46,338 nucleotides of DNA from Tannerella forsythia. GTDB lineage: Bacteria > Bacteroidota > Bacteroidia > Bacteroidales > Tannerellaceae. Positions within the stretch are counted from its first letter, which is position 1. Each line of letters opens with the position of its first letter. Where the stretch lies: contig NZ_RQYN01000019.1 in NCBI RefSeq assembly GCF_003860135.1, forward strand, positions 1-46,338, written 5' to 3'. Positions 1 through 46,338 of the stretch are shown here, piece by piece. The notes under the pieces were generated by a model, which did not search any database, was not told the DNA's origin, and saw only the letters and a list, made by a program, of their open reading frames with translations. Position numbers and translations under genes: made by a program.

Positions 1-153
1 AACTTCTATATAGAGTGCATACCCCTGACAAGGGCCTGTAGGTCCCAAAACTTTTCCCTTGGCTTGATTCGGAGGAAGTGTTTCTTTTTCACACCCCGCT
101 CCTGCTATCAGCAAAAGCAGGGCACCTATCCATAAAATGATTTTTGTCTTCAT
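1..153 (-). CDS. Small lipoprotein, 3' end beyond window
   Basis: The visible part is 51 codons: a signal peptide ending in the lipobox AGAGC (Cys at residue 21), then the start of a mature domain with the pattern GKVLGPTGPCQGYALYIEV. That alternation of short hydrophobic strands suggests a small beta-barrel or OB-like fold, which is inference. Its ATG overlaps the stop of the upstream lipoprotein gene by 4 bp (ATGA), so translation is probably coupled. The signal-peptide DNA contains a 32-nt block (110-141) identical to blocks in two other lipoprotein genes of this cluster. Expected location is the periplasmic or surface face of a membrane. Function unknown; a potempin-like protease inhibitor is possible. 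Confidence 0.75.
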   Translation of the reverse strand, partial: MKTKIILWIGALLLLIAGAGCEKETLPPNQAKGKVLGPTGPCQGYALYIEV

Positions 154-566
154 ATCTTCTTTTTTATGGTTGACAATTTAATAAAGTAAACAGGAGCCCG
201 TTTAATCCACGGCTTGATATATTCGCTACAATCAAAGACTTCTCCACTGATTATAACGGGGAGGCCATCTTCCTTGTATTTTTCAGGAATATCACATCCT
301 TGGGGAGCCATATCACATCCGAGTAGAATGAGATAATGCTCATGCACAAGTTCCTTGTTGTCTAATACAAAAGAAACATGATTGTCCAGTTTTTTATATC
401 GGATGCGGGCGCTCTCATTGTTAAGAGTTGTAATCGGAATCTTCTCTTCCACGCATTCGCATGGACAAGAGATGCGGCTTTCTTCCTCGGAATTTTTTTT
501 CTCACATCCTGCTCCTGCCATCATTATGAGCAGGACGTTTATCCATACAATAATTTTTGTTTTCAT
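150..566 (-). CDS. Small lipoprotein, OB-fold-like
   Basis: A 138-residue precursor with a signal peptide and lipobox AGAGC (Cys21), followed by a short charged linker. The mature part ends with strand-like segments such as GLPVIISGEVFDC and APVYFIKLSTI, a pattern often seen in OB-fold barrels. Several Cys pairs (CPCEC near the N-terminus of the mature chain, then GCDMAPQGCDI) could form disulfides. The gene sits 13 nt downstream of the next lipoprotein gene and overlaps the following one by ATGA, so it belongs to an operon. Its signal-peptide DNA is more diverged than that of its neighbours. Family not recognised with certainty; potempin-like inhibitor is an inference. Confidence 0.8.
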   Translation of the reverse strand: MKTKIIVWINVLLIMMAGAGCEKKNSEEESRISCPCECVEEKIPITTLNNESARIRYKKLDNHVSFVLDNKELVHEHYLILLGCDMAPQGCDIPEKYKEDGLPVIISGEVFDCSEYIKPWIKRAPVYFIKLSTIKKKI

Positions 567-579
567 GTTTTTTTAATGT

Positions 580-900
580 TTAGTTTTTAAATATTTTCTT
601 GACTTCAACTACATTTGGACATGTCTTACTTAGTTGTTTTACCTTAGTACCGTAGATTGTAACAACCGCATTATCATACATTCTAATAGCTTCGCCATTA
701 GAAAGAAAGATTAATTCTAAATCATCATTCTTTCTTTTTAAAATATGTGTTCTTGGAGTACACAAAACTGCTGCTGTCGGGTCATAAATCAATGTTCCCG
801 TTGCAATAATTTCAGACTCGGAATGATCTTTCTTCTCACACCCCACTCCTGCTATCAGCAAAAGCAGGGCACCTATCCATAAAATGATATTCTTTTTCAT
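580..900 (-). CDS. Small lipoprotein, OB-fold-like
   Basis: A 106-residue precursor: signal peptide with lipobox AGVGC (Cys21), mature chain of about 86 residues. It contains strand-like stretches including TGTLIYDPTAAVL, DLELIFLSNGEAI, AVVTIYGTKV and VVEVKKI, with two further Cys. The size and strand order fit a five-stranded OB barrel, by pattern only. It starts one nucleotide after the stop of the upstream gene and is followed 13 nt later by the next lipoprotein, so the four genes look co-transcribed. The signal-peptide DNA at 857-888 is identical over 32 nt to that of two other genes here, whereas the mature parts show no obvious similarity. Confidence 0.8.
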   Translation of the reverse strand: MKKNIILWIGALLLLIAGVGCEKKDHSESEIIATGTLIYDPTAAVLCTPRTHILKRKNDDLELIFLSNGEAIRMYDNAVVTIYGTKVKQLSKTCPNVVEVKKIFKN

Positions 901-901
901 G

Positions 902-1513
902 CTATCGGATTTTAAAATTGATTTTGAAATGAATGTCCTCTATTTCTATATGTTTGTCTCCCGAAGCAGGGAACAATTTAAATTTATGAGAGAAACCGGT
1001 GTAATAATTTCCGGTTTTAAGATGCTCTCTTTTTAGGCTCTTATAATCAAAATCTCCACCTTGAACGATTGATTTTTCAGAATGCAGCCACGCTACTTTG
1101 AAGGTGTAACTGTCGTTATTGTTAAATGGATAAGCTGCTATACCTATATCTGTTTGGGGCAATGCTTCGTAAGATTTTCCAACTATTTTCCCGGAAGAGT
1201 CGGAAACGGAAAAGAAATTGTCCGAATAGGCACATGGATAGGCATTGTAGTACAAATTTTTTCCCGTCTCATTTTTTATCCGGAAATAAAAGCTGAAATT
1301 TTCTCCTTCTTTAAAGACAGTAGCCGGTTTTCCCTGTTCATTAAGCAGACAAAACTTAAAAGCAATACCGTTTATCTTCCGCTCTATAACAGTTTGCTTT
1401 CCATAGGGTGATATCTCCCATAGCTGATCATCATTCTTGTTGCAGCCTGTCATTCCCGCTGTTATCCATAGAAATAACAGGCTTACAAATAATGCTTTTT
1501 TCTTTGTCTTCAT
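902..1513 (-). CDS. Lipoprotein with Ig-like/BsuPI-like beta domain
   Basis: 203 residues from the chosen ATG. A longer open frame reaches 1711, but the start at 1513 gives a proper signal peptide with lipobox GMTGC (Cys24) and excludes an intergenic repeat. The mature part includes FKEGENFSFYFRIKNETGKN and FSVSDSSGKIVG, reminiscent of beta-sandwich domains of the BsuPI or surface-lipoprotein kind. It is the largest and first gene of the tight minus-strand lipoprotein series (1 nt to the next gene). Its signal-peptide DNA differs from that of its neighbours. A 412-bp leader separates it from the lipoprotein gene at 1926-2303. Function unknown. Confidence 0.75.
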   Translation of the reverse strand: MKTKKKALFVSLLFLWITAGMTGCNKNDDQLWEISPYGKQTVIERKINGIAFKFCLLNEQGKPATVFKEGENFSFYFRIKNETGKNLYYNAYPCAYSDNFFSVSDSSGKIVGKSYEALPQTDIGIAAYPFNNNDSYTFKVAWLHSEKSIVQGGDFDYKSLKREHLKTGNYYTGFSHKFKLFPASGDKHIEIEDIHFKINFKIR

Positions 1514-1925
1514 ATCTTTTTTTAAAAGTTTATACTTGTTTTCCGCGTTCCGGATATTTCTTTTAGGCTGCGCCTCCGGTGCGGTTTGCGAGGTGCATCG
1601 GCTTGTCTGCGAGGAGAAATCTTGTTTATCCCTTCCATTGTTTGTCTGGTAAAGTTCATAAAAAGATGCATTATCAAATGTTTCTTTGTATATGATACAA
1701 AAAAGGCACAAAACGCTGCTGAATCAAATGTTATTTTTTTCACTCGCGAGACTTTTTATTTCTTTTGCTACGTTTTTAATTGTCAGTCAGCGTTCAGCTA
1801 TCAGCATTCAGCCAACAATCAAAACAAATCAACGATTAAACAACTCAACATTTAATAAAGGTCCACAGTACCTCATAATTCGTAATCTATCTATTTAGTT
1901 TAGTATCTTTCATGATGACCTGTAT
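1514..1925. other. Intergenic leader of lipoprotein genes
   Basis: No gene is supported here. The stretch holds one copy of a 65-bp repeat (1541-1605) just upstream of the lipoprotein start, and a low-complexity segment (about 1781-1886). That segment carries AGCTATCAGC, CAGCCAACAA, AACAACTCAAC and ATTCGTAAT motifs that recur at about 32860-33034. I see no clear TAnnTTTG promoter for the downstream gene. Confidence 0.6.
1541..1605 (-). repeat. 65-bp intergenic repeat, copy A
   Basis: Matches 2335-2399 at about 62 of 65 positions. It contains an inverted repeat, GCGCCTC with GAGGTGC (GAGGCGC in copy B), separated by 13 nt. Each copy lies about 30 nt upstream of a lipoprotein start codon, so it would be in the 5' leader of the minus-strand transcripts. 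Confidence 0.85.
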
Positions 1926-2303
1926 TTATATTTTGCGAAATTCAAAAATATCACCGTCTGATACGGCATTATCTATTAACCGTAATTGATGTTGGTTGAT
2001 ACTAAACTCATACGATTTACCATTTATTATAATCACTTTTTCAGATGTAAGTGAATATTTATATGTGCCTTCGGATAAAAATGGAGCAGGAGATAATGTT
2101 GTTTTAACCTCAACTAATCCGTTAGAATAAAAAATACACAAGACTTCATTGATTTCAAACGTTTTCTCTTCGGAAAAACCTCCTTGTTTTTTAATTAAAC
2201 TCCATTTTCCTTCTATTGAAGATGCTTGATCTTTCTTCTCGCACCCCGCTGCTGCTGTTAGCAAAAGCAGGGCACCTATCCATAAAATGATTTGCTGTTT
2301 CAT
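1926..2303 (-). CDS. Small lipoprotein, lipocalin-like up-and-down barrel
   Basis: A 125-residue precursor with a signal peptide and lipobox AAAGC (Cys21). The mature chain begins IEGKWSLIKKQGGF and continues as alternating beta strands (GTYKYSLTSEKVIIINGKSY, HQLRLIDN, DIFEFRKI). The GxW opening and strand pattern are typical of Bacteroidetes lipocalin-like small lipoproteins, about 100 residues after the Cys. It is the promoter-proximal member of the lipoprotein cluster, with a TAnnTTTG element at 2453-2460. Its signal-peptide DNA (2260-2291) is identical over 32 nt to that of the genes at 580-900 and 1-153. In Tannerella, eight-stranded up-and-down barrels occur among potempin protease inhibitors; whether this is one is untested. 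Confidence 0.8.
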   Translation of the reverse strand: MKQQIILWIGALLLLTAAAGCEKKDQASSIEGKWSLIKKQGGFSEEKTFEINEVLCIFYSNGLVEVKTTLSPAPFLSEGTYKYSLTSEKVIIINGKSYEFSINQHQLRLIDNAVSDGDIFEFRKI

Positions 2304-2334
2304 GTTTTTCTATTTTTAAAAATTGATAATTGAT

Positions 2335-2399
2335 TTCCGCGTTTCGGATATTTCTTTTACGCTGCGCCTCCGGTGCGGTTTGCGAGGCGCATCGGCTTG
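2335..2399 (-). repeat. 65-bp intergenic repeat, copy B
   Basis: Second copy of the element at 1541-1605, with a perfect 7-bp inverted repeat GCGCCTC/GAGGCGC around a 13-nt loop. It lies between the promoter at 2453-2460 and the start codon at 2303, so it should be transcribed as leader RNA. Confidence 0.85.
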
Positions 2400-2452
2400 C
2401 CGGGTGAAGTATCGGTCGTTTTCCATAGTGTTGTTTTTTTGTTATGGTACGA

Positions 2453-2460
2453 CAAAGGTA
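2453..2460 (-). promoter_or_regulatory. Bacteroidetes -7 element, lipoprotein gene
   Basis: The minus strand reads TACCTTTG, matching TAnnTTTG. A TTTG about 21 nt further upstream fits the -33 element. Confidence 0.65.
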
Positions 2461-2683
2461 TCAACGTTTTTTGATAACATGCAAATATTTTGCCTGTTTC
2501 TTTTGATGCCCGGGAAATAGAGCGTTTAGTTATGGTGTTAAATAATCAATATTTCAACGCCTGTAAGGATATTCTAAGGAGATAAATAAGCAAATCCATA
2601 GAATACAGACACCATAAATCTTCCATTTTTAAACAGCGCCTTAGATAATCTCATGAAAAAAGTTCATATTCGTTTTTTGTACC

Positions 2684-2691
2684 TATATTTA
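2684..2691 (+). promoter_or_regulatory. Possible -7 element for GH30-GH2 genes
   Basis: TATATTTA differs from TAnnTTTG at one position and lies 22 nt upstream of the GH30 ATG. Weak on its own. Confidence 0.35.
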
Positions 2692-2712
2692 CGCCATATT
2701 TAAATAGATGGT

Positions 2713-4173
2713 ATGAAAAAAATGTATCAATGGCTATGTGGGGTACTCCTCGCAGGGATAGGAATGTGCGGTTGCGAATTTCAGTCTGTAGAAACAGTCG
2801 ATTTGTTTACGACAACGTCCGACCGTACCAAAGAGTTCGCTTATGAAATCATTTCGTTTCATGAAGAAGATCTGAAAGATACAGATAGGCTTATTACGCT
2901 CGATACGGCAGTGCGTTATCAGACGATGGACGGTTTCGGGGCTGCTCTCACAGGTTCGACAGCCTATAACCTGATGCGGATGACACCGGAAGACCGTTCG
3001 GCCTTCCTTTATGAAACGTTCTCCCCCGACAAGATGGGATTCAGCTATGTACGTATTTCGATCGGTTGTTCCGATTTTTCGCTGAGCGAATATACATGTT
3101 GCGATAAGAAAGGCATTGAACATTTTTCGCTGACGGCCGAAGAAACCATGTACGTCATGCCTGTCCTGAAAGAAATTTTGCGAATCAATCCGTCGTTGAA
3201 AGTGATGGGTTCGTCGTGGACTTGTCCGACTTGGATGAAAATCTCCGACCTGAAAACGAAGCGCGTCTTCCGTTCATGGACCGGTGGACATCTCAATCCA
3301 CTGTATTACAACGATTATGCTACATATTTCGTAAAATGGATACAGGCCTTTGAGAAAGAAGGCATTCCAATTTATGCCATTACCCCTCAGAATGAACCGC
3401 TGAATCGAGGGAACTCGGCTTCTCTGTTTATGGGATGGCGTGAACAGCTCACATTCGTGAAAACGGCGCTCGGCCCGAAGTTCAACGCTTCCGGACTGAA
3501 AACAAAAATTTATGTTTTCGATCACAATTACGATTACGATCGAATGGAAGATCAGCAGGATTATCCGCTACATCTTTACGCCGATACCGAAGCGGCGTCC
3601 TACATTGCCGGGGCGGCATATCATCATTATTCGGGCGATAAAAGCGAACTGAACCGCATTCACGCGGCTTACCCCGATAAAGAGCTGGTATTTACCGAAG
3701 CGTCCATCGGCGAATGGAATGACGGGCACAATTTCCGGACGCGTCTGCTCGAAGATATGCGCGAAATCGGACTGGGAACGGTGAATAATCACTGTAAGGG
3801 GGTTATTGTCTGGAACCTGATGCTCGATAGCGGACAGGGACCTAACCGTGAAGGTGGCTGTCGGAACTGTTACGGGGCTGTTGATATCGATACGACGAAT
3901 TATAAAACCATCACTCGCAACTCGCATTATTTTGTGATTGCACATTTGGCATCGGTCGTGAAGCCCGGAGCCGTGCGTATCGGAATCGAAGGCAAATTAC
4001 CGGAAGGGGTTACAGGCAGTGCTTTTCTGAATCCGAACGGTAGTTGTGCTTTCGTCGTAATGAATGAATCTTCAGCTCCCTGTACGTTTTTCATGGGCGA
4101 AGGCGAGCGTTTGATCCGGTGTAATCTGCCGGGCAGTTCTATAGTCTCCTACCGATGGAACGATAAACCATAA
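2713..4173 (+). CDS. GH30 family glycosidase (glucosylceramidase-like), lipoprotein
   Basis: 486 residues, normal for GH30. The N-terminus is a lipoprotein-type signal with Cys21. The (beta/alpha)8 domain shows the family signatures YQTMDGFGAALTGSTAYNL near residue 70 and SSWTCPTWMK near 168. The acid/base Glu is in ITPQNEPLN (E228) and the nucleophile Glu in LVFTEASIGEW (E329). A short beta domain closes the protein. GH30 enzymes of this type in Bacteroidetes cleave beta-glucosidic bonds, for example beta-1,6-glucan or glucosylceramide; the exact substrate cannot be read from sequence. It is 19 bp upstream of a GH2 gene, so the two probably act on the same glycan at or outside the outer membrane or in the periplasm. 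No SusC/SusD pair is present beside them. Confidence 0.92.
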   Translation: MKKMYQWLCGVLLAGIGMCGCEFQSVETVDLFTTTSDRTKEFAYEIISFHEEDLKDTDRLITLDTAVRYQTMDGFGAALTGSTAYNLMRMTPEDRSAFLYETFSPDKMGFSYVRISIGCSDFSLSEYTCCDKKGIEHFSLTAEETMYVMPVLKEILRINPSLKVMGSSWTCPTWMKISDLKTKRVFRSWTGGHLNPLYYNDYATYFVKWIQAFEKEGIPIYAITPQNEPLNRGNSASLFMGWREQLTFVKTALGPKFNASGLKTKIYVFDHNYDYDRMEDQQDYPLHLYADTEAASYIAGAAYHHYSGDKSELNRIHAAYPDKELVFTEASIGEWNDGHNFRTRLLEDMREIGLGTVNNHCKGVIVWNLMLDSGQGPNREGGCRNCYGAVDIDTTNYKTITRNSHYFVIAHLASVVKPGAVRIGIEGKLPEGVTGSAFLNPNGSCAFVVMNESSAPCTFFMGEGERLIRCNLPGSSIVSYRWNDKP

Positions 4174-4192
4174 AACAAATATAAATAGTAAG

Positions 4193-6703
4193 ATGAAACG
4201 AAAATGGATAGCAGGTCTTATGACCGGATGTATGGCACTGAGTATGGCGACAGCACAAGTGCGAACAGAAACATTATTGGAAAAAAATTGGCGGTTTACA
4301 CGAACGGACGATGCTCGATCGGCCGAACCGGGTTTTGACGACAGCCGATGGCAACAAGTGACGGTACCGCACGATTGGGCGATTTACGGCCCATTCAGCA
4401 TCCATCACGACAAACAGGAAGTAGCTATCACGCAGGATGGTCAGAAAGAGGCCATGGAGCATGCCGGACGAACGGGAGGACTGCCTTTCGTCGGAGTCGG
4501 CTGGTACCGTACGACGTTTCAACTGGCGGCATCCGCGCAGAGACAGCGTGTCATTCTTCTCTTCGACGGTGCGATGAGCAACGCACGCGTTTATGTAAAC
4601 GGTCACGAAGTCGGACACTGGCCCTACGGATATAATTCCTTTTATTTCGATGTAACAGACAACATCAACCGCGAGGGTAGCAATACGTTGGCCGTACGGC
4701 TCGAAAACAAGCCGGAATCTTCACGCTGGTATCCGGGAGCAGGTATTTATCGCCATGTACACCTGATCACGATGGACGATGTGCATCTTCCGTTATGGGG
4801 CACACAGATCATGACCCCTGTCGTGCGTAAACAAAATGCCAAAGTCGTATTCCGTACGCAGCTGACGTATCCTTCCTCGACACGTGGCGAGTTACGATTG
4901 GAAACGGAAATCCGCACGCCCGACGGACGGGAACTCGGGGTCGTTTCGTCGAAAATCGACACGTCTTTGCTGGTGGATGGATGTACGGAAACTTCGCTGT
5001 GGATCAACGATCCGTTGCTCTGGACACCCGAAACGCCATCGCTTTATACGGCGGTGACAAGGCTCTACCTTGATAATGTGTTGAAAGACGAGCAGACCGG
5101 TCGATTCGGTATCCGCTCGCTCGAAATCCGTCCGAACGACGGTTTCTACCTGAACGGAGTGAAAACATTCTTTCGAGGTGTATGCAATCATCACGATTTG
5201 GGACCGTTGGGAGCAGCAGTCAACGACGCAGCGATCCGCCGACAGATACGCATCCTCAAAGACATGGGTTGCAATGCCATCCGCACATCGCACAATATGC
5301 CGGCACCCGAACTGATCGAGGCCTGCGACGAGATGGGAATGATGGTTATGGTAGAGAGCTTCGACGAATGGAAGACGCCCAAGTGCCGGAATGGATATAA
5401 CCTTTTCTACGACGAATGGATGGAAAAAGATTTGGTGAATCTGGTGCGCCGTTATCGTAATCATCCGAGCGTCGTGATGTGGTGTGTCGGTAACGAGGTA
5501 CCTGATCAGGTAGCGCCCGGTGGCGTTTATCTCGCCCGAAGGATGCAGGATATCTGTCATCGCGAAGACCCTACTCGCACGGTAACAGCGGGGATGGATC
5601 AGGGATCGGCCATCATCAATAATAATTTTGCTGCTACGTTCGATGTCGTAGGCATGAATTATCGCCTGAAAGCCTATGATGAAGCCTACGAAAAACTACC
5701 ACAGCAAATCATTCTGGGGAGCGAAACGGCGTCGACCGTCAGCTCGCGCGGTGTCTATAAATTCCCGGTCGAGCGTAAAGCGATGGCACGTTACGAAGAT
5801 CATCAGAGCAGCAGTTACGATGTGGAGCATTGCAACTGGTCAAGCCTTCCGGAAGACGACTTTATACAGCACGAAGATCGTCCCTACTGCATCGGCGAAT
5901 TTGTATGGACCGGATTCGATTACCTCGGCGAACCGACCCCTTACTACAGCGACTGGCCCAACCACAGCTCACTGTTCGGAATCATTGATTTAGCCGGTAT
6001 TCCCAAAGATCGCTATTATCTGTATCGCAGTCATTGGAACAAGAAAGAGGAAACGTTGCATATCCTTCCGCACTGGACGTGGCCGGGACGTGAGGGAGAA
6101 GTTACTCCGGTTTTTGTTTACACGAACTACCCGTCGGCCGAGTTGTTTATCAACGGAGTCAGTCAGGGCAAACGATCGAAAGACATGACCGTAACGCAGG
6201 AGAACAGCAATACTCCGGAAGACGCCGCTTCGTTCACTCGCCAGAAGCGTTATCGGCTGATGTGGATGGATACGAAATACGAGCCGGGCACCGTGAAAGT
6301 GGTGGCTTATGACGATAACGGCAAGACTGTGGCCGAAAAAGAAATGCACACGGCGGGCAAACCGCATCGAATTGAGTTGTCGGCCGACCGCACTTCGTTG
6401 CAAGCCGATGGCAAAGACCTCTCATTCATCACGGTAAGAGTTGTCGATAAGGACGGTAACTTATGCCCCGAAGCCGATAAAATGATTCGTTTTAAGGTGA
6501 AGGGGGCAGGTTCGTACCGCGCGGCAGCCAACGGCGATGTAACTTGCTTACAACCGTTTCATCTGCCCGAAATGCCGCTCTTCAAAGGCATGTTGACGGC
6601 CATCGTACAGTCGGGAGAGAAAGCGGGAACGATTACGTTCGAAGCATCGGCCAAAGGGATAAAAGGAGCGGTATTACATTTGGAAAGTCATCCGAGCGAA
6701 TAA
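4193..6703 (+). CDS. GH2 family beta-galactosidase-like exo-glycosidase
   Basis: 836 residues. A signal peptide ends near ATAQ (residue 22). Order of parts: sugar-binding jelly-roll domain (about 25-190, with GVGWYRTTF and YVNGHEVGHWPYGYNSF), immunoglobulin-like domain (about 195-300), TIM barrel, DUF4982-like segment (YTNYPSAELFINGVSQGKRS) and a C-terminal GH2 domain beginning near IELSADRTSLQADG. The likely acid/base is E435 (CVGNEVPD) and the nucleophile E511 (ILGSETAS). Such enzymes release terminal beta-galactose or beta-glucuronic acid; the substrate here is not determined. It is co-directional and 19 bp after the GH30 gene. Its 3' end overlaps the convergent TPR gene by 16 bp. Confidence 0.92.
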   Translation: MKRKWIAGLMTGCMALSMATAQVRTETLLEKNWRFTRTDDARSAEPGFDDSRWQQVTVPHDWAIYGPFSIHHDKQEVAITQDGQKEAMEHAGRTGGLPFVGVGWYRTTFQLAASAQRQRVILLFDGAMSNARVYVNGHEVGHWPYGYNSFYFDVTDNINREGSNTLAVRLENKPESSRWYPGAGIYRHVHLITMDDVHLPLWGTQIMTPVVRKQNAKVVFRTQLTYPSSTRGELRLETEIRTPDGRELGVVSSKIDTSLLVDGCTETSLWINDPLLWTPETPSLYTAVTRLYLDNVLKDEQTGRFGIRSLEIRPNDGFYLNGVKTFFRGVCNHHDLGPLGAAVNDAAIRRQIRILKDMGCNAIRTSHNMPAPELIEACDEMGMMVMVESFDEWKTPKCRNGYNLFYDEWMEKDLVNLVRRYRNHPSVVMWCVGNEVPDQVAPGGVYLARRMQDICHREDPTRTVTAGMDQGSAIINNNFAATFDVVGMNYRLKAYDEAYEKLPQQIILGSETASTVSSRGVYKFPVERKAMARYEDHQSSSYDVEHCNWSSLPEDDFIQHEDRPYCIGEFVWTGFDYLGEPTPYYSDWPNHSSLFGIIDLAGIPKDRYYLYRSHWNKKEETLHILPHWTWPGREGEVTPVFVYTNYPSAELFINGVSQGKRSKDMTVTQENSNTPEDAASFTRQKRYRLMWMDTKYEPGTVKVVAYDDNGKTVAEKEMHTAGKPHRIELSADRTSLQADGKDLSFITVRVVDKDGNLCPEADKMIRFKVKGAGSYRAAANGDVTCLQPFHLPEMPLFKGMLTAIVQSGEKAGTITFEASAKGIKGAVLHLESHPSE

Positions 6704-8829
6704 CGCAACTGATCCATGAGTAAAGGCATTTCCGACGGTTTGATACCGGCGCGTATCAGGTCGGGAATGTCTTCCTTTAATAATTCTTGAAACGCCTTAA
6801 AATCGCCGGCGGCAGCTACCGATTGCTTATATCGTTCAAGGGCTCCTTTCATATTCTGTACGGCCCATTCGGTATGTCCGGCATTGAGAAAATCCTGCGC
6901 CTGAGGTTGTTGACCGTCAATAATTTTCCGGTAATAATTACGTGCCTGATCATATTTCCCGATCAGGAACGAACACCACGCGACGGCCCGTTGCGCCTTG
7001 CCGTTGTCGGGACTGATATAATCTACCTTGAAATAATATTTCAAGGCTTCGTGATAGTTTTTCTGCTCCAAATAACAATGTCCGATATTCATCAGGATGG
7101 AAAGATTGTCCGGCTCACGTTGGTCGTAGCGAAGGAAGAACTTCAAGGCCTCTTCGGGCTGTTTCAACGTACGGTAGCACCCGGCAATGCGGCGGATCAG
7201 CCATTGGCTTTCCGGATTCAGCATCTCCGAACGCAGGTAGTCGCGAAGAGCTCCTTGTATATCGCCGGTCATCTGTCGGCAATAGCCCGATTTCTGATAC
7301 AGCATCTCATCGCCTGCACCTTGTTCGATCAGGGAGTTGTAAATCGTCAAAGCATCCTCGAAATATCCTTTTCGGAGGTAAAACTCGGCAATTTGCGATA
7401 ACGTTTCGGTATCCGAAACGTAAGGTTTCAACATGGCGAGATGATGAAAATCGAGTTTTTCGTTGAAGATGTCGTCGAAATCGGAATGTCGGGGATACAG
7501 TTTGTAGAAACGGTAAAGGTTCTGAATATACAAGCCGATGATATTTTCGGCTTTCGTGAGTCTGTTTTTCAGTTCTCGGGTCTGCTGTTCGTTCATCTGA
7601 TTGATTTGTCCGTCAAGCTGATGAAGAATCATTTTTCGATGTGATTCGGGTATTTGCAGCAGGCTGAAGTAAAGCGAATATTTATCGGAGTCGCACATAA
7701 ACGACGCTTGCAATAGCGTGTCGAGTGTCCCCACACCGGTATTCACTCCGTCTTTCAGCGCGGAATGTTCGGTCGAAAACGGCAGAAACCAGTGGCCGAT
7801 CTCCCGGAAGAACGGGAAATGCTTGAGATGAATGAATGTCGAGTGCATCACATCAATACCTTCTTCCTGCATTTCGGTGTACTCTTCGAGCCATTTCGAG
7901 AGTTTGTCGCTTTTCCATTCCGGATTCATCTCATCGCCCGAAAGCTCCGTGATGAGATCAGACCATGAAGCCCCCGGATTGATTTTAGGGCGTAGTCTCA
8001 TCATCTCCGGAATAATTTCTTCCTGCAGTTTATGCGATACTTTCTCTGTCTCACGCGCGAGGATAAAGCGGAGAATGATGGTCAGTAGGAGTCGTTTGAA
8101 ATCAGGTGCTTCGGCCAACAGTCCGAGCCGACGTTCCATCTCCGGATAAAACGCGATGCGCCGGCGATAAGTGTACAGTGTCAAACAGATGGCAATCAGC
8201 GCACGGATACGAATGGTTTCGTCGGACGTAGACGAAGCCGCATCGAACAGCAGCAGCAGCTTCTCCTTGTCGAATGTCTCTTGCAGACCGAGCCAAAGAG
8301 CCGAAACGATCTGACTTCTGGCTGCCGACGGATAGTGAGCATCGGCCAGTGCTTCCCGAACAGCAACGACGATCTCTTGCGAGAGAAAAGTTGTTGTCCA
8401 GAGATGTCCGAACAGACGGTTTACGGAGGCCTCGTACGCTTCCGTTTCTCCGGCCTCGGCATAGAACGGAGTTTGTTTAAGCAGGGTGCCGGTCTCGACG
8501 GGCTGAAGCATCAGCGTACGACGGACGGCATAATAGGTGGCGGGAGAAATATCTGCCAAAAGTTCATGTCGCAGTCGATCTGTCAGCTCGTATGTTTGCG
8601 TCCGGATACCTGCGTAAATCTGTTCCTGCATAGGGTCTCCCGAACCTTCTATATAGTAACGGAGCATGTATTGATACGTCTCCTGTAATTCGTCGAGTTT
8701 GTTTTGATAAGTATACGTCTGTGAACCGGCGATCAGCCCTTGAAGCGTGTCAAAGGCTGTCTTGAGCGCTCCCCGATCGAGCGCTTCCGTCGTACGTGCA
8801 CAAGCGGTCTGTATCTCTTGTATTGTCAT
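6688..8829 (-). CDS. TPR-repeat protein, cytoplasmic
   Basis: 713 residues from the ATG at 8829. The longer open frame to 8919 is rejected because it would run across both divergent promoters. There is no signal peptide or membrane segment. The N-terminal half is alpha-helical without a recognised domain. From about residue 450 onward there are tandem tetratricopeptide repeats (for example [20 protein letters not shown] and [20 protein letters not shown]). TPR arrays hold proteins together, but the partner is unknown. It is divergent from lepA, with its own TACCTTTG element, and overlaps the end of the GH2 gene by 16 bp in convergent orientation. Large TPR proteins of this kind are common in Bacteroidales and mostly uncharacterised. 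Confidence 0.85.
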
Positions 8830-8857
8830 CTGTTTTCCGAAAGAGCAAAAGCCATGC

Positions 8858-8865
8858 CAAAGGTA
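8858..8865 (-). promoter_or_regulatory. -7 element for the TPR gene
   Basis: The minus strand reads TACCTTTG, 29 nt upstream of the ATG at 8829. It supports that start over the longer frame. Confidence 0.65.
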
Positions 8866-8886
8866 TGAAAATTTTCCTGAAATTCG

Positions 8887-8894
8887 TATCTTTG
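8887..8894 (+). promoter_or_regulatory. -7 element for lepA
   Basis: TATCTTTG, 24 nt upstream of the lepA ATG. It lies back to back with the TPR promoter. Confidence 0.65.
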
Positions 8895-8918
8895 CCGGCA
8901 AAACAGAAATTTGACACA

Positions 8919-10706
8919 ATGAATCATATACGCAATTTTTGTATCATCGCCCATATCGATCATGGGAAAAGTACCTTGGCCGACCGCCTGCTCGAATACA
9001 CGAAGACCGTAGCGGCAAAAGACATGCAGTCGCAAGTGCTCGACAACATGGATTTGGAGCGCGAGCGAGGCATTACGATCAAGAGTCACGCGATCCAGAT
9101 GGAATACGAATATAAGGGAGAGAAATATGTCTTGAACCTGATCGATACGCCGGGACACGTCGATTTCTCGTACGAAGTATCGCGTTCGATCGCGGCATGC
9201 GAGGGTGCTCTGCTCATCGTCGACGCGGCGCAGGGTATTCAGGCGCAGACAATTTCGAACTTATATATGGCCATCGAGAACGACCTCGAAATTATTCCCG
9301 TGATCAATAAGATTGACCTTCCGAGTGCGATGCCTGAAGAGATCGAGGATCAGATCGTCGAACTGATCGGCTGTCCGCGAGATTCGATTCTTCGCGCCAG
9401 CGGTAAAACGGGCGACGGCGTATATGATATCCTCAACGCCATTGTGGAGCGCGTGTCTCCTCCTTCGGGCGATCCGGAGGCCCCGCTGCAATGTCTCATT
9501 TTCGACTCGGTGTTCAACTCGTTTCGCGGAATCATCGCTTATTTCAAGGTCGTAAACGGTACGATTCGTCAGGGCGACCATGTGAAGTTTATCGCTACCG
9601 GCAAAGAATACGATGCTGACGAAGTAGGTGTGCTGAAGCTCGAAATGAGCCCCCGCAAAGAAGTGCGTACGGGCGATGTGGGATATATCATCTCCGGTAT
9701 CAAAACGTCGAAAGAGGTAAAAGTCGGAGATACGATTACGCATGTCAAACGACCTGCCTCCGAAGCCATCGCCGGGTTCGAGGAGGTGAAACCGATGGTC
9801 TTTGCGGGTGTGTATCCGATTGCTCCCGAAGATTTTGAAAACCTGCGCACCTCGCTCGAAAAATTACAGTTGAACGATGCCTCTCTGACGTTTCAACCCG
9901 AAAGTTCGGTGGCGCTGGGCTTCGGCTTCCGATGCGGATTCCTCGGACTGCTGCACATGGAAATCATTCAGGAGCGTTTGGATCGTGAGTTCGACATGGA
10001 CGTGATTACGACCGTGCCGAACGTATCGTATAAAGTGTACGACAAAAAAGGCAACTGCACCGAAGTGCATAACCCCGGCGGCTTGCCCGACCCGACGCAG
10101 ATCGACCATATCGAGGAACCGTTTATCCGTGCTTCCATCATCACACAGACCACGTATATCGGACCGATTATGACACTCTGTCTCGGTAAACGCGGCATTC
10201 TCATCAAGCAGGATTACATTACCGGCAACCGGATCGAGCTTTTTTACGACCTCCCCTTGGGCGAGATCGTGATCGACTTTTACGACAAACTCAAGAGCGT
10301 TTCGAAAGGGTACGCGTCGTTCGACTACCATCTGCACGATTACCGGCCGGGCAAACTCGTCAAACTCGATATTTTGCTTAACGGTGAGCCGGTCGATGCC
10401 CTTTCCACCCTCACCCATTTCGACAACAGCGTGACCTTCGGCCGACGCATGTGCGAGAAGTTGAAAGAATTGATCCCCCGACAGCAATTCGACATCGCCA
10501 TACAAGCGGCTATCGGGGCAAAAATCATTGCCCGCGAAACGATCAAGGCCGTCCGCAAAGACGTGACAGCCAAATGTTACGGTGGTGACGTTTCGCGTAA
10601 ACGCAAACTGCTTGAGAAACAAAAAGAGGGGAAAAAGCGGATGAAACAGATCGGCACGGTCGAAGTGCCGCAGAAAGCGTTTCTTGCCGTCTTGAAGTTG
10701 GAATAA
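8919..10706 (+). CDS. lepA: Elongation factor 4 (LepA)
   Basis: 595 residues, close to the 599 of E. coli LepA. The ATG at 8919 gives the conserved start [20 protein letters not shown]; the upstream open extension (to 8796) has no conserved sequence. GTPase motifs are G1 [10 protein letters not shown]2 [10 protein letters not shown]3 DTPGHVDF and G4 NKIDL. They are followed by the translation-factor beta barrel, EF-G-like domains and the LepA C-terminal domain with [20 protein letters not shown]. LepA is a ribosome-associated GTPase that affects back-translocation or initiation under stress. It is monocistronic here. A long repeat-rich region with no gene follows. Confidence 0.97.
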
Positions 10707-11256
10707 AATCATTCATAAGCCGTAATGTCGGAGCATGGAACCGTTGCGTAACGACGCCCCGAAGATTCGTACGCCCCGACGCGAAGCCTGTTGAAAACAA
10801 CGCGGCATTGGCCGGATGCCGGAAAACATCGGGTGAAACGCGGGCGATTTCAGGCCCTGCGAGCCGGCGTTTCGTGGCCTTCTACCGATCTTCCGTTCCT
10901 TCCAACCGAAGTTCCGTTGAACGCAACGAAACTTTTTGGCGATCGCGCGCAAGTTCCGTTCCTTCCCCCGATGTTTCGGGGAGATTGCCCCGAAGAGCCG
11001 GAACATCGACCCGAAGTCCGGGGTGCACCAACGAAACTTGCGTTGGAAAGAACGAATTTTATTCAAGCATCCCCCAAACACGCGTTGTATCGCCCCGAAG
11101 TTCGGTTGAACGCAACGAGCCGCGCGTACGATTATACGGACGCACGGTTGGTGAGAACGGACCTTCCGTTCCTCGCACGCTTCCGGCGCCGGAACGCGTC
11201 TCTTTACTCGTTAAATTAATTGAAAATCAATCGAATATACCACAAAGGAGGTGCGA
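10707..11256. repeat. GC-rich intergenic region with degenerate repeats
   Basis: 550 bp without a supported gene, richer in C/G than other spacers here. Recurrent motifs: CCGAAGTTCNGTTGAACGCA at 10907 and 11096 (27-bp units differing at three positions), CTTCCGTTCCT or GTTCCGTTCCTTCC at 10891, 10954 and 11164, and GCCCCGAAG near 10757, 10988 and 11094. Also present are the inverted repeat CCAACG/CGTTGG at 11029-11047 and a perfect 14-bp palindrome at 11182-11195. Three overlapping frames stay open across it, which is better explained by biased composition than by coding. Function unknown. Confidence 0.7.
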
Positions 11257-12663
11257 TCAGCGGTTCTCAAGGCTTTCCGTTTCTTTCCGGTAGTATTCGT
11301 AGCGGTTCAGCACATCGGAGACATAATTATACGTCTCCGTACCGCGCAGATAACCGAATTTGCAGACCGAATCGGTATAATACTGCGCTTCGGCTTTGAG
11401 GCGGATAAACTCGGCCACGTTGTCGTTCCACACGTTCGGGTTACGTCCGTACTTCTGCGCCAGTCTTTGCGCATCGTAAATATGTCCGATTCCGGCATTG
11501 TAAGAAGCCAGCGTCAGTTTGATACGTTCGAGCGAGTCGAGCGAGACAAATCCCTTTCCAAAACGGCGCAGGCATTCAATCGCAGCCTGTACGTTCTTTT
11601 CCGGATTTTGCATCTCTCCTGCGTCAAATCCCAGCCCGCGCGCCGTAGCCGGCATGATGCCCATCAGTCCCTCGGCACCGCTCCAAGCGACAACCTGAGG
11701 CTGAAAACGAGACTCCTGATACGCAATGGATGCCAGCAAACGCCAGTCCCACCCCAATCGGCCGGCATAACGCTTGAACAGATCGTCATACGGAGAGATT
11801 TGTCCGTTTGCTATCTTCGGCATACCGATCAGCGTCGGTGAAACTTTCGAAAGTTCAAAGTAACGTTTGATAGCCGACTGATAAGAGCTTTTCCCGGTTA
11901 TGTTCGACGCCCACGCATGAATAGCCTTAGCCAGTTTCGGACAGTTCTTGCGCACCGCCCACGAAGAGCGCTGTTTAAAACTGATTGCCAGATTGATATT
12001 AATATTTCGGTAATACGTCCGATTCAGTCTGGCCACATCGTCTTCACACACCGTGTAATCGATCTGGCCTTTTGCCACCATCTCGATCAAATCTTCCGAC
12101 GAGATCGTGTCTTTATCGATATGGACAATGCGGATTCCTCCTCCCAACTCGCTGTTGAGGTTCTCGAGTCGCTCTTGATAACGTCGATACGGTTTTATAC
12201 AGACCTCTTTCCCGATGAGTTGCGTCACATCGGTCAACACCGTATCTCCACGTCCGGCGCGCTGGACGATAACCAGATTCGATTGCCGTTCATAGCCGCA
12301 AAAAAGCATCTGCTCTTTTAACTTATTGTCGATGGTAATCGGATAAGCCGCAACATCGGCCTCGCCCGATTGCAACATCTCCATCAGGCGGGTAATGTTT
12401 TCGGCCACCTTCATATTCAAACGCAATCCGTTCTGGCGGGCGAAGTCGGCGATGAGATCGTACTCATACCCCATCGCCTGCATCTTATATTGGAAATACG
12501 ACGTAGAACTGTTGAGCGTCACAGCCGTTATCTCCCCCTTCTCTTTGATGGAAGGCCAATCGGATGAAGTCTCTTCACTCTGAGAACGGTTCCCTCCGCT
12601 GTAGCATCCGCACAGCAACAGAAGCAAAGACACAAGCGGAAAGACAAATGTATTTCTATACAT
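11257..12663 (-). CDS. mltF: MltF-type membrane-bound lytic murein transglycosylase
   Basis: 468 residues. A lipoprotein signal has Cys20. An SBP_bac_3 (periplasmic amino-acid-binding type) domain spans about 40-265, followed by a goose-type SLT domain from about 285. The catalytic Glu is E317 in AYQESRFQPQ, followed by GAEGLMGIMPATARGLG and later SYNAGIGHI, which are SLT family signatures. This two-domain order is that of MltF, which cleaves the glycan strand of peptidoglycan to 1,6-anhydro-muropeptides and can be allosterically controlled by the binding-protein domain. It should be anchored in the periplasm or outer membrane. It is 30 bp downstream of the rRNA methyltransferase gene on the same strand, so co-transcription is possible. 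Confidence 0.92.
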   Translation of the reverse strand: MYRNTFVFPLVSLLLLLCGCYSGGNRSQSEETSSDWPSIKEKGEITAVTLNSSTSYFQYKMQAMGYEYDLIADFARQNGLRLNMKVAENITRLMEMLQSGEADVAAYPITIDNKLKEQMLFCGYERQSNLVIVQRAGRGDTVLTDVTQLIGKEVCIKPYRRYQERLENLNSELGGGIRIVHIDKDTISSEDLIEMVAKGQIDYTVCEDDVARLNRTYYRNININLAISFKQRSSWAVRKNCPKLAKAIHAWASNITGKSSYQSAIKRYFELSKVSPTLIGMPKIANGQISPYDDLFKRYAGRLGWDWRLLASIAYQESRFQPQVVAWSGAEGLMGIMPATARGLGFDAGEMQNPEKNVQAAIECLRRFGKGFVSLDSLERIKLTLASYNAGIGHIYDAQRLAQKYGRNPNVWNDNVAEFIRLKAEAQYYTDSVCKFGYLRGTETYNYVSDVLNRYEYYRKETESLENR

Positions 12664-12693
12664 TATTTTATAGTATGGTATTACATCGTAACT

Positions 12694-14115
12694 CTATCGG
12701 TCATTCTTTTTACGAAGCAAGGCTACGTTTTCGACATGATGCGTATGCGGAAACATATCGACCGGCTGAATTTTTACCACCTCATAACGGATACTCATCC
12801 GCTCAATGTCTCGTGCCTGCGTAGCCGGATTACAACTCACATAGACGATTTTTTCGGGCGATGCCGCCAGAATCGTATCAATCACGTCGTTGTGCATACC
12901 CATACGTGGGGGGTCGGTGATGATTACGTCCGGCCGGCCATGTTCTTCGATAAAAGCCGTCGTGAGCAAATCTTTCATATCTCCGGCAAAGAACGCGACA
13001 TTGTCGATGCCGTTCAGTTGCGCGTTTACTTTCGCATCCTCGATTGCCTCGGGCACATATTCGATACCTACTACCTTGCGGGCTTTCCGGGCAACGAAGT
13101 TGGCGATTGTCCCGGTACCGGTGTAAAGATCGTAAACCGTTTCGTTGCCGCTCAATCCGGCGAACTCGCGCGTTACATCATACAGCCGGTAAGCCTGCTC
13201 GCTGTTTGTTTGATAGAATGATTTGGGTCCCACCTTAAACTGCAAATCCTCCATCCGCTCAATCAAATGATCTTTCCCACGATATAACTCGATATCCAAG
13301 TCGGTCAGCGTATCGTTCCGTTTCCCGTTGATGACATACATCAGCGACGTAATTTCCGGTATTTGCTCCAGCAGATGCTCCAACAAGGCTTCGCGTAGCG
13401 CCTTATCTTCTCTGAAGAAAGCCAGAACGACCATCAACTCACCGGTCGAGGCGGTACGTATCATCAACGTGCGCACAAAGCCTTCCTGATTTTTCAAGTC
13501 GAAGAAAGAATAACCCTCGTGCGTCAGACAGAAATTTTTCACGCATAGCCGAATCCGGTTCGACACATCGTCCTGCAACCAGCAACGCCGGATATCGAGC
13601 ACCTTATCGAACATGCCCGGAATATGGAACCCCAGCGCGTTCATCTCCGTATATTCGATACCGGAGGCCACTTCCTGTTCGGTCAGCCAGCGCTTGTTCG
13701 AAAATGTAAACTCCAGCTTGTTACGGTAATGCATCGTGCGCTCCGAACCGAGAATCGGCAACACCTCTCCTATCGGTACCTTGCCGATTCGCGTCAGCGT
13801 ATCCGTAACTTGTTTTTGCTTATAGCGCAACTGTTCTTCGTAAGGCAGATGCTGCCATTTGCAGCCTCCGCATACCCCGAAATGTTCGCAGAAAGGAGTT
13901 GCCCGCTTCTCACTGTACTTGTGGAATGCGATAACATTCCCTTCGGCATAATGACTTCGTTTGCGAGTCAAACGGATATCTACCACATCACCCGGTGCCG
14001 CCCACGGCACAAAAACAACCATTTCACTCACTTTGGCAATCGCTTTGCCTTCGGCCGCAACATCCGTGATTTCTACCTCTTCCAGTATCGGGAAGGGTTT
14101 CTTTTTTCGTGTCAA
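12694..14115 (-). CDS. rlmD: 23S rRNA (uracil-5-)-methyltransferase RlmD/RumA family
   Basis: 473 residues, family length. An N-terminal TRAM domain (about 10-65) is followed by a [4Fe-4S] cysteine cluster with C76, C82 and C85 in CEHFGVCGGCKWQ. Next come the central beta domain and a Rossmann SAM-binding domain (VYDLYTGTGTIANFVA and IITDPPRMGMH). The catalytic nucleophile Cys is C428 in VSCNPATQARD. These enzymes methylate C5 of a specific uridine in 23S rRNA or tRNA. In Bacteroidetes the name RlmD is used, but the exact target base is not provable from sequence. A TATATTTG element lies 30 nt upstream. Confidence 0.93.
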   Translation of the reverse strand: MTRKKKPFPILEEVEITDVAAEGKAIAKVSEMVVFVPWAAPGDVVDIRLTRKRSHYAEGNVIAFHKYSEKRATPFCEHFGVCGGCKWQHLPYEEQLRYKQKQVTDTLTRIGKVPIGEVLPILGSERTMHYRNKLEFTFSNKRWLTEQEVASGIEYTEMNALGFHIPGMFDKVLDIRRCWLQDDVSNRIRLCVKNFCLTHEGYSFFDLKNQEGFVRTLMIRTASTGELMVVLAFFREDKALREALLEHLLEQIPEITSLMYVINGKRNDTLTDLDIELYRGKDHLIERMEDLQFKVGPKSFYQTNSEQAYRLYDVTREFAGLSGNETVYDLYTGTGTIANFVARKARKVVGIEYVPEAIEDAKVNAQLNGIDNVAFFAGDMKDLLTTAFIEEHGRPDVIITDPPRMGMHNDVIDTILAASPEKIVYVSCNPATQARDIERMSIRYEVVKIQPVDMFPHTHHVENVALLRKKNDR

Positions 14116-14144
14116 ATCTGTGAATAATTAAAAAATTCGCCACG

Positions 14145-14152
14145 CAAATATA
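14145..14152 (-). promoter_or_regulatory. -7 element for rlmD
   Basis: The minus strand reads TATATTTG, matching TAnnTTTG, 30 nt before the ATG at 14115. Confidence 0.6.
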
Positions 14153-14239
14153 AAAACTAACTTCCGGATAGAATCAAAAATAGTTTTAAAACATAAAAAT
14201 ACCTTCGCGGTTTATTTGGAAATCAGCGATCAAAATAGC

Positions 14240-14247
14240 TATATTTG
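14240..14247 (+). promoter_or_regulatory. Promoter of ppdK
   Basis: TATATTTG (-7) with TTTG at 14215-14218 (-33) and a 21-nt spacer. It is one of the best matches in the window. Confidence 0.75.
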
Positions 14248-14289
14248 CACTGTCGAGATTTCTATGACTTATCATAATTCAACAAATAT

Positions 14290-17010
14290 ATGGAAATAAA
14301 GAGAGTTTACACCTTTGGTAATGGAAAAGCCGAAGGGCGGGCAGATATGCGGAATCTGCTGGGTGGAAAAGGAGCCAACTTGGCAGAAATGAACTTGATT
14401 GGAGTGCCTGTTCCTCCGGGATTTACCATCACAACCGATGTCTGCAACGAGTATTATAAAATCGGAAAAGAAAAAGTGGTAGAGTTACTGCAAGACGAAG
14501 TGAAAAATGCGGTAGCCTACGTCGAATCATTGATGCACTCCAAGTTCGGAGACGTAGAGAACCCTCTGCTCGTTTCGGTACGTTCGGGAGCCCGCGCTTC
14601 GATGCCCGGGATGATGGATACCATCCTGAATCTGGGACTCAACGACGAAGTGGTTGAAGGATTGGCGCGTAAGACGAACAATCCCCGCTTTGCATGGGAC
14701 TCGTATCGCCGCTTTGTCCAGATGTACGGAGACGTAGTACTGGGAATGAAGCCTGAAAATAAAGAGGATATTGACCCGTTCGAAGAAATTATCGAAGAAG
14801 TAAAGAAAGCCAAGGGCGTCACGCTCGATAACGAACTCGGAGTGGAAGACTTGAAGGAGCTTGTCACCAAATTCAAGGCTGCCGTAAAGAAACAAACCGG
14901 TCGCGATTTCCCGACTTCAGCCTATGAGCAGTTGTGGGGAGCCATTTGCTCCGTTTTCAACTCGTGGATGAACGAACGCGCCATTTTGTATCGTAAGATG
15001 GAAGGCATCCCGGCCGAATGGGGAACAGCAGTCAATGTACAGGCAATGGTTTTCGGTAACATGGGTGAAACCTCGGCAACCGGTGTTTGCTTCTCGCGCG
15101 ACGCAGGCAATGGCGAAGATTTGTTCAACGGCGAATACCTGATCAATGCGCAAGGCGAAGACGTGGTCGCCGGCATTCGCACCCCGCAACAGATCACCAA
15201 GATCGGTTCGCAACGCTGGGCGGAACTGGCCGGTGTGCCTGAAGCGCTCAGAGCAGCGGAGTACCCTTCGATGGAAGAAGCCATGCCCGAAATATATAAA
15301 GAACTGGACGCGATTCAGACGAAGCTCGAAGATCATTACCGCGACATGCAGGATATGGAATTTACCGTACAGGATGGCAAGCTCTGGTTCCTGCAAACCC
15401 GTAACGGAAAACGTACCGGCGCGGCGATGGTTAAGATTGCCATGGACCTGCTACGTCAAGGCATGATCGATGAAAAAACGGCTTTGAAACGCATCGATGC
15501 GAACAAACTGGATGAGCTGCTTCACCCCGTATTCGATAAAGAAGCGTTGAAAAAGGCCAAAGTGCTGACACGCGGACTTCCCGCCTCGCCGGGAGCAGCT
15601 ACGGGACAGATCGTATTCTTCGCAGATGATGCGGCGAAATGGTACGACGAAGGGCATAAAATCGTGCTTGTACGTATTGAAACATCGCCCGAAGATTTAG
15701 CGGGTATGGCCGTAGCCGAAGGTATCCTGACCGCTCGCGGAGGAATGACCTCGCATGCCGCTGTCGTAGCCCGTGGCATGGGAAAATGCTGCGTATCGGG
15801 TGCAGGAGCATTGAATATCGATTATAAAAATCGCACAGTCGAAATAGACGGAACAGTACTCAAGGAAGGCGATTATATCTCCATCAACGGTACGACGGGC
15901 GAAGTGTATAAAGATGAAGTGCGTACGCAAGCCGCCGAACTGCTCGACGACTTCGCAGAACTCATGAAGCTGGCGGACAAATATACTCACCTCAAAGTAC
16001 GTACAAACGCCGACACACCGCACGACGCGGAAGTGGCACGCGGATTCGGAGCCGTAGGTATCGGATTGTGTCGTACGGAACACATGTTCTTCGAAGGCGA
16101 TAAAATCAAAGCCATGCGCGAAATGATTCTCTCCGAGAACGCCGAAGGACGAAAGAAAGCGTTGGCGAAAATCCTGCCCTATCAGCAGGCCGACTTCAAA
16201 GGAATCTTCAAAGCCATGGCCGGCTATCCCGTCACGGTTCGTCTGCTCGATCCTCCGTTGCACGAATTTGTACCTCACGATCCGAAAGGTCAAAAGGAAC
16301 TGGCCGATGCAATGGGCGTAAGCGTAGAATACATCCGGCAACGGGTAGATGCTCTGCACGAACAGAATCCGATGCTCGGACATCGCGGGTGCCGCTTGGG
16401 GAATACGTATCCCGAAATTACACAGATGCAGACACGCGCGATCCTCGGAGCTGCACTCGAACTGAAAAAAGAAGGCGTATCGACTTATCCCGAAATTATG
16501 GTGCCGCTCACCGGTATCGTATACGAATTCAAAGAGCAGGAAGAGGTGATTCGTGCCGAAGCAGAAGCGCTTTTTGCCGAACAAGGTGATAAAATCGACT
16601 TTAAGGTCGGTACGATGATCGAAGTGCCGCGTGCAGCTTTGACAGCAAATAAGATTGCTTCGAAGGCTGAATTCTTCTCGTTCGGAACGAATGACTTGAC
16701 TCAAATGACGTTTGGCTATTCACGCGACGATATCGCCTCCTTCCTTCCGATTTATCTGGAAAAGAAAATTCTGAAGGTAGACCCATTCCAAGTGCTTGAT
16801 CAGAATGGTGTCGGACAGTTGATCCGTATGGCCACGGAAAAAGGTCGAGCCGTACGTCCGGATTTGAAGTGCGGTATCTGCGGTGAACACGGAGGAGAGC
16901 CATCGTCGGTAAAATTCTGTCATCAGGTAGGATTAGACTACGTCAGCTGTTCGCCTTTCCGGGTGCCGATTGCACGCATTGCGGCCGCGCAAGCTGCGAT
17001 TGAAGCGTAA
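14290..17010 (+). CDS. ppdK: Pyruvate, phosphate dikinase
   Basis: 906 residues, typical of PPDK (about 870-900). The N-terminal ATP-grasp nucleotide-binding domain begins with GGKGANLAEMN. The swivelling phosphohistidine domain has H489 in GGMTSHAAVVARGMGKCC. The C-terminal PEP/pyruvate TIM barrel ends in GICGEHGGEPSSVKFC with catalytic Cys864. The enzyme interconverts ATP, phosphate and pyruvate with AMP, PPi and PEP. In anaerobic Bacteroidales it is thought to act in PPi-linked glycolysis or gluconeogenesis at the PEP node. It is monocistronic: it has its own promoter upstream and a strong terminator 34 nt after the stop codon. Confidence 0.98.
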   Translation: MEIKRVYTFGNGKAEGRADMRNLLGGKGANLAEMNLIGVPVPPGFTITTDVCNEYYKIGKEKVVELLQDEVKNAVAYVESLMHSKFGDVENPLLVSVRSGARASMPGMMDTILNLGLNDEVVEGLARKTNNPRFAWDSYRRFVQMYGDVVLGMKPENKEDIDPFEEIIEEVKKAKGVTLDNELGVEDLKELVTKFKAAVKKQTGRDFPTSAYEQLWGAICSVFNSWMNERAILYRKMEGIPAEWGTAVNVQAMVFGNMGETSATGVCFSRDAGNGEDLFNGEYLINAQGEDVVAGIRTPQQITKIGSQRWAELAGVPEALRAAEYPSMEEAMPEIYKELDAIQTKLEDHYRDMQDMEFTVQDGKLWFLQTRNGKRTGAAMVKIAMDLLRQGMIDEKTALKRIDANKLDELLHPVFDKEALKKAKVLTRGLPASPGAATGQIVFFADDAAKWYDEGHKIVLVRIETSPEDLAGMAVAEGILTARGGMTSHAAVVARGMGKCCVSGAGALNIDYKNRTVEIDGTVLKEGDYISINGTTGEVYKDEVRTQAAELLDDFAELMKLADKYTHLKVRTNADTPHDAEVARGFGAVGIGLCRTEHMFFEGDKIKAMREMILSENAEGRKKALAKILPYQQADFKGIFKAMAGYPVTVRLLDPPLHEFVPHDPKGQKELADAMGVSVEYIRQRVDALHEQNPMLGHRGCRLGNTYPEITQMQTRAILGAALELKKEGVSTYPEIMVPLTGIVYEFKEQEEVIRAEAEALFAEQGDKIDFKVGTMIEVPRAALTANKIASKAEFFSFGTNDLTQMTFGYSRDDIASFLPIYLEKKILKVDPFQVLDQNGVGQLIRMATEKGRAVRPDLKCGICGEHGGEPSSVKFCHQVGLDYVSCSPFRVPIARIAAAQAAIEA

Positions 17011-17044
17011 TACGCGCTTAGGCCATCTTCTGAAAAAAGAAAAG

Positions 17045-17087
17045 GAGTGTGTCAGACAAACATCGATTGCTGACATGCTCTTTTTTT
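17045..17087 (+). terminator. Rho-independent terminator of ppdK
   Basis: An 11-bp stem (17045-17055 with 17070-17080, two G-U pairs) around a 14-nt loop is followed by seven T. Confidence 0.88.
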
Positions 17088-17119
17088 ATATTTTCTTTGG
17101 ATAGATATTAAAAAAAGTC

Positions 17120-17127
17120 TACTTTTG
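17120..17127 (+). promoter_or_regulatory. Promoter of the LytTR-FHA unit
   Basis: TACTTTTG (-7) with TTTG at 17096-17099 (-33), spacer 20 nt. It lies 36 nt upstream of the LytTR ATG and just after the ppdK terminator, so the signalling cluster starts its own transcription unit. Confidence 0.7.
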
Positions 17128-17163
17128 CTCCTCAATAATGACTATACCTGCTAAATAAAAAGG

Positions 17164-17553
17164 ATGGATCGGTATTTGATAATAAAAACGAGAGATGAAT
17201 TATTGCGCATACGCATCAGCAACATACTCTATCTCGAAGCAGATCGGAATTACACGAAACTGCTATTGACGGAGGGCGTTCAGTTTACATTTGCTATCAA
17301 TATCGGAAAAATCGAAGGTATGCTGGACACACAAGCTTCAGAGTCCAGATCACAACTCATTCGGGTAGGCAAAAGCTACATCATCAACAAAAATTACATT
17401 TTGCAAATTAATTTACCGAAACAAAAATTACTATTGCTCGTTCCGGGCTCGAAACCTCGCGAACTGGTTGTACCCAGAGAGCCGCTAAAAGCCCTGAAGG
17501 AGAGCTTGGAGCAAGATGCACTAATTACAACAAAAAACAAAGATTCACAATGA
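17164..17553 (+). CDS. Stand-alone LytTR DNA-binding protein
   Basis: 129 residues, almost entirely one LytTR domain: IRISNILYLEADRNYTKLLL near 17-36, then SQLIRVGKSYIINKNYILQI near 64-83, the usual LytTR core. No receiver, PAS or membrane segment is fused to it, so any input must come through a partner protein. Its stop overlaps the ATG of the FHA gene (ATGA), which points to coupled translation and a shared role. LytTR proteins bind direct repeats in promoters. The likely job is transcription control tied to the downstream phospho-signalling proteins, which is inference from position. Confidence 0.9.
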   Translation: MDRYLIIKTRDELLRIRISNILYLEADRNYTKLLLTEGVQFTFAINIGKIEGMLDTQASESRSQLIRVGKSYIINKNYILQINLPKQKLLLLVPGSKPRELVVPREPLKALKESLEQDALITTKNKDSQ

Positions 17554-18203
17554 TCATCCGGATCGGTAAAGCAAACGACAATGACTTTGTAGTAGATGAT
17601 GTACACGTCAGCCGGTATCATGCACGGTTGATACGCGATGAAAACGGCCATCTTTTTATTGAAGATACAGATTCCGCAAATGGCACGTATGTCAATGGGG
17701 ACCGTGTAATCAAGAAAAAAGTGGTGCCCTCTGATGTTATTATGCTCGGAGATCATTATGTTCTGGATATAATGGCCGTTTTGAAATCAGATAACGATTA
17801 CAGTGAAGAATTCGCCGCTTTAAAGCCGGTCTATGAAAGATATATCAAAGAAAAAATACGGATTCAGTCTACGAACCAGTTCAAGACACGTATCTTCCAA
17901 TCGCTGCCATTTGCTTTTGTCGGGGTGGCGGGACTCATTATCGGAGTCCTTGGGAAGCATCACCAAGGCATCTTTATCGGCAGTTTGACACTGGCGATAT
18001 GTGCACCCACTTTAGGTATTTACCTTGGAGCCAGACAGTCCGCTAAAATCCCGGCTTTGATACAACGCCTCTCCAATCAATTCAAAATCGATTACGTCTG
18101 TCCCAAATGCGGAACATTTCTCGGCGAAATCCCTTGGGAATCTTTGGCCAACAAAAAGAGATGCTCTGTCGGCTCATGTCGTGCCAAATGGGTGAAAAAA
18201 TAG
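17550..18203 (+). CDS. FHA-domain membrane protein with C-terminal zinc ribbon
   Basis: 217 residues. The FHA domain (about 1-80) has phosphothreonine-binding signatures SRYHA (21-25) and NGTYVNG (44-50). A linker is followed by two hydrophobic segments (about 113-128 and 135-153, LPFAFVGVAGLIIGVL and FIGSLTLAICAPTLGIYLG), consistent with a membrane hairpin. The C-terminus carries a zinc-ribbon-like set, CPKCG and then CSVGSC. The FHA part should be cytoplasmic and read phosphothreonine on a partner, plausibly a substrate of the Ser/Thr kinase 1.7 kb downstream. It is translationally coupled to the LytTR gene by an ATGA overlap. The combination FHA - two TM - zinc ribbon does not match a named protein I know. 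Confidence 0.88.
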   Translation: MIIRIGKANDNDFVVDDVHVSRYHARLIRDENGHLFIEDTDSANGTYVNGDRVIKKKVVPSDVIMLGDHYVLDIMAVLKSDNDYSEEFAALKPVYERYIKEKIRIQSTNQFKTRIFQSLPFAFVGVAGLIIGVLGKHHQGIFIGSLTLAICAPTLGIYLGARQSAKIPALIQRLSNQFKIDYVCPKCGTFLGEIPWESLANKKRCSVGSCRAKWVKK

Positions 18204-18332
18204 AATGATATATACCAAACAATGGTTTTGTACAATAATCTCCTTGCTTCGTACGTTAATGGTTAAGAATTAAATCACATAAGATTTTAATATGTATCTT
18301 TGTGACAGAATAACCAAAAAAACAGTAAAGAG
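18204..18332. other. Short intergenic region with promoter
   Basis: 129 bp, AT-rich. It carries the TATCTTTG element at 18295-18302; no hairpin terminator is obvious. Confidence 0.5.
18295..18302 (+). promoter_or_regulatory. -7 element of acidic peptide/FHA/PP2C unit
   Basis: TATCTTTG, 30 nt upstream of the 73-residue acidic ORF. This supports that small ORF as a real first gene of the unit. Confidence 0.65.
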
Positions 18333-18554
18333 ATGAACAATGAACATACATTCGTAACGATAGACAACGACGCCGATGAAGTCTTGTTGATCGACGTCAA
18401 TGAAACACCCGCGAGTGATTTCGTAATGGTGGATGAAGTGTTGGACGACACGGATTTCATCACGCTTTCCGACGATGTGGAAATCGCTTCTGAAGAAGAC
18501 ATTATCGACATTACTTCGGGCATGGATGACGCAGACGTTTCAATCATTTTATGA
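18333..18554 (+). CDS. 73-residue highly acidic protein, possible FHA ligand
   Basis: 73 residues with 16 Asp and 7 Glu and no Lys or Arg, so the predicted pI is very low. There is no signal peptide, membrane segment or Cys. It is rich in Thr/Ser beside acidic residues, including T44-L-S-D47 (the pTxxD pattern favoured by many FHA domains), T40-D-F-I43 and T61-S-G. It has its own promoter element 30 nt upstream, and its stop overlaps the ATG of the zinc-ribbon/FHA gene (ATGA). The reading frame and context support a real gene. By analogy with phospho-ligands of FHA modules such as GarA's N-terminal Thr motif, it could be a kinase substrate and adaptor; this is inference. No family recognised. 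Confidence 0.78.
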   Translation: MNNEHTFVTIDNDADEVLLIDVNETPASDFVMVDEVLDDTDFITLSDDVEIASEEDIIDITSGMDDADVSIIL

Positions 18555-19057
18555 TTCCGGTAAAATGCCCGCATTGTAAAGTCGGTTTAAAAGTTGATGA
18601 AACAAAAATTCCCGAAGGAATAGCTTCATTTAAATGCCCGAAATGCCGGCATGATGTTCCGGTTTCTTATTTAAAAAACGAACAGCCGACCGATTCCGAA
18701 ACTGTTTTAATCCGGCCGATCCGAAAAGGATGCGGCCGGTTAATTGTGGTCGCCAATCCGGATACTCCGGAGCAAACATTTCCTTTGCGTGAAGGAATCT
18801 TTATCGTAGGACGCAAAGCGTCTGTGTCGGAAGCGACGATCCGTATCGAAACCGGCGATAAAGAAATGAGCCGCAATCACATGCGGATAGAAATAAAGAA
18901 AGACAATCGGGGAAACTACATCCACATGCTCTCGGATTACCAGAGCAAGAATCATACGCAATATAACGGCAGATCTTTAGATAAAGGCGAAGTGGTAGTG
19001 CTGAAAAATAACGACGAAATCAAAATCGGACACACTCACGTTCGCTTTAAGGAGTAA
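18551..19057 (+). CDS. Zinc-ribbon plus FHA-domain protein
   Basis: 168 residues. The N-terminal zinc ribbon has C6-x2-C9 and C29-x2-C32 (VKCPHCKVGL and FKCPKCRHDV), of the kind seen at the N-terminus of many regulatory proteins. A linker (about 40-62) leads to an FHA domain: GIFIVGRKASVSEATIRI, then MSRNHMRIEI and NHTQYNGRSLDKGE. It is soluble, with no membrane segment. It starts inside the stop of the acidic peptide gene and is followed 17 nt later by the PP2C phosphatase gene, so all three should be co-expressed. Predicted role: phosphothreonine reader; the partner is unknown but may be the acidic peptide or the kinase itself. Confidence 0.9.
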   Translation: MIPVKCPHCKVGLKVDETKIPEGIASFKCPKCRHDVPVSYLKNEQPTDSETVLIRPIRKGCGRLIVVANPDTPEQTFPLREGIFIVGRKASVSEATIRIETGDKEMSRNHMRIEIKKDNRGNYIHMLSDYQSKNHTQYNGRSLDKGEVVVLKNNDEIKIGHTHVRFKE

Positions 19058-19074
19058 CTTATTGTTTTAGTGCC

Positions 19075-19848
19075 ATGAATATAACACTCGGAATGCCATA
19101 CGCTATCTGTGAAAGAGGAAAAAGACCGAACAACGAAGATGCGATCTTTCCCTCCTCCTCTCAAACGATAGAGCGCTCACAGAGACTCTTTGTCGTATGC
19201 GATGGTGTTGGCGGTGCGGAAAAAGGCGAGATCGCCAGTTCGCTGGCATGTGAATCTTTTCAGATTTTCTTTTCCACTTTTATGGAAGAAGATGCCACCG
19301 ACGATCTGATTCGCAAAGCTGTCCGATATACCGAAGTACGTTTTGACGAATACATCTCGACGCATCCCGAAGCAGAAGGAATGGCCACTACACTCACGAT
19401 GCTCTACTTTGGAAACAAGGGGGTTACGGCCGCACATATCGGTGACAGTCGGATTTATCAGTTCCGAGACGGAAAGCCGATCTTTCGGACGGAAGACCAT
19501 TCGCTGGTTAATTTTTGGGTAAAGACAGGGAAAATCAATCAAGAAGAAGCCTTGCATCATCCTCAAAAGAACATCATCACTCGGGCAATCACAGGCTCAG
19601 CCAATCCGACCGAAGCAGACATTGCCTTCCTGACGGATATTCAACCCAACGATTGCTTTCTCATGTGTACGGACGGAGTAACCGACTGCTTGTCGGACAA
19701 GGTACTATCCTCCCTTTTCACCAGACCTTACATGTCTGAAAAAATAAAAGATACCCTTGTGGAAACGTGCTATGAAAAAGCCCACGATAATTACTCTTTC
19801 TATCTTTTGCCTGTCTTAAAAGTGCAAAATTCATCGAGTTACAACTAA
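19075..19848 (+). CDS. PP2C-family Ser/Thr protein phosphatase
   Basis: 257 residues, the size of compact bacterial PP2C (Stp/PrpC type) enzymes. Metal-binding and catalytic motifs are in order: RPNNED (D22), VVCDGVGG (D43), GMATTLTML, AAHIGDSRIY, and MCTDGVTDCL (D200). It is cytoplasmic with no signal or membrane segment. It hydrolyses phosphoserine/phosphothreonine with Mn/Mg and should oppose the kinase encoded next. It is third in the acidic peptide-FHA-PP2C unit. The kinase gene begins 73 nt downstream behind its own promoter-like element. Confidence 0.95.
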   Translation: MNITLGMPYAICERGKRPNNEDAIFPSSSQTIERSQRLFVVCDGVGGAEKGEIASSLACESFQIFFSTFMEEDATDDLIRKAVRYTEVRFDEYISTHPEAEGMATTLTMLYFGNKGVTAAHIGDSRIYQFRDGKPIFRTEDHSLVNFWVKTGKINQEEALHHPQKNIITRAITGSANPTEADIAFLTDIQPNDCFLMCTDGVTDCLSDKVLSSLFTRPYMSEKIKDTLVETCYEKAHDNYSFYLLPVLKVQNSSSYN

Positions 19849-19885
19849 TTTACTCTACCTTTTTTATTCTTTCGTTAAAAAAATG

Positions 19886-19893
19886 TATCTTTG
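19886..19893 (+). promoter_or_regulatory. -7 element of the kinase unit
   Basis: TATCTTTG, 28 nt upstream of the kinase ATG. Confidence 0.6.
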
Positions 19894-19921
19894 TTGCGAA
19901 ATCTGATTACTGTAAGTAATT

Positions 19922-21793
19922 ATGAATTTGCCGGACGGATATTGTTTGCAAAATGGCAAGTATTGTCTAACGAGAGTCATCGGCCAGGGAGGATTCGGAA
20001 TCACCTATTTGGGCGAGTGGAACACTGAGGTCAAAGGTGAACTCGGAGCAGTAGAAACGACCGTGCCCATTTGCATTAAAGAATACTTCTTTAAAGACTA
20101 TTGCTTTAGAGATGAGACAACATTCGAAGTCAAAGTGCACTCCGGAACCGGCAAAATCCTTTTTGATAAGTTCAAAGAGCGACAAATCGAAGAAGCCAAA
20201 ATTCTTTCCGAAGTACATCATCCGTATATCGTCAATGTGTTGGAAGTGTTCGAAGAGAACAACACAGCCTACATCGCGATGGAACATATATCGGGTTGTT
20301 CATTGAAATCCATGTTGAGCGAGCAGACGGTATTGCCGGAATCGAAAGTGCTCAGGTACGTCGCACAGATCGGGAAGGCGCTGGAGTTTGTACATCAGAA
20401 AAACATTCTGCATCTCGATATCAAGCCCAACAATATTTTAATCGACAAGAATGATAATGCCCGATTGATCGATTTTGGTGTCAGTAAGCGCTACGATCTC
20501 GAAGAACAGGAGGCATGCACAACGACGCTTACACTATCAAAAGGATTTGCATCGATTGAACAGTACGACGATGAGGGTACGGTAAATTTCTCTCCTTGTC
20601 CCGATGTTTATTCGTTGGGGGCAACCATGTATAATCTACTGACCGGCGTAATCCCGGTCGAATCGATTTTAAGAGCCACAAAGCCTTTGGTTCACCCGTC
20701 AGAACTGAATAAACGAATCTCTCCGAAAACGGAAGCTGTCGTGCTGAAAGCGATGCAGGTCAATCCGAAAGATCGCTATCAGTCGATAAAAGAAATGATG
20801 GATGCTTTGGATATCCCACCATCGATCGAAAGCAAAGAAAACATAAGCTTTCCGAAAAAAAAGGAGCACGAAGCGAAACAATCTGTCGATGAGAATGAAA
20901 GCACACAGTTGATCACAACTTCTCGCAAGTCTGGATCAGTTGACAATGAGGAAACTCTATTTATACCTCTGCAAACGAAGCAATCCAAACAACGGCGTAC
21001 AAAAAGTAAACGACGGATTTTATTGCCCTTGTTAATCTTTGCGTTCGCAGGTGTAGGTTGGGCTGTGTCATACCTGTTCAGTTGGAGCGATAAAAGCACA
21101 ACATTTATCAACAACAAGTTAGTCGCTGACGCCTCGATACAACAAGGCGAACCGATCATTCCGGTCGATCTCCAACCTCAGACGGAGACTCCCTTAACCG
21201 AACCATCTCCTTCCGAAGTGACGAATGAAATCCATAAAGAGGAGCGAACGGAGAAAAAAGAAGGAAACGAAACCGCTCCGGCAAAGAAAGAAGAGAAATC
21301 GGAGAAAACGACGACAAGCAAAGAATCGGATAAGAAAGCCTCTGAAGAAGCGTCGAAAGCCAAAAAGGCGGAAGAAGAGACCGAACGAATGAACGCAAAT
21401 TATGCGGCATTGTTGGCGTCCGGAAAAACAAAAATGGATCAAGGTCAATACATTGAGGCAAAAGCAGACTTTACAAAAGCCAAAGAAATAAAGGTTACCG
21501 AAGACGTTGTTCGTTTATCGTTAGCTTGTGAGGAGAAAATAGAAGAAAAAAATATTGCGGCTCGGATTGCATTGTATGAATCGGGAATGACTTTTGGCAA
21601 CTACACGATCGTCCGGAAGAAACAAAACGGACGTTATGGGGCAATTGACGCCAAAGGAATCGAACGTATCCAATGTGTTTACTTGAGCGTGGGACGGTCT
21701 GAGAGCGGACGGGCTTTTGAGCGCGAAGACCATCTGTACGATATTTATAACTCAAACGGAGTATTAGTCGGGAGAGGACTTACGACCTACTAA
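19922..21793 (+). CDS. Transmembrane eukaryotic-like Ser/Thr kinase
   Basis: 623 residues. The kinase domain (about 10-295) has glycine loop GQGGFGITYLGE (21-32), catalytic Lys K53 in ICIKEYF, and catalytic loop HLDIKPNN (164-171, D166). HLD replaces the usual HRD, so it is a non-RD kinase. DFG is at 184-186, and an activation segment contains TTTLTLSKGFASIEQY. A Lys/Ser-rich juxtamembrane stretch precedes one TM segment (about 366-387). The extracytoplasmic part begins with a Lys/Glu-rich, probably coiled region (about 430-490), then a short TPR-like helical pair. It ends in a WG-repeat-like segment NYTIVRKKQNGRYGAIDAKG. The periplasmic part may sense an envelope signal. It is 16 nt upstream of an outer-membrane protein gene. 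Confidence 0.94.
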   Translation: MNLPDGYCLQNGKYCLTRVIGQGGFGITYLGEWNTEVKGELGAVETTVPICIKEYFFKDYCFRDETTFEVKVHSGTGKILFDKFKERQIEEAKILSEVHHPYIVNVLEVFEENNTAYIAMEHISGCSLKSMLSEQTVLPESKVLRYVAQIGKALEFVHQKNILHLDIKPNNILIDKNDNARLIDFGVSKRYDLEEQEACTTTLTLSKGFASIEQYDDEGTVNFSPCPDVYSLGATMYNLLTGVIPVESILRATKPLVHPSELNKRISPKTEAVVLKAMQVNPKDRYQSIKEMMDALDIPPSIESKENISFPKKKEHEAKQSVDENESTQLITTSRKSGSVDNEETLFIPLQTKQSKQRRTKSKRRILLPLLIFAFAGVGWAVSYLFSWSDKSTTFINNKLVADASIQQGEPIIPVDLQPQTETPLTEPSPSEVTNEIHKEERTEKKEGNETAPAKKEEKSEKTTTSKESDKKASEEASKAKKAEEETERMNANYAALLASGKTKMDQGQYIEAKADFTKAKEIKVTEDVVRLSLACEEKIEEKNIAARIALYESGMTFGNYTIVRKKQNGRYGAIDAKGIERIQCVYLSVGRSESGRAFEREDHLYDIYNSNGVLVGRGLTTY

Positions 21794-21809
21794 ATAATAA
21801 AGAAGATAG

Positions 21810-22748
21810 ATGAAAATATGGATGTGGATTATATTCGGATGTTTATTGCTTCCCTCCTACGCCGGAGCACAGCGACAGGCCGAATATAACCGTAGAGGAG
21901 ACGAAGCGATGAAACGCAACGATTATCGGGACGCGAAAATGTGGTACGAAGAAGGCGTTTCATATTGTGACCAGTACAGTATCCATCAACTGACCGAAAT
22001 ATGGCTGAAAGATGAGACGATGCATGTCTCGATGCGTACGGTGATGAGCAAATGCTTGAACTGCTTGAATGAATATGCAACGGAACGAGACACATCGGCC
22101 ATTCAGAAGTTAATCCTCTATTACACCCAAGGAATCGGGACCACTGAAAACCGGACGACTGCCGGCTATTGGCGCAAACAGCTCGAAGATATACGCCGTT
22201 CAAACGCGCTTCCCCCTACCCTTCCGAAGAAACCCAAAGAACCTATGCGTTTCTTTGCCGGATATGATTTTTCTTTGTTGGCTCCATACGGTATTCGGGT
22301 CGGTGGAATAAATAATCTGATCGGCTGGTATGTAAAACTGCATTCCAACCTTTCTTTTCAAGCACACAACGAAGAATGTCGTGTCGATGGAAATCGATTC
22401 GTGATCGAGAACATGCAGCAATATTACGGTCCGACAGGACGAACGAAAGCAAATGTGATGATGGGATCGGCCGGTATTATGCTAAAGACCGTAGAGAATT
22501 TATACACGTCTTTGGGAGCAGGGTATTGGCAACGAAACGTATTGCGTGAATACGAAATCGTAAACGATGAAGGCATCAGGCAGTCTACCGGATGGGCAAA
22601 AGATCGCGACGCCTCGAAAAAAGGTCTTAAAATAGATTTGGATGCCACCTATTTCTTAAAAAACAAGCGCTTCTATGTTTCGGGCGGATGCAGTGCTTTT
22701 AACTTCAAGTACTTCTATCCGAATGCGGGAGTCGGCATGGTTTTCTAA
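21810..22748 (+). CDS. Exported protein with TPR-like region and outer-membrane barrel
   Basis: 312 residues. A signal peptide ends near YAGAQ (residue 21). Residues about 22-125 look TPR-like (RRGDEAMKRNDYRDAKMWYE). From about 145 to the end, amphipathic beta strands such as FFAGYDFSLLAPYGIRVGG, VMMGSAGIMLKT and LYTSLGAGYW end with Phe (GVGMVF), typical of small outer-membrane beta barrels of Bacteroidetes. It lies 16 nt after the kinase gene and 16 nt before the kelch lipoprotein gene, so it belongs to the kinase operon. It could be a surface output of the pathway. Family not recognised by name. Confidence 0.85.
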   Translation: MKIWMWIIFGCLLLPSYAGAQRQAEYNRRGDEAMKRNDYRDAKMWYEEGVSYCDQYSIHQLTEIWLKDETMHVSMRTVMSKCLNCLNEYATERDTSAIQKLILYYTQGIGTTENRTTAGYWRKQLEDIRRSNALPPTLPKKPKEPMRFFAGYDFSLLAPYGIRVGGINNLIGWYVKLHSNLSFQAHNEECRVDGNRFVIENMQQYYGPTGRTKANVMMGSAGIMLKTVENLYTSLGAGYWQRNVLREYEIVNDEGIRQSTGWAKDRDASKKGLKIDLDATYFLKNKRFYVSGGCSAFNFKYFYPNAGVGMVF

Positions 22749-22764
22749 AAAAAATGAACAAACA

Positions 22765-24918
22765 ATGAGACAAGCTAAATACTACATCTTTCTGATCGTT
22801 CTTTCTTGCGGATTTATTTACGGATGTATCGACGATCCGAAGGTAGAACCGGGGATACAAAACGCAAAAATACCCCAATTGGGAACAACTGTAAAAATAG
22901 AACGCACAGCTTCCTCCATCACATTGACCGCCTCGGTCGAGAAAGCCAACGGCGCGGCGGTGGAAGAGCGCGGATTATGCTGGTCGAAAAAAAACAATCC
23001 TACCGTTCGCCCCGACAGTGCTCAAGCTTTCGGGAAAGGACTGGGTGAATTTAACGGCACGATCGAAAATTTATCCAGCAATACAACATATTATATCCGG
23101 CCTTATGCCAAAAACCTGAAAGGGATCGCCTATGGGGAAGAAAGTAAGGTCTCGACTAATACGGGATTAGGATCGGTTCGTACGTTTGTGATCATAGACA
23201 GTGTGCGTGCTAGAACGGCACTATCCGGAGGAAAAATAGAACTGCACGGCGAAGGGGCTGTTCTTGCTCGTGGAGTGTATTATTCGACATCGTCATTGAT
23301 GCTTCCGAAAGATTCGGTGCTAAGTACGATGGATACCGATTCGTTCATCTGCCGGATCAGCGGTCTGAGAACATCTACGAAATATTACGTTCAGGCATTT
23401 GTAAAAAACCGATTTGGCTATTATGTCATGTCCGGACCTCTTCGAACATTCCTGACAGGAGACGGTTTACCGACGGTTTCACCTGTCACCATTATAAAAA
23501 GAGGCTATACGACAGCTGCCTTCTCTGCTACCGTGATGAAGGAAGGGGATGCTCCCGTTATTCAGCGCGGTTTCTGCTGGAGCACGAAGAAAAATCCGAC
23601 CCTTGAAAATGCGTCGTACGATGACAAATGCGGTGTGGGGGCCGGCACTTTCAAGGTAGAATGCGAAAATCTGATCTCGCGACAAAAATATTACGTGCGA
23701 GCTTTTGCCCGGAATAAAGATTTCGGTATTTCATACAGTGAACAAGATTCGTTCATTACGAAGAGTAATATCCCCACTGTCACTACGGCAGAGTTAAAAA
23801 ACATCGAGAAAGGAGCGGTTACAGTTGGCGGAAAGATCGAAGAAGCGGGACAAAGTGCCGTGAAAGCGTGTGGAATCTGCTGGTCTGCGACCGTCGCGAA
23901 TCCTACCCTGACGAATGCCGAAGTATTAGAGATTGAGCCGAATGCCGAAGGCATTTTCAGCAGTCAAATTACCGGCCTGAAAGGAGGAGTAACGTATTAT
24001 TTCCGAGCTTATGCAACGAATAATGAAGGAACCTCATACGGAGAGATCAAAGTCAGAACGATGTCCAAAGTATTCAAGGGAAATTTAAAAACGTTTCAAG
24101 GTGCTCCTCGTATTCAGAATTCTCCGGCTTACTTCTCCATCCGAGATTGGGGATATATTCTCGGTGGAGATATTGGCCCTCAATATACGGCTGAACTTCA
24201 TTACTATAATGCCACTACGGACGAATGGAGAGCGATGCTGTCACATCCGGAAGGCCCGGTCAAATGGCAGACGGCTGTCGTGCACGACAGATCGGCCTTT
24301 ATTTTCGGGGGAATGGCTGCCGATCGTAAAGCAAGAAACGATTTTTATCAATATAACTCGTGGAGTAATACCTGGTATGACAGATCGACGACCATAAGAC
24401 CGGATTCCTCTTATCTCTCGGTCGGCTTTGCTTTGAACGACAGCATCTGTTACGTAGGCGGTCGCAAAGACACAGTCAAAAACGAGGTATGGATGTACGA
24501 GGTCTCGGCCAATACGTGGAAACGGCAGCCCGATTTCCCCGTCCAACAATACGGAGGCATCGCCGTAACGATAGGGAATACAGCTTATGTCGGACTCGGT
24601 AAAAACGGAAGCGGTGTCTTCAATAAAGGATTGTGGAAAACAACGAATGCCGCTTTATGGACACGAGAAACAACTTGTACGATCTCGACCGAGGGTGTTT
24701 TGGCCGGTGTGGCACATAATAATCGAATCTATATGATTGATGAAGCATACTATATCATCGAATATAATCCGTCTACGATGCTCTGGACAAAGAAATCGCA
24801 ACTACCTCCCCAAGCAAGAGGCATTCATTGTATGTTTGTCATGAACGACCTGATCTACATCGGTCTTTCTCCGACGTCTACGACCATGATTTCTTATGAT
24901 CCGACATGGGATAATTAA
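22765..24918 (+). CDS. Lipoprotein with beta-sandwich repeats and kelch-like domain
   Basis: 717 residues from the ATG at 22765, which gives a lipoprotein signal with lipobox IYGC; the open frame extends upstream into the preceding gene. Residues about 35-450 hold four or five Fn3-like repeats with recurring motifs ERGLCWSKKNNPTV, QRGFCWSTKKNPTLENA and ACGICWSATVANPTL, each ending in YYxRAxAxN. The C-terminal third is kelch-like: GYILGGDIGPQYTAEL, SAFIFGGMAADRKA, ICYVGGRKDTVKNEVWMYE. Such proteins in Bacteroidetes are surface adhesin or glycan-binding lipoproteins. It is the last gene of the kinase operon; a weak GTTTAAAC hairpin with a T run at about 24946-24960 may end transcription. Confidence 0.9.
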   Translation: MRQAKYYIFLIVLSCGFIYGCIDDPKVEPGIQNAKIPQLGTTVKIERTASSITLTASVEKANGAAVEERGLCWSKKNNPTVRPDSAQAFGKGLGEFNGTIENLSSNTTYYIRPYAKNLKGIAYGEESKVSTNTGLGSVRTFVIIDSVRARTALSGGKIELHGEGAVLARGVYYSTSSLMLPKDSVLSTMDTDSFICRISGLRTSTKYYVQAFVKNRFGYYVMSGPLRTFLTGDGLPTVSPVTIIKRGYTTAAFSATVMKEGDAPVIQRGFCWSTKKNPTLENASYDDKCGVGAGTFKVECENLISRQKYYVRAFARNKDFGISYSEQDSFITKSNIPTVTTAELKNIEKGAVTVGGKIEEAGQSAVKACGICWSATVANPTLTNAEVLEIEPNAEGIFSSQITGLKGGVTYYFRAYATNNEGTSYGEIKVRTMSKVFKGNLKTFQGAPRIQNSPAYFSIRDWGYILGGDIGPQYTAELHYYNATTDEWRAMLSHPEGPVKWQTAVVHDRSAFIFGGMAADRKARNDFYQYNSWSNTWYDRSTTIRPDSSYLSVGFALNDSICYVGGRKDTVKNEVWMYEVSANTWKRQPDFPVQQYGGIAVTIGNTAYVGLGKNGSGVFNKGLWKTTNAALWTRETTCTISTEGVLAGVAHNNRIYMIDEAYYIIEYNPSTMLWTKKSQLPPQARGIHCMFVMNDLIYIGLSPTSTTMISYDPTWDN

Positions 24919-24998
24919 AGGCAGAAGCAAGGCTTAGCATGCGGTTTAAACTGTTTTTTTATATAAGTTCGCACACTTTTCATTCGATAATTTGAACG

Positions 24999-26306
24999 AT
25001 GAAGTCACAACTACTGATTGGTGCAACCAGTTCGGGATGCGGCAAAACAACGTTTACCGCCGGATTGCTTCGCTCGATAAAACGACGGGGGATGAGCGTT
25101 CAGCCGTTTAAATGCGGCCCCGATTACATTGATCCGCATTATCATAAGTTGGCGGCGGGCTGTGAGTCCGTGAATCTCGACAGTTGGCTGTCGTCGCCCG
25201 CGCATGTGCAATATCTTTATGACCGTTATGCTGCGACCGCCGAAGTCTGCGTGACCGAAGGGGTCATGGGACTGTTCGACGGATACGCGAAAATGCGCGG
25301 AAGCAGCGCCGAGATCGCCCGGTTGCTCGATATTCCCGTCGTACTGATTATCAATGCCCGCTCCGTAGCCTACTCCGTAGCTCCTGTCATCTACGGATTC
25401 AAGCATTTCAACCCGGACATACGTATCGCCGGGGTCGTATTTAACCGTACGGCCTCCACTACGCATGCCTCGTATCTGAAAGAAGCCTGCGCGGACGTAG
25501 GAGTCGAATGTTTCGGCTGCCTGCCGAAGATCAACGACCTCGAAATACCGTCCCGTCATTTGGGACTTACGATAGATGCCTCCTTTCAGTTCGAACAACT
25601 GATCGAAAAAACGGCGGATGCCATCACGGCGAATATTGATATCGATCGCTTGCTGGAAGCCTGCCAACAAGCGGTACTGCCCGGAGTTTCCATCACTCCA
25701 CCGGCACGACTGCCCAACAGAGGATGGTCTATCGCCGTAGCACGCGACGAGGCGTTCACGTTTACTTATAAAGAGAACATCGCACGCCTTGAACAAATGG
25801 GCGAAGTCACGTATTTCAGTCCGATCAAAGATCCAAGACTGCCACCGGCCGATCTCGTTTATCTTTCCGGCGGATACCCCGAGTTCTACCTGAACGAACT
25901 GAGCGCCAACCGGTCGATGCTCGAAGGCATCCGTTCGTACGTTGAAAACGGAGGGAAGCTATTGGCCGAATGCGGCGGCATGATGTACCTGTGCCGCTCG
26001 GTGACGGGGATGGATGGGGTAAGCTACCCGTTAGCAGGTGTACTTCCGCAGGAGGCGACCTTGAGCAGCATGCGTCTGCATCTCGGCTATCGTCGCTTCG
26101 CGCTGAACGGAACGGAATGGAAAGGACACGAGTTTCATTATTCATCGATCGTCGGAGGAGATACGCCTCCCCTTTCGGTCGCTCAACAATATAATGTCAG
26201 AGACGAAATGGTCGACACACCCGTTTATCGTTACAAGAACGTGATCGCCGGTTACACCCATTTATATTGGGGTGAAAACGATATAATGAATTTGTGGGAA
26301 GCATAA
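24999..26306 (+). CDS. cbiA: Cobyrinate a,c-diamide synthase
   Basis: 435 residues, family length. An ATP-binding N-terminal domain has a P-loop (GATSSGCGKTT, 8-18) and CGPDYIDPHYH. The C-terminal class I glutamine amidotransferase domain has LSGGYPEFYLNEL and nucleophile C325 in LLAECGGMMYLC. The enzyme amidates the a and c side chains of cobyrinate, or hydrogenobyrinate, using glutamine and ATP during adenosylcobalamin synthesis. No other cobalamin gene is nearby, so it stands alone in this window and may be part of a scattered or salvage pathway. It is convergent with the DMT transporter gene (12-bp gap). Confidence 0.94.
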   Translation: MKSQLLIGATSSGCGKTTFTAGLLRSIKRRGMSVQPFKCGPDYIDPHYHKLAAGCESVNLDSWLSSPAHVQYLYDRYAATAEVCVTEGVMGLFDGYAKMRGSSAEIARLLDIPVVLIINARSVAYSVAPVIYGFKHFNPDIRIAGVVFNRTASTTHASYLKEACADVGVECFGCLPKINDLEIPSRHLGLTIDASFQFEQLIEKTADAITANIDIDRLLEACQQAVLPGVSITPPARLPNRGWSIAVARDEAFTFTYKENIARLEQMGEVTYFSPIKDPRLPPADLVYLSGGYPEFYLNELSANRSMLEGIRSYVENGGKLLAECGGMMYLCRSVTGMDGVSYPLAGVLPQEATLSSMRLHLGYRRFALNGTEWKGHEFHYSSIVGGDTPPLSVAQQYNVRDEMVDTPVYRYKNVIAGYTHLYWGENDIMNLWEA

Positions 26307-26318
26307 CCCGGCGATCTT

Positions 26319-27215
26319 TTAACGCGTCCCGAGATAGAGAAAGAACATACCGAGCAGTATCAGCAACAGATCGACGGTCTTACTTTTAAGATTCTTCTCG
26401 TGAAGCAACAGGGCGCCGGCGGCGAAAGTGACAAGTACGCTGCTTCTCCGAATCATCGAAACGATCGAGATCATCGAGTCGGGAAAACTTAGCGCGTAGA
26501 AATAGATCCAGTCGGCCATCGCCAGAAAGACGGAAATCAGCAGAATCCCCCATCGCCATTCGAACGGTGTGGTACGTTTGCGGGACGGATACCAGAGAAA
26601 CAGCAAAATAGGAGTCATCAGGGCGAACTGATACACATTGAACCAGACCTGAACCGTCATCACATCGAGCGACCGCATCAGGTATTTGTCGTACAAGCCG
26701 CTCATCGAACCGGCAACGACCGAGAGCACCGCGTAAAGAATCCATTTGTTATGCGTAAACCGTATGCCTTCCTTGCGCCCCGACGACGACAACATATAGA
26801 AAGACAGAATGGCCAGCAGCATCCCGATCCATTGGTAGAGATTCAGTCTTTCACCGAAAATGATCAATGCACCGAGCAGCGTCAGGACGGGCTGTGTGGC
26901 CTTCACAGGGCCGATGATGGTCAGCGGCAGATGCTTGACCGAGAAATATCCGGCCATCCACGAAGTAAGGACAATGACCGATTTCAAGAACACGAGGCCA
27001 TGCGTTTGCCACGAAACACGAGGCACGTAAAACATCGTTCCGTCGAGCATGTCCGACCCGTAAGAGACAAGTACGAAAGGCAAAAAAAGCAGGCTGGAAA
27101 TCATCGTATTCAGAAACAGCACAGGGATCACGGCGTTCCGACTGACGGCCATTTTCTTGCTTACATCGTAACATCCCAACAGGAATGCCGAAAGAAATGC
27201 CAAAGCTACCCACAT
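26319..27215 (-). CDS. EamA/DMT-family transporter
   Basis: 298 residues with about ten predicted transmembrane helices. They form two EamA-type halves, each of five helices, with conserved loops such as HLPLTIIGPVKATQPVLTLL and later SFPDSMISIVSMIRRSSVLV. EamA proteins export or import small metabolites, often amino acids, sugars or purines; the substrate cannot be read from sequence. It lies 13 nt downstream of truA on the same strand, so it is probably co-transcribed from the promoter at 28015-28022. Confidence 0.9.
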   Translation of the reverse strand: MWVALAFLSAFLLGCYDVSKKMAVSRNAVIPVLFLNTMISSLLFLPFVLVSYGSDMLDGTMFYVPRVSWQTHGLVFLKSVIVLTSWMAGYFSVKHLPLTIIGPVKATQPVLTLLGALIIFGERLNLYQWIGMLLAILSFYMLSSSGRKEGIRFTHNKWILYAVLSVVAGSMSGLYDKYLMRSLDVMTVQVWFNVYQFALMTPILLFLWYPSRKRTTPFEWRWGILLISVFLAMADWIYFYALSFPDSMISIVSMIRRSSVLVTFAAGALLLHEKNLKSKTVDLLLILLGMFFLYLGTR

Positions 27216-27228
27216 CGTTACTCAACGG

Positions 27229-27987
27229 TCATGCGTGAATAAAAAGATCGTCCGGATAATCGATGTCAATCAGGGCGAGTCCTTCGGGTGGTGCGGACGT
27301 ACCGGCCCGGCAACGGTCTTTCGCTTCAATCAACCGGCGAAAATCATCGACACTGCGCTTACCTCGCCCTACCTCGAACATCGTACCAACAATGGCGCGC
27401 ACCATATTCCGCAAGAAACGATCGGCCTGAATCGTAAACACCCATCGCTCTCCGTCTTTCTCCCATCTGGCTTCGTCGATCCGACAGTTATTCGTCTTCA
27501 CGTCGGTATGCAACTTGCTGAAGCTCGTAAAATCCGTATAGTCGTACAAAGTTTTGGCCGCCTCGTTCATCGCCTCGAAGTCCATACCGCGCAACGACAT
27601 GCGACAAACGGCTTCGTAATCGAACGGATCTTTTTTTTCGGAGACGATATACTGATACCGGCGCAATAGGGCGTCGAACCGCGCATGCGCATCGGCACGT
27701 ACCGGAACAATCCGCTCTATCGCGATATCTTTGGGGAGCATGCGGTTCAGCTTACCCGCGAGTCGTTCCGTATCGTCCAAGGCTGTCGACACATCGAAAT
27801 GCGCCGCCATACGACGCGCATGCACACCGGCATCGGTACGTCCGGCACCCGTCAGCGGCACAGGATGGCGAAGCACCGTCTTCAAGACGTCCTCCACACA
27901 CTGCTGCACGCTCAACCCGTTCGGCTGACGCTGCCAACCGCAATAATTCGTTCCCTTATATGCCAACCAGATAAAATACCGATTCAT
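27229..27987 (-). CDS. truA: tRNA pseudouridine synthase A
   Basis: 252 residues from the ATG at 27987; the longer frame to 28017 would reach into the promoter. N-terminal NRYFIWLAYKGTNYCGWQRQ and catalytic Asp52 in GAGRTDAGVHA are TruA signatures, followed by DFTSFSKLHTD and FTIQADRFLRNMVRAIVGT. The enzyme makes pseudouridine at positions 38-40 of the anticodon stem-loop. It is first in a two-gene unit with the EamA transporter. Confidence 0.96.
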   Translation of the reverse strand: MNRYFIWLAYKGTNYCGWQRQPNGLSVQQCVEDVLKTVLRHPVPLTGAGRTDAGVHARRMAAHFDVSTALDDTERLAGKLNRMLPKDIAIERIVPVRADAHARFDALLRRYQYIVSEKKDPFDYEAVCRMSLRGMDFEAMNEAAKTLYDYTDFTSFSKLHTDVKTNNCRIDEARWEKDGERWVFTIQADRFLRNMVRAIVGTMFEVGRGKRSVDDFRRLIEAKDRCRAGTSAPPEGLALIDIDYPDDLFIHA

Positions 27988-28014
27988 ACGTTTTCTGTCT
28001 TCCGTAACGGGCGG

Positions 28015-28022
28015 CAAAGGTA
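28015..28022 (-). promoter_or_regulatory. -7 element of truA unit
   Basis: The minus strand reads TACCTTTG, 27 nt upstream of the truA ATG; it supports the shorter start. Confidence 0.65.
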
Positions 28023-28177
28023 CGAAAACCCTTTCCGTCCGCCATCATAAAAGTGAGTATAATAATGGGTATACGATATCAATCGCAATCAATACGATCC
28101 ATATCGGGAAAAGTTCTATTAAGTTGTTCGTAATGGAATGTAATAAACTTTATAACCCTATTCCTTTTGCTATTTGT

Positions 28178-28717
28178 TCAATATGTTATGTTGTATGAGA
28201 TTGTTTGCAATCCTTTATCGAATAGAAGACTTTCCACCAATTCAAGTTGATATTTTTTGGTTATGTTCTCAAATATTTTGACTCCTCCACCCAAGATTAT
28301 GGGATTGAGCTTTATCTTTAAGACATCTATTTCTTCATTTTCGAGGAGCCATCCCGCCAGTGTTCCCCCTCCACAAAGATAAATATCTGTTTCCGACGCT
28401 GCTTTTATTCGTTGGACTTCCTTCAGATCTATTTTTTTGATCTCCACCATATCGCTCTGGTTTTCAAACTTCAGAGTATTTGAGAATATATAATGCTTCA
28501 TGTGCATATAAATGGGAGACGGTTCTCCGGCTTTTGCTCCAAATTTATAACCAAATTCATACGTATTTCGTCCCATTATGACCGTCTTAAAAGACTCAAG
28601 TTCCTTTAAATACTTCTCAACCCCTTCGCTTTGGTAGATAAATCCACTCATATCTTCATTCATTCCAGAAATAAATCCATCAATGGAGCTTGCTACATAG
28701 TACACTATTTTCGCCAT
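28178..28717 (-). CDS. Dihydrofolate reductase-like (RibD C-terminal family) protein
   Basis: 179 residues. The opening MAKIVYYVASSIDGFISGMN, central VIMGRNTYEFGY and late DIYLCGGGTLAGWLL plus IILGGGVKIF are hallmarks of the RibD_C/DHFR-like NADPH-dependent reductases of the YyaP/YwjB type. The physiological substrate is unknown; true folate reduction is not implied. The gene is visibly more AT-rich than its neighbours. It sits next to a transposase fragment (28800-28922) and may have arrived by horizontal transfer. A TATCTTTG element lies 39 nt upstream. Confidence 0.88.
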   Translation of the reverse strand: MAKIVYYVASSIDGFISGMNEDMSGFIYQSEGVEKYLKELESFKTVIMGRNTYEFGYKFGAKAGEPSPIYMHMKHYIFSNTLKFENQSDMVEIKKIDLKEVQRIKAASETDIYLCGGGTLAGWLLENEEIDVLKIKLNPIILGGGVKIFENITKKYQLELVESLLFDKGLQTISYNITY

Positions 28718-28756
28718 GTTTGTATGTTTAGTTTTTGTTTGCTGTTAACGTAGTTG

Positions 28757-28764
28757 CAAAGATA
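28757..28764 (-). promoter_or_regulatory. -7 element of the DHFR-like gene
   Basis: The minus strand reads TATCTTTG, 39 nt upstream of the ATG at 28717. Confidence 0.6.
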
Positions 28765-28799
28765 AATAAATTAAAATTATTAGGAAGTAGTCGGCCAAG

Positions 28800-28922
28800 C
28801 AGTTTGTAACGCTTAGGCCCTAATAATCGTTGAAGCTCAACTGTTGAAAAACTTTTCTTGGTGCTTATGAACAAACAGATGGCTGTAACCCCATAATGAA
28901 ACGGCAATTTCGAACTACACAT
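28800..28922 (-). pseudogene. Fragment of IS1595-type transposase
   Basis: The minus strand encodes CSSKLPFHYGVTAICLFIST followed directly by KKSFSTVELQRLLGPKRYK. This resembles the region after the zinc ribbon of IS1595/ISXO2-family transposases, which typically reads KSFSxxELQRQLGHKRYxP. Similarity stops after KRYK. The zinc ribbon and the whole DDE catalytic core are absent, and no terminal inverted repeats were seen. It is therefore a decayed remnant of about 40 codons. The recognition is from memory of the family motif and needs a search. Confidence 0.55.
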
Positions 28923-28988
28923 AACAAAATAGAATCAAACGATTTAACACCCCTCACTCTTTTCACAGTGGATTTTCATTGGATATAA

Positions 28989-29669
28989 TCACATCAGTGA
29001 GACGTTCTGTGCCAACTTGCTGGCTTCGGTTACAATATCCGCCCTGAGCTGTACGAACGTTGAGCGATCTTCATAAAATGTAAGACTCCCGTCACGAACG
29101 ATCGAAATCGTATCTACGTAAGAAAACAAATGTTCCATGTCGTGCGAAGCCACAAAAACGGTATGCCCCAGTTTCCGGTATTCGTCGAGCAACGCCGTGA
29201 CAAATGCCGATGTGCGAAAATCTAACCCGTTAAACGGCTCGTCGAGTAACAGCACATCATTTTTTTGCATAAACAGTCCCATGAGATACAATTTCTTCAA
29301 CATACCGGTCGAATACGTATCGGCATATTCGTCAAGGGGCAATGCGAAGTACGTATTCAGTCGAGTAAGGTGTTCATCCTCCCACGGCAAGTCTCGGACC
29401 GTAACGTAAAAGTGCAGAAATTCTCGGCCGGTAATCATCGGATACATATACAATTCAGCCGGAAGATATCCCACGCGTAGATCGGAAGGAAAAAAGCGCT
29501 CCCCATCGAACGGAAGCAGTCCGGCCATACATTGAAACAAAGTCGTCTTCCCGGCTCCGTTCTCTCCCAGAAAGCCGTGAATCAACTCCGACGCATAAGA
29601 CTGCGAAATTTCTCGGAGCACGACTTTTCGTCCGTATCGCTGCCGGTTAATTTTCAGATCGAACATCAT
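28989..29669 (-). CDS. ABC transporter ATP-binding protein
   Basis: 226 residues, a single ABC domain. Walker A is GENGAGKT (35-42), the signature is YSTGMLKKL (starting 119, with the STG variant of LSGGQ), Walker B is VLLLDEPFNGLD (139-150) and the switch His is H176 in SHD. It powers the permease whose gene ends inside its start (23-bp overlap, 29647-29669), so the two are translated together. The second Met (29666) is an alternative start. Such two-gene Bacteroidetes exporters are often linked to antibiotic, lipid or peptide export; the substrate is unknown. Confidence 0.93.
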   Translation of the reverse strand: MMFDLKINRQRYGRKVVLREISQSYASELIHGFLGENGAGKTTLFQCMAGLLPFDGERFFPSDLRVGYLPAELYMYPMITGREFLHFYVTVRDLPWEDEHLTRLNTYFALPLDEYADTYSTGMLKKLYLMGLFMQKNDVLLLDEPFNGLDFRTSAFVTALLDEYRKLGHTVFVASHDMEHLFSYVDTISIVRDGSLTFYEDRSTFVQLRADIVTEASKLAQNVSLM

Positions 29670-30642
29670 ACAAGAAGACTTTCATTTTCCACACGGCTCC
29701 TCCAAACAGCAACGGAAGGAGCAATAAACACACAACAACAGCTACCGGAGATGCGGCGTATACGAAAGCTGGCACAAGCAGTCCCATCAACACCAGCATG
29801 AGCGAAAACAATATATTCGGATAACAGACATAAAACGCGTACATCAAAACAATATTTACATACAGAAAAACGAGTAACAAGGAAGCAAACAACAATGCGT
29901 CAGAAGGAAATACGACACACGAAACAGAAAGACACCAAACAGAAGGAATCAGCGAATAAAGAAGAACTTCCTTTGTCTTTCGCTTCATCAGAAACAAAGC
30001 ATTCGGATAGACGCAAAGATACTCCTTCGGATCATGGCGCATGTAATATGCCGAGAAGCACGGCAGGCAAACGGCTACCCCCATCATTACGGAAGCCATG
30101 TCGGGGTTATGATGTAGCAACGCGACAGCGTGAAGCACTAATGCGAATAGTATAATCCACCCAATTTCCGTTCTATACCCGGACACCCACTGATAAGCAG
30201 CCGAGAAAGGTAACCTGAATACACGCCGTCCCACAGCCGCCCCACCTCTCTTTCCATATTCCGACCGATAATAAGCCAATCCCAACACGACGGCTGTACC
30301 GAGTGTCGCTACCCAAACGCCTGTTAAGACGCTCCAGAAGAAAAACGGAATTGATAGAACCAGACATCTCACAAGACGGACAAGCAGATGAGATATATGC
30401 AGACTCTTCAATAGAAGCTCTTTTTCTGGACGAATACGGCAAAACCATCCTCCAACGAATACAAAAGCAGTCGTCGTCCATACATCATGCAAAACACTTG
30501 TCCTAATCGAAGCCTTTACGAGCATATAACAAAGTACACCAGCCGTTACAACAATTAATACCCTGAGGAGAAGAGGGAAAGCATGGAACAATCGCCAATG
30601 AGAGCGTGCTGTCAGACGAAGATATACGATGAGGCCGTTCAT
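29647..30642 (-). CDS. ABC transporter membrane protein
   Basis: 331 residues with about eight to ten hydrophobic segments, strongest at about 25-45, 110-128, 155-175, 180-200 and 235-310. The last third is nearly continuous membrane sequence. There is no ATPase motif, so it is the permease partner of the ATPase gene that overlaps its 3' end by 23 bp. The sequence is poorly conserved and does not match a named permease class that I can recognise. No TAnnTTTG element is clear upstream. Confidence 0.85.
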   Translation of the reverse strand: MNGLIVYLRLTARSHWRLFHAFPLLLRVLIVVTAGVLCYMLVKASIRTSVLHDVWTTTAFVFVGGWFCRIRPEKELLLKSLHISHLLVRLVRCLVLSIPFFFWSVLTGVWVATLGTAVVLGLAYYRSEYGKRGGAAVGRRVFRLPFSAAYQWVSGYRTEIGWIILFALVLHAVALLHHNPDMASVMMGVAVCLPCFSAYYMRHDPKEYLCVYPNALFLMKRKTKEVLLYSLIPSVWCLSVSCVVFPSDALLFASLLLVFLYVNIVLMYAFYVCYPNILFSLMLVLMGLLVPAFVYAASPVAVVVCLLLLPLLFGGAVWKMKVFLYDVRSEN

Positions 30643-30706
30643 TTCAGGATATTCTTTGATGAAAAGAACGTTATCCGCCCTGTCTTTATTTTACGATAAG
30701 CCCTGT

Positions 30707-30765
30707 TTTGTTCGTTTTTCGTTCTTCACTTTTCTCTTTTCACTTCTCCGTAATCACTAACTACT
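30707..30765. repeat. Low-complexity TTTTCACTT-type intergenic segment
   Basis: Consists of slightly varied TTCGTTTTTC, TTCACTTTTC and CTTTTCACTT blocks plus a CGTAAT. The same blocks recur at 32921-33034. Non-coding. Confidence 0.5.
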
Positions 30766-30775
30766 GTTTTTTTCG

Positions 30776-30783
30776 TATGTTTG
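30776..30783 (+). promoter_or_regulatory. -7 element of TonB receptor gene
   Basis: TATGTTTG, matching TAnnTTTG, about 37 nt before the first and 64 nt before the second candidate ATG. Confidence 0.6.
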
Positions 30784-30847
30784 TCTCACAATAAAAACAA
30801 AGACATTTTACAATCATCCCATGGGACATCATTCAAAAAATGACTAT

Positions 30848-32746
30848 ATGAAACAGGTAGCATACCTATTTATCGGCTTTATAGCCGGTATTTCGACCGT
30901 CTGCGCAGCCAAAAACGGAACGGCTGCAACACTTCAGACACCGCAAAAAAACTCGTTGACAAGAGATACGATCCATCTGGACGAAGTGATTGTAACCGGT
31001 TCGAGGGTTCCCATCTTGCGCGATATGATGCCTATTCCGGTCAGCGTCGTAGGCCGTCAGAGCCTCGAACAAAGCGGCGAGACGCCCCTTCTCCCGACGC
31101 TTATGCAACAAGTGCCAGGGCTGTTCGTTACATCGCGGGGTATGTCAGGCTACGGCGTGTCGGCCGGTTCGGCGGGTGCCATCAGTCTGCGCGGTTTCGC
31201 CGGAAGCGCGGGACGGGTACTGATACTCATCGACGGTCACCCGCAATACGCTTCGATTTTCGGGCACCCGATTGCCGACGCTTACATTGCCTCAGACGCT
31301 GAACGCGTCGAAGTCTCGCGCGGTCCGGCATCGGTACTATACGGGTCGAACGCGATGGGTGGCGCCATCAACATCATCACGCGCCAAACAACCGGTGAGG
31401 GGAATCACCTGCGGGCACGGCTGTCGGGCGGATCGTACGGCACACAACGCTACATGCTTAACAACAGCTACCGGACAGGACGCTTCGGAGGGGTTATCGG
31501 CGGAAATTACGAACGCTCGGACGGGCACCGAAAGAATTCCTTCTACGAGTCGTTGAGCGGTTTTGCCAAAGCGGGTTACACTTTAAACGACGAATGGCAA
31601 CTGACGGCCAACGTGAACCTCGTCCGCTTCAAGGCCGATAATCCGGGAACGATCAGCCGCCCCATGCTCGACGGGACGGTCGACATCGTGCGCGGGATGT
31701 CCGGTCTCTCGCTCGAAAACCAATATGCCAAGACGCGGGGCGCCGTCAATTTCTATTATAACTGGGGGAATCATACGATCAACGACGGCTATTTCGAAGG
31801 CGGAACGCCACAACCTTACCTCTTCCACTCGACCGATTACATGGGGGGAGTCAATCTCTATCAGGCCGTCCATCCATTCGAGGGTAACACGGTGACCGGA
31901 GGCTTTGACGTCAAACTCTACGGCGGTAACGCCTACCGCACCCCCCAAACGGAAATCTATGCCGATCATAAAAAGTTGTACGAACTTGCGGGTTATGTCT
32001 TTGTTCAGCAGCAAATCCGTCGTTTGATGCTGCATGCAGGACTCCGCCTCGAACACCATAAACTCTACGGCAGCGAATGGGTACCGCAAGCAGGCGTCTC
32101 ATTCAGAGCCGCCCCGCAAACGCATTTGAAACTTTCCGTTTCAAAAGGGTTTCGGTCACCGAACATCCGCGAGTTGTACATGTACGTACCGGCCAATGAA
32201 AAGCTGCTGCCCGAACGTAGTCTGAGCTATGATTTTACGGTATCGCAACGGCTTTTGGAGAATCGTCTGTCGATGGAAATGAGTCTCTTTTGGACAAAGG
32301 GCGACAACATCGTGCAAGTCGTCCGTGTAGAAGGACGGCCGCAAAATCAAAACGCCGGCGAGTTCATCCACAAAGGCCTCGAATTCGGGTTTCACTGGCA
32401 TATTCTGCACAATCTTCGCCTAAACGGGAATTACAGCTATCTGCACATGGACAAACCCATCACCGGAGCGCCACGCAACAAACTGTACACGGCCCTGACA
32501 TACGCCCCCGGCCGATTCACGTTCAACGCCGGAGTACAGACGATCGAAAAACTTTACCTCTCGACCGGCGAAAAGGCGCAAACAAGCGATTATACGCTCG
32601 TCGACGCACGCGCCGCCTACCGTCCGCTGAAATGGGCGGAAGTATTCGTAAAAGGAGACAACCTCCTCTCACGAAGCTACGAAACCATGCTCGGCTTCCC
32701 CATGCCCGGCGTCACGTGGATGGCAGGTGTTATACTCGACTTGTAA
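30848..32746 (+). CDS. TonB-dependent outer-membrane receptor
   Basis: 632 residues from the ATG at 30848, which begins a signal peptide (MKQVAYLFIGFIAGISTVCA). An ATG at 30821 adds nine hydrophilic residues and cannot be excluded. After a TonB-box-like DEVIVTGS comes the plug domain with PTLMQQVPGLFVTSRG, ISLRGFAG, VLILIDGHPQYAS and RVEVSRGPASVLYGSNAMGG. A 22-strand-type barrel follows, ending GVTWMAGVILDL. Plug and length match receptors for siderophores, haem or cobalamin (BtuB/CirA class). The ligand is not determined. No SusD or periplasmic binding protein lies beside it. Confidence 0.94.
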   Translation: MKQVAYLFIGFIAGISTVCAAKNGTAATLQTPQKNSLTRDTIHLDEVIVTGSRVPILRDMMPIPVSVVGRQSLEQSGETPLLPTLMQQVPGLFVTSRGMSGYGVSAGSAGAISLRGFAGSAGRVLILIDGHPQYASIFGHPIADAYIASDAERVEVSRGPASVLYGSNAMGGAINIITRQTTGEGNHLRARLSGGSYGTQRYMLNNSYRTGRFGGVIGGNYERSDGHRKNSFYESLSGFAKAGYTLNDEWQLTANVNLVRFKADNPGTISRPMLDGTVDIVRGMSGLSLENQYAKTRGAVNFYYNWGNHTINDGYFEGGTPQPYLFHSTDYMGGVNLYQAVHPFEGNTVTGGFDVKLYGGNAYRTPQTEIYADHKKLYELAGYVFVQQQIRRLMLHAGLRLEHHKLYGSEWVPQAGVSFRAAPQTHLKLSVSKGFRSPNIRELYMYVPANEKLLPERSLSYDFTVSQRLLENRLSMEMSLFWTKGDNIVQVVRVEGRPQNQNAGEFIHKGLEFGFHWHILHNLRLNGNYSYLHMDKPITGAPRNKLYTALTYAPGRFTFNAGVQTIEKLYLSTGEKAQTSDYTLVDARAAYRPLKWAEVFVKGDNLLSRSYETMLGFPMPGVTWMAGVILDL

Positions 32747-32777
32747 AGAACGGAATACACATTAAATCAATGCAAAA

Positions 32778-32810
32778 GGGTATGCCGGTACATTGCGTTT
32801 GGGCATACCC
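32778..32810 (+). terminator. Possible terminator of TonB receptor gene
   Basis: A 9-bp perfect stem with a 15-nt loop lies 32 nt after the stop codon. There is no T tract, so factor-dependent termination or mere 3' protection are alternatives. Confidence 0.4.
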
Positions 32811-33114
32811 TCTTACGTATATGTAAGAGTACTGTTATATCTACAGAATGGTTAATCCGAAAGCTGATAGCTAACCGTTATTCTTTACTACTCTGACTAC
32901 CTTTACTACTTTGCTCCATTTTTCACTCTTCGTTTTTCACTTTTCACTTACTTGTGTTCGTAATTCGTAATTTGTCATTCGTAATTATTCGTCAGCCAAC
33001 AACTCAACACTTAAACATTTCAACAACTCAATGCTCGAAACGCATCCCGATTATTGGGGATAAAACGACAAAAAATCCACAGAATTAGGGATTGCGGAGT
33101 ACTATCGGCGACTC

Positions 33115-33122
33115 TAACTTTG
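33115..33122 (+). promoter_or_regulatory. -7 element of flavodoxin unit
   Basis: TAACTTTG, 29 nt upstream of the ATG, with an ATTG about 20 nt further upstream. Confidence 0.65.
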
Positions 33123-33151
33123 CATTCGAAATTTAAACGATAAAAAAAGAC

Positions 33152-33646
33152 ATGGGAAAAACAGCCATTATTTACGGTTCTACGACAGGTACGACCGAAG
33201 ACATTGCAGGCCGCATAGCCTCACAGATGAACGTTGCAAGTGAAGACGTGTACGAAGTAGCCAAAATCACGGCAGCCGACGTAGCTCAATACGACATGCT
33301 GCTGCTGGGTTGCTCCACTTGGGGAGCCGGCGATTTGCAGGACGATTGGTATGACGGACTGGAAACGCTCAAGCAAGCCGATCTGGCAGGTAAGAAAATC
33401 GGCCTCTTCGGTACGGGTGATTCGTCTTCCTATTCCGATACGTTCTGCAGTGCGCTGGGCGTGATTTACGAAGGACTGAAATCGTCGGGAGCGACGTTCG
33501 TCGGACAAGTCGATCCGTCCGAATATACGTTCGATAGTTCCGAAGCCGTGGTAGACGGACAGTTCATCGGTCTGCCGATCGACGAAGAGAACGAGCCGAA
33601 CAAAACGGACGACCGCATCAGCCGCTGGATTGCCTCTCTGAAATAA
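33152..33646 (+). CDS. fldA: Flavodoxin
   Basis: 164 residues, the long-chain type. The FMN phosphate loop is GSTTGTTEDIA (9-19), the ring-binding loops are GCSTWGAGDLQDDWYD and FGTGDSSSYSDTFCSAL, and the long-chain insertion is present. It is a cytoplasmic low-potential electron carrier that can replace ferredoxin, for example with pyruvate:ferredoxin oxidoreductase. It is followed 11 nt later by a DUF2023 gene, a pairing often seen in Bacteroidales. Confidence 0.96.
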   Translation: MGKTAIIYGSTTGTTEDIAGRIASQMNVASEDVYEVAKITAADVAQYDMLLLGCSTWGAGDLQDDWYDGLETLKQADLAGKKIGLFGTGDSSSYSDTFCSALGVIYEGLKSSGATFVGQVDPSEYTFDSSEAVVDGQFIGLPIDEENEPNKTDDRISRWIASLK

Positions 33647-33657
33647 GACATACCGCG

Positions 33658-34026
33658 ATGGAACGGACGGGAGTGTTGCCGGGCGAGATCAGAGTCTTGC
33701 ATAATCATATCTACGAATACAAGAAAGGCGTGCGAAATCTCGTGCTCTTCACCATGAACGAGCGCTACCTGACGCTCGCACGCGAACGACTCGAACGACA
33801 AAACATTCCTTACCTCGTTCAACGCGCAGGGAGAAACAACATCAATCTTTACTTCGGGCAGCCGGAATGTCTGGAGACGATCAGCACGTTTGTCGGGCGT
33901 CCCCTGAACCGGCTTACCCCCGAAGAAGATTTTATCCTCGGAGCGCTTCTGGGCTACAACATCTGCGAGCAATGCAAGCGCTTCTGCTCAAAGAAAAAAG
34001 ATTCCTGTGAGGCCGAACGGGCATAA
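33658..34026 (+). CDS. DUF2023 family protein
   Basis: 122 residues. The text VLHNHIYEYKKGVRNLVLFT near the N-terminus and RNNINLYFG plus LTPEEDFILGALLGYNICEQ near the C-terminus are characteristic of DUF2023. The C-terminal end has three close Cys (CEQCKRFC) and a later one, which could bind metal or an Fe-S cluster. It is soluble. The gene is 11 nt downstream of flavodoxin and presumably co-transcribed. The molecular role is unknown; a link to flavodoxin function or iron state is inferred from synteny. Confidence 0.88.
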   Translation: MERTGVLPGEIRVLHNHIYEYKKGVRNLVLFTMNERYLTLARERLERQNIPYLVQRAGRNNINLYFGQPECLETISTFVGRPLNRLTPEEDFILGALLGYNICEQCKRFCSKKKDSCEAERA

Positions 34027-34108
34027 AACGAGCCCGGACGCGGATACCACCGCAAGCGCTCCCCGAACATGCCGACCGGCAAAGGTTGCGGAAGTGCATT
34101 TTTTGCCC

Positions 34109-34116
34109 TATATTTG
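34109..34116 (+). promoter_or_regulatory. -7 element of eno
   Basis: TATATTTG, 30 nt upstream of the enolase ATG. Confidence 0.7.
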
Positions 34117-34134
34117 TCGGCTGAAAACAATTAA

Positions 34135-35427
<1,293 letters not shown>

Positions 35428-35462
35428 ATTTCTTTTACAAATAAATCATACTTTATGGAAAG

Positions 35463-35490
35463 AGCGCCTTTGTGAAAAGGCGCTTTTTTT
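35463..35490 (+). terminator. Rho-independent terminator of eno
   Basis: A perfect 8-bp GC-rich stem (35463-35470 with 35477-35484) and 6-nt loop are followed by six or seven T. Confidence 0.92.
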
Positions 35491-35557
35491 GTGTACTTCT
35501 TTCCCGATTCATCATGCGGAGAATGAGTGCTTGTCGCTCTCCTCGACCGATACGATA

Positions 35558-36940
35558 CTACGCGTTACGTCTTAGCTGTTCCACATACCGGTCGACCTTC
35601 AGCATCTCTGCCGGTATATCGAGACGCTGCGGACAGTGCGGGTTGCATTGGCCGCAAGTCGTACAATGATCAGCCTGACGTTGCCTTTCCACCCTGCGGT
35701 CGTACCCGACCAGAAACGCATGCCTCGCTCTACGATAATGCTCGTCGTGTATGTTTTCCGAGAAGTTGCCTTCGTTCAGGCATTTATTATAATACGTAAA
35801 GATTCCGGGAATATCCAGCCCGTAAGGACACGGCATGCAGTACTGGCAGGCGTTGCACTGAATAAGCGGGTATTTCAACATAGTCAGAGCCACCTCTTCC
35901 AGCATCGCGCGTTCCTTATCGTTCAACGGACGGAGCGGCGAATAGGTGCGTATGTTTTCCTGCAAATGTTCCATATACGTCATGCCGCTGAGCACGGTCA
36001 ACACATCCGGTTCCGAGCCCGCGAAACGAAATGCCCAGGATGCCGTACTCGCTTCGGGGTCCATGGAGCGCAGCAGTTCCGTAGAGAGACCGTTGAGACT
36101 GGCCAGCCTTCCACCCAGAAGGGGTTCCATGATAATGGACGGGATGTTGCGTTTCTTCAGCTCGCCGTAAAGGTATTCGGCATTCGTGTTCGACGGATTT
36201 ACTTCTTTCGCGTGTTTCCAATCGACGTAATTCAGCTGGATCTGCACAAAGTCCCACTTGCATTCGTCGTGGCGCGACAGCAAATAATCGAATACTTCGA
36301 TGTCGCCGTGATACGAAAATCCCAGATTACGGATGCGTCCGGCTTCACGTTCTTCCAGCAGAAAATCGAGCATTCCGTTATCGAGGTAGCGACCTTTGAG
36401 CGCCTCCATCCCTCCCAGCCCGATAGCGTGCAGGAGCAAATAGTCGATATAGTCGACTTGTAAATACTTGAACGAATTGTGATAAATTTCGAGTGATGCT
36501 TCCCGGCTCCATGTGTCCGGCGAGAAGTTCGAGAGCTTCGTCGCGATGAAATATTTGTCGCGCGGGTGACGGCTGAGAGCAATCCCCATCGCCTGCTCCG
36601 ACATCCCTTTACAGTAAGCGGGCGACGTATCGAAATAATTCACGCCGTGTTCAATAGCATAGTCCGTCAGACGATTAACCATCTCTTGATCGATATCATT
36701 TTCCGACTCCCGCGCGCTCTCGTTACTCAAGGTCGGCAGACGCATACATCCGTATCCGAGAAGCGAAACTCTGTCGCCGGTGTTGGGATTCGTGCGGTAC
36801 GTCATCTGGTCGGTCGGTACTTCGCCGACCGTTCTACGCGGTTGTTTTTGATTCGTGCATCCGTAAAGCGCCGCGGTCGAGGCTGCCGTTCCGCCAAGCA
36901 CCTTGATAAAATCTCTTCGATTGAGCTGATTCTTTTTCAT
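35558..36940 (-). CDS. Exported aldo/keto reductase with 4Fe-4S ferredoxin domain
   Basis: 460 residues. The N-terminus has a twin-arginine-type motif NRRDFIKVLGG (R8-R9) and a lipobox-like LYGC (C28), so export through Tat and possibly lipid anchoring are predicted. The aldo/keto reductase barrel (about 45-330) shows HGVNYFDTSPAYCKGMSEQA and DYIDYLLLHAIGLGG. The C-terminal domain holds cysteine clusters CNACQYCMPCPYGLDIP and CTTCGQCNPHCPQRLDIP, typical of two [4Fe-4S] centres. The gene follows a membrane polyferredoxin gene by 24 nt, suggesting that electrons from that protein reach this reductase outside the cytoplasm. The substrate is unknown. Confidence 0.92.
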   Translation of the reverse strand: MKKNQLNRRDFIKVLGGTAASTAALYGCTNQKQPRRTVGEVPTDQMTYRTNPNTGDRVSLLGYGCMRLPTLSNESARESENDIDQEMVNRLTDYAIEHGVNYFDTSPAYCKGMSEQAMGIALSRHPRDKYFIATKLSNFSPDTWSREASLEIYHNSFKYLQVDYIDYLLLHAIGLGGMEALKGRYLDNGMLDFLLEEREAGRIRNLGFSYHGDIEVFDYLLSRHDECKWDFVQIQLNYVDWKHAKEVNPSNTNAEYLYGELKKRNIPSIIMEPLLGGRLASLNGLSTELLRSMDPEASTASWAFRFAGSEPDVLTVLSGMTYMEHLQENIRTYSPLRPLNDKERAMLEEVALTMLKYPLIQCNACQYCMPCPYGLDIPGIFTYYNKCLNEGNFSENIHDEHYRRARHAFLVGYDRRVERQRQADHCTTCGQCNPHCPQRLDIPAEMLKVDRYVEQLRRNA

Positions 36941-36964
36941 TTTGATTACTGTTTGAAATGAACA

Positions 36965-38530
36965 TTAAACGGAACGATGTACTTCGTGACCGACGACATA
37001 AATCGCACTGAAAGGGCGCGAGGGGCAAACATATTCGCATGCGCCGCAACCGATGCATCGCTCGGTATCGACGGAGGGGAAGCGGAGTGAATCTTCGTCG
37101 TTCGGATCGGAAGCGATCATGGTGATTGCTCCGTTCGGACAATGACGCTCGCAATTCCCACACTTCACCCCGTCACGCTTCACGATACAATCCTCCATCA
37201 CCCACACGGCATGCCCGATCTGTATCGAAGTCTTGATCTCACGAGTGATCGGACGGATAGCGCCCGTGGGACAGACCTCGGAACATTTCGTACATTCCGG
37301 CCGACAGTAGCCGCGGTCATATTCCATTTCGGGCTGCATGAGGCTCGTCCAATGATCGGAAGGACGAAGCACATGGTTCGGACAGGCCGATACACAGAGC
37401 TGGCATGCGGTACACTGACGCGCAAAATGGCGTGCGCTGATCGCTCCCGGAGGGGTGAGCTTCGTCACACGGTCGGGAAGGACCTTGTCTTTAATCTCCG
37501 CAAGTCCCCCGTCGACCTTCTTGTCTTGCGCCTTCACGGCCGAAGCGAGTGCGACAGAAGCCGTAGCCATGAAAAAATGACGGCGTGAATGTACGCTTCC
37601 TCTCGAACGTGGTCTCGAAAGCGACTTCTCCGGAGAAGCTTCCATGCAGGCCACCCAATGATCTGCCGGTACAAGCTCTTGCTTCTTACGTCTCGGAACG
37701 AAAGCGATCGCTTTTTTACGGCATCCGTCCATACAGTTCATACACGATACGCATCGACTGTAATCGACCGTATGTGCTTTCGAATCGATACACGATGCTT
37801 TGCAATTACGTTCGCACAGGCCGCACTGGTTACATTGGTCCGCATCGATCCTTACCTTGAACAGCGAATAGTTCGACACGAAGCCCAGCACCGTACCGAC
37901 GGGACAAATCGTATTGCAATACGTCCGTCCGTTACGCCATGCGAGAATCGCCAGCACAACCAACGTCACAAGCGGAACCGCCAACATCATAGCTCCTTTA
38001 TACCCTATTACGTCGACGGTATAGAAGGCATAACTGTCTATCCGTTCGGCAAAATGGGCGAGCAGGTTATTGCCCGCCCGGTAAACGGGAGCAAACAATT
38101 CGTTTACGATACGTCCGTAAGCGCTGTAAGGTGAGAGCAACGATACGAAGGCCCTCGCAACACCCGCACCCACAACAAACGAACTGACGGAAAAAGCTGC
38201 GACAAAGAGAACCAACACCGTGTAACGCAACCATGAGAGCACCGGAGAATAACGGAACCGGCGTTTGTTGAATCGCCCGGAGATTCGTGAAATCACGTCT
38301 TGAAAGATGCCAAGCGGGCAGATAACCGAACAATAGACGCGTCCGAAAAGGAGTGTCAACACAAGCAGCGCAAGAATCACGCCGATGTTCAACGCGAGCA
38401 CAGCCGGCCAGAATTGAATTTTTGCCAGCCAACCGAATGCATAACGGGCTGTTCCCGTAAAATCAAGAAAGAGTAACGTTGCCGAGACGATACAAACGAC
38501 GGCAAGCGCGACTCTGGTTTTTCGTAGCAT
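36965..38530 (-). CDS. Membrane polyferredoxin, NapH-like and NapG-like fusion
   Basis: 521 residues. The N-terminal half (about 1-260) has four or five membrane helices with two CxxxCP motifs (CSVICPLG and CNTICPVG), the NapH/MauN/CcoG signature, then two 4Fe-4S motifs (CNQCGLCERNC, CVSCMNCMDGC). In the middle lies a second export-like signal, SRRHFFMATASVALASAVKA. The C-terminal part has four more cluster motifs, including CTACQLCVSACP, CTKCSEVCP, CGNCERHCP and CIGCGACEYVCP, as in NapG-type ferredoxins. It should pass electrons from quinol or the cytoplasm to periplasmic acceptors. It is first in an operon with the exported aldo/keto reductase. Confidence 0.9.
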   Translation of the reverse strand: MLRKTRVALAVVCIVSATLLFLDFTGTARYAFGWLAKIQFWPAVLALNIGVILALLVLTLLFGRVYCSVICPLGIFQDVISRISGRFNKRRFRYSPVLSWLRYTVLVLFVAAFSVSSFVVGAGVARAFVSLLSPYSAYGRIVNELFAPVYRAGNNLLAHFAERIDSYAFYTVDVIGYKGAMMLAVPLVTLVVLAILAWRNGRTYCNTICPVGTVLGFVSNYSLFKVRIDADQCNQCGLCERNCKASCIDSKAHTVDYSRCVSCMNCMDGCRKKAIAFVPRRKKQELVPADHWVACMEASPEKSLSRPRSRGSVHSRRHFFMATASVALASAVKAQDKKVDGGLAEIKDKVLPDRVTKLTPPGAISARHFARQCTACQLCVSACPNHVLRPSDHWTSLMQPEMEYDRGYCRPECTKCSEVCPTGAIRPITREIKTSIQIGHAVWVMEDCIVKRDGVKCGNCERHCPNGAITMIASDPNDEDSLRFPSVDTERCIGCGACEYVCPSRPFSAIYVVGHEVHRSV

Positions 38531-38571
38531 AGCCTAATGATTTGAATGTTCGTACAAATAAATTTCTGTTA

Positions 38572-38579
38572 CAAAGATA
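38572..38579 (-). promoter_or_regulatory. -7 element of polyferredoxin operon
   Basis: The minus strand reads TATCTTTG, 42 nt upstream of the ATG at 38530. Confidence 0.65.
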
Positions 38580-38759
38580 AAGAATAAACGATCGAATCGT
38601 TTCCTTTTTCTATAAAAACGAAAAAGATGGTTTTATCACGAAAGAGATTCCGGAGGAGTTTCGGTAGCGTAAATGAAACGATGTCTGTTTTTATTTTCTT
38701 ATCAAACTCCGTTTCCCTTTCTTACTCAATGGGGAATGCTTTGTTCGGAATCTTCGGTC

Positions 38760-38787
38760 AAAAACAGTTAAGGGTCGAACCCTTAAT
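38760..38787 (-). terminator. Terminator hairpin after aldolase gene
   Basis: A perfect 8-bp stem TTAAGGGT/ACCCTTAA with a 3-nt loop (38768-38786) lies just downstream of the minus-strand gene. A five-T run follows 3 nt after the stem on that strand, and a seven-T run on the other strand could make it bidirectional. Confidence 0.75.
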
Positions 38788-38800
38788 CGTTTTTTTCCGG

Positions 38801-39883
38801 TCAATGGCACAAAACCATATTCATATTCCCGTTACAACCGATAGAAGGATCAAGATTCTTCAAATCCTCTATCAATGCGTCCACATCTTCTTCGCGTGTT
38901 GCCCAGCTTGTGCAGAAACGTACAGCGATATGGTGCATATCGACTTTTGTCCAATATTCAAACGCGTATTTCTCCGACAACGTGGCGATTTGTGTATCGT
39001 TCAAAATAGGAAACTGTTGATTGGTGGGCGAAGGATACAGGAACGAAATTCCTTTTGCTTCGAAAGCGTCGCGTATTTTCATGGCCATACGAACGGCATG
39101 ACGCGAAATCTCGAAATACAGCCCGTTTTCGAATAAGGTTTCGAACTGAATGCCCAGTACTCTTCCTTTGGCAAGCATTGCGCCCTGTCGCTTCATCAGA
39201 TAACGGAAATCTTGCTTAAGTGTATCGGCAAGAATGACGACCGCTTCACCGAAGAGCGCGCCTACTTTCGTTCCACCGATATAAAACACATCGCACAGTC
39301 GGGCTATATCTGGTAGCGTGAGGTCGTTTGTTTCGGCTTCGAGAGCATATCCAAGACGTGCTCCGTCGATAAAAAGAGGTATTCCGTAACGACGACATAC
39401 CTCGCTCAGGCGCTGTAATTCTTCTTTATAATATAATGTACCGCATTCGGTAGGTTGTGAGATATATACCATTCCGGGCTGTACCGTGTGTTCGCGATTG
39501 GCATCGTTCCAATGAGCGAGAACGGCTTCTTCCACTTGTGCGGCCGACAGTTTACCGTCGTGAGCCGGCAAAGCCAACACTTTATGTCCGGTAGCTTCAA
39601 TGGCGCCTGTCTCGTGCACGTTGATATGCCCCGAATCGGCCGAGATAACTCCCTGATGCGGACGCAAAACAGAGACTATAACCGTAGTATTCGTCTGTGT
39701 GCCCCCCACAAGAAAATGAACATCCGCCCGATGATCATCGCAGAGACGACGAATGATTTGCCGTGCATGCTCGCAATGTCTGTCGTCGCCATATCCTTTT
39801 GTCTGTTCAAAGTTTGTCTGCACGAGGCGATCCAGAATTTTAGGGTGCGCACCTTCGGCATAATCACATTCAAACCGTATCAT
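38801..39883 (-). CDS. Threonine aldolase-type PLP enzyme
   Basis: 360 residues from the ATG at 39883, which matches the family start MIRFECDYAEGAHPKILDRL; the frame continues upstream through the promoter region. It belongs to the beta-eliminating lyase/threonine aldolase fold. Cofactor residues are visible: HFLVGGTQTNTTVI, SGHINVHETGAIE, FIDGARLGYAL with the ring-binding Asp173, and the Schiff-base Lys206 in YIGGTKVGALFG. Likely reaction: L-threonine or allo-threonine to glycine and acetaldehyde, but related amino-acid lyases share the motifs. Monocistronic, with promoter at 39907-39914 and a terminator hairpin downstream. Confidence 0.92.
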   Translation of the reverse strand: MIRFECDYAEGAHPKILDRLVQTNFEQTKGYGDDRHCEHARQIIRRLCDDHRADVHFLVGGTQTNTTVIVSVLRPHQGVISADSGHINVHETGAIEATGHKVLALPAHDGKLSAAQVEEAVLAHWNDANREHTVQPGMVYISQPTECGTLYYKEELQRLSEVCRRYGIPLFIDGARLGYALEAETNDLTLPDIARLCDVFYIGGTKVGALFGEAVVILADTLKQDFRYLMKRQGAMLAKGRVLGIQFETLFENGLYFEISRHAVRMAMKIRDAFEAKGISFLYPSPTNQQFPILNDTQIATLSEKYAFEYWTKVDMHHIAVRFCTSWATREEDVDALIEDLKNLDPSIGCNGNMNMVLCH

Positions 39884-39906
39884 TGATATTCCATTTATTT
39901 GTGGTA

Positions 39907-39914
39907 CAAAGGTA
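39907..39914 (-). promoter_or_regulatory. -7 element of aldolase gene
   Basis: The minus strand reads TACCTTTG, 24 nt upstream of the ATG. Confidence 0.65.
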
Positions 39915-39967
39915 ATGATTATCTTGTAAGTCGTATGTTTTTTTTCTATCCACTCATAAAAAAACAT

Positions 39968-39975
39968 TATCTTTG
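39968..39975 (+). promoter_or_regulatory. -7 element of DUF454/M28 unit
   Basis: TATCTTTG, 32 nt upstream of the DUF454 ATG, divergent from the aldolase promoter. Confidence 0.65.
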
Positions 39976-40007
39976 CGGCGCTGTCAAAATCGGCAAGCAG
40001 GTAAGCA

Positions 40008-40370
40008 ATGAGAGTTTTCTGGATTGTATTGGGGAGCGTCAGTCTGGCATTGGGAGTCATCGGAATATTTATTCCGCTGTTACCGACCACGCCTTTTCTT
40101 TTACTTTCTGCTGCGGCCTATTTCAGAGGCTCACCACGTCTTTACAACTGGTTACTTCATCATAAGTATTTCGGAAGTTATATCCGTAATATCCGCGAAG
40201 AACACGCCATTCCGCTACGCGCTAAGATTATATCGATTACAGTTATGTGGCTGACGATCGGTCATTGTGTGCTGTTGCTGGGAATTCCCGTATGGTTACG
40301 AATTCTGCTGATAGCCATTACGGCAGGCGTTACCGTTCATATTCTTTCGTACAAAACACTAAAACATTAA
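40008..40370 (+). CDS. DUF454 (YbaN-like) membrane protein
   Basis: 120 residues with an N-terminal hydrophobic hairpin (about 4-40, with the family motif GVIGIFIPLLPTTPFLLLSA), then AYFRGSPRLYNWLLHHKYFG, a typical DUF454 signature. Two more membrane segments lie at about 73-110. The function of the family is not established. It begins a two-gene unit with the M28 peptidase gene, which starts 6 nt after its stop. Confidence 0.92.
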   Translation: MRVFWIVLGSVSLALGVIGIFIPLLPTTPFLLLSAAAYFRGSPRLYNWLLHHKYFGSYIRNIREEHAIPLRAKIISITVMWLTIGHCVLLLGIPVWLRILLIAITAGVTVHILSYKTLKH

Positions 40371-40376
40371 TTTATC

Positions 40377-41387
40377 ATGACACATTTTTTAAAGTTCGGC
40401 ATTGTGGGAGTGGCGTTATGTCTGTGCCATATAGCACAAGCACAAGACAGCCCCCGGGAAAAAGGTTTAAAGACAATCAATCGCGAGACGGCCGAGGCAC
40501 ATATCGGTTTTCTGGCGGACGACGCCCTTCGCGGGCGCGAAGCCGGAAGTCAGGAGGGACGTGTTGCCGGTGTGTATCTGGCCTCTTATCTTCAAACATT
40601 GGGACTAAAACCGCTGTTCGACTCGTATTATCAGCCCTTCGAGGTTTATCGCGCCGAGCGTCAGCAGAAAAAACGTTTTCAGGTGCATCCCGACTCTGTC
40701 GCGATGCTTCGCAAAGGAGTACATCAGAAACTTACCATGCGCAATGTGCTTGCCCGGATTGAAGGGAAGCGTCCCGACGAAATCGTAATCATCGGCGCAC
40801 ATTACGATCATCTGGGTTACGATCCGCATTTGGACGGCGATCAGATATATAACGGGGCAGACGATAACGCGTCGGGCGTTGCGGCGCTTTTACAGATCGC
40901 GCGCGCTTTTTTGGCTACCGGCGTGCAACCGCAACGAACCGTCATTTTCGCGCTATGGGACGGCGAGGAAAAAGGATTGCTCGGATCAGCTTATTTTACC
41001 CAAACCTTTGCCGATCTGGAGAAGGTAAAAGGTTATTTAAACTTCGACATGATCGGGCGTAATACGAACGAAGCTGAGCCGGAGCATGTCGTATATTTCT
41101 ATACTGCCGCTCACCCTGTTTTCGGCGACTGGCTGAAAAACGACATTGCGACTTACGGATTAAAACTCAAACCCGACTATCGCGCATGGGATAAACCACT
41201 CGGAGGAAGCGATAATTCATCGTTCGCAAAGCATGATATCCCTGTGATTTGGTATCATACCGACGGACATCCCGACTACCACCAACCGTCAGACCATACG
41301 GATAAAATCAATTGGGAAAAAACCGTCGATATTACGAAAGCGGCCTTTCTCAATCTCTGGAATCTCGCGAACGAAGCGGATTTTTGA
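40377..41387 (+). CDS. Secreted M28-family zinc aminopeptidase
   Basis: 336 residues. A signal peptide ends near IAQAQ (residue 23). The M28 metal ligands are recognisable: H142 in IIGAHYDHLG, Asp in GADDNASGVAAL (161-172), the Glu pair in WDGEEKGLLGS (E197, E198), Asp in FDMIGRN, and a final His in HPDYHQPSDHTDKI. Such enzymes remove N-terminal residues from peptides with two zinc ions. It is probably periplasmic or surface-exposed and useful for growth on host peptides. There is a 6-nt gap to DUF454 upstream. Confidence 0.94.
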   Translation: MTHFLKFGIVGVALCLCHIAQAQDSPREKGLKTINRETAEAHIGFLADDALRGREAGSQEGRVAGVYLASYLQTLGLKPLFDSYYQPFEVYRAERQQKKRFQVHPDSVAMLRKGVHQKLTMRNVLARIEGKRPDEIVIIGAHYDHLGYDPHLDGDQIYNGADDNASGVAALLQIARAFLATGVQPQRTVIFALWDGEEKGLLGSAYFTQTFADLEKVKGYLNFDMIGRNTNEAEPEHVVYFYTAAHPVFGDWLKNDIATYGLKLKPDYRAWDKPLGGSDNSSFAKHDIPVIWYHTDGHPDYHQPSDHTDKINWEKTVDITKAAFLNLWNLANEADF

Positions 41388-41458
41388 CGCAATACGTACC
41401 ATGAAATCCTTTCGTTTATTTATGCCGTCTGTTACATGATGTAATTTATATTTTTTGT

Positions 41459-41466
41459 TATCTTTG
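41459..41466 (+). promoter_or_regulatory. -7 element of exported-protein gene
   Basis: TATCTTTG, 29 nt upstream of the ATG at 41496. Confidence 0.65.
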
Positions 41467-41495
41467 CACAATAACAACCAATGTAAGTAATCATC

Positions 41496-42263
41496 ATGAA
41501 ACAATTCAGTAAATCCGTTAAGTCTGTCTATTCCGTTTTCAATCCGGAAAAGAAAGAGAAAAATGCCGAACACGCAAAAAGTGTATCCATAAGAAAAACA
41601 AACCCGATATTTCGGAACACAGGTTTTACCTTATCGGCAGTCATCGTTTTTCTGCTGTTATCTTCTTTTCAGCAGATGCCCTCCGTCACTTCATTCGATG
41701 AAGAAGCTAACATCATGTCCGAACCGTTCGCTCACGCTCAAACACCTGCCGGAGAAGAGATGAAACTTCTGGCCGAAGGAAACGGAAAAGCGTTTTATCT
41801 CCGTTTGGACGCGCCTCCCGGCGATGACGATTTTATCGGTCAATATACGTTATACGTGAAAGACCTACCCGATGGTTCTCTGACTCCACTGTTTCAAACT
41901 TCGCCTTTTGGCAAACAGGGAACCAAACTAAAAATCAAAAAGGAAGACAAGTACGTAGAGGAAGGAATCGAAGCCGTCGAAGAAATCATACTTTTATCGG
42001 ATTCGAAAATCTTAATCAACGGATGTCCCGATGCCCGAAATATTTATTCCTATATCTACGATCTGACTACAGGAAAAGTCGTTTTTCTCGACGTTTACAG
42101 CGGATATGTAAAGACGATTGAGGAAAACGGGCGTCCCTTAATCGTTATGGCTACGTATGCTTATGATTATGACGGCGGCGGACGCTACGGAATGTACGTT
42201 TATTTCGACATGGACGGCAACAGAGTTCGTGAGGAAAAAGCCCCTGAAGACGGAGATTATTAA
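41496..42263 (+). CDS. Exported or membrane-anchored protein of unknown function
   Basis: 255 residues. A basic N-terminal tail of about 45 residues precedes one hydrophobic segment (about 45-60, FTLSAVIVFLLLSSF). The protein is therefore either a signal-anchor protein or has an unusually long signal region. The remainder is beta-rich with many acidic residues (APPGDDDFIGQYTLYVKDL, KILINGCPDARNIYSYIYDL, YAYDYDGGGRYGMYVYFD). It may be a propeller-like or beta-sandwich domain, but I recognise no family. A good promoter element lies 29 nt upstream. The nitroreductase gene follows after 33 nt and could be co-transcribed. Confidence 0.75.
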   Translation: MKQFSKSVKSVYSVFNPEKKEKNAEHAKSVSIRKTNPIFRNTGFTLSAVIVFLLLSSFQQMPSVTSFDEEANIMSEPFAHAQTPAGEEMKLLAEGNGKAFYLRLDAPPGDDDFIGQYTLYVKDLPDGSLTPLFQTSPFGKQGTKLKIKKEDKYVEEGIEAVEEIILLSDSKILINGCPDARNIYSYIYDLTTGKVVFLDVYSGYVKTIEENGRPLIVMATYAYDYDGGGRYGMYVYFDMDGNRVREEKAPEDGDY

Positions 42264-42296
42264 TCCTGTATTGTATCACCATTAATATATATTGAT

Positions 42297-42983
42297 ATGA
42301 AGACGTTCAAACATTACGCAAGCTGCCTTTTCGCGGCAGCCCTCCTCTTTACAGGATGCCAAAACAGTAACAGCACAGGCGCGACGGATCAAACGACGAC
42401 CGCGACGGACTCTATCGCGGTCGATAAAGATACGGACCATCCGGTGATCCGCACCATCATGGAGCGTCGAAGCATCCGCAAGTATAAAACGGATTCCGTA
42501 CCGCGCGAAAAGATGGACATCATCCTGCGTTGCGGCATCAACGCGCCCAGCGCCATGAACGGACAACCCTGGGAAGTACGTGTAGTAGATAATGCCGAGT
42601 TTATCGACGGCATTACGAAGCTCTTTGTCGAATCGGTTAAGGACGACGAGCGCATGATAAAGATGATACAAGACGCCGAGTTTAAAAACATGTTCCGCAA
42701 TGCTCCCGCCGTTATTTTTGTGGCCGGAAAAGACGGCGAAGGAAAATTCGACTGCGGCTTGTTAAGCGAAAACATCATGTTGGCAGCCCATGCCATGGGT
42801 TTAGGCACCTGTTGTCTCGGCAGTCCGATACGTTTCATGAAAAGCGACGTTGCCGCCGACTACATGAAGCGTCTCGACTTTTCCGAAGGCTATGAACTTT
42901 ATTACGCCATTGCGATCGGCTATCCCGACGAGTCGCCCGAAGCCAGACTGCGCGATGCTTCCAAAGCGCGCTACGTAGAATAA
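42297..42983 (+). CDS. Nitroreductase-family lipoprotein
   Basis: 228 residues. The N-terminus is a lipoprotein signal with lipobox LFTGC (Cys21) and a Ser/Thr-rich linker to about residue 45. The nitroreductase domain follows: MERRSIRKYKTDSVPREKMD, NAPSAMNGQPWEVRVVDN, LAAHAMGLGTCCLGS and YAIAIGYPDESPEARLRD, the usual FMN-binding motifs. Family members reduce nitro groups, quinones or flavins with NAD(P)H. Export by Sec is odd for an FMN/NAD(P)H enzyme, so it may use another donor or dehalogenase-like chemistry in the periplasm. A strong terminator follows 23 nt after the stop. Confidence 0.9.
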   Translation: MKTFKHYASCLFAAALLFTGCQNSNSTGATDQTTTATDSIAVDKDTDHPVIRTIMERRSIRKYKTDSVPREKMDIILRCGINAPSAMNGQPWEVRVVDNAEFIDGITKLFVESVKDDERMIKMIQDAEFKNMFRNAPAVIFVAGKDGEGKFDCGLLSENIMLAAHAMGLGTCCLGSPIRFMKSDVAADYMKRLDFSEGYELYYAIAIGYPDESPEARLRDASKARYVE

Positions 42984-43006
42984 AGCTCCACGCAGCATCC
43001 TAACAC

Positions 43007-43051
43007 AGCTACCATTGACTACCCCGACGAGTCGATGGTAGCTTTTATTTT
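43007..43051 (+). terminator. Rho-independent terminator of nitroreductase gene
   Basis: A 14-bp stem (43007-43020 with 43030-43043, one G-U pair), 9-nt loop, then TTTATTTTAT. Confidence 0.9.
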
Positions 43052-43084
43052 ATATCAAAGCAAAATATTTCTCCTCATTTATAT

Positions 43085-43420
43085 CTTTCATTTTTGTAAT
43101 AGTGTATTGTGCTCGCATAATATGGCATTTCATTTTTGTAATCCTCCATTGTGCTTGCACAATATAGCATTTCACTTTTGTAATCCTCCATTGTGCTTGC
43201 ACAATATAGCATTTCACTTTTGTAATCCTCCATTGTGCTCGCACAATATAGCATTTCACTTTTGTAATCCTCCATTGTGCTTGCACAATATGGCATTTCA
43301 CTTTTGTAATCCTGCATTGTGCTTGCACACTATGGTATTTCACTTTTGTAATACTATATTGTGCTAACGCAATATAGTATTTCATTTTCGTAATCCTGTA
43401 TTGTGCTAATAAAATGAGAG
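43085..43420. repeat. Eight tandem 42-bp repeats, each with a palindrome
   Basis: Units start at 43085, 43127, 43169, 43211, 43253, 43295, 43337 and 43379 with no length change. The central units are almost identical; the outer units are degenerate. Each good unit carries ATTGTGCTTGCACAAT or its TC variant (first good copy at 43148-43163), a 7-bp dyad around 2 nt. Spacing of 42 bp equals four turns of B-DNA, so the dyads face the same side. There are no spacers, so this is not a CRISPR array. Confidence 0.92.
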
Positions 43421-43531
43421 ATTTTATTGGTGTAATGACGCCTCTCTTATTATTTTCTAAAATCAATTTATCCGAAAAGAAAAAAAAATCAACTTTTTTT
43501 CTTTTTATTTTGCGGATTAAAAAATAAAACA

Positions 43532-43539
43532 TATCTTTG
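43532..43539 (+). promoter_or_regulatory. -7 element of DUF6261-type gene
   Basis: TATCTTTG, 49 nt upstream of the ATG and about 110 bp downstream of the 42-bp repeat array. Confidence 0.65.
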
Positions 43540-43588
43540 TACGCGTAAGAGAAATGAAAGAGACAAATCATCTTAAAAATTAAATATT

Positions 43589-44305
43589 ATGATTGAAAGC
43601 ACTTATTTGACACGTGTTCCTCACGACGATTTTTTTCATACCATGACGCTTGTGCGCTCATTTTTGAACGAGGAAGATTTGATTGCCATGAAACTCGTTA
43701 ACCCGGCCGGTGGTTTCACTAAAGCATTCGACGAGTACGACGACGCGTTTAAACAGGCCAGAAAAACAGGCCTGATCGTCAACAAACATGAAGTAGACGC
43801 CGAGCGCGATAAAGCGTTTATTGGCTTCTATCGTATAACGAAAGGTTATTTGAACGCTCCGGAAGACGACCTTCGCGAAGCTGCCACACGCATCTGGAAT
43901 ATGATCGAGCACTACGGCGGGAGTAAAATAAGCCGCATGCGTCAGGGTGCGGAAAGCGCGGCTATTACCAATTTATTGCAAGATCTTGACGAAGCGGATC
44001 TGACGGTTCTCAATCTGAAAAGTTGGACCAAGAAACTGAAAGAAGCTAACGACCGTTTTATCGAGCTGCATGCCAAACAGACGGAGAAAGAAGCCGAATA
44101 CGTAGTCGGGCTGCTGTCCGATACACGCAAACATCTCGATGAGCAATTCCGCATACTTTGTAAGAACATTAACAGTCTTGCGGTTGTAGATGGCGAAGGT
44201 CCGTACGTGCGGCTCGCCGGACGTATTAATCAGGCGGTATCCAACGCTCAGCAGATGGTTAAACAACGTAATTCGATGCGTAAAGGCAAAGAAGAGTCGA
44301 AATAA
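43589..44305 (+). CDS. DUF6261-type alpha-helical protein
   Basis: 238 residues, cytoplasmic, almost entirely helical and charged, without signal or membrane segments. The layout (an N-terminal segment MIESTYLTRVPHDDFFHTMT, then long amphipathic helices with RDKAFIGFYRITKGYLNA, and a basic tail RKGKEESK) resembles the Bacteroidales-specific DUF6261 family. That assignment is from memory and moderately sure. Members are often present in many copies per genome and have no known function. It stands alone: the 42-bp palindromic array and a good promoter lie upstream, and a large hairpin lies downstream. Confidence 0.85.
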   Translation: MIESTYLTRVPHDDFFHTMTLVRSFLNEEDLIAMKLVNPAGGFTKAFDEYDDAFKQARKTGLIVNKHEVDAERDKAFIGFYRITKGYLNAPEDDLREAATRIWNMIEHYGGSKISRMRQGAESAAITNLLQDLDEADLTVLNLKSWTKKLKEANDRFIELHAKQTEKEAEYVVGLLSDTRKHLDEQFRILCKNINSLAVVDGEGPYVRLAGRINQAVSNAQQMVKQRNSMRKGKEESK

Positions 44306-44360
44306 CGACATGCGAACGTGCGGCAATGGCGAGTTGCTGACGAGTTAAAAACAAATTTCC

Positions 44361-44395
44361 CTCCGTGTCTGTCCGTATACAGGCATCGGAGGGAG
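44361..44395 (-). terminator. Hairpin between convergent genes, probable bidirectional terminator
   Basis: CCCTCCG/CGGAGGG outer stem (44361-44367 with 44389-44395) and a 7-bp inner stem with one wobble pair and one bulged base. On the minus strand it is followed by AAATTTGTTTTT, fitting termination of the acyl-CoA ligase gene. It also lies 55 nt after the plus-strand DUF6261-type stop. Confidence 0.75.
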
Positions 44396-44463
44396 ATTCC
44401 GTTTATCAGGCGGCGACAACCGCTAAGCAATCCAAGCCGGAAAGTCGCGAATCCGTTCCACAA

Positions 44464-46116
44464 TTATCTCTCCTGATAGAGATAACGCTTGATGCTTTGT
44501 TTAGGCGTCTTCTCGAAGGCTTCGGTATGCAGCCGGAACTCCTCTATTTTGCAGTATTTTGGAATGCGCTCGTTGAGCGTCGTCAAATTCTCCTTCATCA
44601 CCGTGTCGAGGTCTTCGTCCGTCAGCCCGTTCTTCGTCACCAACTCATTGTCGGGATAAATCAACGCGGCTAATTTGTCGCCGTAACTTACAATAAGCGA
44701 CTCACCCACATAAGGCAGGTTATTTAAAACACTTTCAATCTCTTCGGGGTAAATATTCTGCCCGTTCGAACTGAGGATCATCGTCTTGCTTCGTCCGCGG
44801 ATAAAGAGAAAACCCTCTTTATCCATCGTGCCGAGGTCGCCCGTAAGCATCCATCCGTCGGCAGCCATCACTTCGGACGTGGCGGCCGGGTTTTTATAAT
44901 AGCCGAGCATCACGTTTGTTCCGCGCACCATGATCTCACCCGCGACGTTTTCAGGATCGGGCGAATCGATTTTCACTTCCATCCGGTCAACAATCCGCCC
45001 GACCGAACCTTCCTTATACGTATCCCATTGTTCGTACGAAATCAGCGGACCGCACTCCGTCATACCGTAGCCGACCGTGTACCGGAACCCGATGAGGCGA
45101 AGAAAAGCTTCTACTTCCTTATTGATAGCCGCACCTCCGATCACTACCTCGGTAAATTCGCCTCCGAAAGCGGCATTCAGTTGAGCTAAAATTTTTCGAC
45201 GGATCATCTGTTTTACGATCGGCAGCTTACAAAGAAATTTCATTTTAGGCTGTTCCAAAACCGGAAAGATTTTATTTCGCACAATCTTTTCGATAATCAG
45301 CGGCACGGCGATAATCAACCGCGGCTTAACCGCCGAGAAACTGTCGATAATGATTTTCGGGCTGGGAATGCGCGGCAGGAAATGAATATGGCAGCCTTTA
45401 TTGATGCCGTTCAGGATTTCAAAAGCCAGTCCGTACATGTGCGCCATGGGAAGCATGCACACGAAATGGTCGCCCGAACGCACGAAAGGCAGATGGTCTG
45501 CCGCGTACTTCGTGTTGCTCCACAAACTGCGGTAAGGCAGCATGACACCCTTAGAGAAACCTGTCGTTCCCGATGTATAATTGAGTACCGCCAATTCTTC
45601 GGGTTCTTCCACATGAAAGCGTACCTCATCGGCCGAAAACGCAGGATGTTGCCTGCTGAAAATCTCCTTAATCTGTTCGCGCACCTTCATCACTTCCGGT
45701 CGTTTACTGCGAATCACCGACCAGTCTTCGAGCGACAAAATCAGCTCGACCCCCGCGATAGCATGCTCGTTAAGTACTTCCCAGTTTTGTTTGGCGGCGA
45801 GCAAAACCTTGGCCTCCGAATGATTGACAATATGATGAACGTTTTCGGGCTTGAAGTCGTGCAAAATAGGAGTCGCCACCGCGCCGTACGAAAGGATGCC
45901 GAAAAAGCTGATCACCCACCGCGACGAGTTACGTCCGATGAGCGCTACCCTGTCGCCCTTGCGGATGCCGGCTTGTTCCAGCAAAATATGCAGTTGATAA
46001 ATCTCGGCGGCAATGTCTTTGTAGTAAAACGTTTCGCCTTGATAATCGGTCAATGCGGGCAATTCCCAATGAGCCTTGAGACTGTCTTCGATAAGTCCTA
46101 AAAAACGATTTTTCAT
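44464..46116 (-). CDS. Long-chain acyl-CoA ligase (AMP-forming synthetase)
   Basis: 550 residues. The adenylate-forming enzyme signatures are in order: the phosphate loop NYTSGTTGFSKGVMLPYR, the aromatic/TE motif GYGMTECGPLIS, MLTGDLGTMDKEGFLFIRG with the ribose-binding Asp, and the hinge region RSKTMILSSNGQNIYPEEIE. The C-terminal catalytic Lys is near KTPKQSIKRYL. It activates fatty acids to acyl-AMP and then acyl-CoA, most likely of the FadD type; chain length cannot be inferred. It is monocistronic, with the promoter element at 46156-46163. Confidence 0.94.
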   Translation of the reverse strand: MKNRFLGLIEDSLKAHWELPALTDYQGETFYYKDIAAEIYQLHILLEQAGIRKGDRVALIGRNSSRWVISFFGILSYGAVATPILHDFKPENVHHIVNHSEAKVLLAAKQNWEVLNEHAIAGVELILSLEDWSVIRSKRPEVMKVREQIKEIFSRQHPAFSADEVRFHVEEPEELAVLNYTSGTTGFSKGVMLPYRSLWSNTKYAADHLPFVRSGDHFVCMLPMAHMYGLAFEILNGINKGCHIHFLPRIPSPKIIIDSFSAVKPRLIIAVPLIIEKIVRNKIFPVLEQPKMKFLCKLPIVKQMIRRKILAQLNAAFGGEFTEVVIGGAAINKEVEAFLRLIGFRYTVGYGMTECGPLISYEQWDTYKEGSVGRIVDRMEVKIDSPDPENVAGEIMVRGTNVMLGYYKNPAATSEVMAADGWMLTGDLGTMDKEGFLFIRGRSKTMILSSNGQNIYPEEIESVLNNLPYVGESLIVSYGDKLAALIYPDNELVTKNGLTDEDLDTVMKENLTTLNERIPKYCKIEEFRLHTEAFEKTPKQSIKRYLYQER

Positions 46117-46155
46117 GTCTGTGTTCTTTTATTTATTCTGCTTTATTTAGCCATA

Positions 46156-46163
46156 CAAAGGTA
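46156..46163 (-). promoter_or_regulatory. -7 element of acyl-CoA ligase gene
   Basis: The minus strand reads TACCTTTG, 40 nt upstream of the ATG at 46116. Confidence 0.6.
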
Positions 46164-46223
46164 GCATAAATCGATGTTTTGTGTAGATGTTACGTATAAA
46201 TATCGTAATTTGTTATTATTGTC

Positions 46224-46338
46224 CTATGCCGCATATTCGATAGACTTATGTTTAAAGTACTTCTTCACTCTTTCGGGAATGTTTGTAAGCAATTCCATAT
46301 GCTGTTCTACATTGTTTTGCAATATCTCTTTATTTTTA
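46224..46338 (-). CDS. C-terminal tail of an unidentified protein (partial)
   Basis: The last 37 codons of a minus-strand frame entering from the right edge: NKEILQNNVEQHMELLTNIP, then a short basic stretch ending KHKSIEYAA and a TAG at 46224-46226. There is no internal stop in the visible part. The codon use and the charged helical tail look coding. The family is not recognised; a transposase or DNA-binding protein tail is possible but unsupported. Confidence 0.5.
   Translation of the reverse strand, partial: KNKEILQNNVEQHMELLTNIPERVKKYFKHKSIEYAA

Follow-up and report, generated by a model that had tools for sequence, protein, structure and literature searches.

A conserved eight-gene kinase, phosphatase and FHA module with a predicted LytTR operator in Tannerella and Parabacteroides

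ORGANIZATION AND CONSERVATION OF THE MODULE

Eight genes, all on the + strand, lie between 17164 and 24918 of the window, by which we mean the whole 46,338-nucleotide stretch of the Tannerella forsythia contig. The first-pass annotation had described here a cluster of a kinase, a PP2C, two FHA proteins with zinc ribbons, an acidic peptide, a LytTR protein, a barrel and a kelch lipoprotein, and all eight are found at these positions. The genes and their associated elements are as follows.

17120..17127, + strand: -7 box TACTTTTG of the LytTR-FHA1 transcription unit, read from the sequence
17164..17553, + strand: LytTR, a DNA-binding protein of 129 aa (PF04397, 44.3 bits, cut-off 22.6)
17550..18203, + strand: FHA1, with an N-terminal FHA domain (PF00498, 63.2 bits), two hydrophobic segments and a C-terminal zinc ribbon
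18226..18255, + strand: predicted LytTR operator, direct repeat TTTTGTACA-12 bp-CTTCGTACG, from a repeat scan
18295..18302, + strand: -7 box TATCTTTG of the acidic-peptide operon, 65 bp from the G of the first half-site
18333..18554, + strand: acidic peptide of 73 aa, with the motifs FVT-[IL]-D and DFIT-[LM] (76 sequences aligned)
18551..19057, + strand: FHA2, with an N-terminal zinc ribbon, a variable linker and a C-terminal FHA domain (PF00498, 45.1 bits)
18701..18703, + strand: codon of Thr51 in the FHA2 linker, a predicted phosphorylation site (T in 74/74 aligned FHA2 sequences)
19075..19848, + strand: PP2C-type Ser/Thr phosphatase (PF13672, 60.5 bits)
19886..19893, + strand: -7 box TATCTTTG of the kinase gene (TAnnTTTG in 71/73 sequences)
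19922..21793, + strand: Hanks-type kinase (PF00069, 136.7 bits)
20903..20956, + strand: juxtamembrane ESTQLI (T328) and EETLFI (T345), predicted phospho-ligand motifs, the second from a motif search
21810..22748, + strand: outer-membrane protein with a signal peptide, a helical Sel1/TPR-like domain and an 8-strand-type barrel
22765..24918, + strand: fn3/kelch lipoprotein (Pfam kelch and fn3 matches above cut-off)

The LytTR gene overlaps that of FHA1 by 4 bases. The kinase, barrel and lipoprotein genes are separated by just 16 bases each, so that the term 'kinase operon', under which the two envelope genes had originally been placed, is correct. The mechanically called reading frame of the lipoprotein begins at 22675, within the barrel gene; we read its start as the ATG at 22765, with the lipobox at Cys21. 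Three -7 boxes of the form TAnnTTTG are present in the module, before LytTR, before the acidic peptide and before the kinase.

How well is the module conserved? We retrieved 80 loci of Tannerella or Parabacteroides type, 61 of which have enough contig for gene order to be counted. All seven large genes are found in the same order and on the same strand in 58 of the 61; the acidic ORF was counted separately, and precedes FHA2 in all 75 loci in which FHA2 was detected. The order breaks in three loci. In L095 and L111 unrelated genes take over after the PP2C or FHA1, and in L101 they occupy the positions of the barrel and lipoprotein. LytTR and FHA1 were both detected in 80/80 loci and are adjacent in 79, the sole exception (L086) having a second LytTR copy that was picked by score. 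The matches include records named Parabacteroides distasonis (L084, L108 and L115). At E 1e-30 an FHA1 match is found in 106 of the 123 genomes of the family (57 of the 61 good genomes), with none in the other 17 (4 of the good ones). In a genome from another family (G280) the same genes are split over two loci on different contigs, one (L038) carrying LytTR-FHA1 and the other (L176) acidic peptide-FHA2-PP2C-kinase-TPR protein-lipoprotein. The search for the same gene order that the first-pass annotation had proposed is thus answered for Tannerella and Parabacteroides, with the two pieces in G280. The eight genes are one conserved unit, kept well beyond close strains.

PROMOTERS AND THE PREDICTED OPERATOR

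The LytTR protein matches PF04397 over residues 12-115 and no further Pfam family at E 0.1, and the Pfam search revealed no receiver domain. It is well conserved, with a mean pairwise identity of 0.75 (55 rows). The genome holds four LytTR matches, of which that of the module is the only short one, of a size expected for lack of a receiver; the other three lie in open frames of 250-312 aa. TAnnTTTG is present 5′ of LytTR in 77 of 78 sequences, compared with a mean of 4.8 and a maximum of 14 in mononucleotide shuffles; the shuffles for the kinase box gave a mean of 7.7 and a maximum of 15.

In 75 of 76 sequences a LytTR-type direct repeat of 9-12-9 bp stands 5′ of the acidic-peptide operon. The best lag is 21, giving a mean of 5.25 matches out of 9, against 2.55 (sd 0.48) at other lags. 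From the geometry of the class and its position we predict that this repeat is the LytTR operator. The -7 box lies 64-66 bp from the repeat in 60 of the 75 sequences and 76-77 bp, one helical turn beyond, in another 14, with no box in one. On reading L176 of G280 we find the geometry of T. forsythia again, with TTTCATACA and TTTTG 21 bp apart 5′ of the acidic peptide and a distance of 65 bp to TAGCTTTG; the first half-site has A where the other sequences have G.

The predicted operator is unique in the genomes tested. It is the only exact match in its own genome, where there is no second operator-like site with 1-2 mismatches, and likewise the only exact match in each of 7 Parabacteroides-group genomes; no other operator-like place rises above threshold on either strand of 2.6 Mb of locus DNA, and no copy of the repeat does so upstream of LytTR's own operon. 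The idea of a LytTR output towards surface proteins therefore survives in part. One LytTR-type operator alone was found, and it stands before the module's own acidic-peptide operon and not before unrelated surface genes, so that the output would be primarily the module. A separate -7 box precedes the kinase gene, which makes it uncertain whether the operator governs that gene.

Might the repeat be bound by another regulator, perhaps another LytTR protein of the genome, leaving that of the module to act on other promoters? There are three further LytTR matches to choose from, we matched no known LytTR site to the half-site TTTTGTACA, and the second half-site varies, differing between the 27 Tannerella-type and 44 Parabacteroides-type sequences. 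Yet the repeat length, the 12-bp gap and the place upstream of a promoter obey the LytTR rule as set out in the available part of PMC6193735, and the module LytTR and the repeat co-occur across the family and are both kept in G280, on different contigs. We consider binding by another regulator unlikely.

In the LytTR Regulatory Systems (LRS; HdrRM, BrsRM), as described in the same portion of that source, a LytTR protein and a membrane inhibitor go together with repeats of 9 bp spaced by 12 bp (PMC6193735). The module resembles them in its receiver-less LytTR made with a small, putative membrane protein, in having repeats 5′ of a promoter and in what would be local feedback (PMC6193735). It differs in that the putative membrane partner bears an FHA domain and a zinc ribbon, and that a kinase and a phosphatase are built in. 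Moreover the repeat precedes a second operon and not LytTR, whereas the LRS have an 11-13-bp gap at their own promoter. With a repeat before the acidic-peptide operon and none before LytTR, the module would thus work like an LRS, but we do not file it as one.

KINASE, PHOSPHATASE, FHA PROTEINS AND ACIDIC PEPTIDE

The kinase comprises a catalytic domain, a juxtamembrane segment, a membrane helix and a C-terminal TPR/WG-like tail that is predicted to be periplasmic, the TPR/WG character and the topology having been assigned by reading. K53, D166 and D184 are kept in 66/66 kinases, and the sequence HLD makes this a non-RD kinase. Assignment as a PASTA kinase (PknB/Stk1) was rejected, with 189.6 bits against a cut-off of 450 and no PASTA match in Pfam. 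In the PP2C the residues of the acidic motifs are conserved in 74-75 of 75 sequences.

The FHA residues that we take to be those binding pThr are intact in both FHA proteins. In FHA1 S21, R22 and H24 are kept in 80/80 sequences and N44 in 79/80, and in FHA2 G87, R88, S107, R108 and H110 are kept in 74/74 and N134 in 73/74. The hydrophobic segments of FHA1 were read by eye as membrane-spanning, and its zinc-ribbon cysteines C184, C187, C205 and C210 are invariant in 17 aligned relatives; the ribbon of FHA2 scored 29.8 bits against Zn_ribbon_4 (cut-off 30.3). FHA proteins beyond these two are present in most relatives sampled, so the set of readers need not be closed.

Candidate ligands are found in the kinase, FHA2 and the acidic peptide. 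Among the related sequences in which the threonine motifs were first noticed and then tested, the pattern [DE][DE].?T[VITLAMQ][VLIFM] occurs in the juxtamembrane segments of 45 of 66 kinases (shuffles mean 1.5, maximum 7), with no match to this expression in the other 21 and the serine version in 1/66. The T. forsythia kinase fits at T345, ESTQLI being a near match by eye. The mean identity of region 297-490 is just 0.19. The motif resembles that of Thr51 in FHA2, which lies in a fast-evolving linker and is preceded by E or D in 64 of 74 sequences, with its other neighbours variable. In the acidic peptide F7 and V8 are present in 76/76 sequences, position 9 is T in 61 and S in 13, and position 44 is T in 66 and S in 3. 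The threonine contexts are unlike, with a hydrophobic residue at +3 in FHA2 and mostly N, S, G or D there at the first site of the peptide.

The peptide is small and very acidic, it is encoded by the first gene after the predicted operator, and it has no Pfam or NCBIfam match at E 0.1. All this would suit a role not as a phospho-ligand but in titrating LytTR, or some other basic protein, as a mimic of DNA or a stoichiometric inhibitor. But the strict F-V-T and D-F-I-T motifs exceed what charge alone needs, and in the more distant clusters discussed below a larger acidic protein lies between two FHA genes for 10 of the 14 X proteins listed, with LytTR mostly absent nearby. Such a titrating role seems to us distinctly improbable.

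ENVELOPE PROTEINS

The barrel protein had no meaningful family match in the Pfam and NCBIfam searches. Its model has an 8-strand OmpX/OmpA-like barrel fold, and as modelled the protein is OmpX-like with a helical Sel1/TPR-like domain. The lipoproteins have a common mature N-terminus C-[IVLM]-[DE]-D-P. A single regular expression, which misplaces the Cys in several, finds a lipobox-like Cys in 53 of 59; a hydrophobic residue comes first, D or E predominates at the second and third positions past the Cys, and 45 of the 53 have at least two D/E among the second to fifth. The available part of PMC5080379 describes the Bacteroidetes surface export signal as acidic residues just after the lipid Cys, with a polar or positive residue before them.

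Are these two proteins outputs or inputs? They could be regulated outputs that remodel the surface, with the kinase sensing some other cue, either intracellular or via its tail. The two genes stand at the end of the kinase unit and evolve the fastest of the whole genes (mean pairwise identities 0.46 for the barrel and 0.36 for the lipoprotein), as is often seen for surface proteins, and the acidic N-terminus of the lipoprotein is partly like the export signals in that portion of PMC5080379. However, envelope genes still lie beside the kinase in the split locus L176 of G280, and the genes after a kinase in L171 and L172 likewise encode a secreted protein of TPR type and a lipoprotein with other domains (from Pfam for L171 only), an arrangement in keeping with a sensory arm. 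In addition, of the distances compared, those of the barrel follow the kinase tail most closely (correlation 0.69, and 0.62 for the kinase domain), a weak hint of contact. A sensory arm may fit the place of the pair by the kinase as well as or better than outputs do, and we regard outputs as possible but rather unlikely.

A PROPOSED CIRCUIT

Our best explanation is a closed phosphothreonine-to-transcription circuit spanning the envelope, which we think somewhat probable. The sequences themselves show the gene order, catalytic and pThr-binding residues that are intact, a predicted operator with helically phased spacing that is unique in the genomes tested, the threonine motifs and the barrel model. 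The phosphorylations, the binding events, the way in which control runs and the envelope pair's part in sensing are inferred, as follows. Outside control of the inner-membrane kinase, with its periplasmic TPR/WG tail, would come from the Sel1/TPR-OmpX-like protein and the fn3/kelch lipoprotein. When active the kinase would phosphorylate its own juxtamembrane threonine motifs, upon which the FHA proteins could dock, and next Thr51 of the FHA2 linker, as a GarA/OdhI-like switch, along with Thr9 and Thr44 of the acidic peptide. FHA1, at the inner membrane and made with LytTR, would read the phosphothreonines and so hold or free LytTR. LytTR would bind the 9-12-9 repeat and activate the acidic-peptide operon, providing more peptide, FHA2 and PP2C and, by read-through, also kinase and envelope proteins, and the PP2C would reset the system. 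We put forward tentatively, as quite possible if short of probable, that LytTR is gated by phosphothreonine: an inner-membrane FHA protein, and not a histidine kinase or a plain inhibitor, would hold or free it, and an OmpX-like/Sel1 protein together with a surface lipoprotein would drive the kinase from across the envelope.

The predicted parts make a complete set, from writer and eraser through two readers and ligands to a regulator with one operator, and the bacteria are common ones of the gut and mouth. With one operator only, a single reporter would suffice to test the circuit directly. If the proposal is true, the envelope pair would be a new route by which an outside signal reaches a bacterial Ser/Thr kinase, and the whole a trans-envelope Ser/Thr signalling pathway that the Tannerellaceae have kept, with one operator dedicated to it.

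RELATION TO KNOWN SYSTEMS

Sets of kinase, PP2C and FHA protein are usual in the T6SS, as the PpkA/PppA/Fha modules, and the present genes might be such a module working post-translationally. These three components are common to both; the T. forsythia module adds LytTR and a conserved operator. The initial view that the window has no type VI genes agrees with a genome search for the sheath gene VipB, which found none (E. coli control positive); the Bacteroidetes-type TssC model (PF17541) gave no match in any control genome. The TagH model gave 27.7 bits against a cut-off of 120.25, and we find a T6SS function extremely unlikely. An anti-phage kinase-phosphatase module is also very unlikely. 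A prophage module of this kind is described in the available part of PMC11341870, and the kinase matches 34 PADLOC profiles (the best 25 of the 34 listed) and the PP2C one. These look like generic domain matches, however, the other six proteins match none, and the module is present in most genomes of the family and not patchy.

FHA2 is like the GarA/OdhI switch in having intact pThr-binding residues and a conserved Thr51 before the FHA domain, but unlike OdhI it carries a zinc ribbon; the OdhI equivalog was rejected for both FHA2 (19.2 bits) and FHA1 (37.6 bits), the cut-off being 200. To our knowledge the PknG-OdhI/GarA pathway does not include LytTR. In Actinobacteria the autophosphorylated segment of PknG recruits the FHA substrate OdhI, and a TPR domain is proposed to link signal and kinase, according to the portion of PMC8546545 available; unlike in the module, the substrate controls 2-oxoglutarate dehydrogenase (PMC8546545). 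The ArnA-ArnB proteins of Sulfolobus, with ArnC/ArnD, are similar in combining an N-terminal zinc finger and FHA domain with Ser/Thr kinases and control of expression (PMC6509490, in part). They are archaeal, with a vWA partner, and the part of that source available mentions no LytTR, PP2C neighbour or envelope proteins.

The first-pass annotation knew of no pathway with this combination of genes. The literature search gave no account of the locus among the matches listed, and with parts of known kinds the circuit seems undescribed. Clusters of FHA-acidic protein-FHA-PP2C-kinase occur elsewhere in Bacteroidia, uniting an FHA protein with a C-terminal zinc ribbon, an FHA2-type protein, a PP2C and a kinase, and by reading 10 of 19 include a caspase-like gene; the module is therefore a branch of a wider theme and not an isolated oddity. 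The acidic protein X of these clusters is usually between the FHA genes and is large, with a membrane segment and an EAF-type domain, where the module has its 73-aa peptide, and among the matches listed for the acidic-peptide profile there is none to an X protein. LytTR is mostly absent from the clusters and no comparable barrel was noticed. The threonine motif is found there in just 5 of 14 X proteins and 2 of 12 FHA2 linkers.

Conservation and organization of the module

The first-pass annotation had proposed an eight-gene phosphothreonine signalling cluster in this region, and all eight genes were confirmed in place. The features needed here are:

17164..24918, + strand: the module, in the order LytTR, FHA1, acidic peptide, FHA2, PP2C, kinase, barrel, kelch lipoprotein
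18226..18255: predicted LytTR operator, a 9-12-9-bp direct repeat before the acidic-peptide operon

How well is this arrangement preserved? A scan with FHA1, which is 97% identical to that of Tannerella sp. S17M_Sa_42 and 94% to that of T. forsythia ATCC 43037, found 110 relatives, and the 80 best were retained as loci. These are titled Tannerella, Parabacteroides, Tannerellaceae, Porphyromonadaceae or Bacteroidia, and counts of conservation among such related sequences are not independent of one another. The contig was too short in 19 of the 80. Among the 61 with room for the whole cluster all eight genes are found in order on one strand in 47, and the seven large genes in 11 more; the order is broken in three (L095, L101 and L111). 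FHA2 was detected in 75 loci, and each of these has an acidic ORF, identified by reading, between FHA1 and FHA2. PPDK lies upstream in 22 of 61 loci with >2.5 kb of upstream sequence (a set different from the 61 used for gene order), so the flanks change around a preserved cluster. Within the Tannerellaceae FHA1 is matched at E 1e-30 in 106 of 123 genomes, and in 57 of the 61 good ones. Of 295 genomes drawn from the order, 31 match at E 1e-5, and those at E < 1e-70 are the genome of the window and four others, three of the same family together with G280, a genome of another family.

In L086 a second LytTR and FHA1-like pair (7872-9341) is immediately upstream of the main pair, and in L054 two tandem lipoprotein genes (15302-19728) replace one. 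L070 has a gene for an 880-aa lipoprotein-like and, by reading, glycosidase-like protein between FHA2 and PP2C (11593-14235), which may be a real insertion or a misassembly.

Gene spacing and the −7 boxes suggest three transcription units, LytTR–FHA1, acidic peptide–FHA2–PP2C and kinase–barrel–lipoprotein, with read-through possible. The box TAnnTTTG precedes LytTR in 77 of 78 sequences, the acidic peptide in 74 of 76 and the kinase in 71 of 73, compared with mononucleotide-shuffle means of 4.8, 6.6 and 7.7, respectively.

A predicted operator unique to the module in the genomes searched

A TTTYGTACA-type half-site and a second half-site are found in the gap between FHA1 and the acidic peptide in 75 of 76 sequences, the window included, the motif having been discovered and counted on the same data, as were the threonine motifs described below. 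In all 75 the G of the second half-site falls exactly 21 bases after that of the first. Only the second half-site is independent, the first having served as the anchor. L126 was excluded from the count, having no anchor at the coordinates used and a short FHA1 ORF. A period of 21 was the best among repeat lags of 12-55, and the 9-12-9 layout agrees with the rule given for LytTR sites of LytTR Regulatory Systems (LRS; PMC6193735). Three loci (L096, L110 and L125) have three half-sites at the 21-bp period instead of two.

After three loci with a third repeat were re-anchored, the distance from operator to −7 box is 64-66 bp in 60 of 75 sequences and 76-77 bp in 14, and no box was detected in one (L107). 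The longer spacing, seen for example in L075, L081, L087, L093 and L119, adds about one helical turn, a change that binding by an activator would allow. No −33 element was seen to be conserved, which also suits activation.

The operator was sought with two weight matrices, each with its threshold at the 5th percentile of its own sites, in 2.6 Mb comprising the loci and the window on both strands. No copy was found elsewhere above threshold, including before LytTR; the single match scored as outside (L129) is on a cut contig and falls in the FHA1–acidic peptide gap itself, behind FHA1. A second operator before the kinase was considered and rejected, the conserved block there being the PP2C coding end in Parabacteroides (by reading). 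In the genome of the window there is one exact match to the pattern and none with one or two mismatches. Six matches have three mismatches, against one for a reversed-pattern control; four of these are inside ORFs of >500 aa and, unlike the true site, none of the six has a TAnnTTTG box 45-90 bp beyond, so that we take them as chance. All seven Parabacteroides-group genomes searched have one exact match each, with a single three-mismatch match in addition in G710; the reversed control gave one match in G105 and one in G722.

The most telling relative is G280. Its LytTR–FHA1 pair is on one contig (L038), and another (L176) carries in order acidic peptide, FHA2, PP2C, kinase, a TPR/barrel-like protein and a lipoprotein, identified by reading the sequences (for the last two, just their beginnings). 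Before the acidic peptide stands TTTCATACA...TTTTG, in the 21-bp phase and 65 bp from TAGCTTTG, with one anchor base different (by reading). In L111 the LytTR–FHA1 pair is likewise present and the rest of the module is not beside it. From these two cases the module seems to comprise two natural pieces that part between FHA1 and the acidic peptide.

Proposed phosphothreonine signalling within the module

The catalytic residues of the kinase and PP2C are conserved, as are the residues of both FHA domains that we take to contact phosphothreonine; FHA1 differs from many FHA domains in having K in place of the R of the GR motif. The FHA2 linker varies apart from Thr51 (74/74); the residue before this threonine is E or D in 64 of the 74, and the one after it is I, V or L in 55. 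Residues 297-490 of the kinase, the juxtamembrane and following segment, are poorly conserved, with an identity of 0.19, yet 45 of 66 kinases have within them [DE][DE].?T and then two residues, mostly hydrophobic (shuffle mean 1.5, maximum 7); the serine version is found in one of 66. The acidic peptide is built on a repeated hydrophobic-V-x-hydrophobic-D unit, with T or S at position 9 in 74 of 76 and at position 44 in 69 of 76. Docking through an autophosphorylated kinase segment has a precedent in PknG–OdhI (PMC8546545).

Our best explanation is a membrane kinase/PP2C/FHA relay that would gate LytTR. It is strongest on the predicted operator, which is unique in the genomes searched, on the conserved gene order and on the invariant threonine. 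It is weakest on the direction in which FHA1 would affect LytTR and on the role of the barrel and lipoprotein, as input or output. A sequence search of the barrel against solved structures gave just three weak matches, to Sel1-repeat proteins, and correlations of distance between genes were weak and depended on the tree too much to establish contact.

Membership of a type VI secretion system was rejected on the absence of VipB from the genome of the window; a TssC search was uninformative for that genome, as no control genome matched. A defence module was also rejected, PADLOC matches being limited to kinase profiles and one for PP2C. No account of the locus was recognised in the literature searched, in which subscription journals were sparsely covered and one query gave the best 10 of 3,005 records, and the parts examined of a survey of conflict systems (eLife 2020, PMC7159879) make no mention of such a cluster.

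Searches of the genome of the window, which is of Tannerella type, covered 3.3 Mb in 226 contigs. It has just two FHA matches, both within the cluster. There are two kinase-domain and two PP2C_2 matches, the second of each being on contig 145. There, at about 7041-8752 (L004, L178), a kinase-like protein with zinc-ribbon cysteines lies near a PP2C, a pair that to us resembles the TerY-P triad. LytTR is matched four times; the open frame of the window copy is 132 aa long, and those of the other three measure 250-312 aa. The set is not limited to two FHA proteins in all relatives: 18 related genomes sampled have from 1 to 8 FHA matches each, most commonly 3. Parabacteroides-group genomes include a third zinc ribbon–FHA protein away from the cluster (L175, 4649-5182; L177, 5064-5597), near efflux-type genes by reading.

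A wider family of clusters

Nineteen other loci were annotated, 10 from a search of the order and 9 from one of the class, leaving out the fetched L048-L050. Twelve of the 19 combine FHA1, a large acidic protein X, FHA2, PP2C and kinase, with X throughout and the FHA2 of L171 and L172 identified by reading. LytTR adjoins or is near FHA1 in four (L038, L040, L044 and L166), with a weak fifth in L041. L166 reads LytTR, a 189-aa lipoprotein-like ORF, FHA1, X, FHA2, two WG/TPR-type proteins, PP2C and kinase. As in the module of the window, the last genes of L171 and L172 encode a kinase, a secreted TPR-type protein and a lipoprotein (Pfam on L171 only). Protein X has a membrane segment, a SFSEAF...ARxExG...GGxFxWxG...YNTYY domain and acidic repeats. 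The threonine motif is not a general feature of these distant clusters, being present in five of 14 X proteins and in two of the 12 FHA2 linkers listed.

A caspase-like gene was read in 10 of the 19 loci, and the one checked is Peptidase_C14 (60.2 bits). Such FHA/PP2C clusters are found in other families of the class (L042, L043, L045, L167, L170-L173 and others), most of them also with X. Homology between X and the acidic peptide was looked for and none was demonstrated. On these comparisons the Tannerellaceae cluster looks like a derived branch, with a small acidic peptide, LytTR and its own predicted operator, a barrel and an fn3/kelch lipoprotein.
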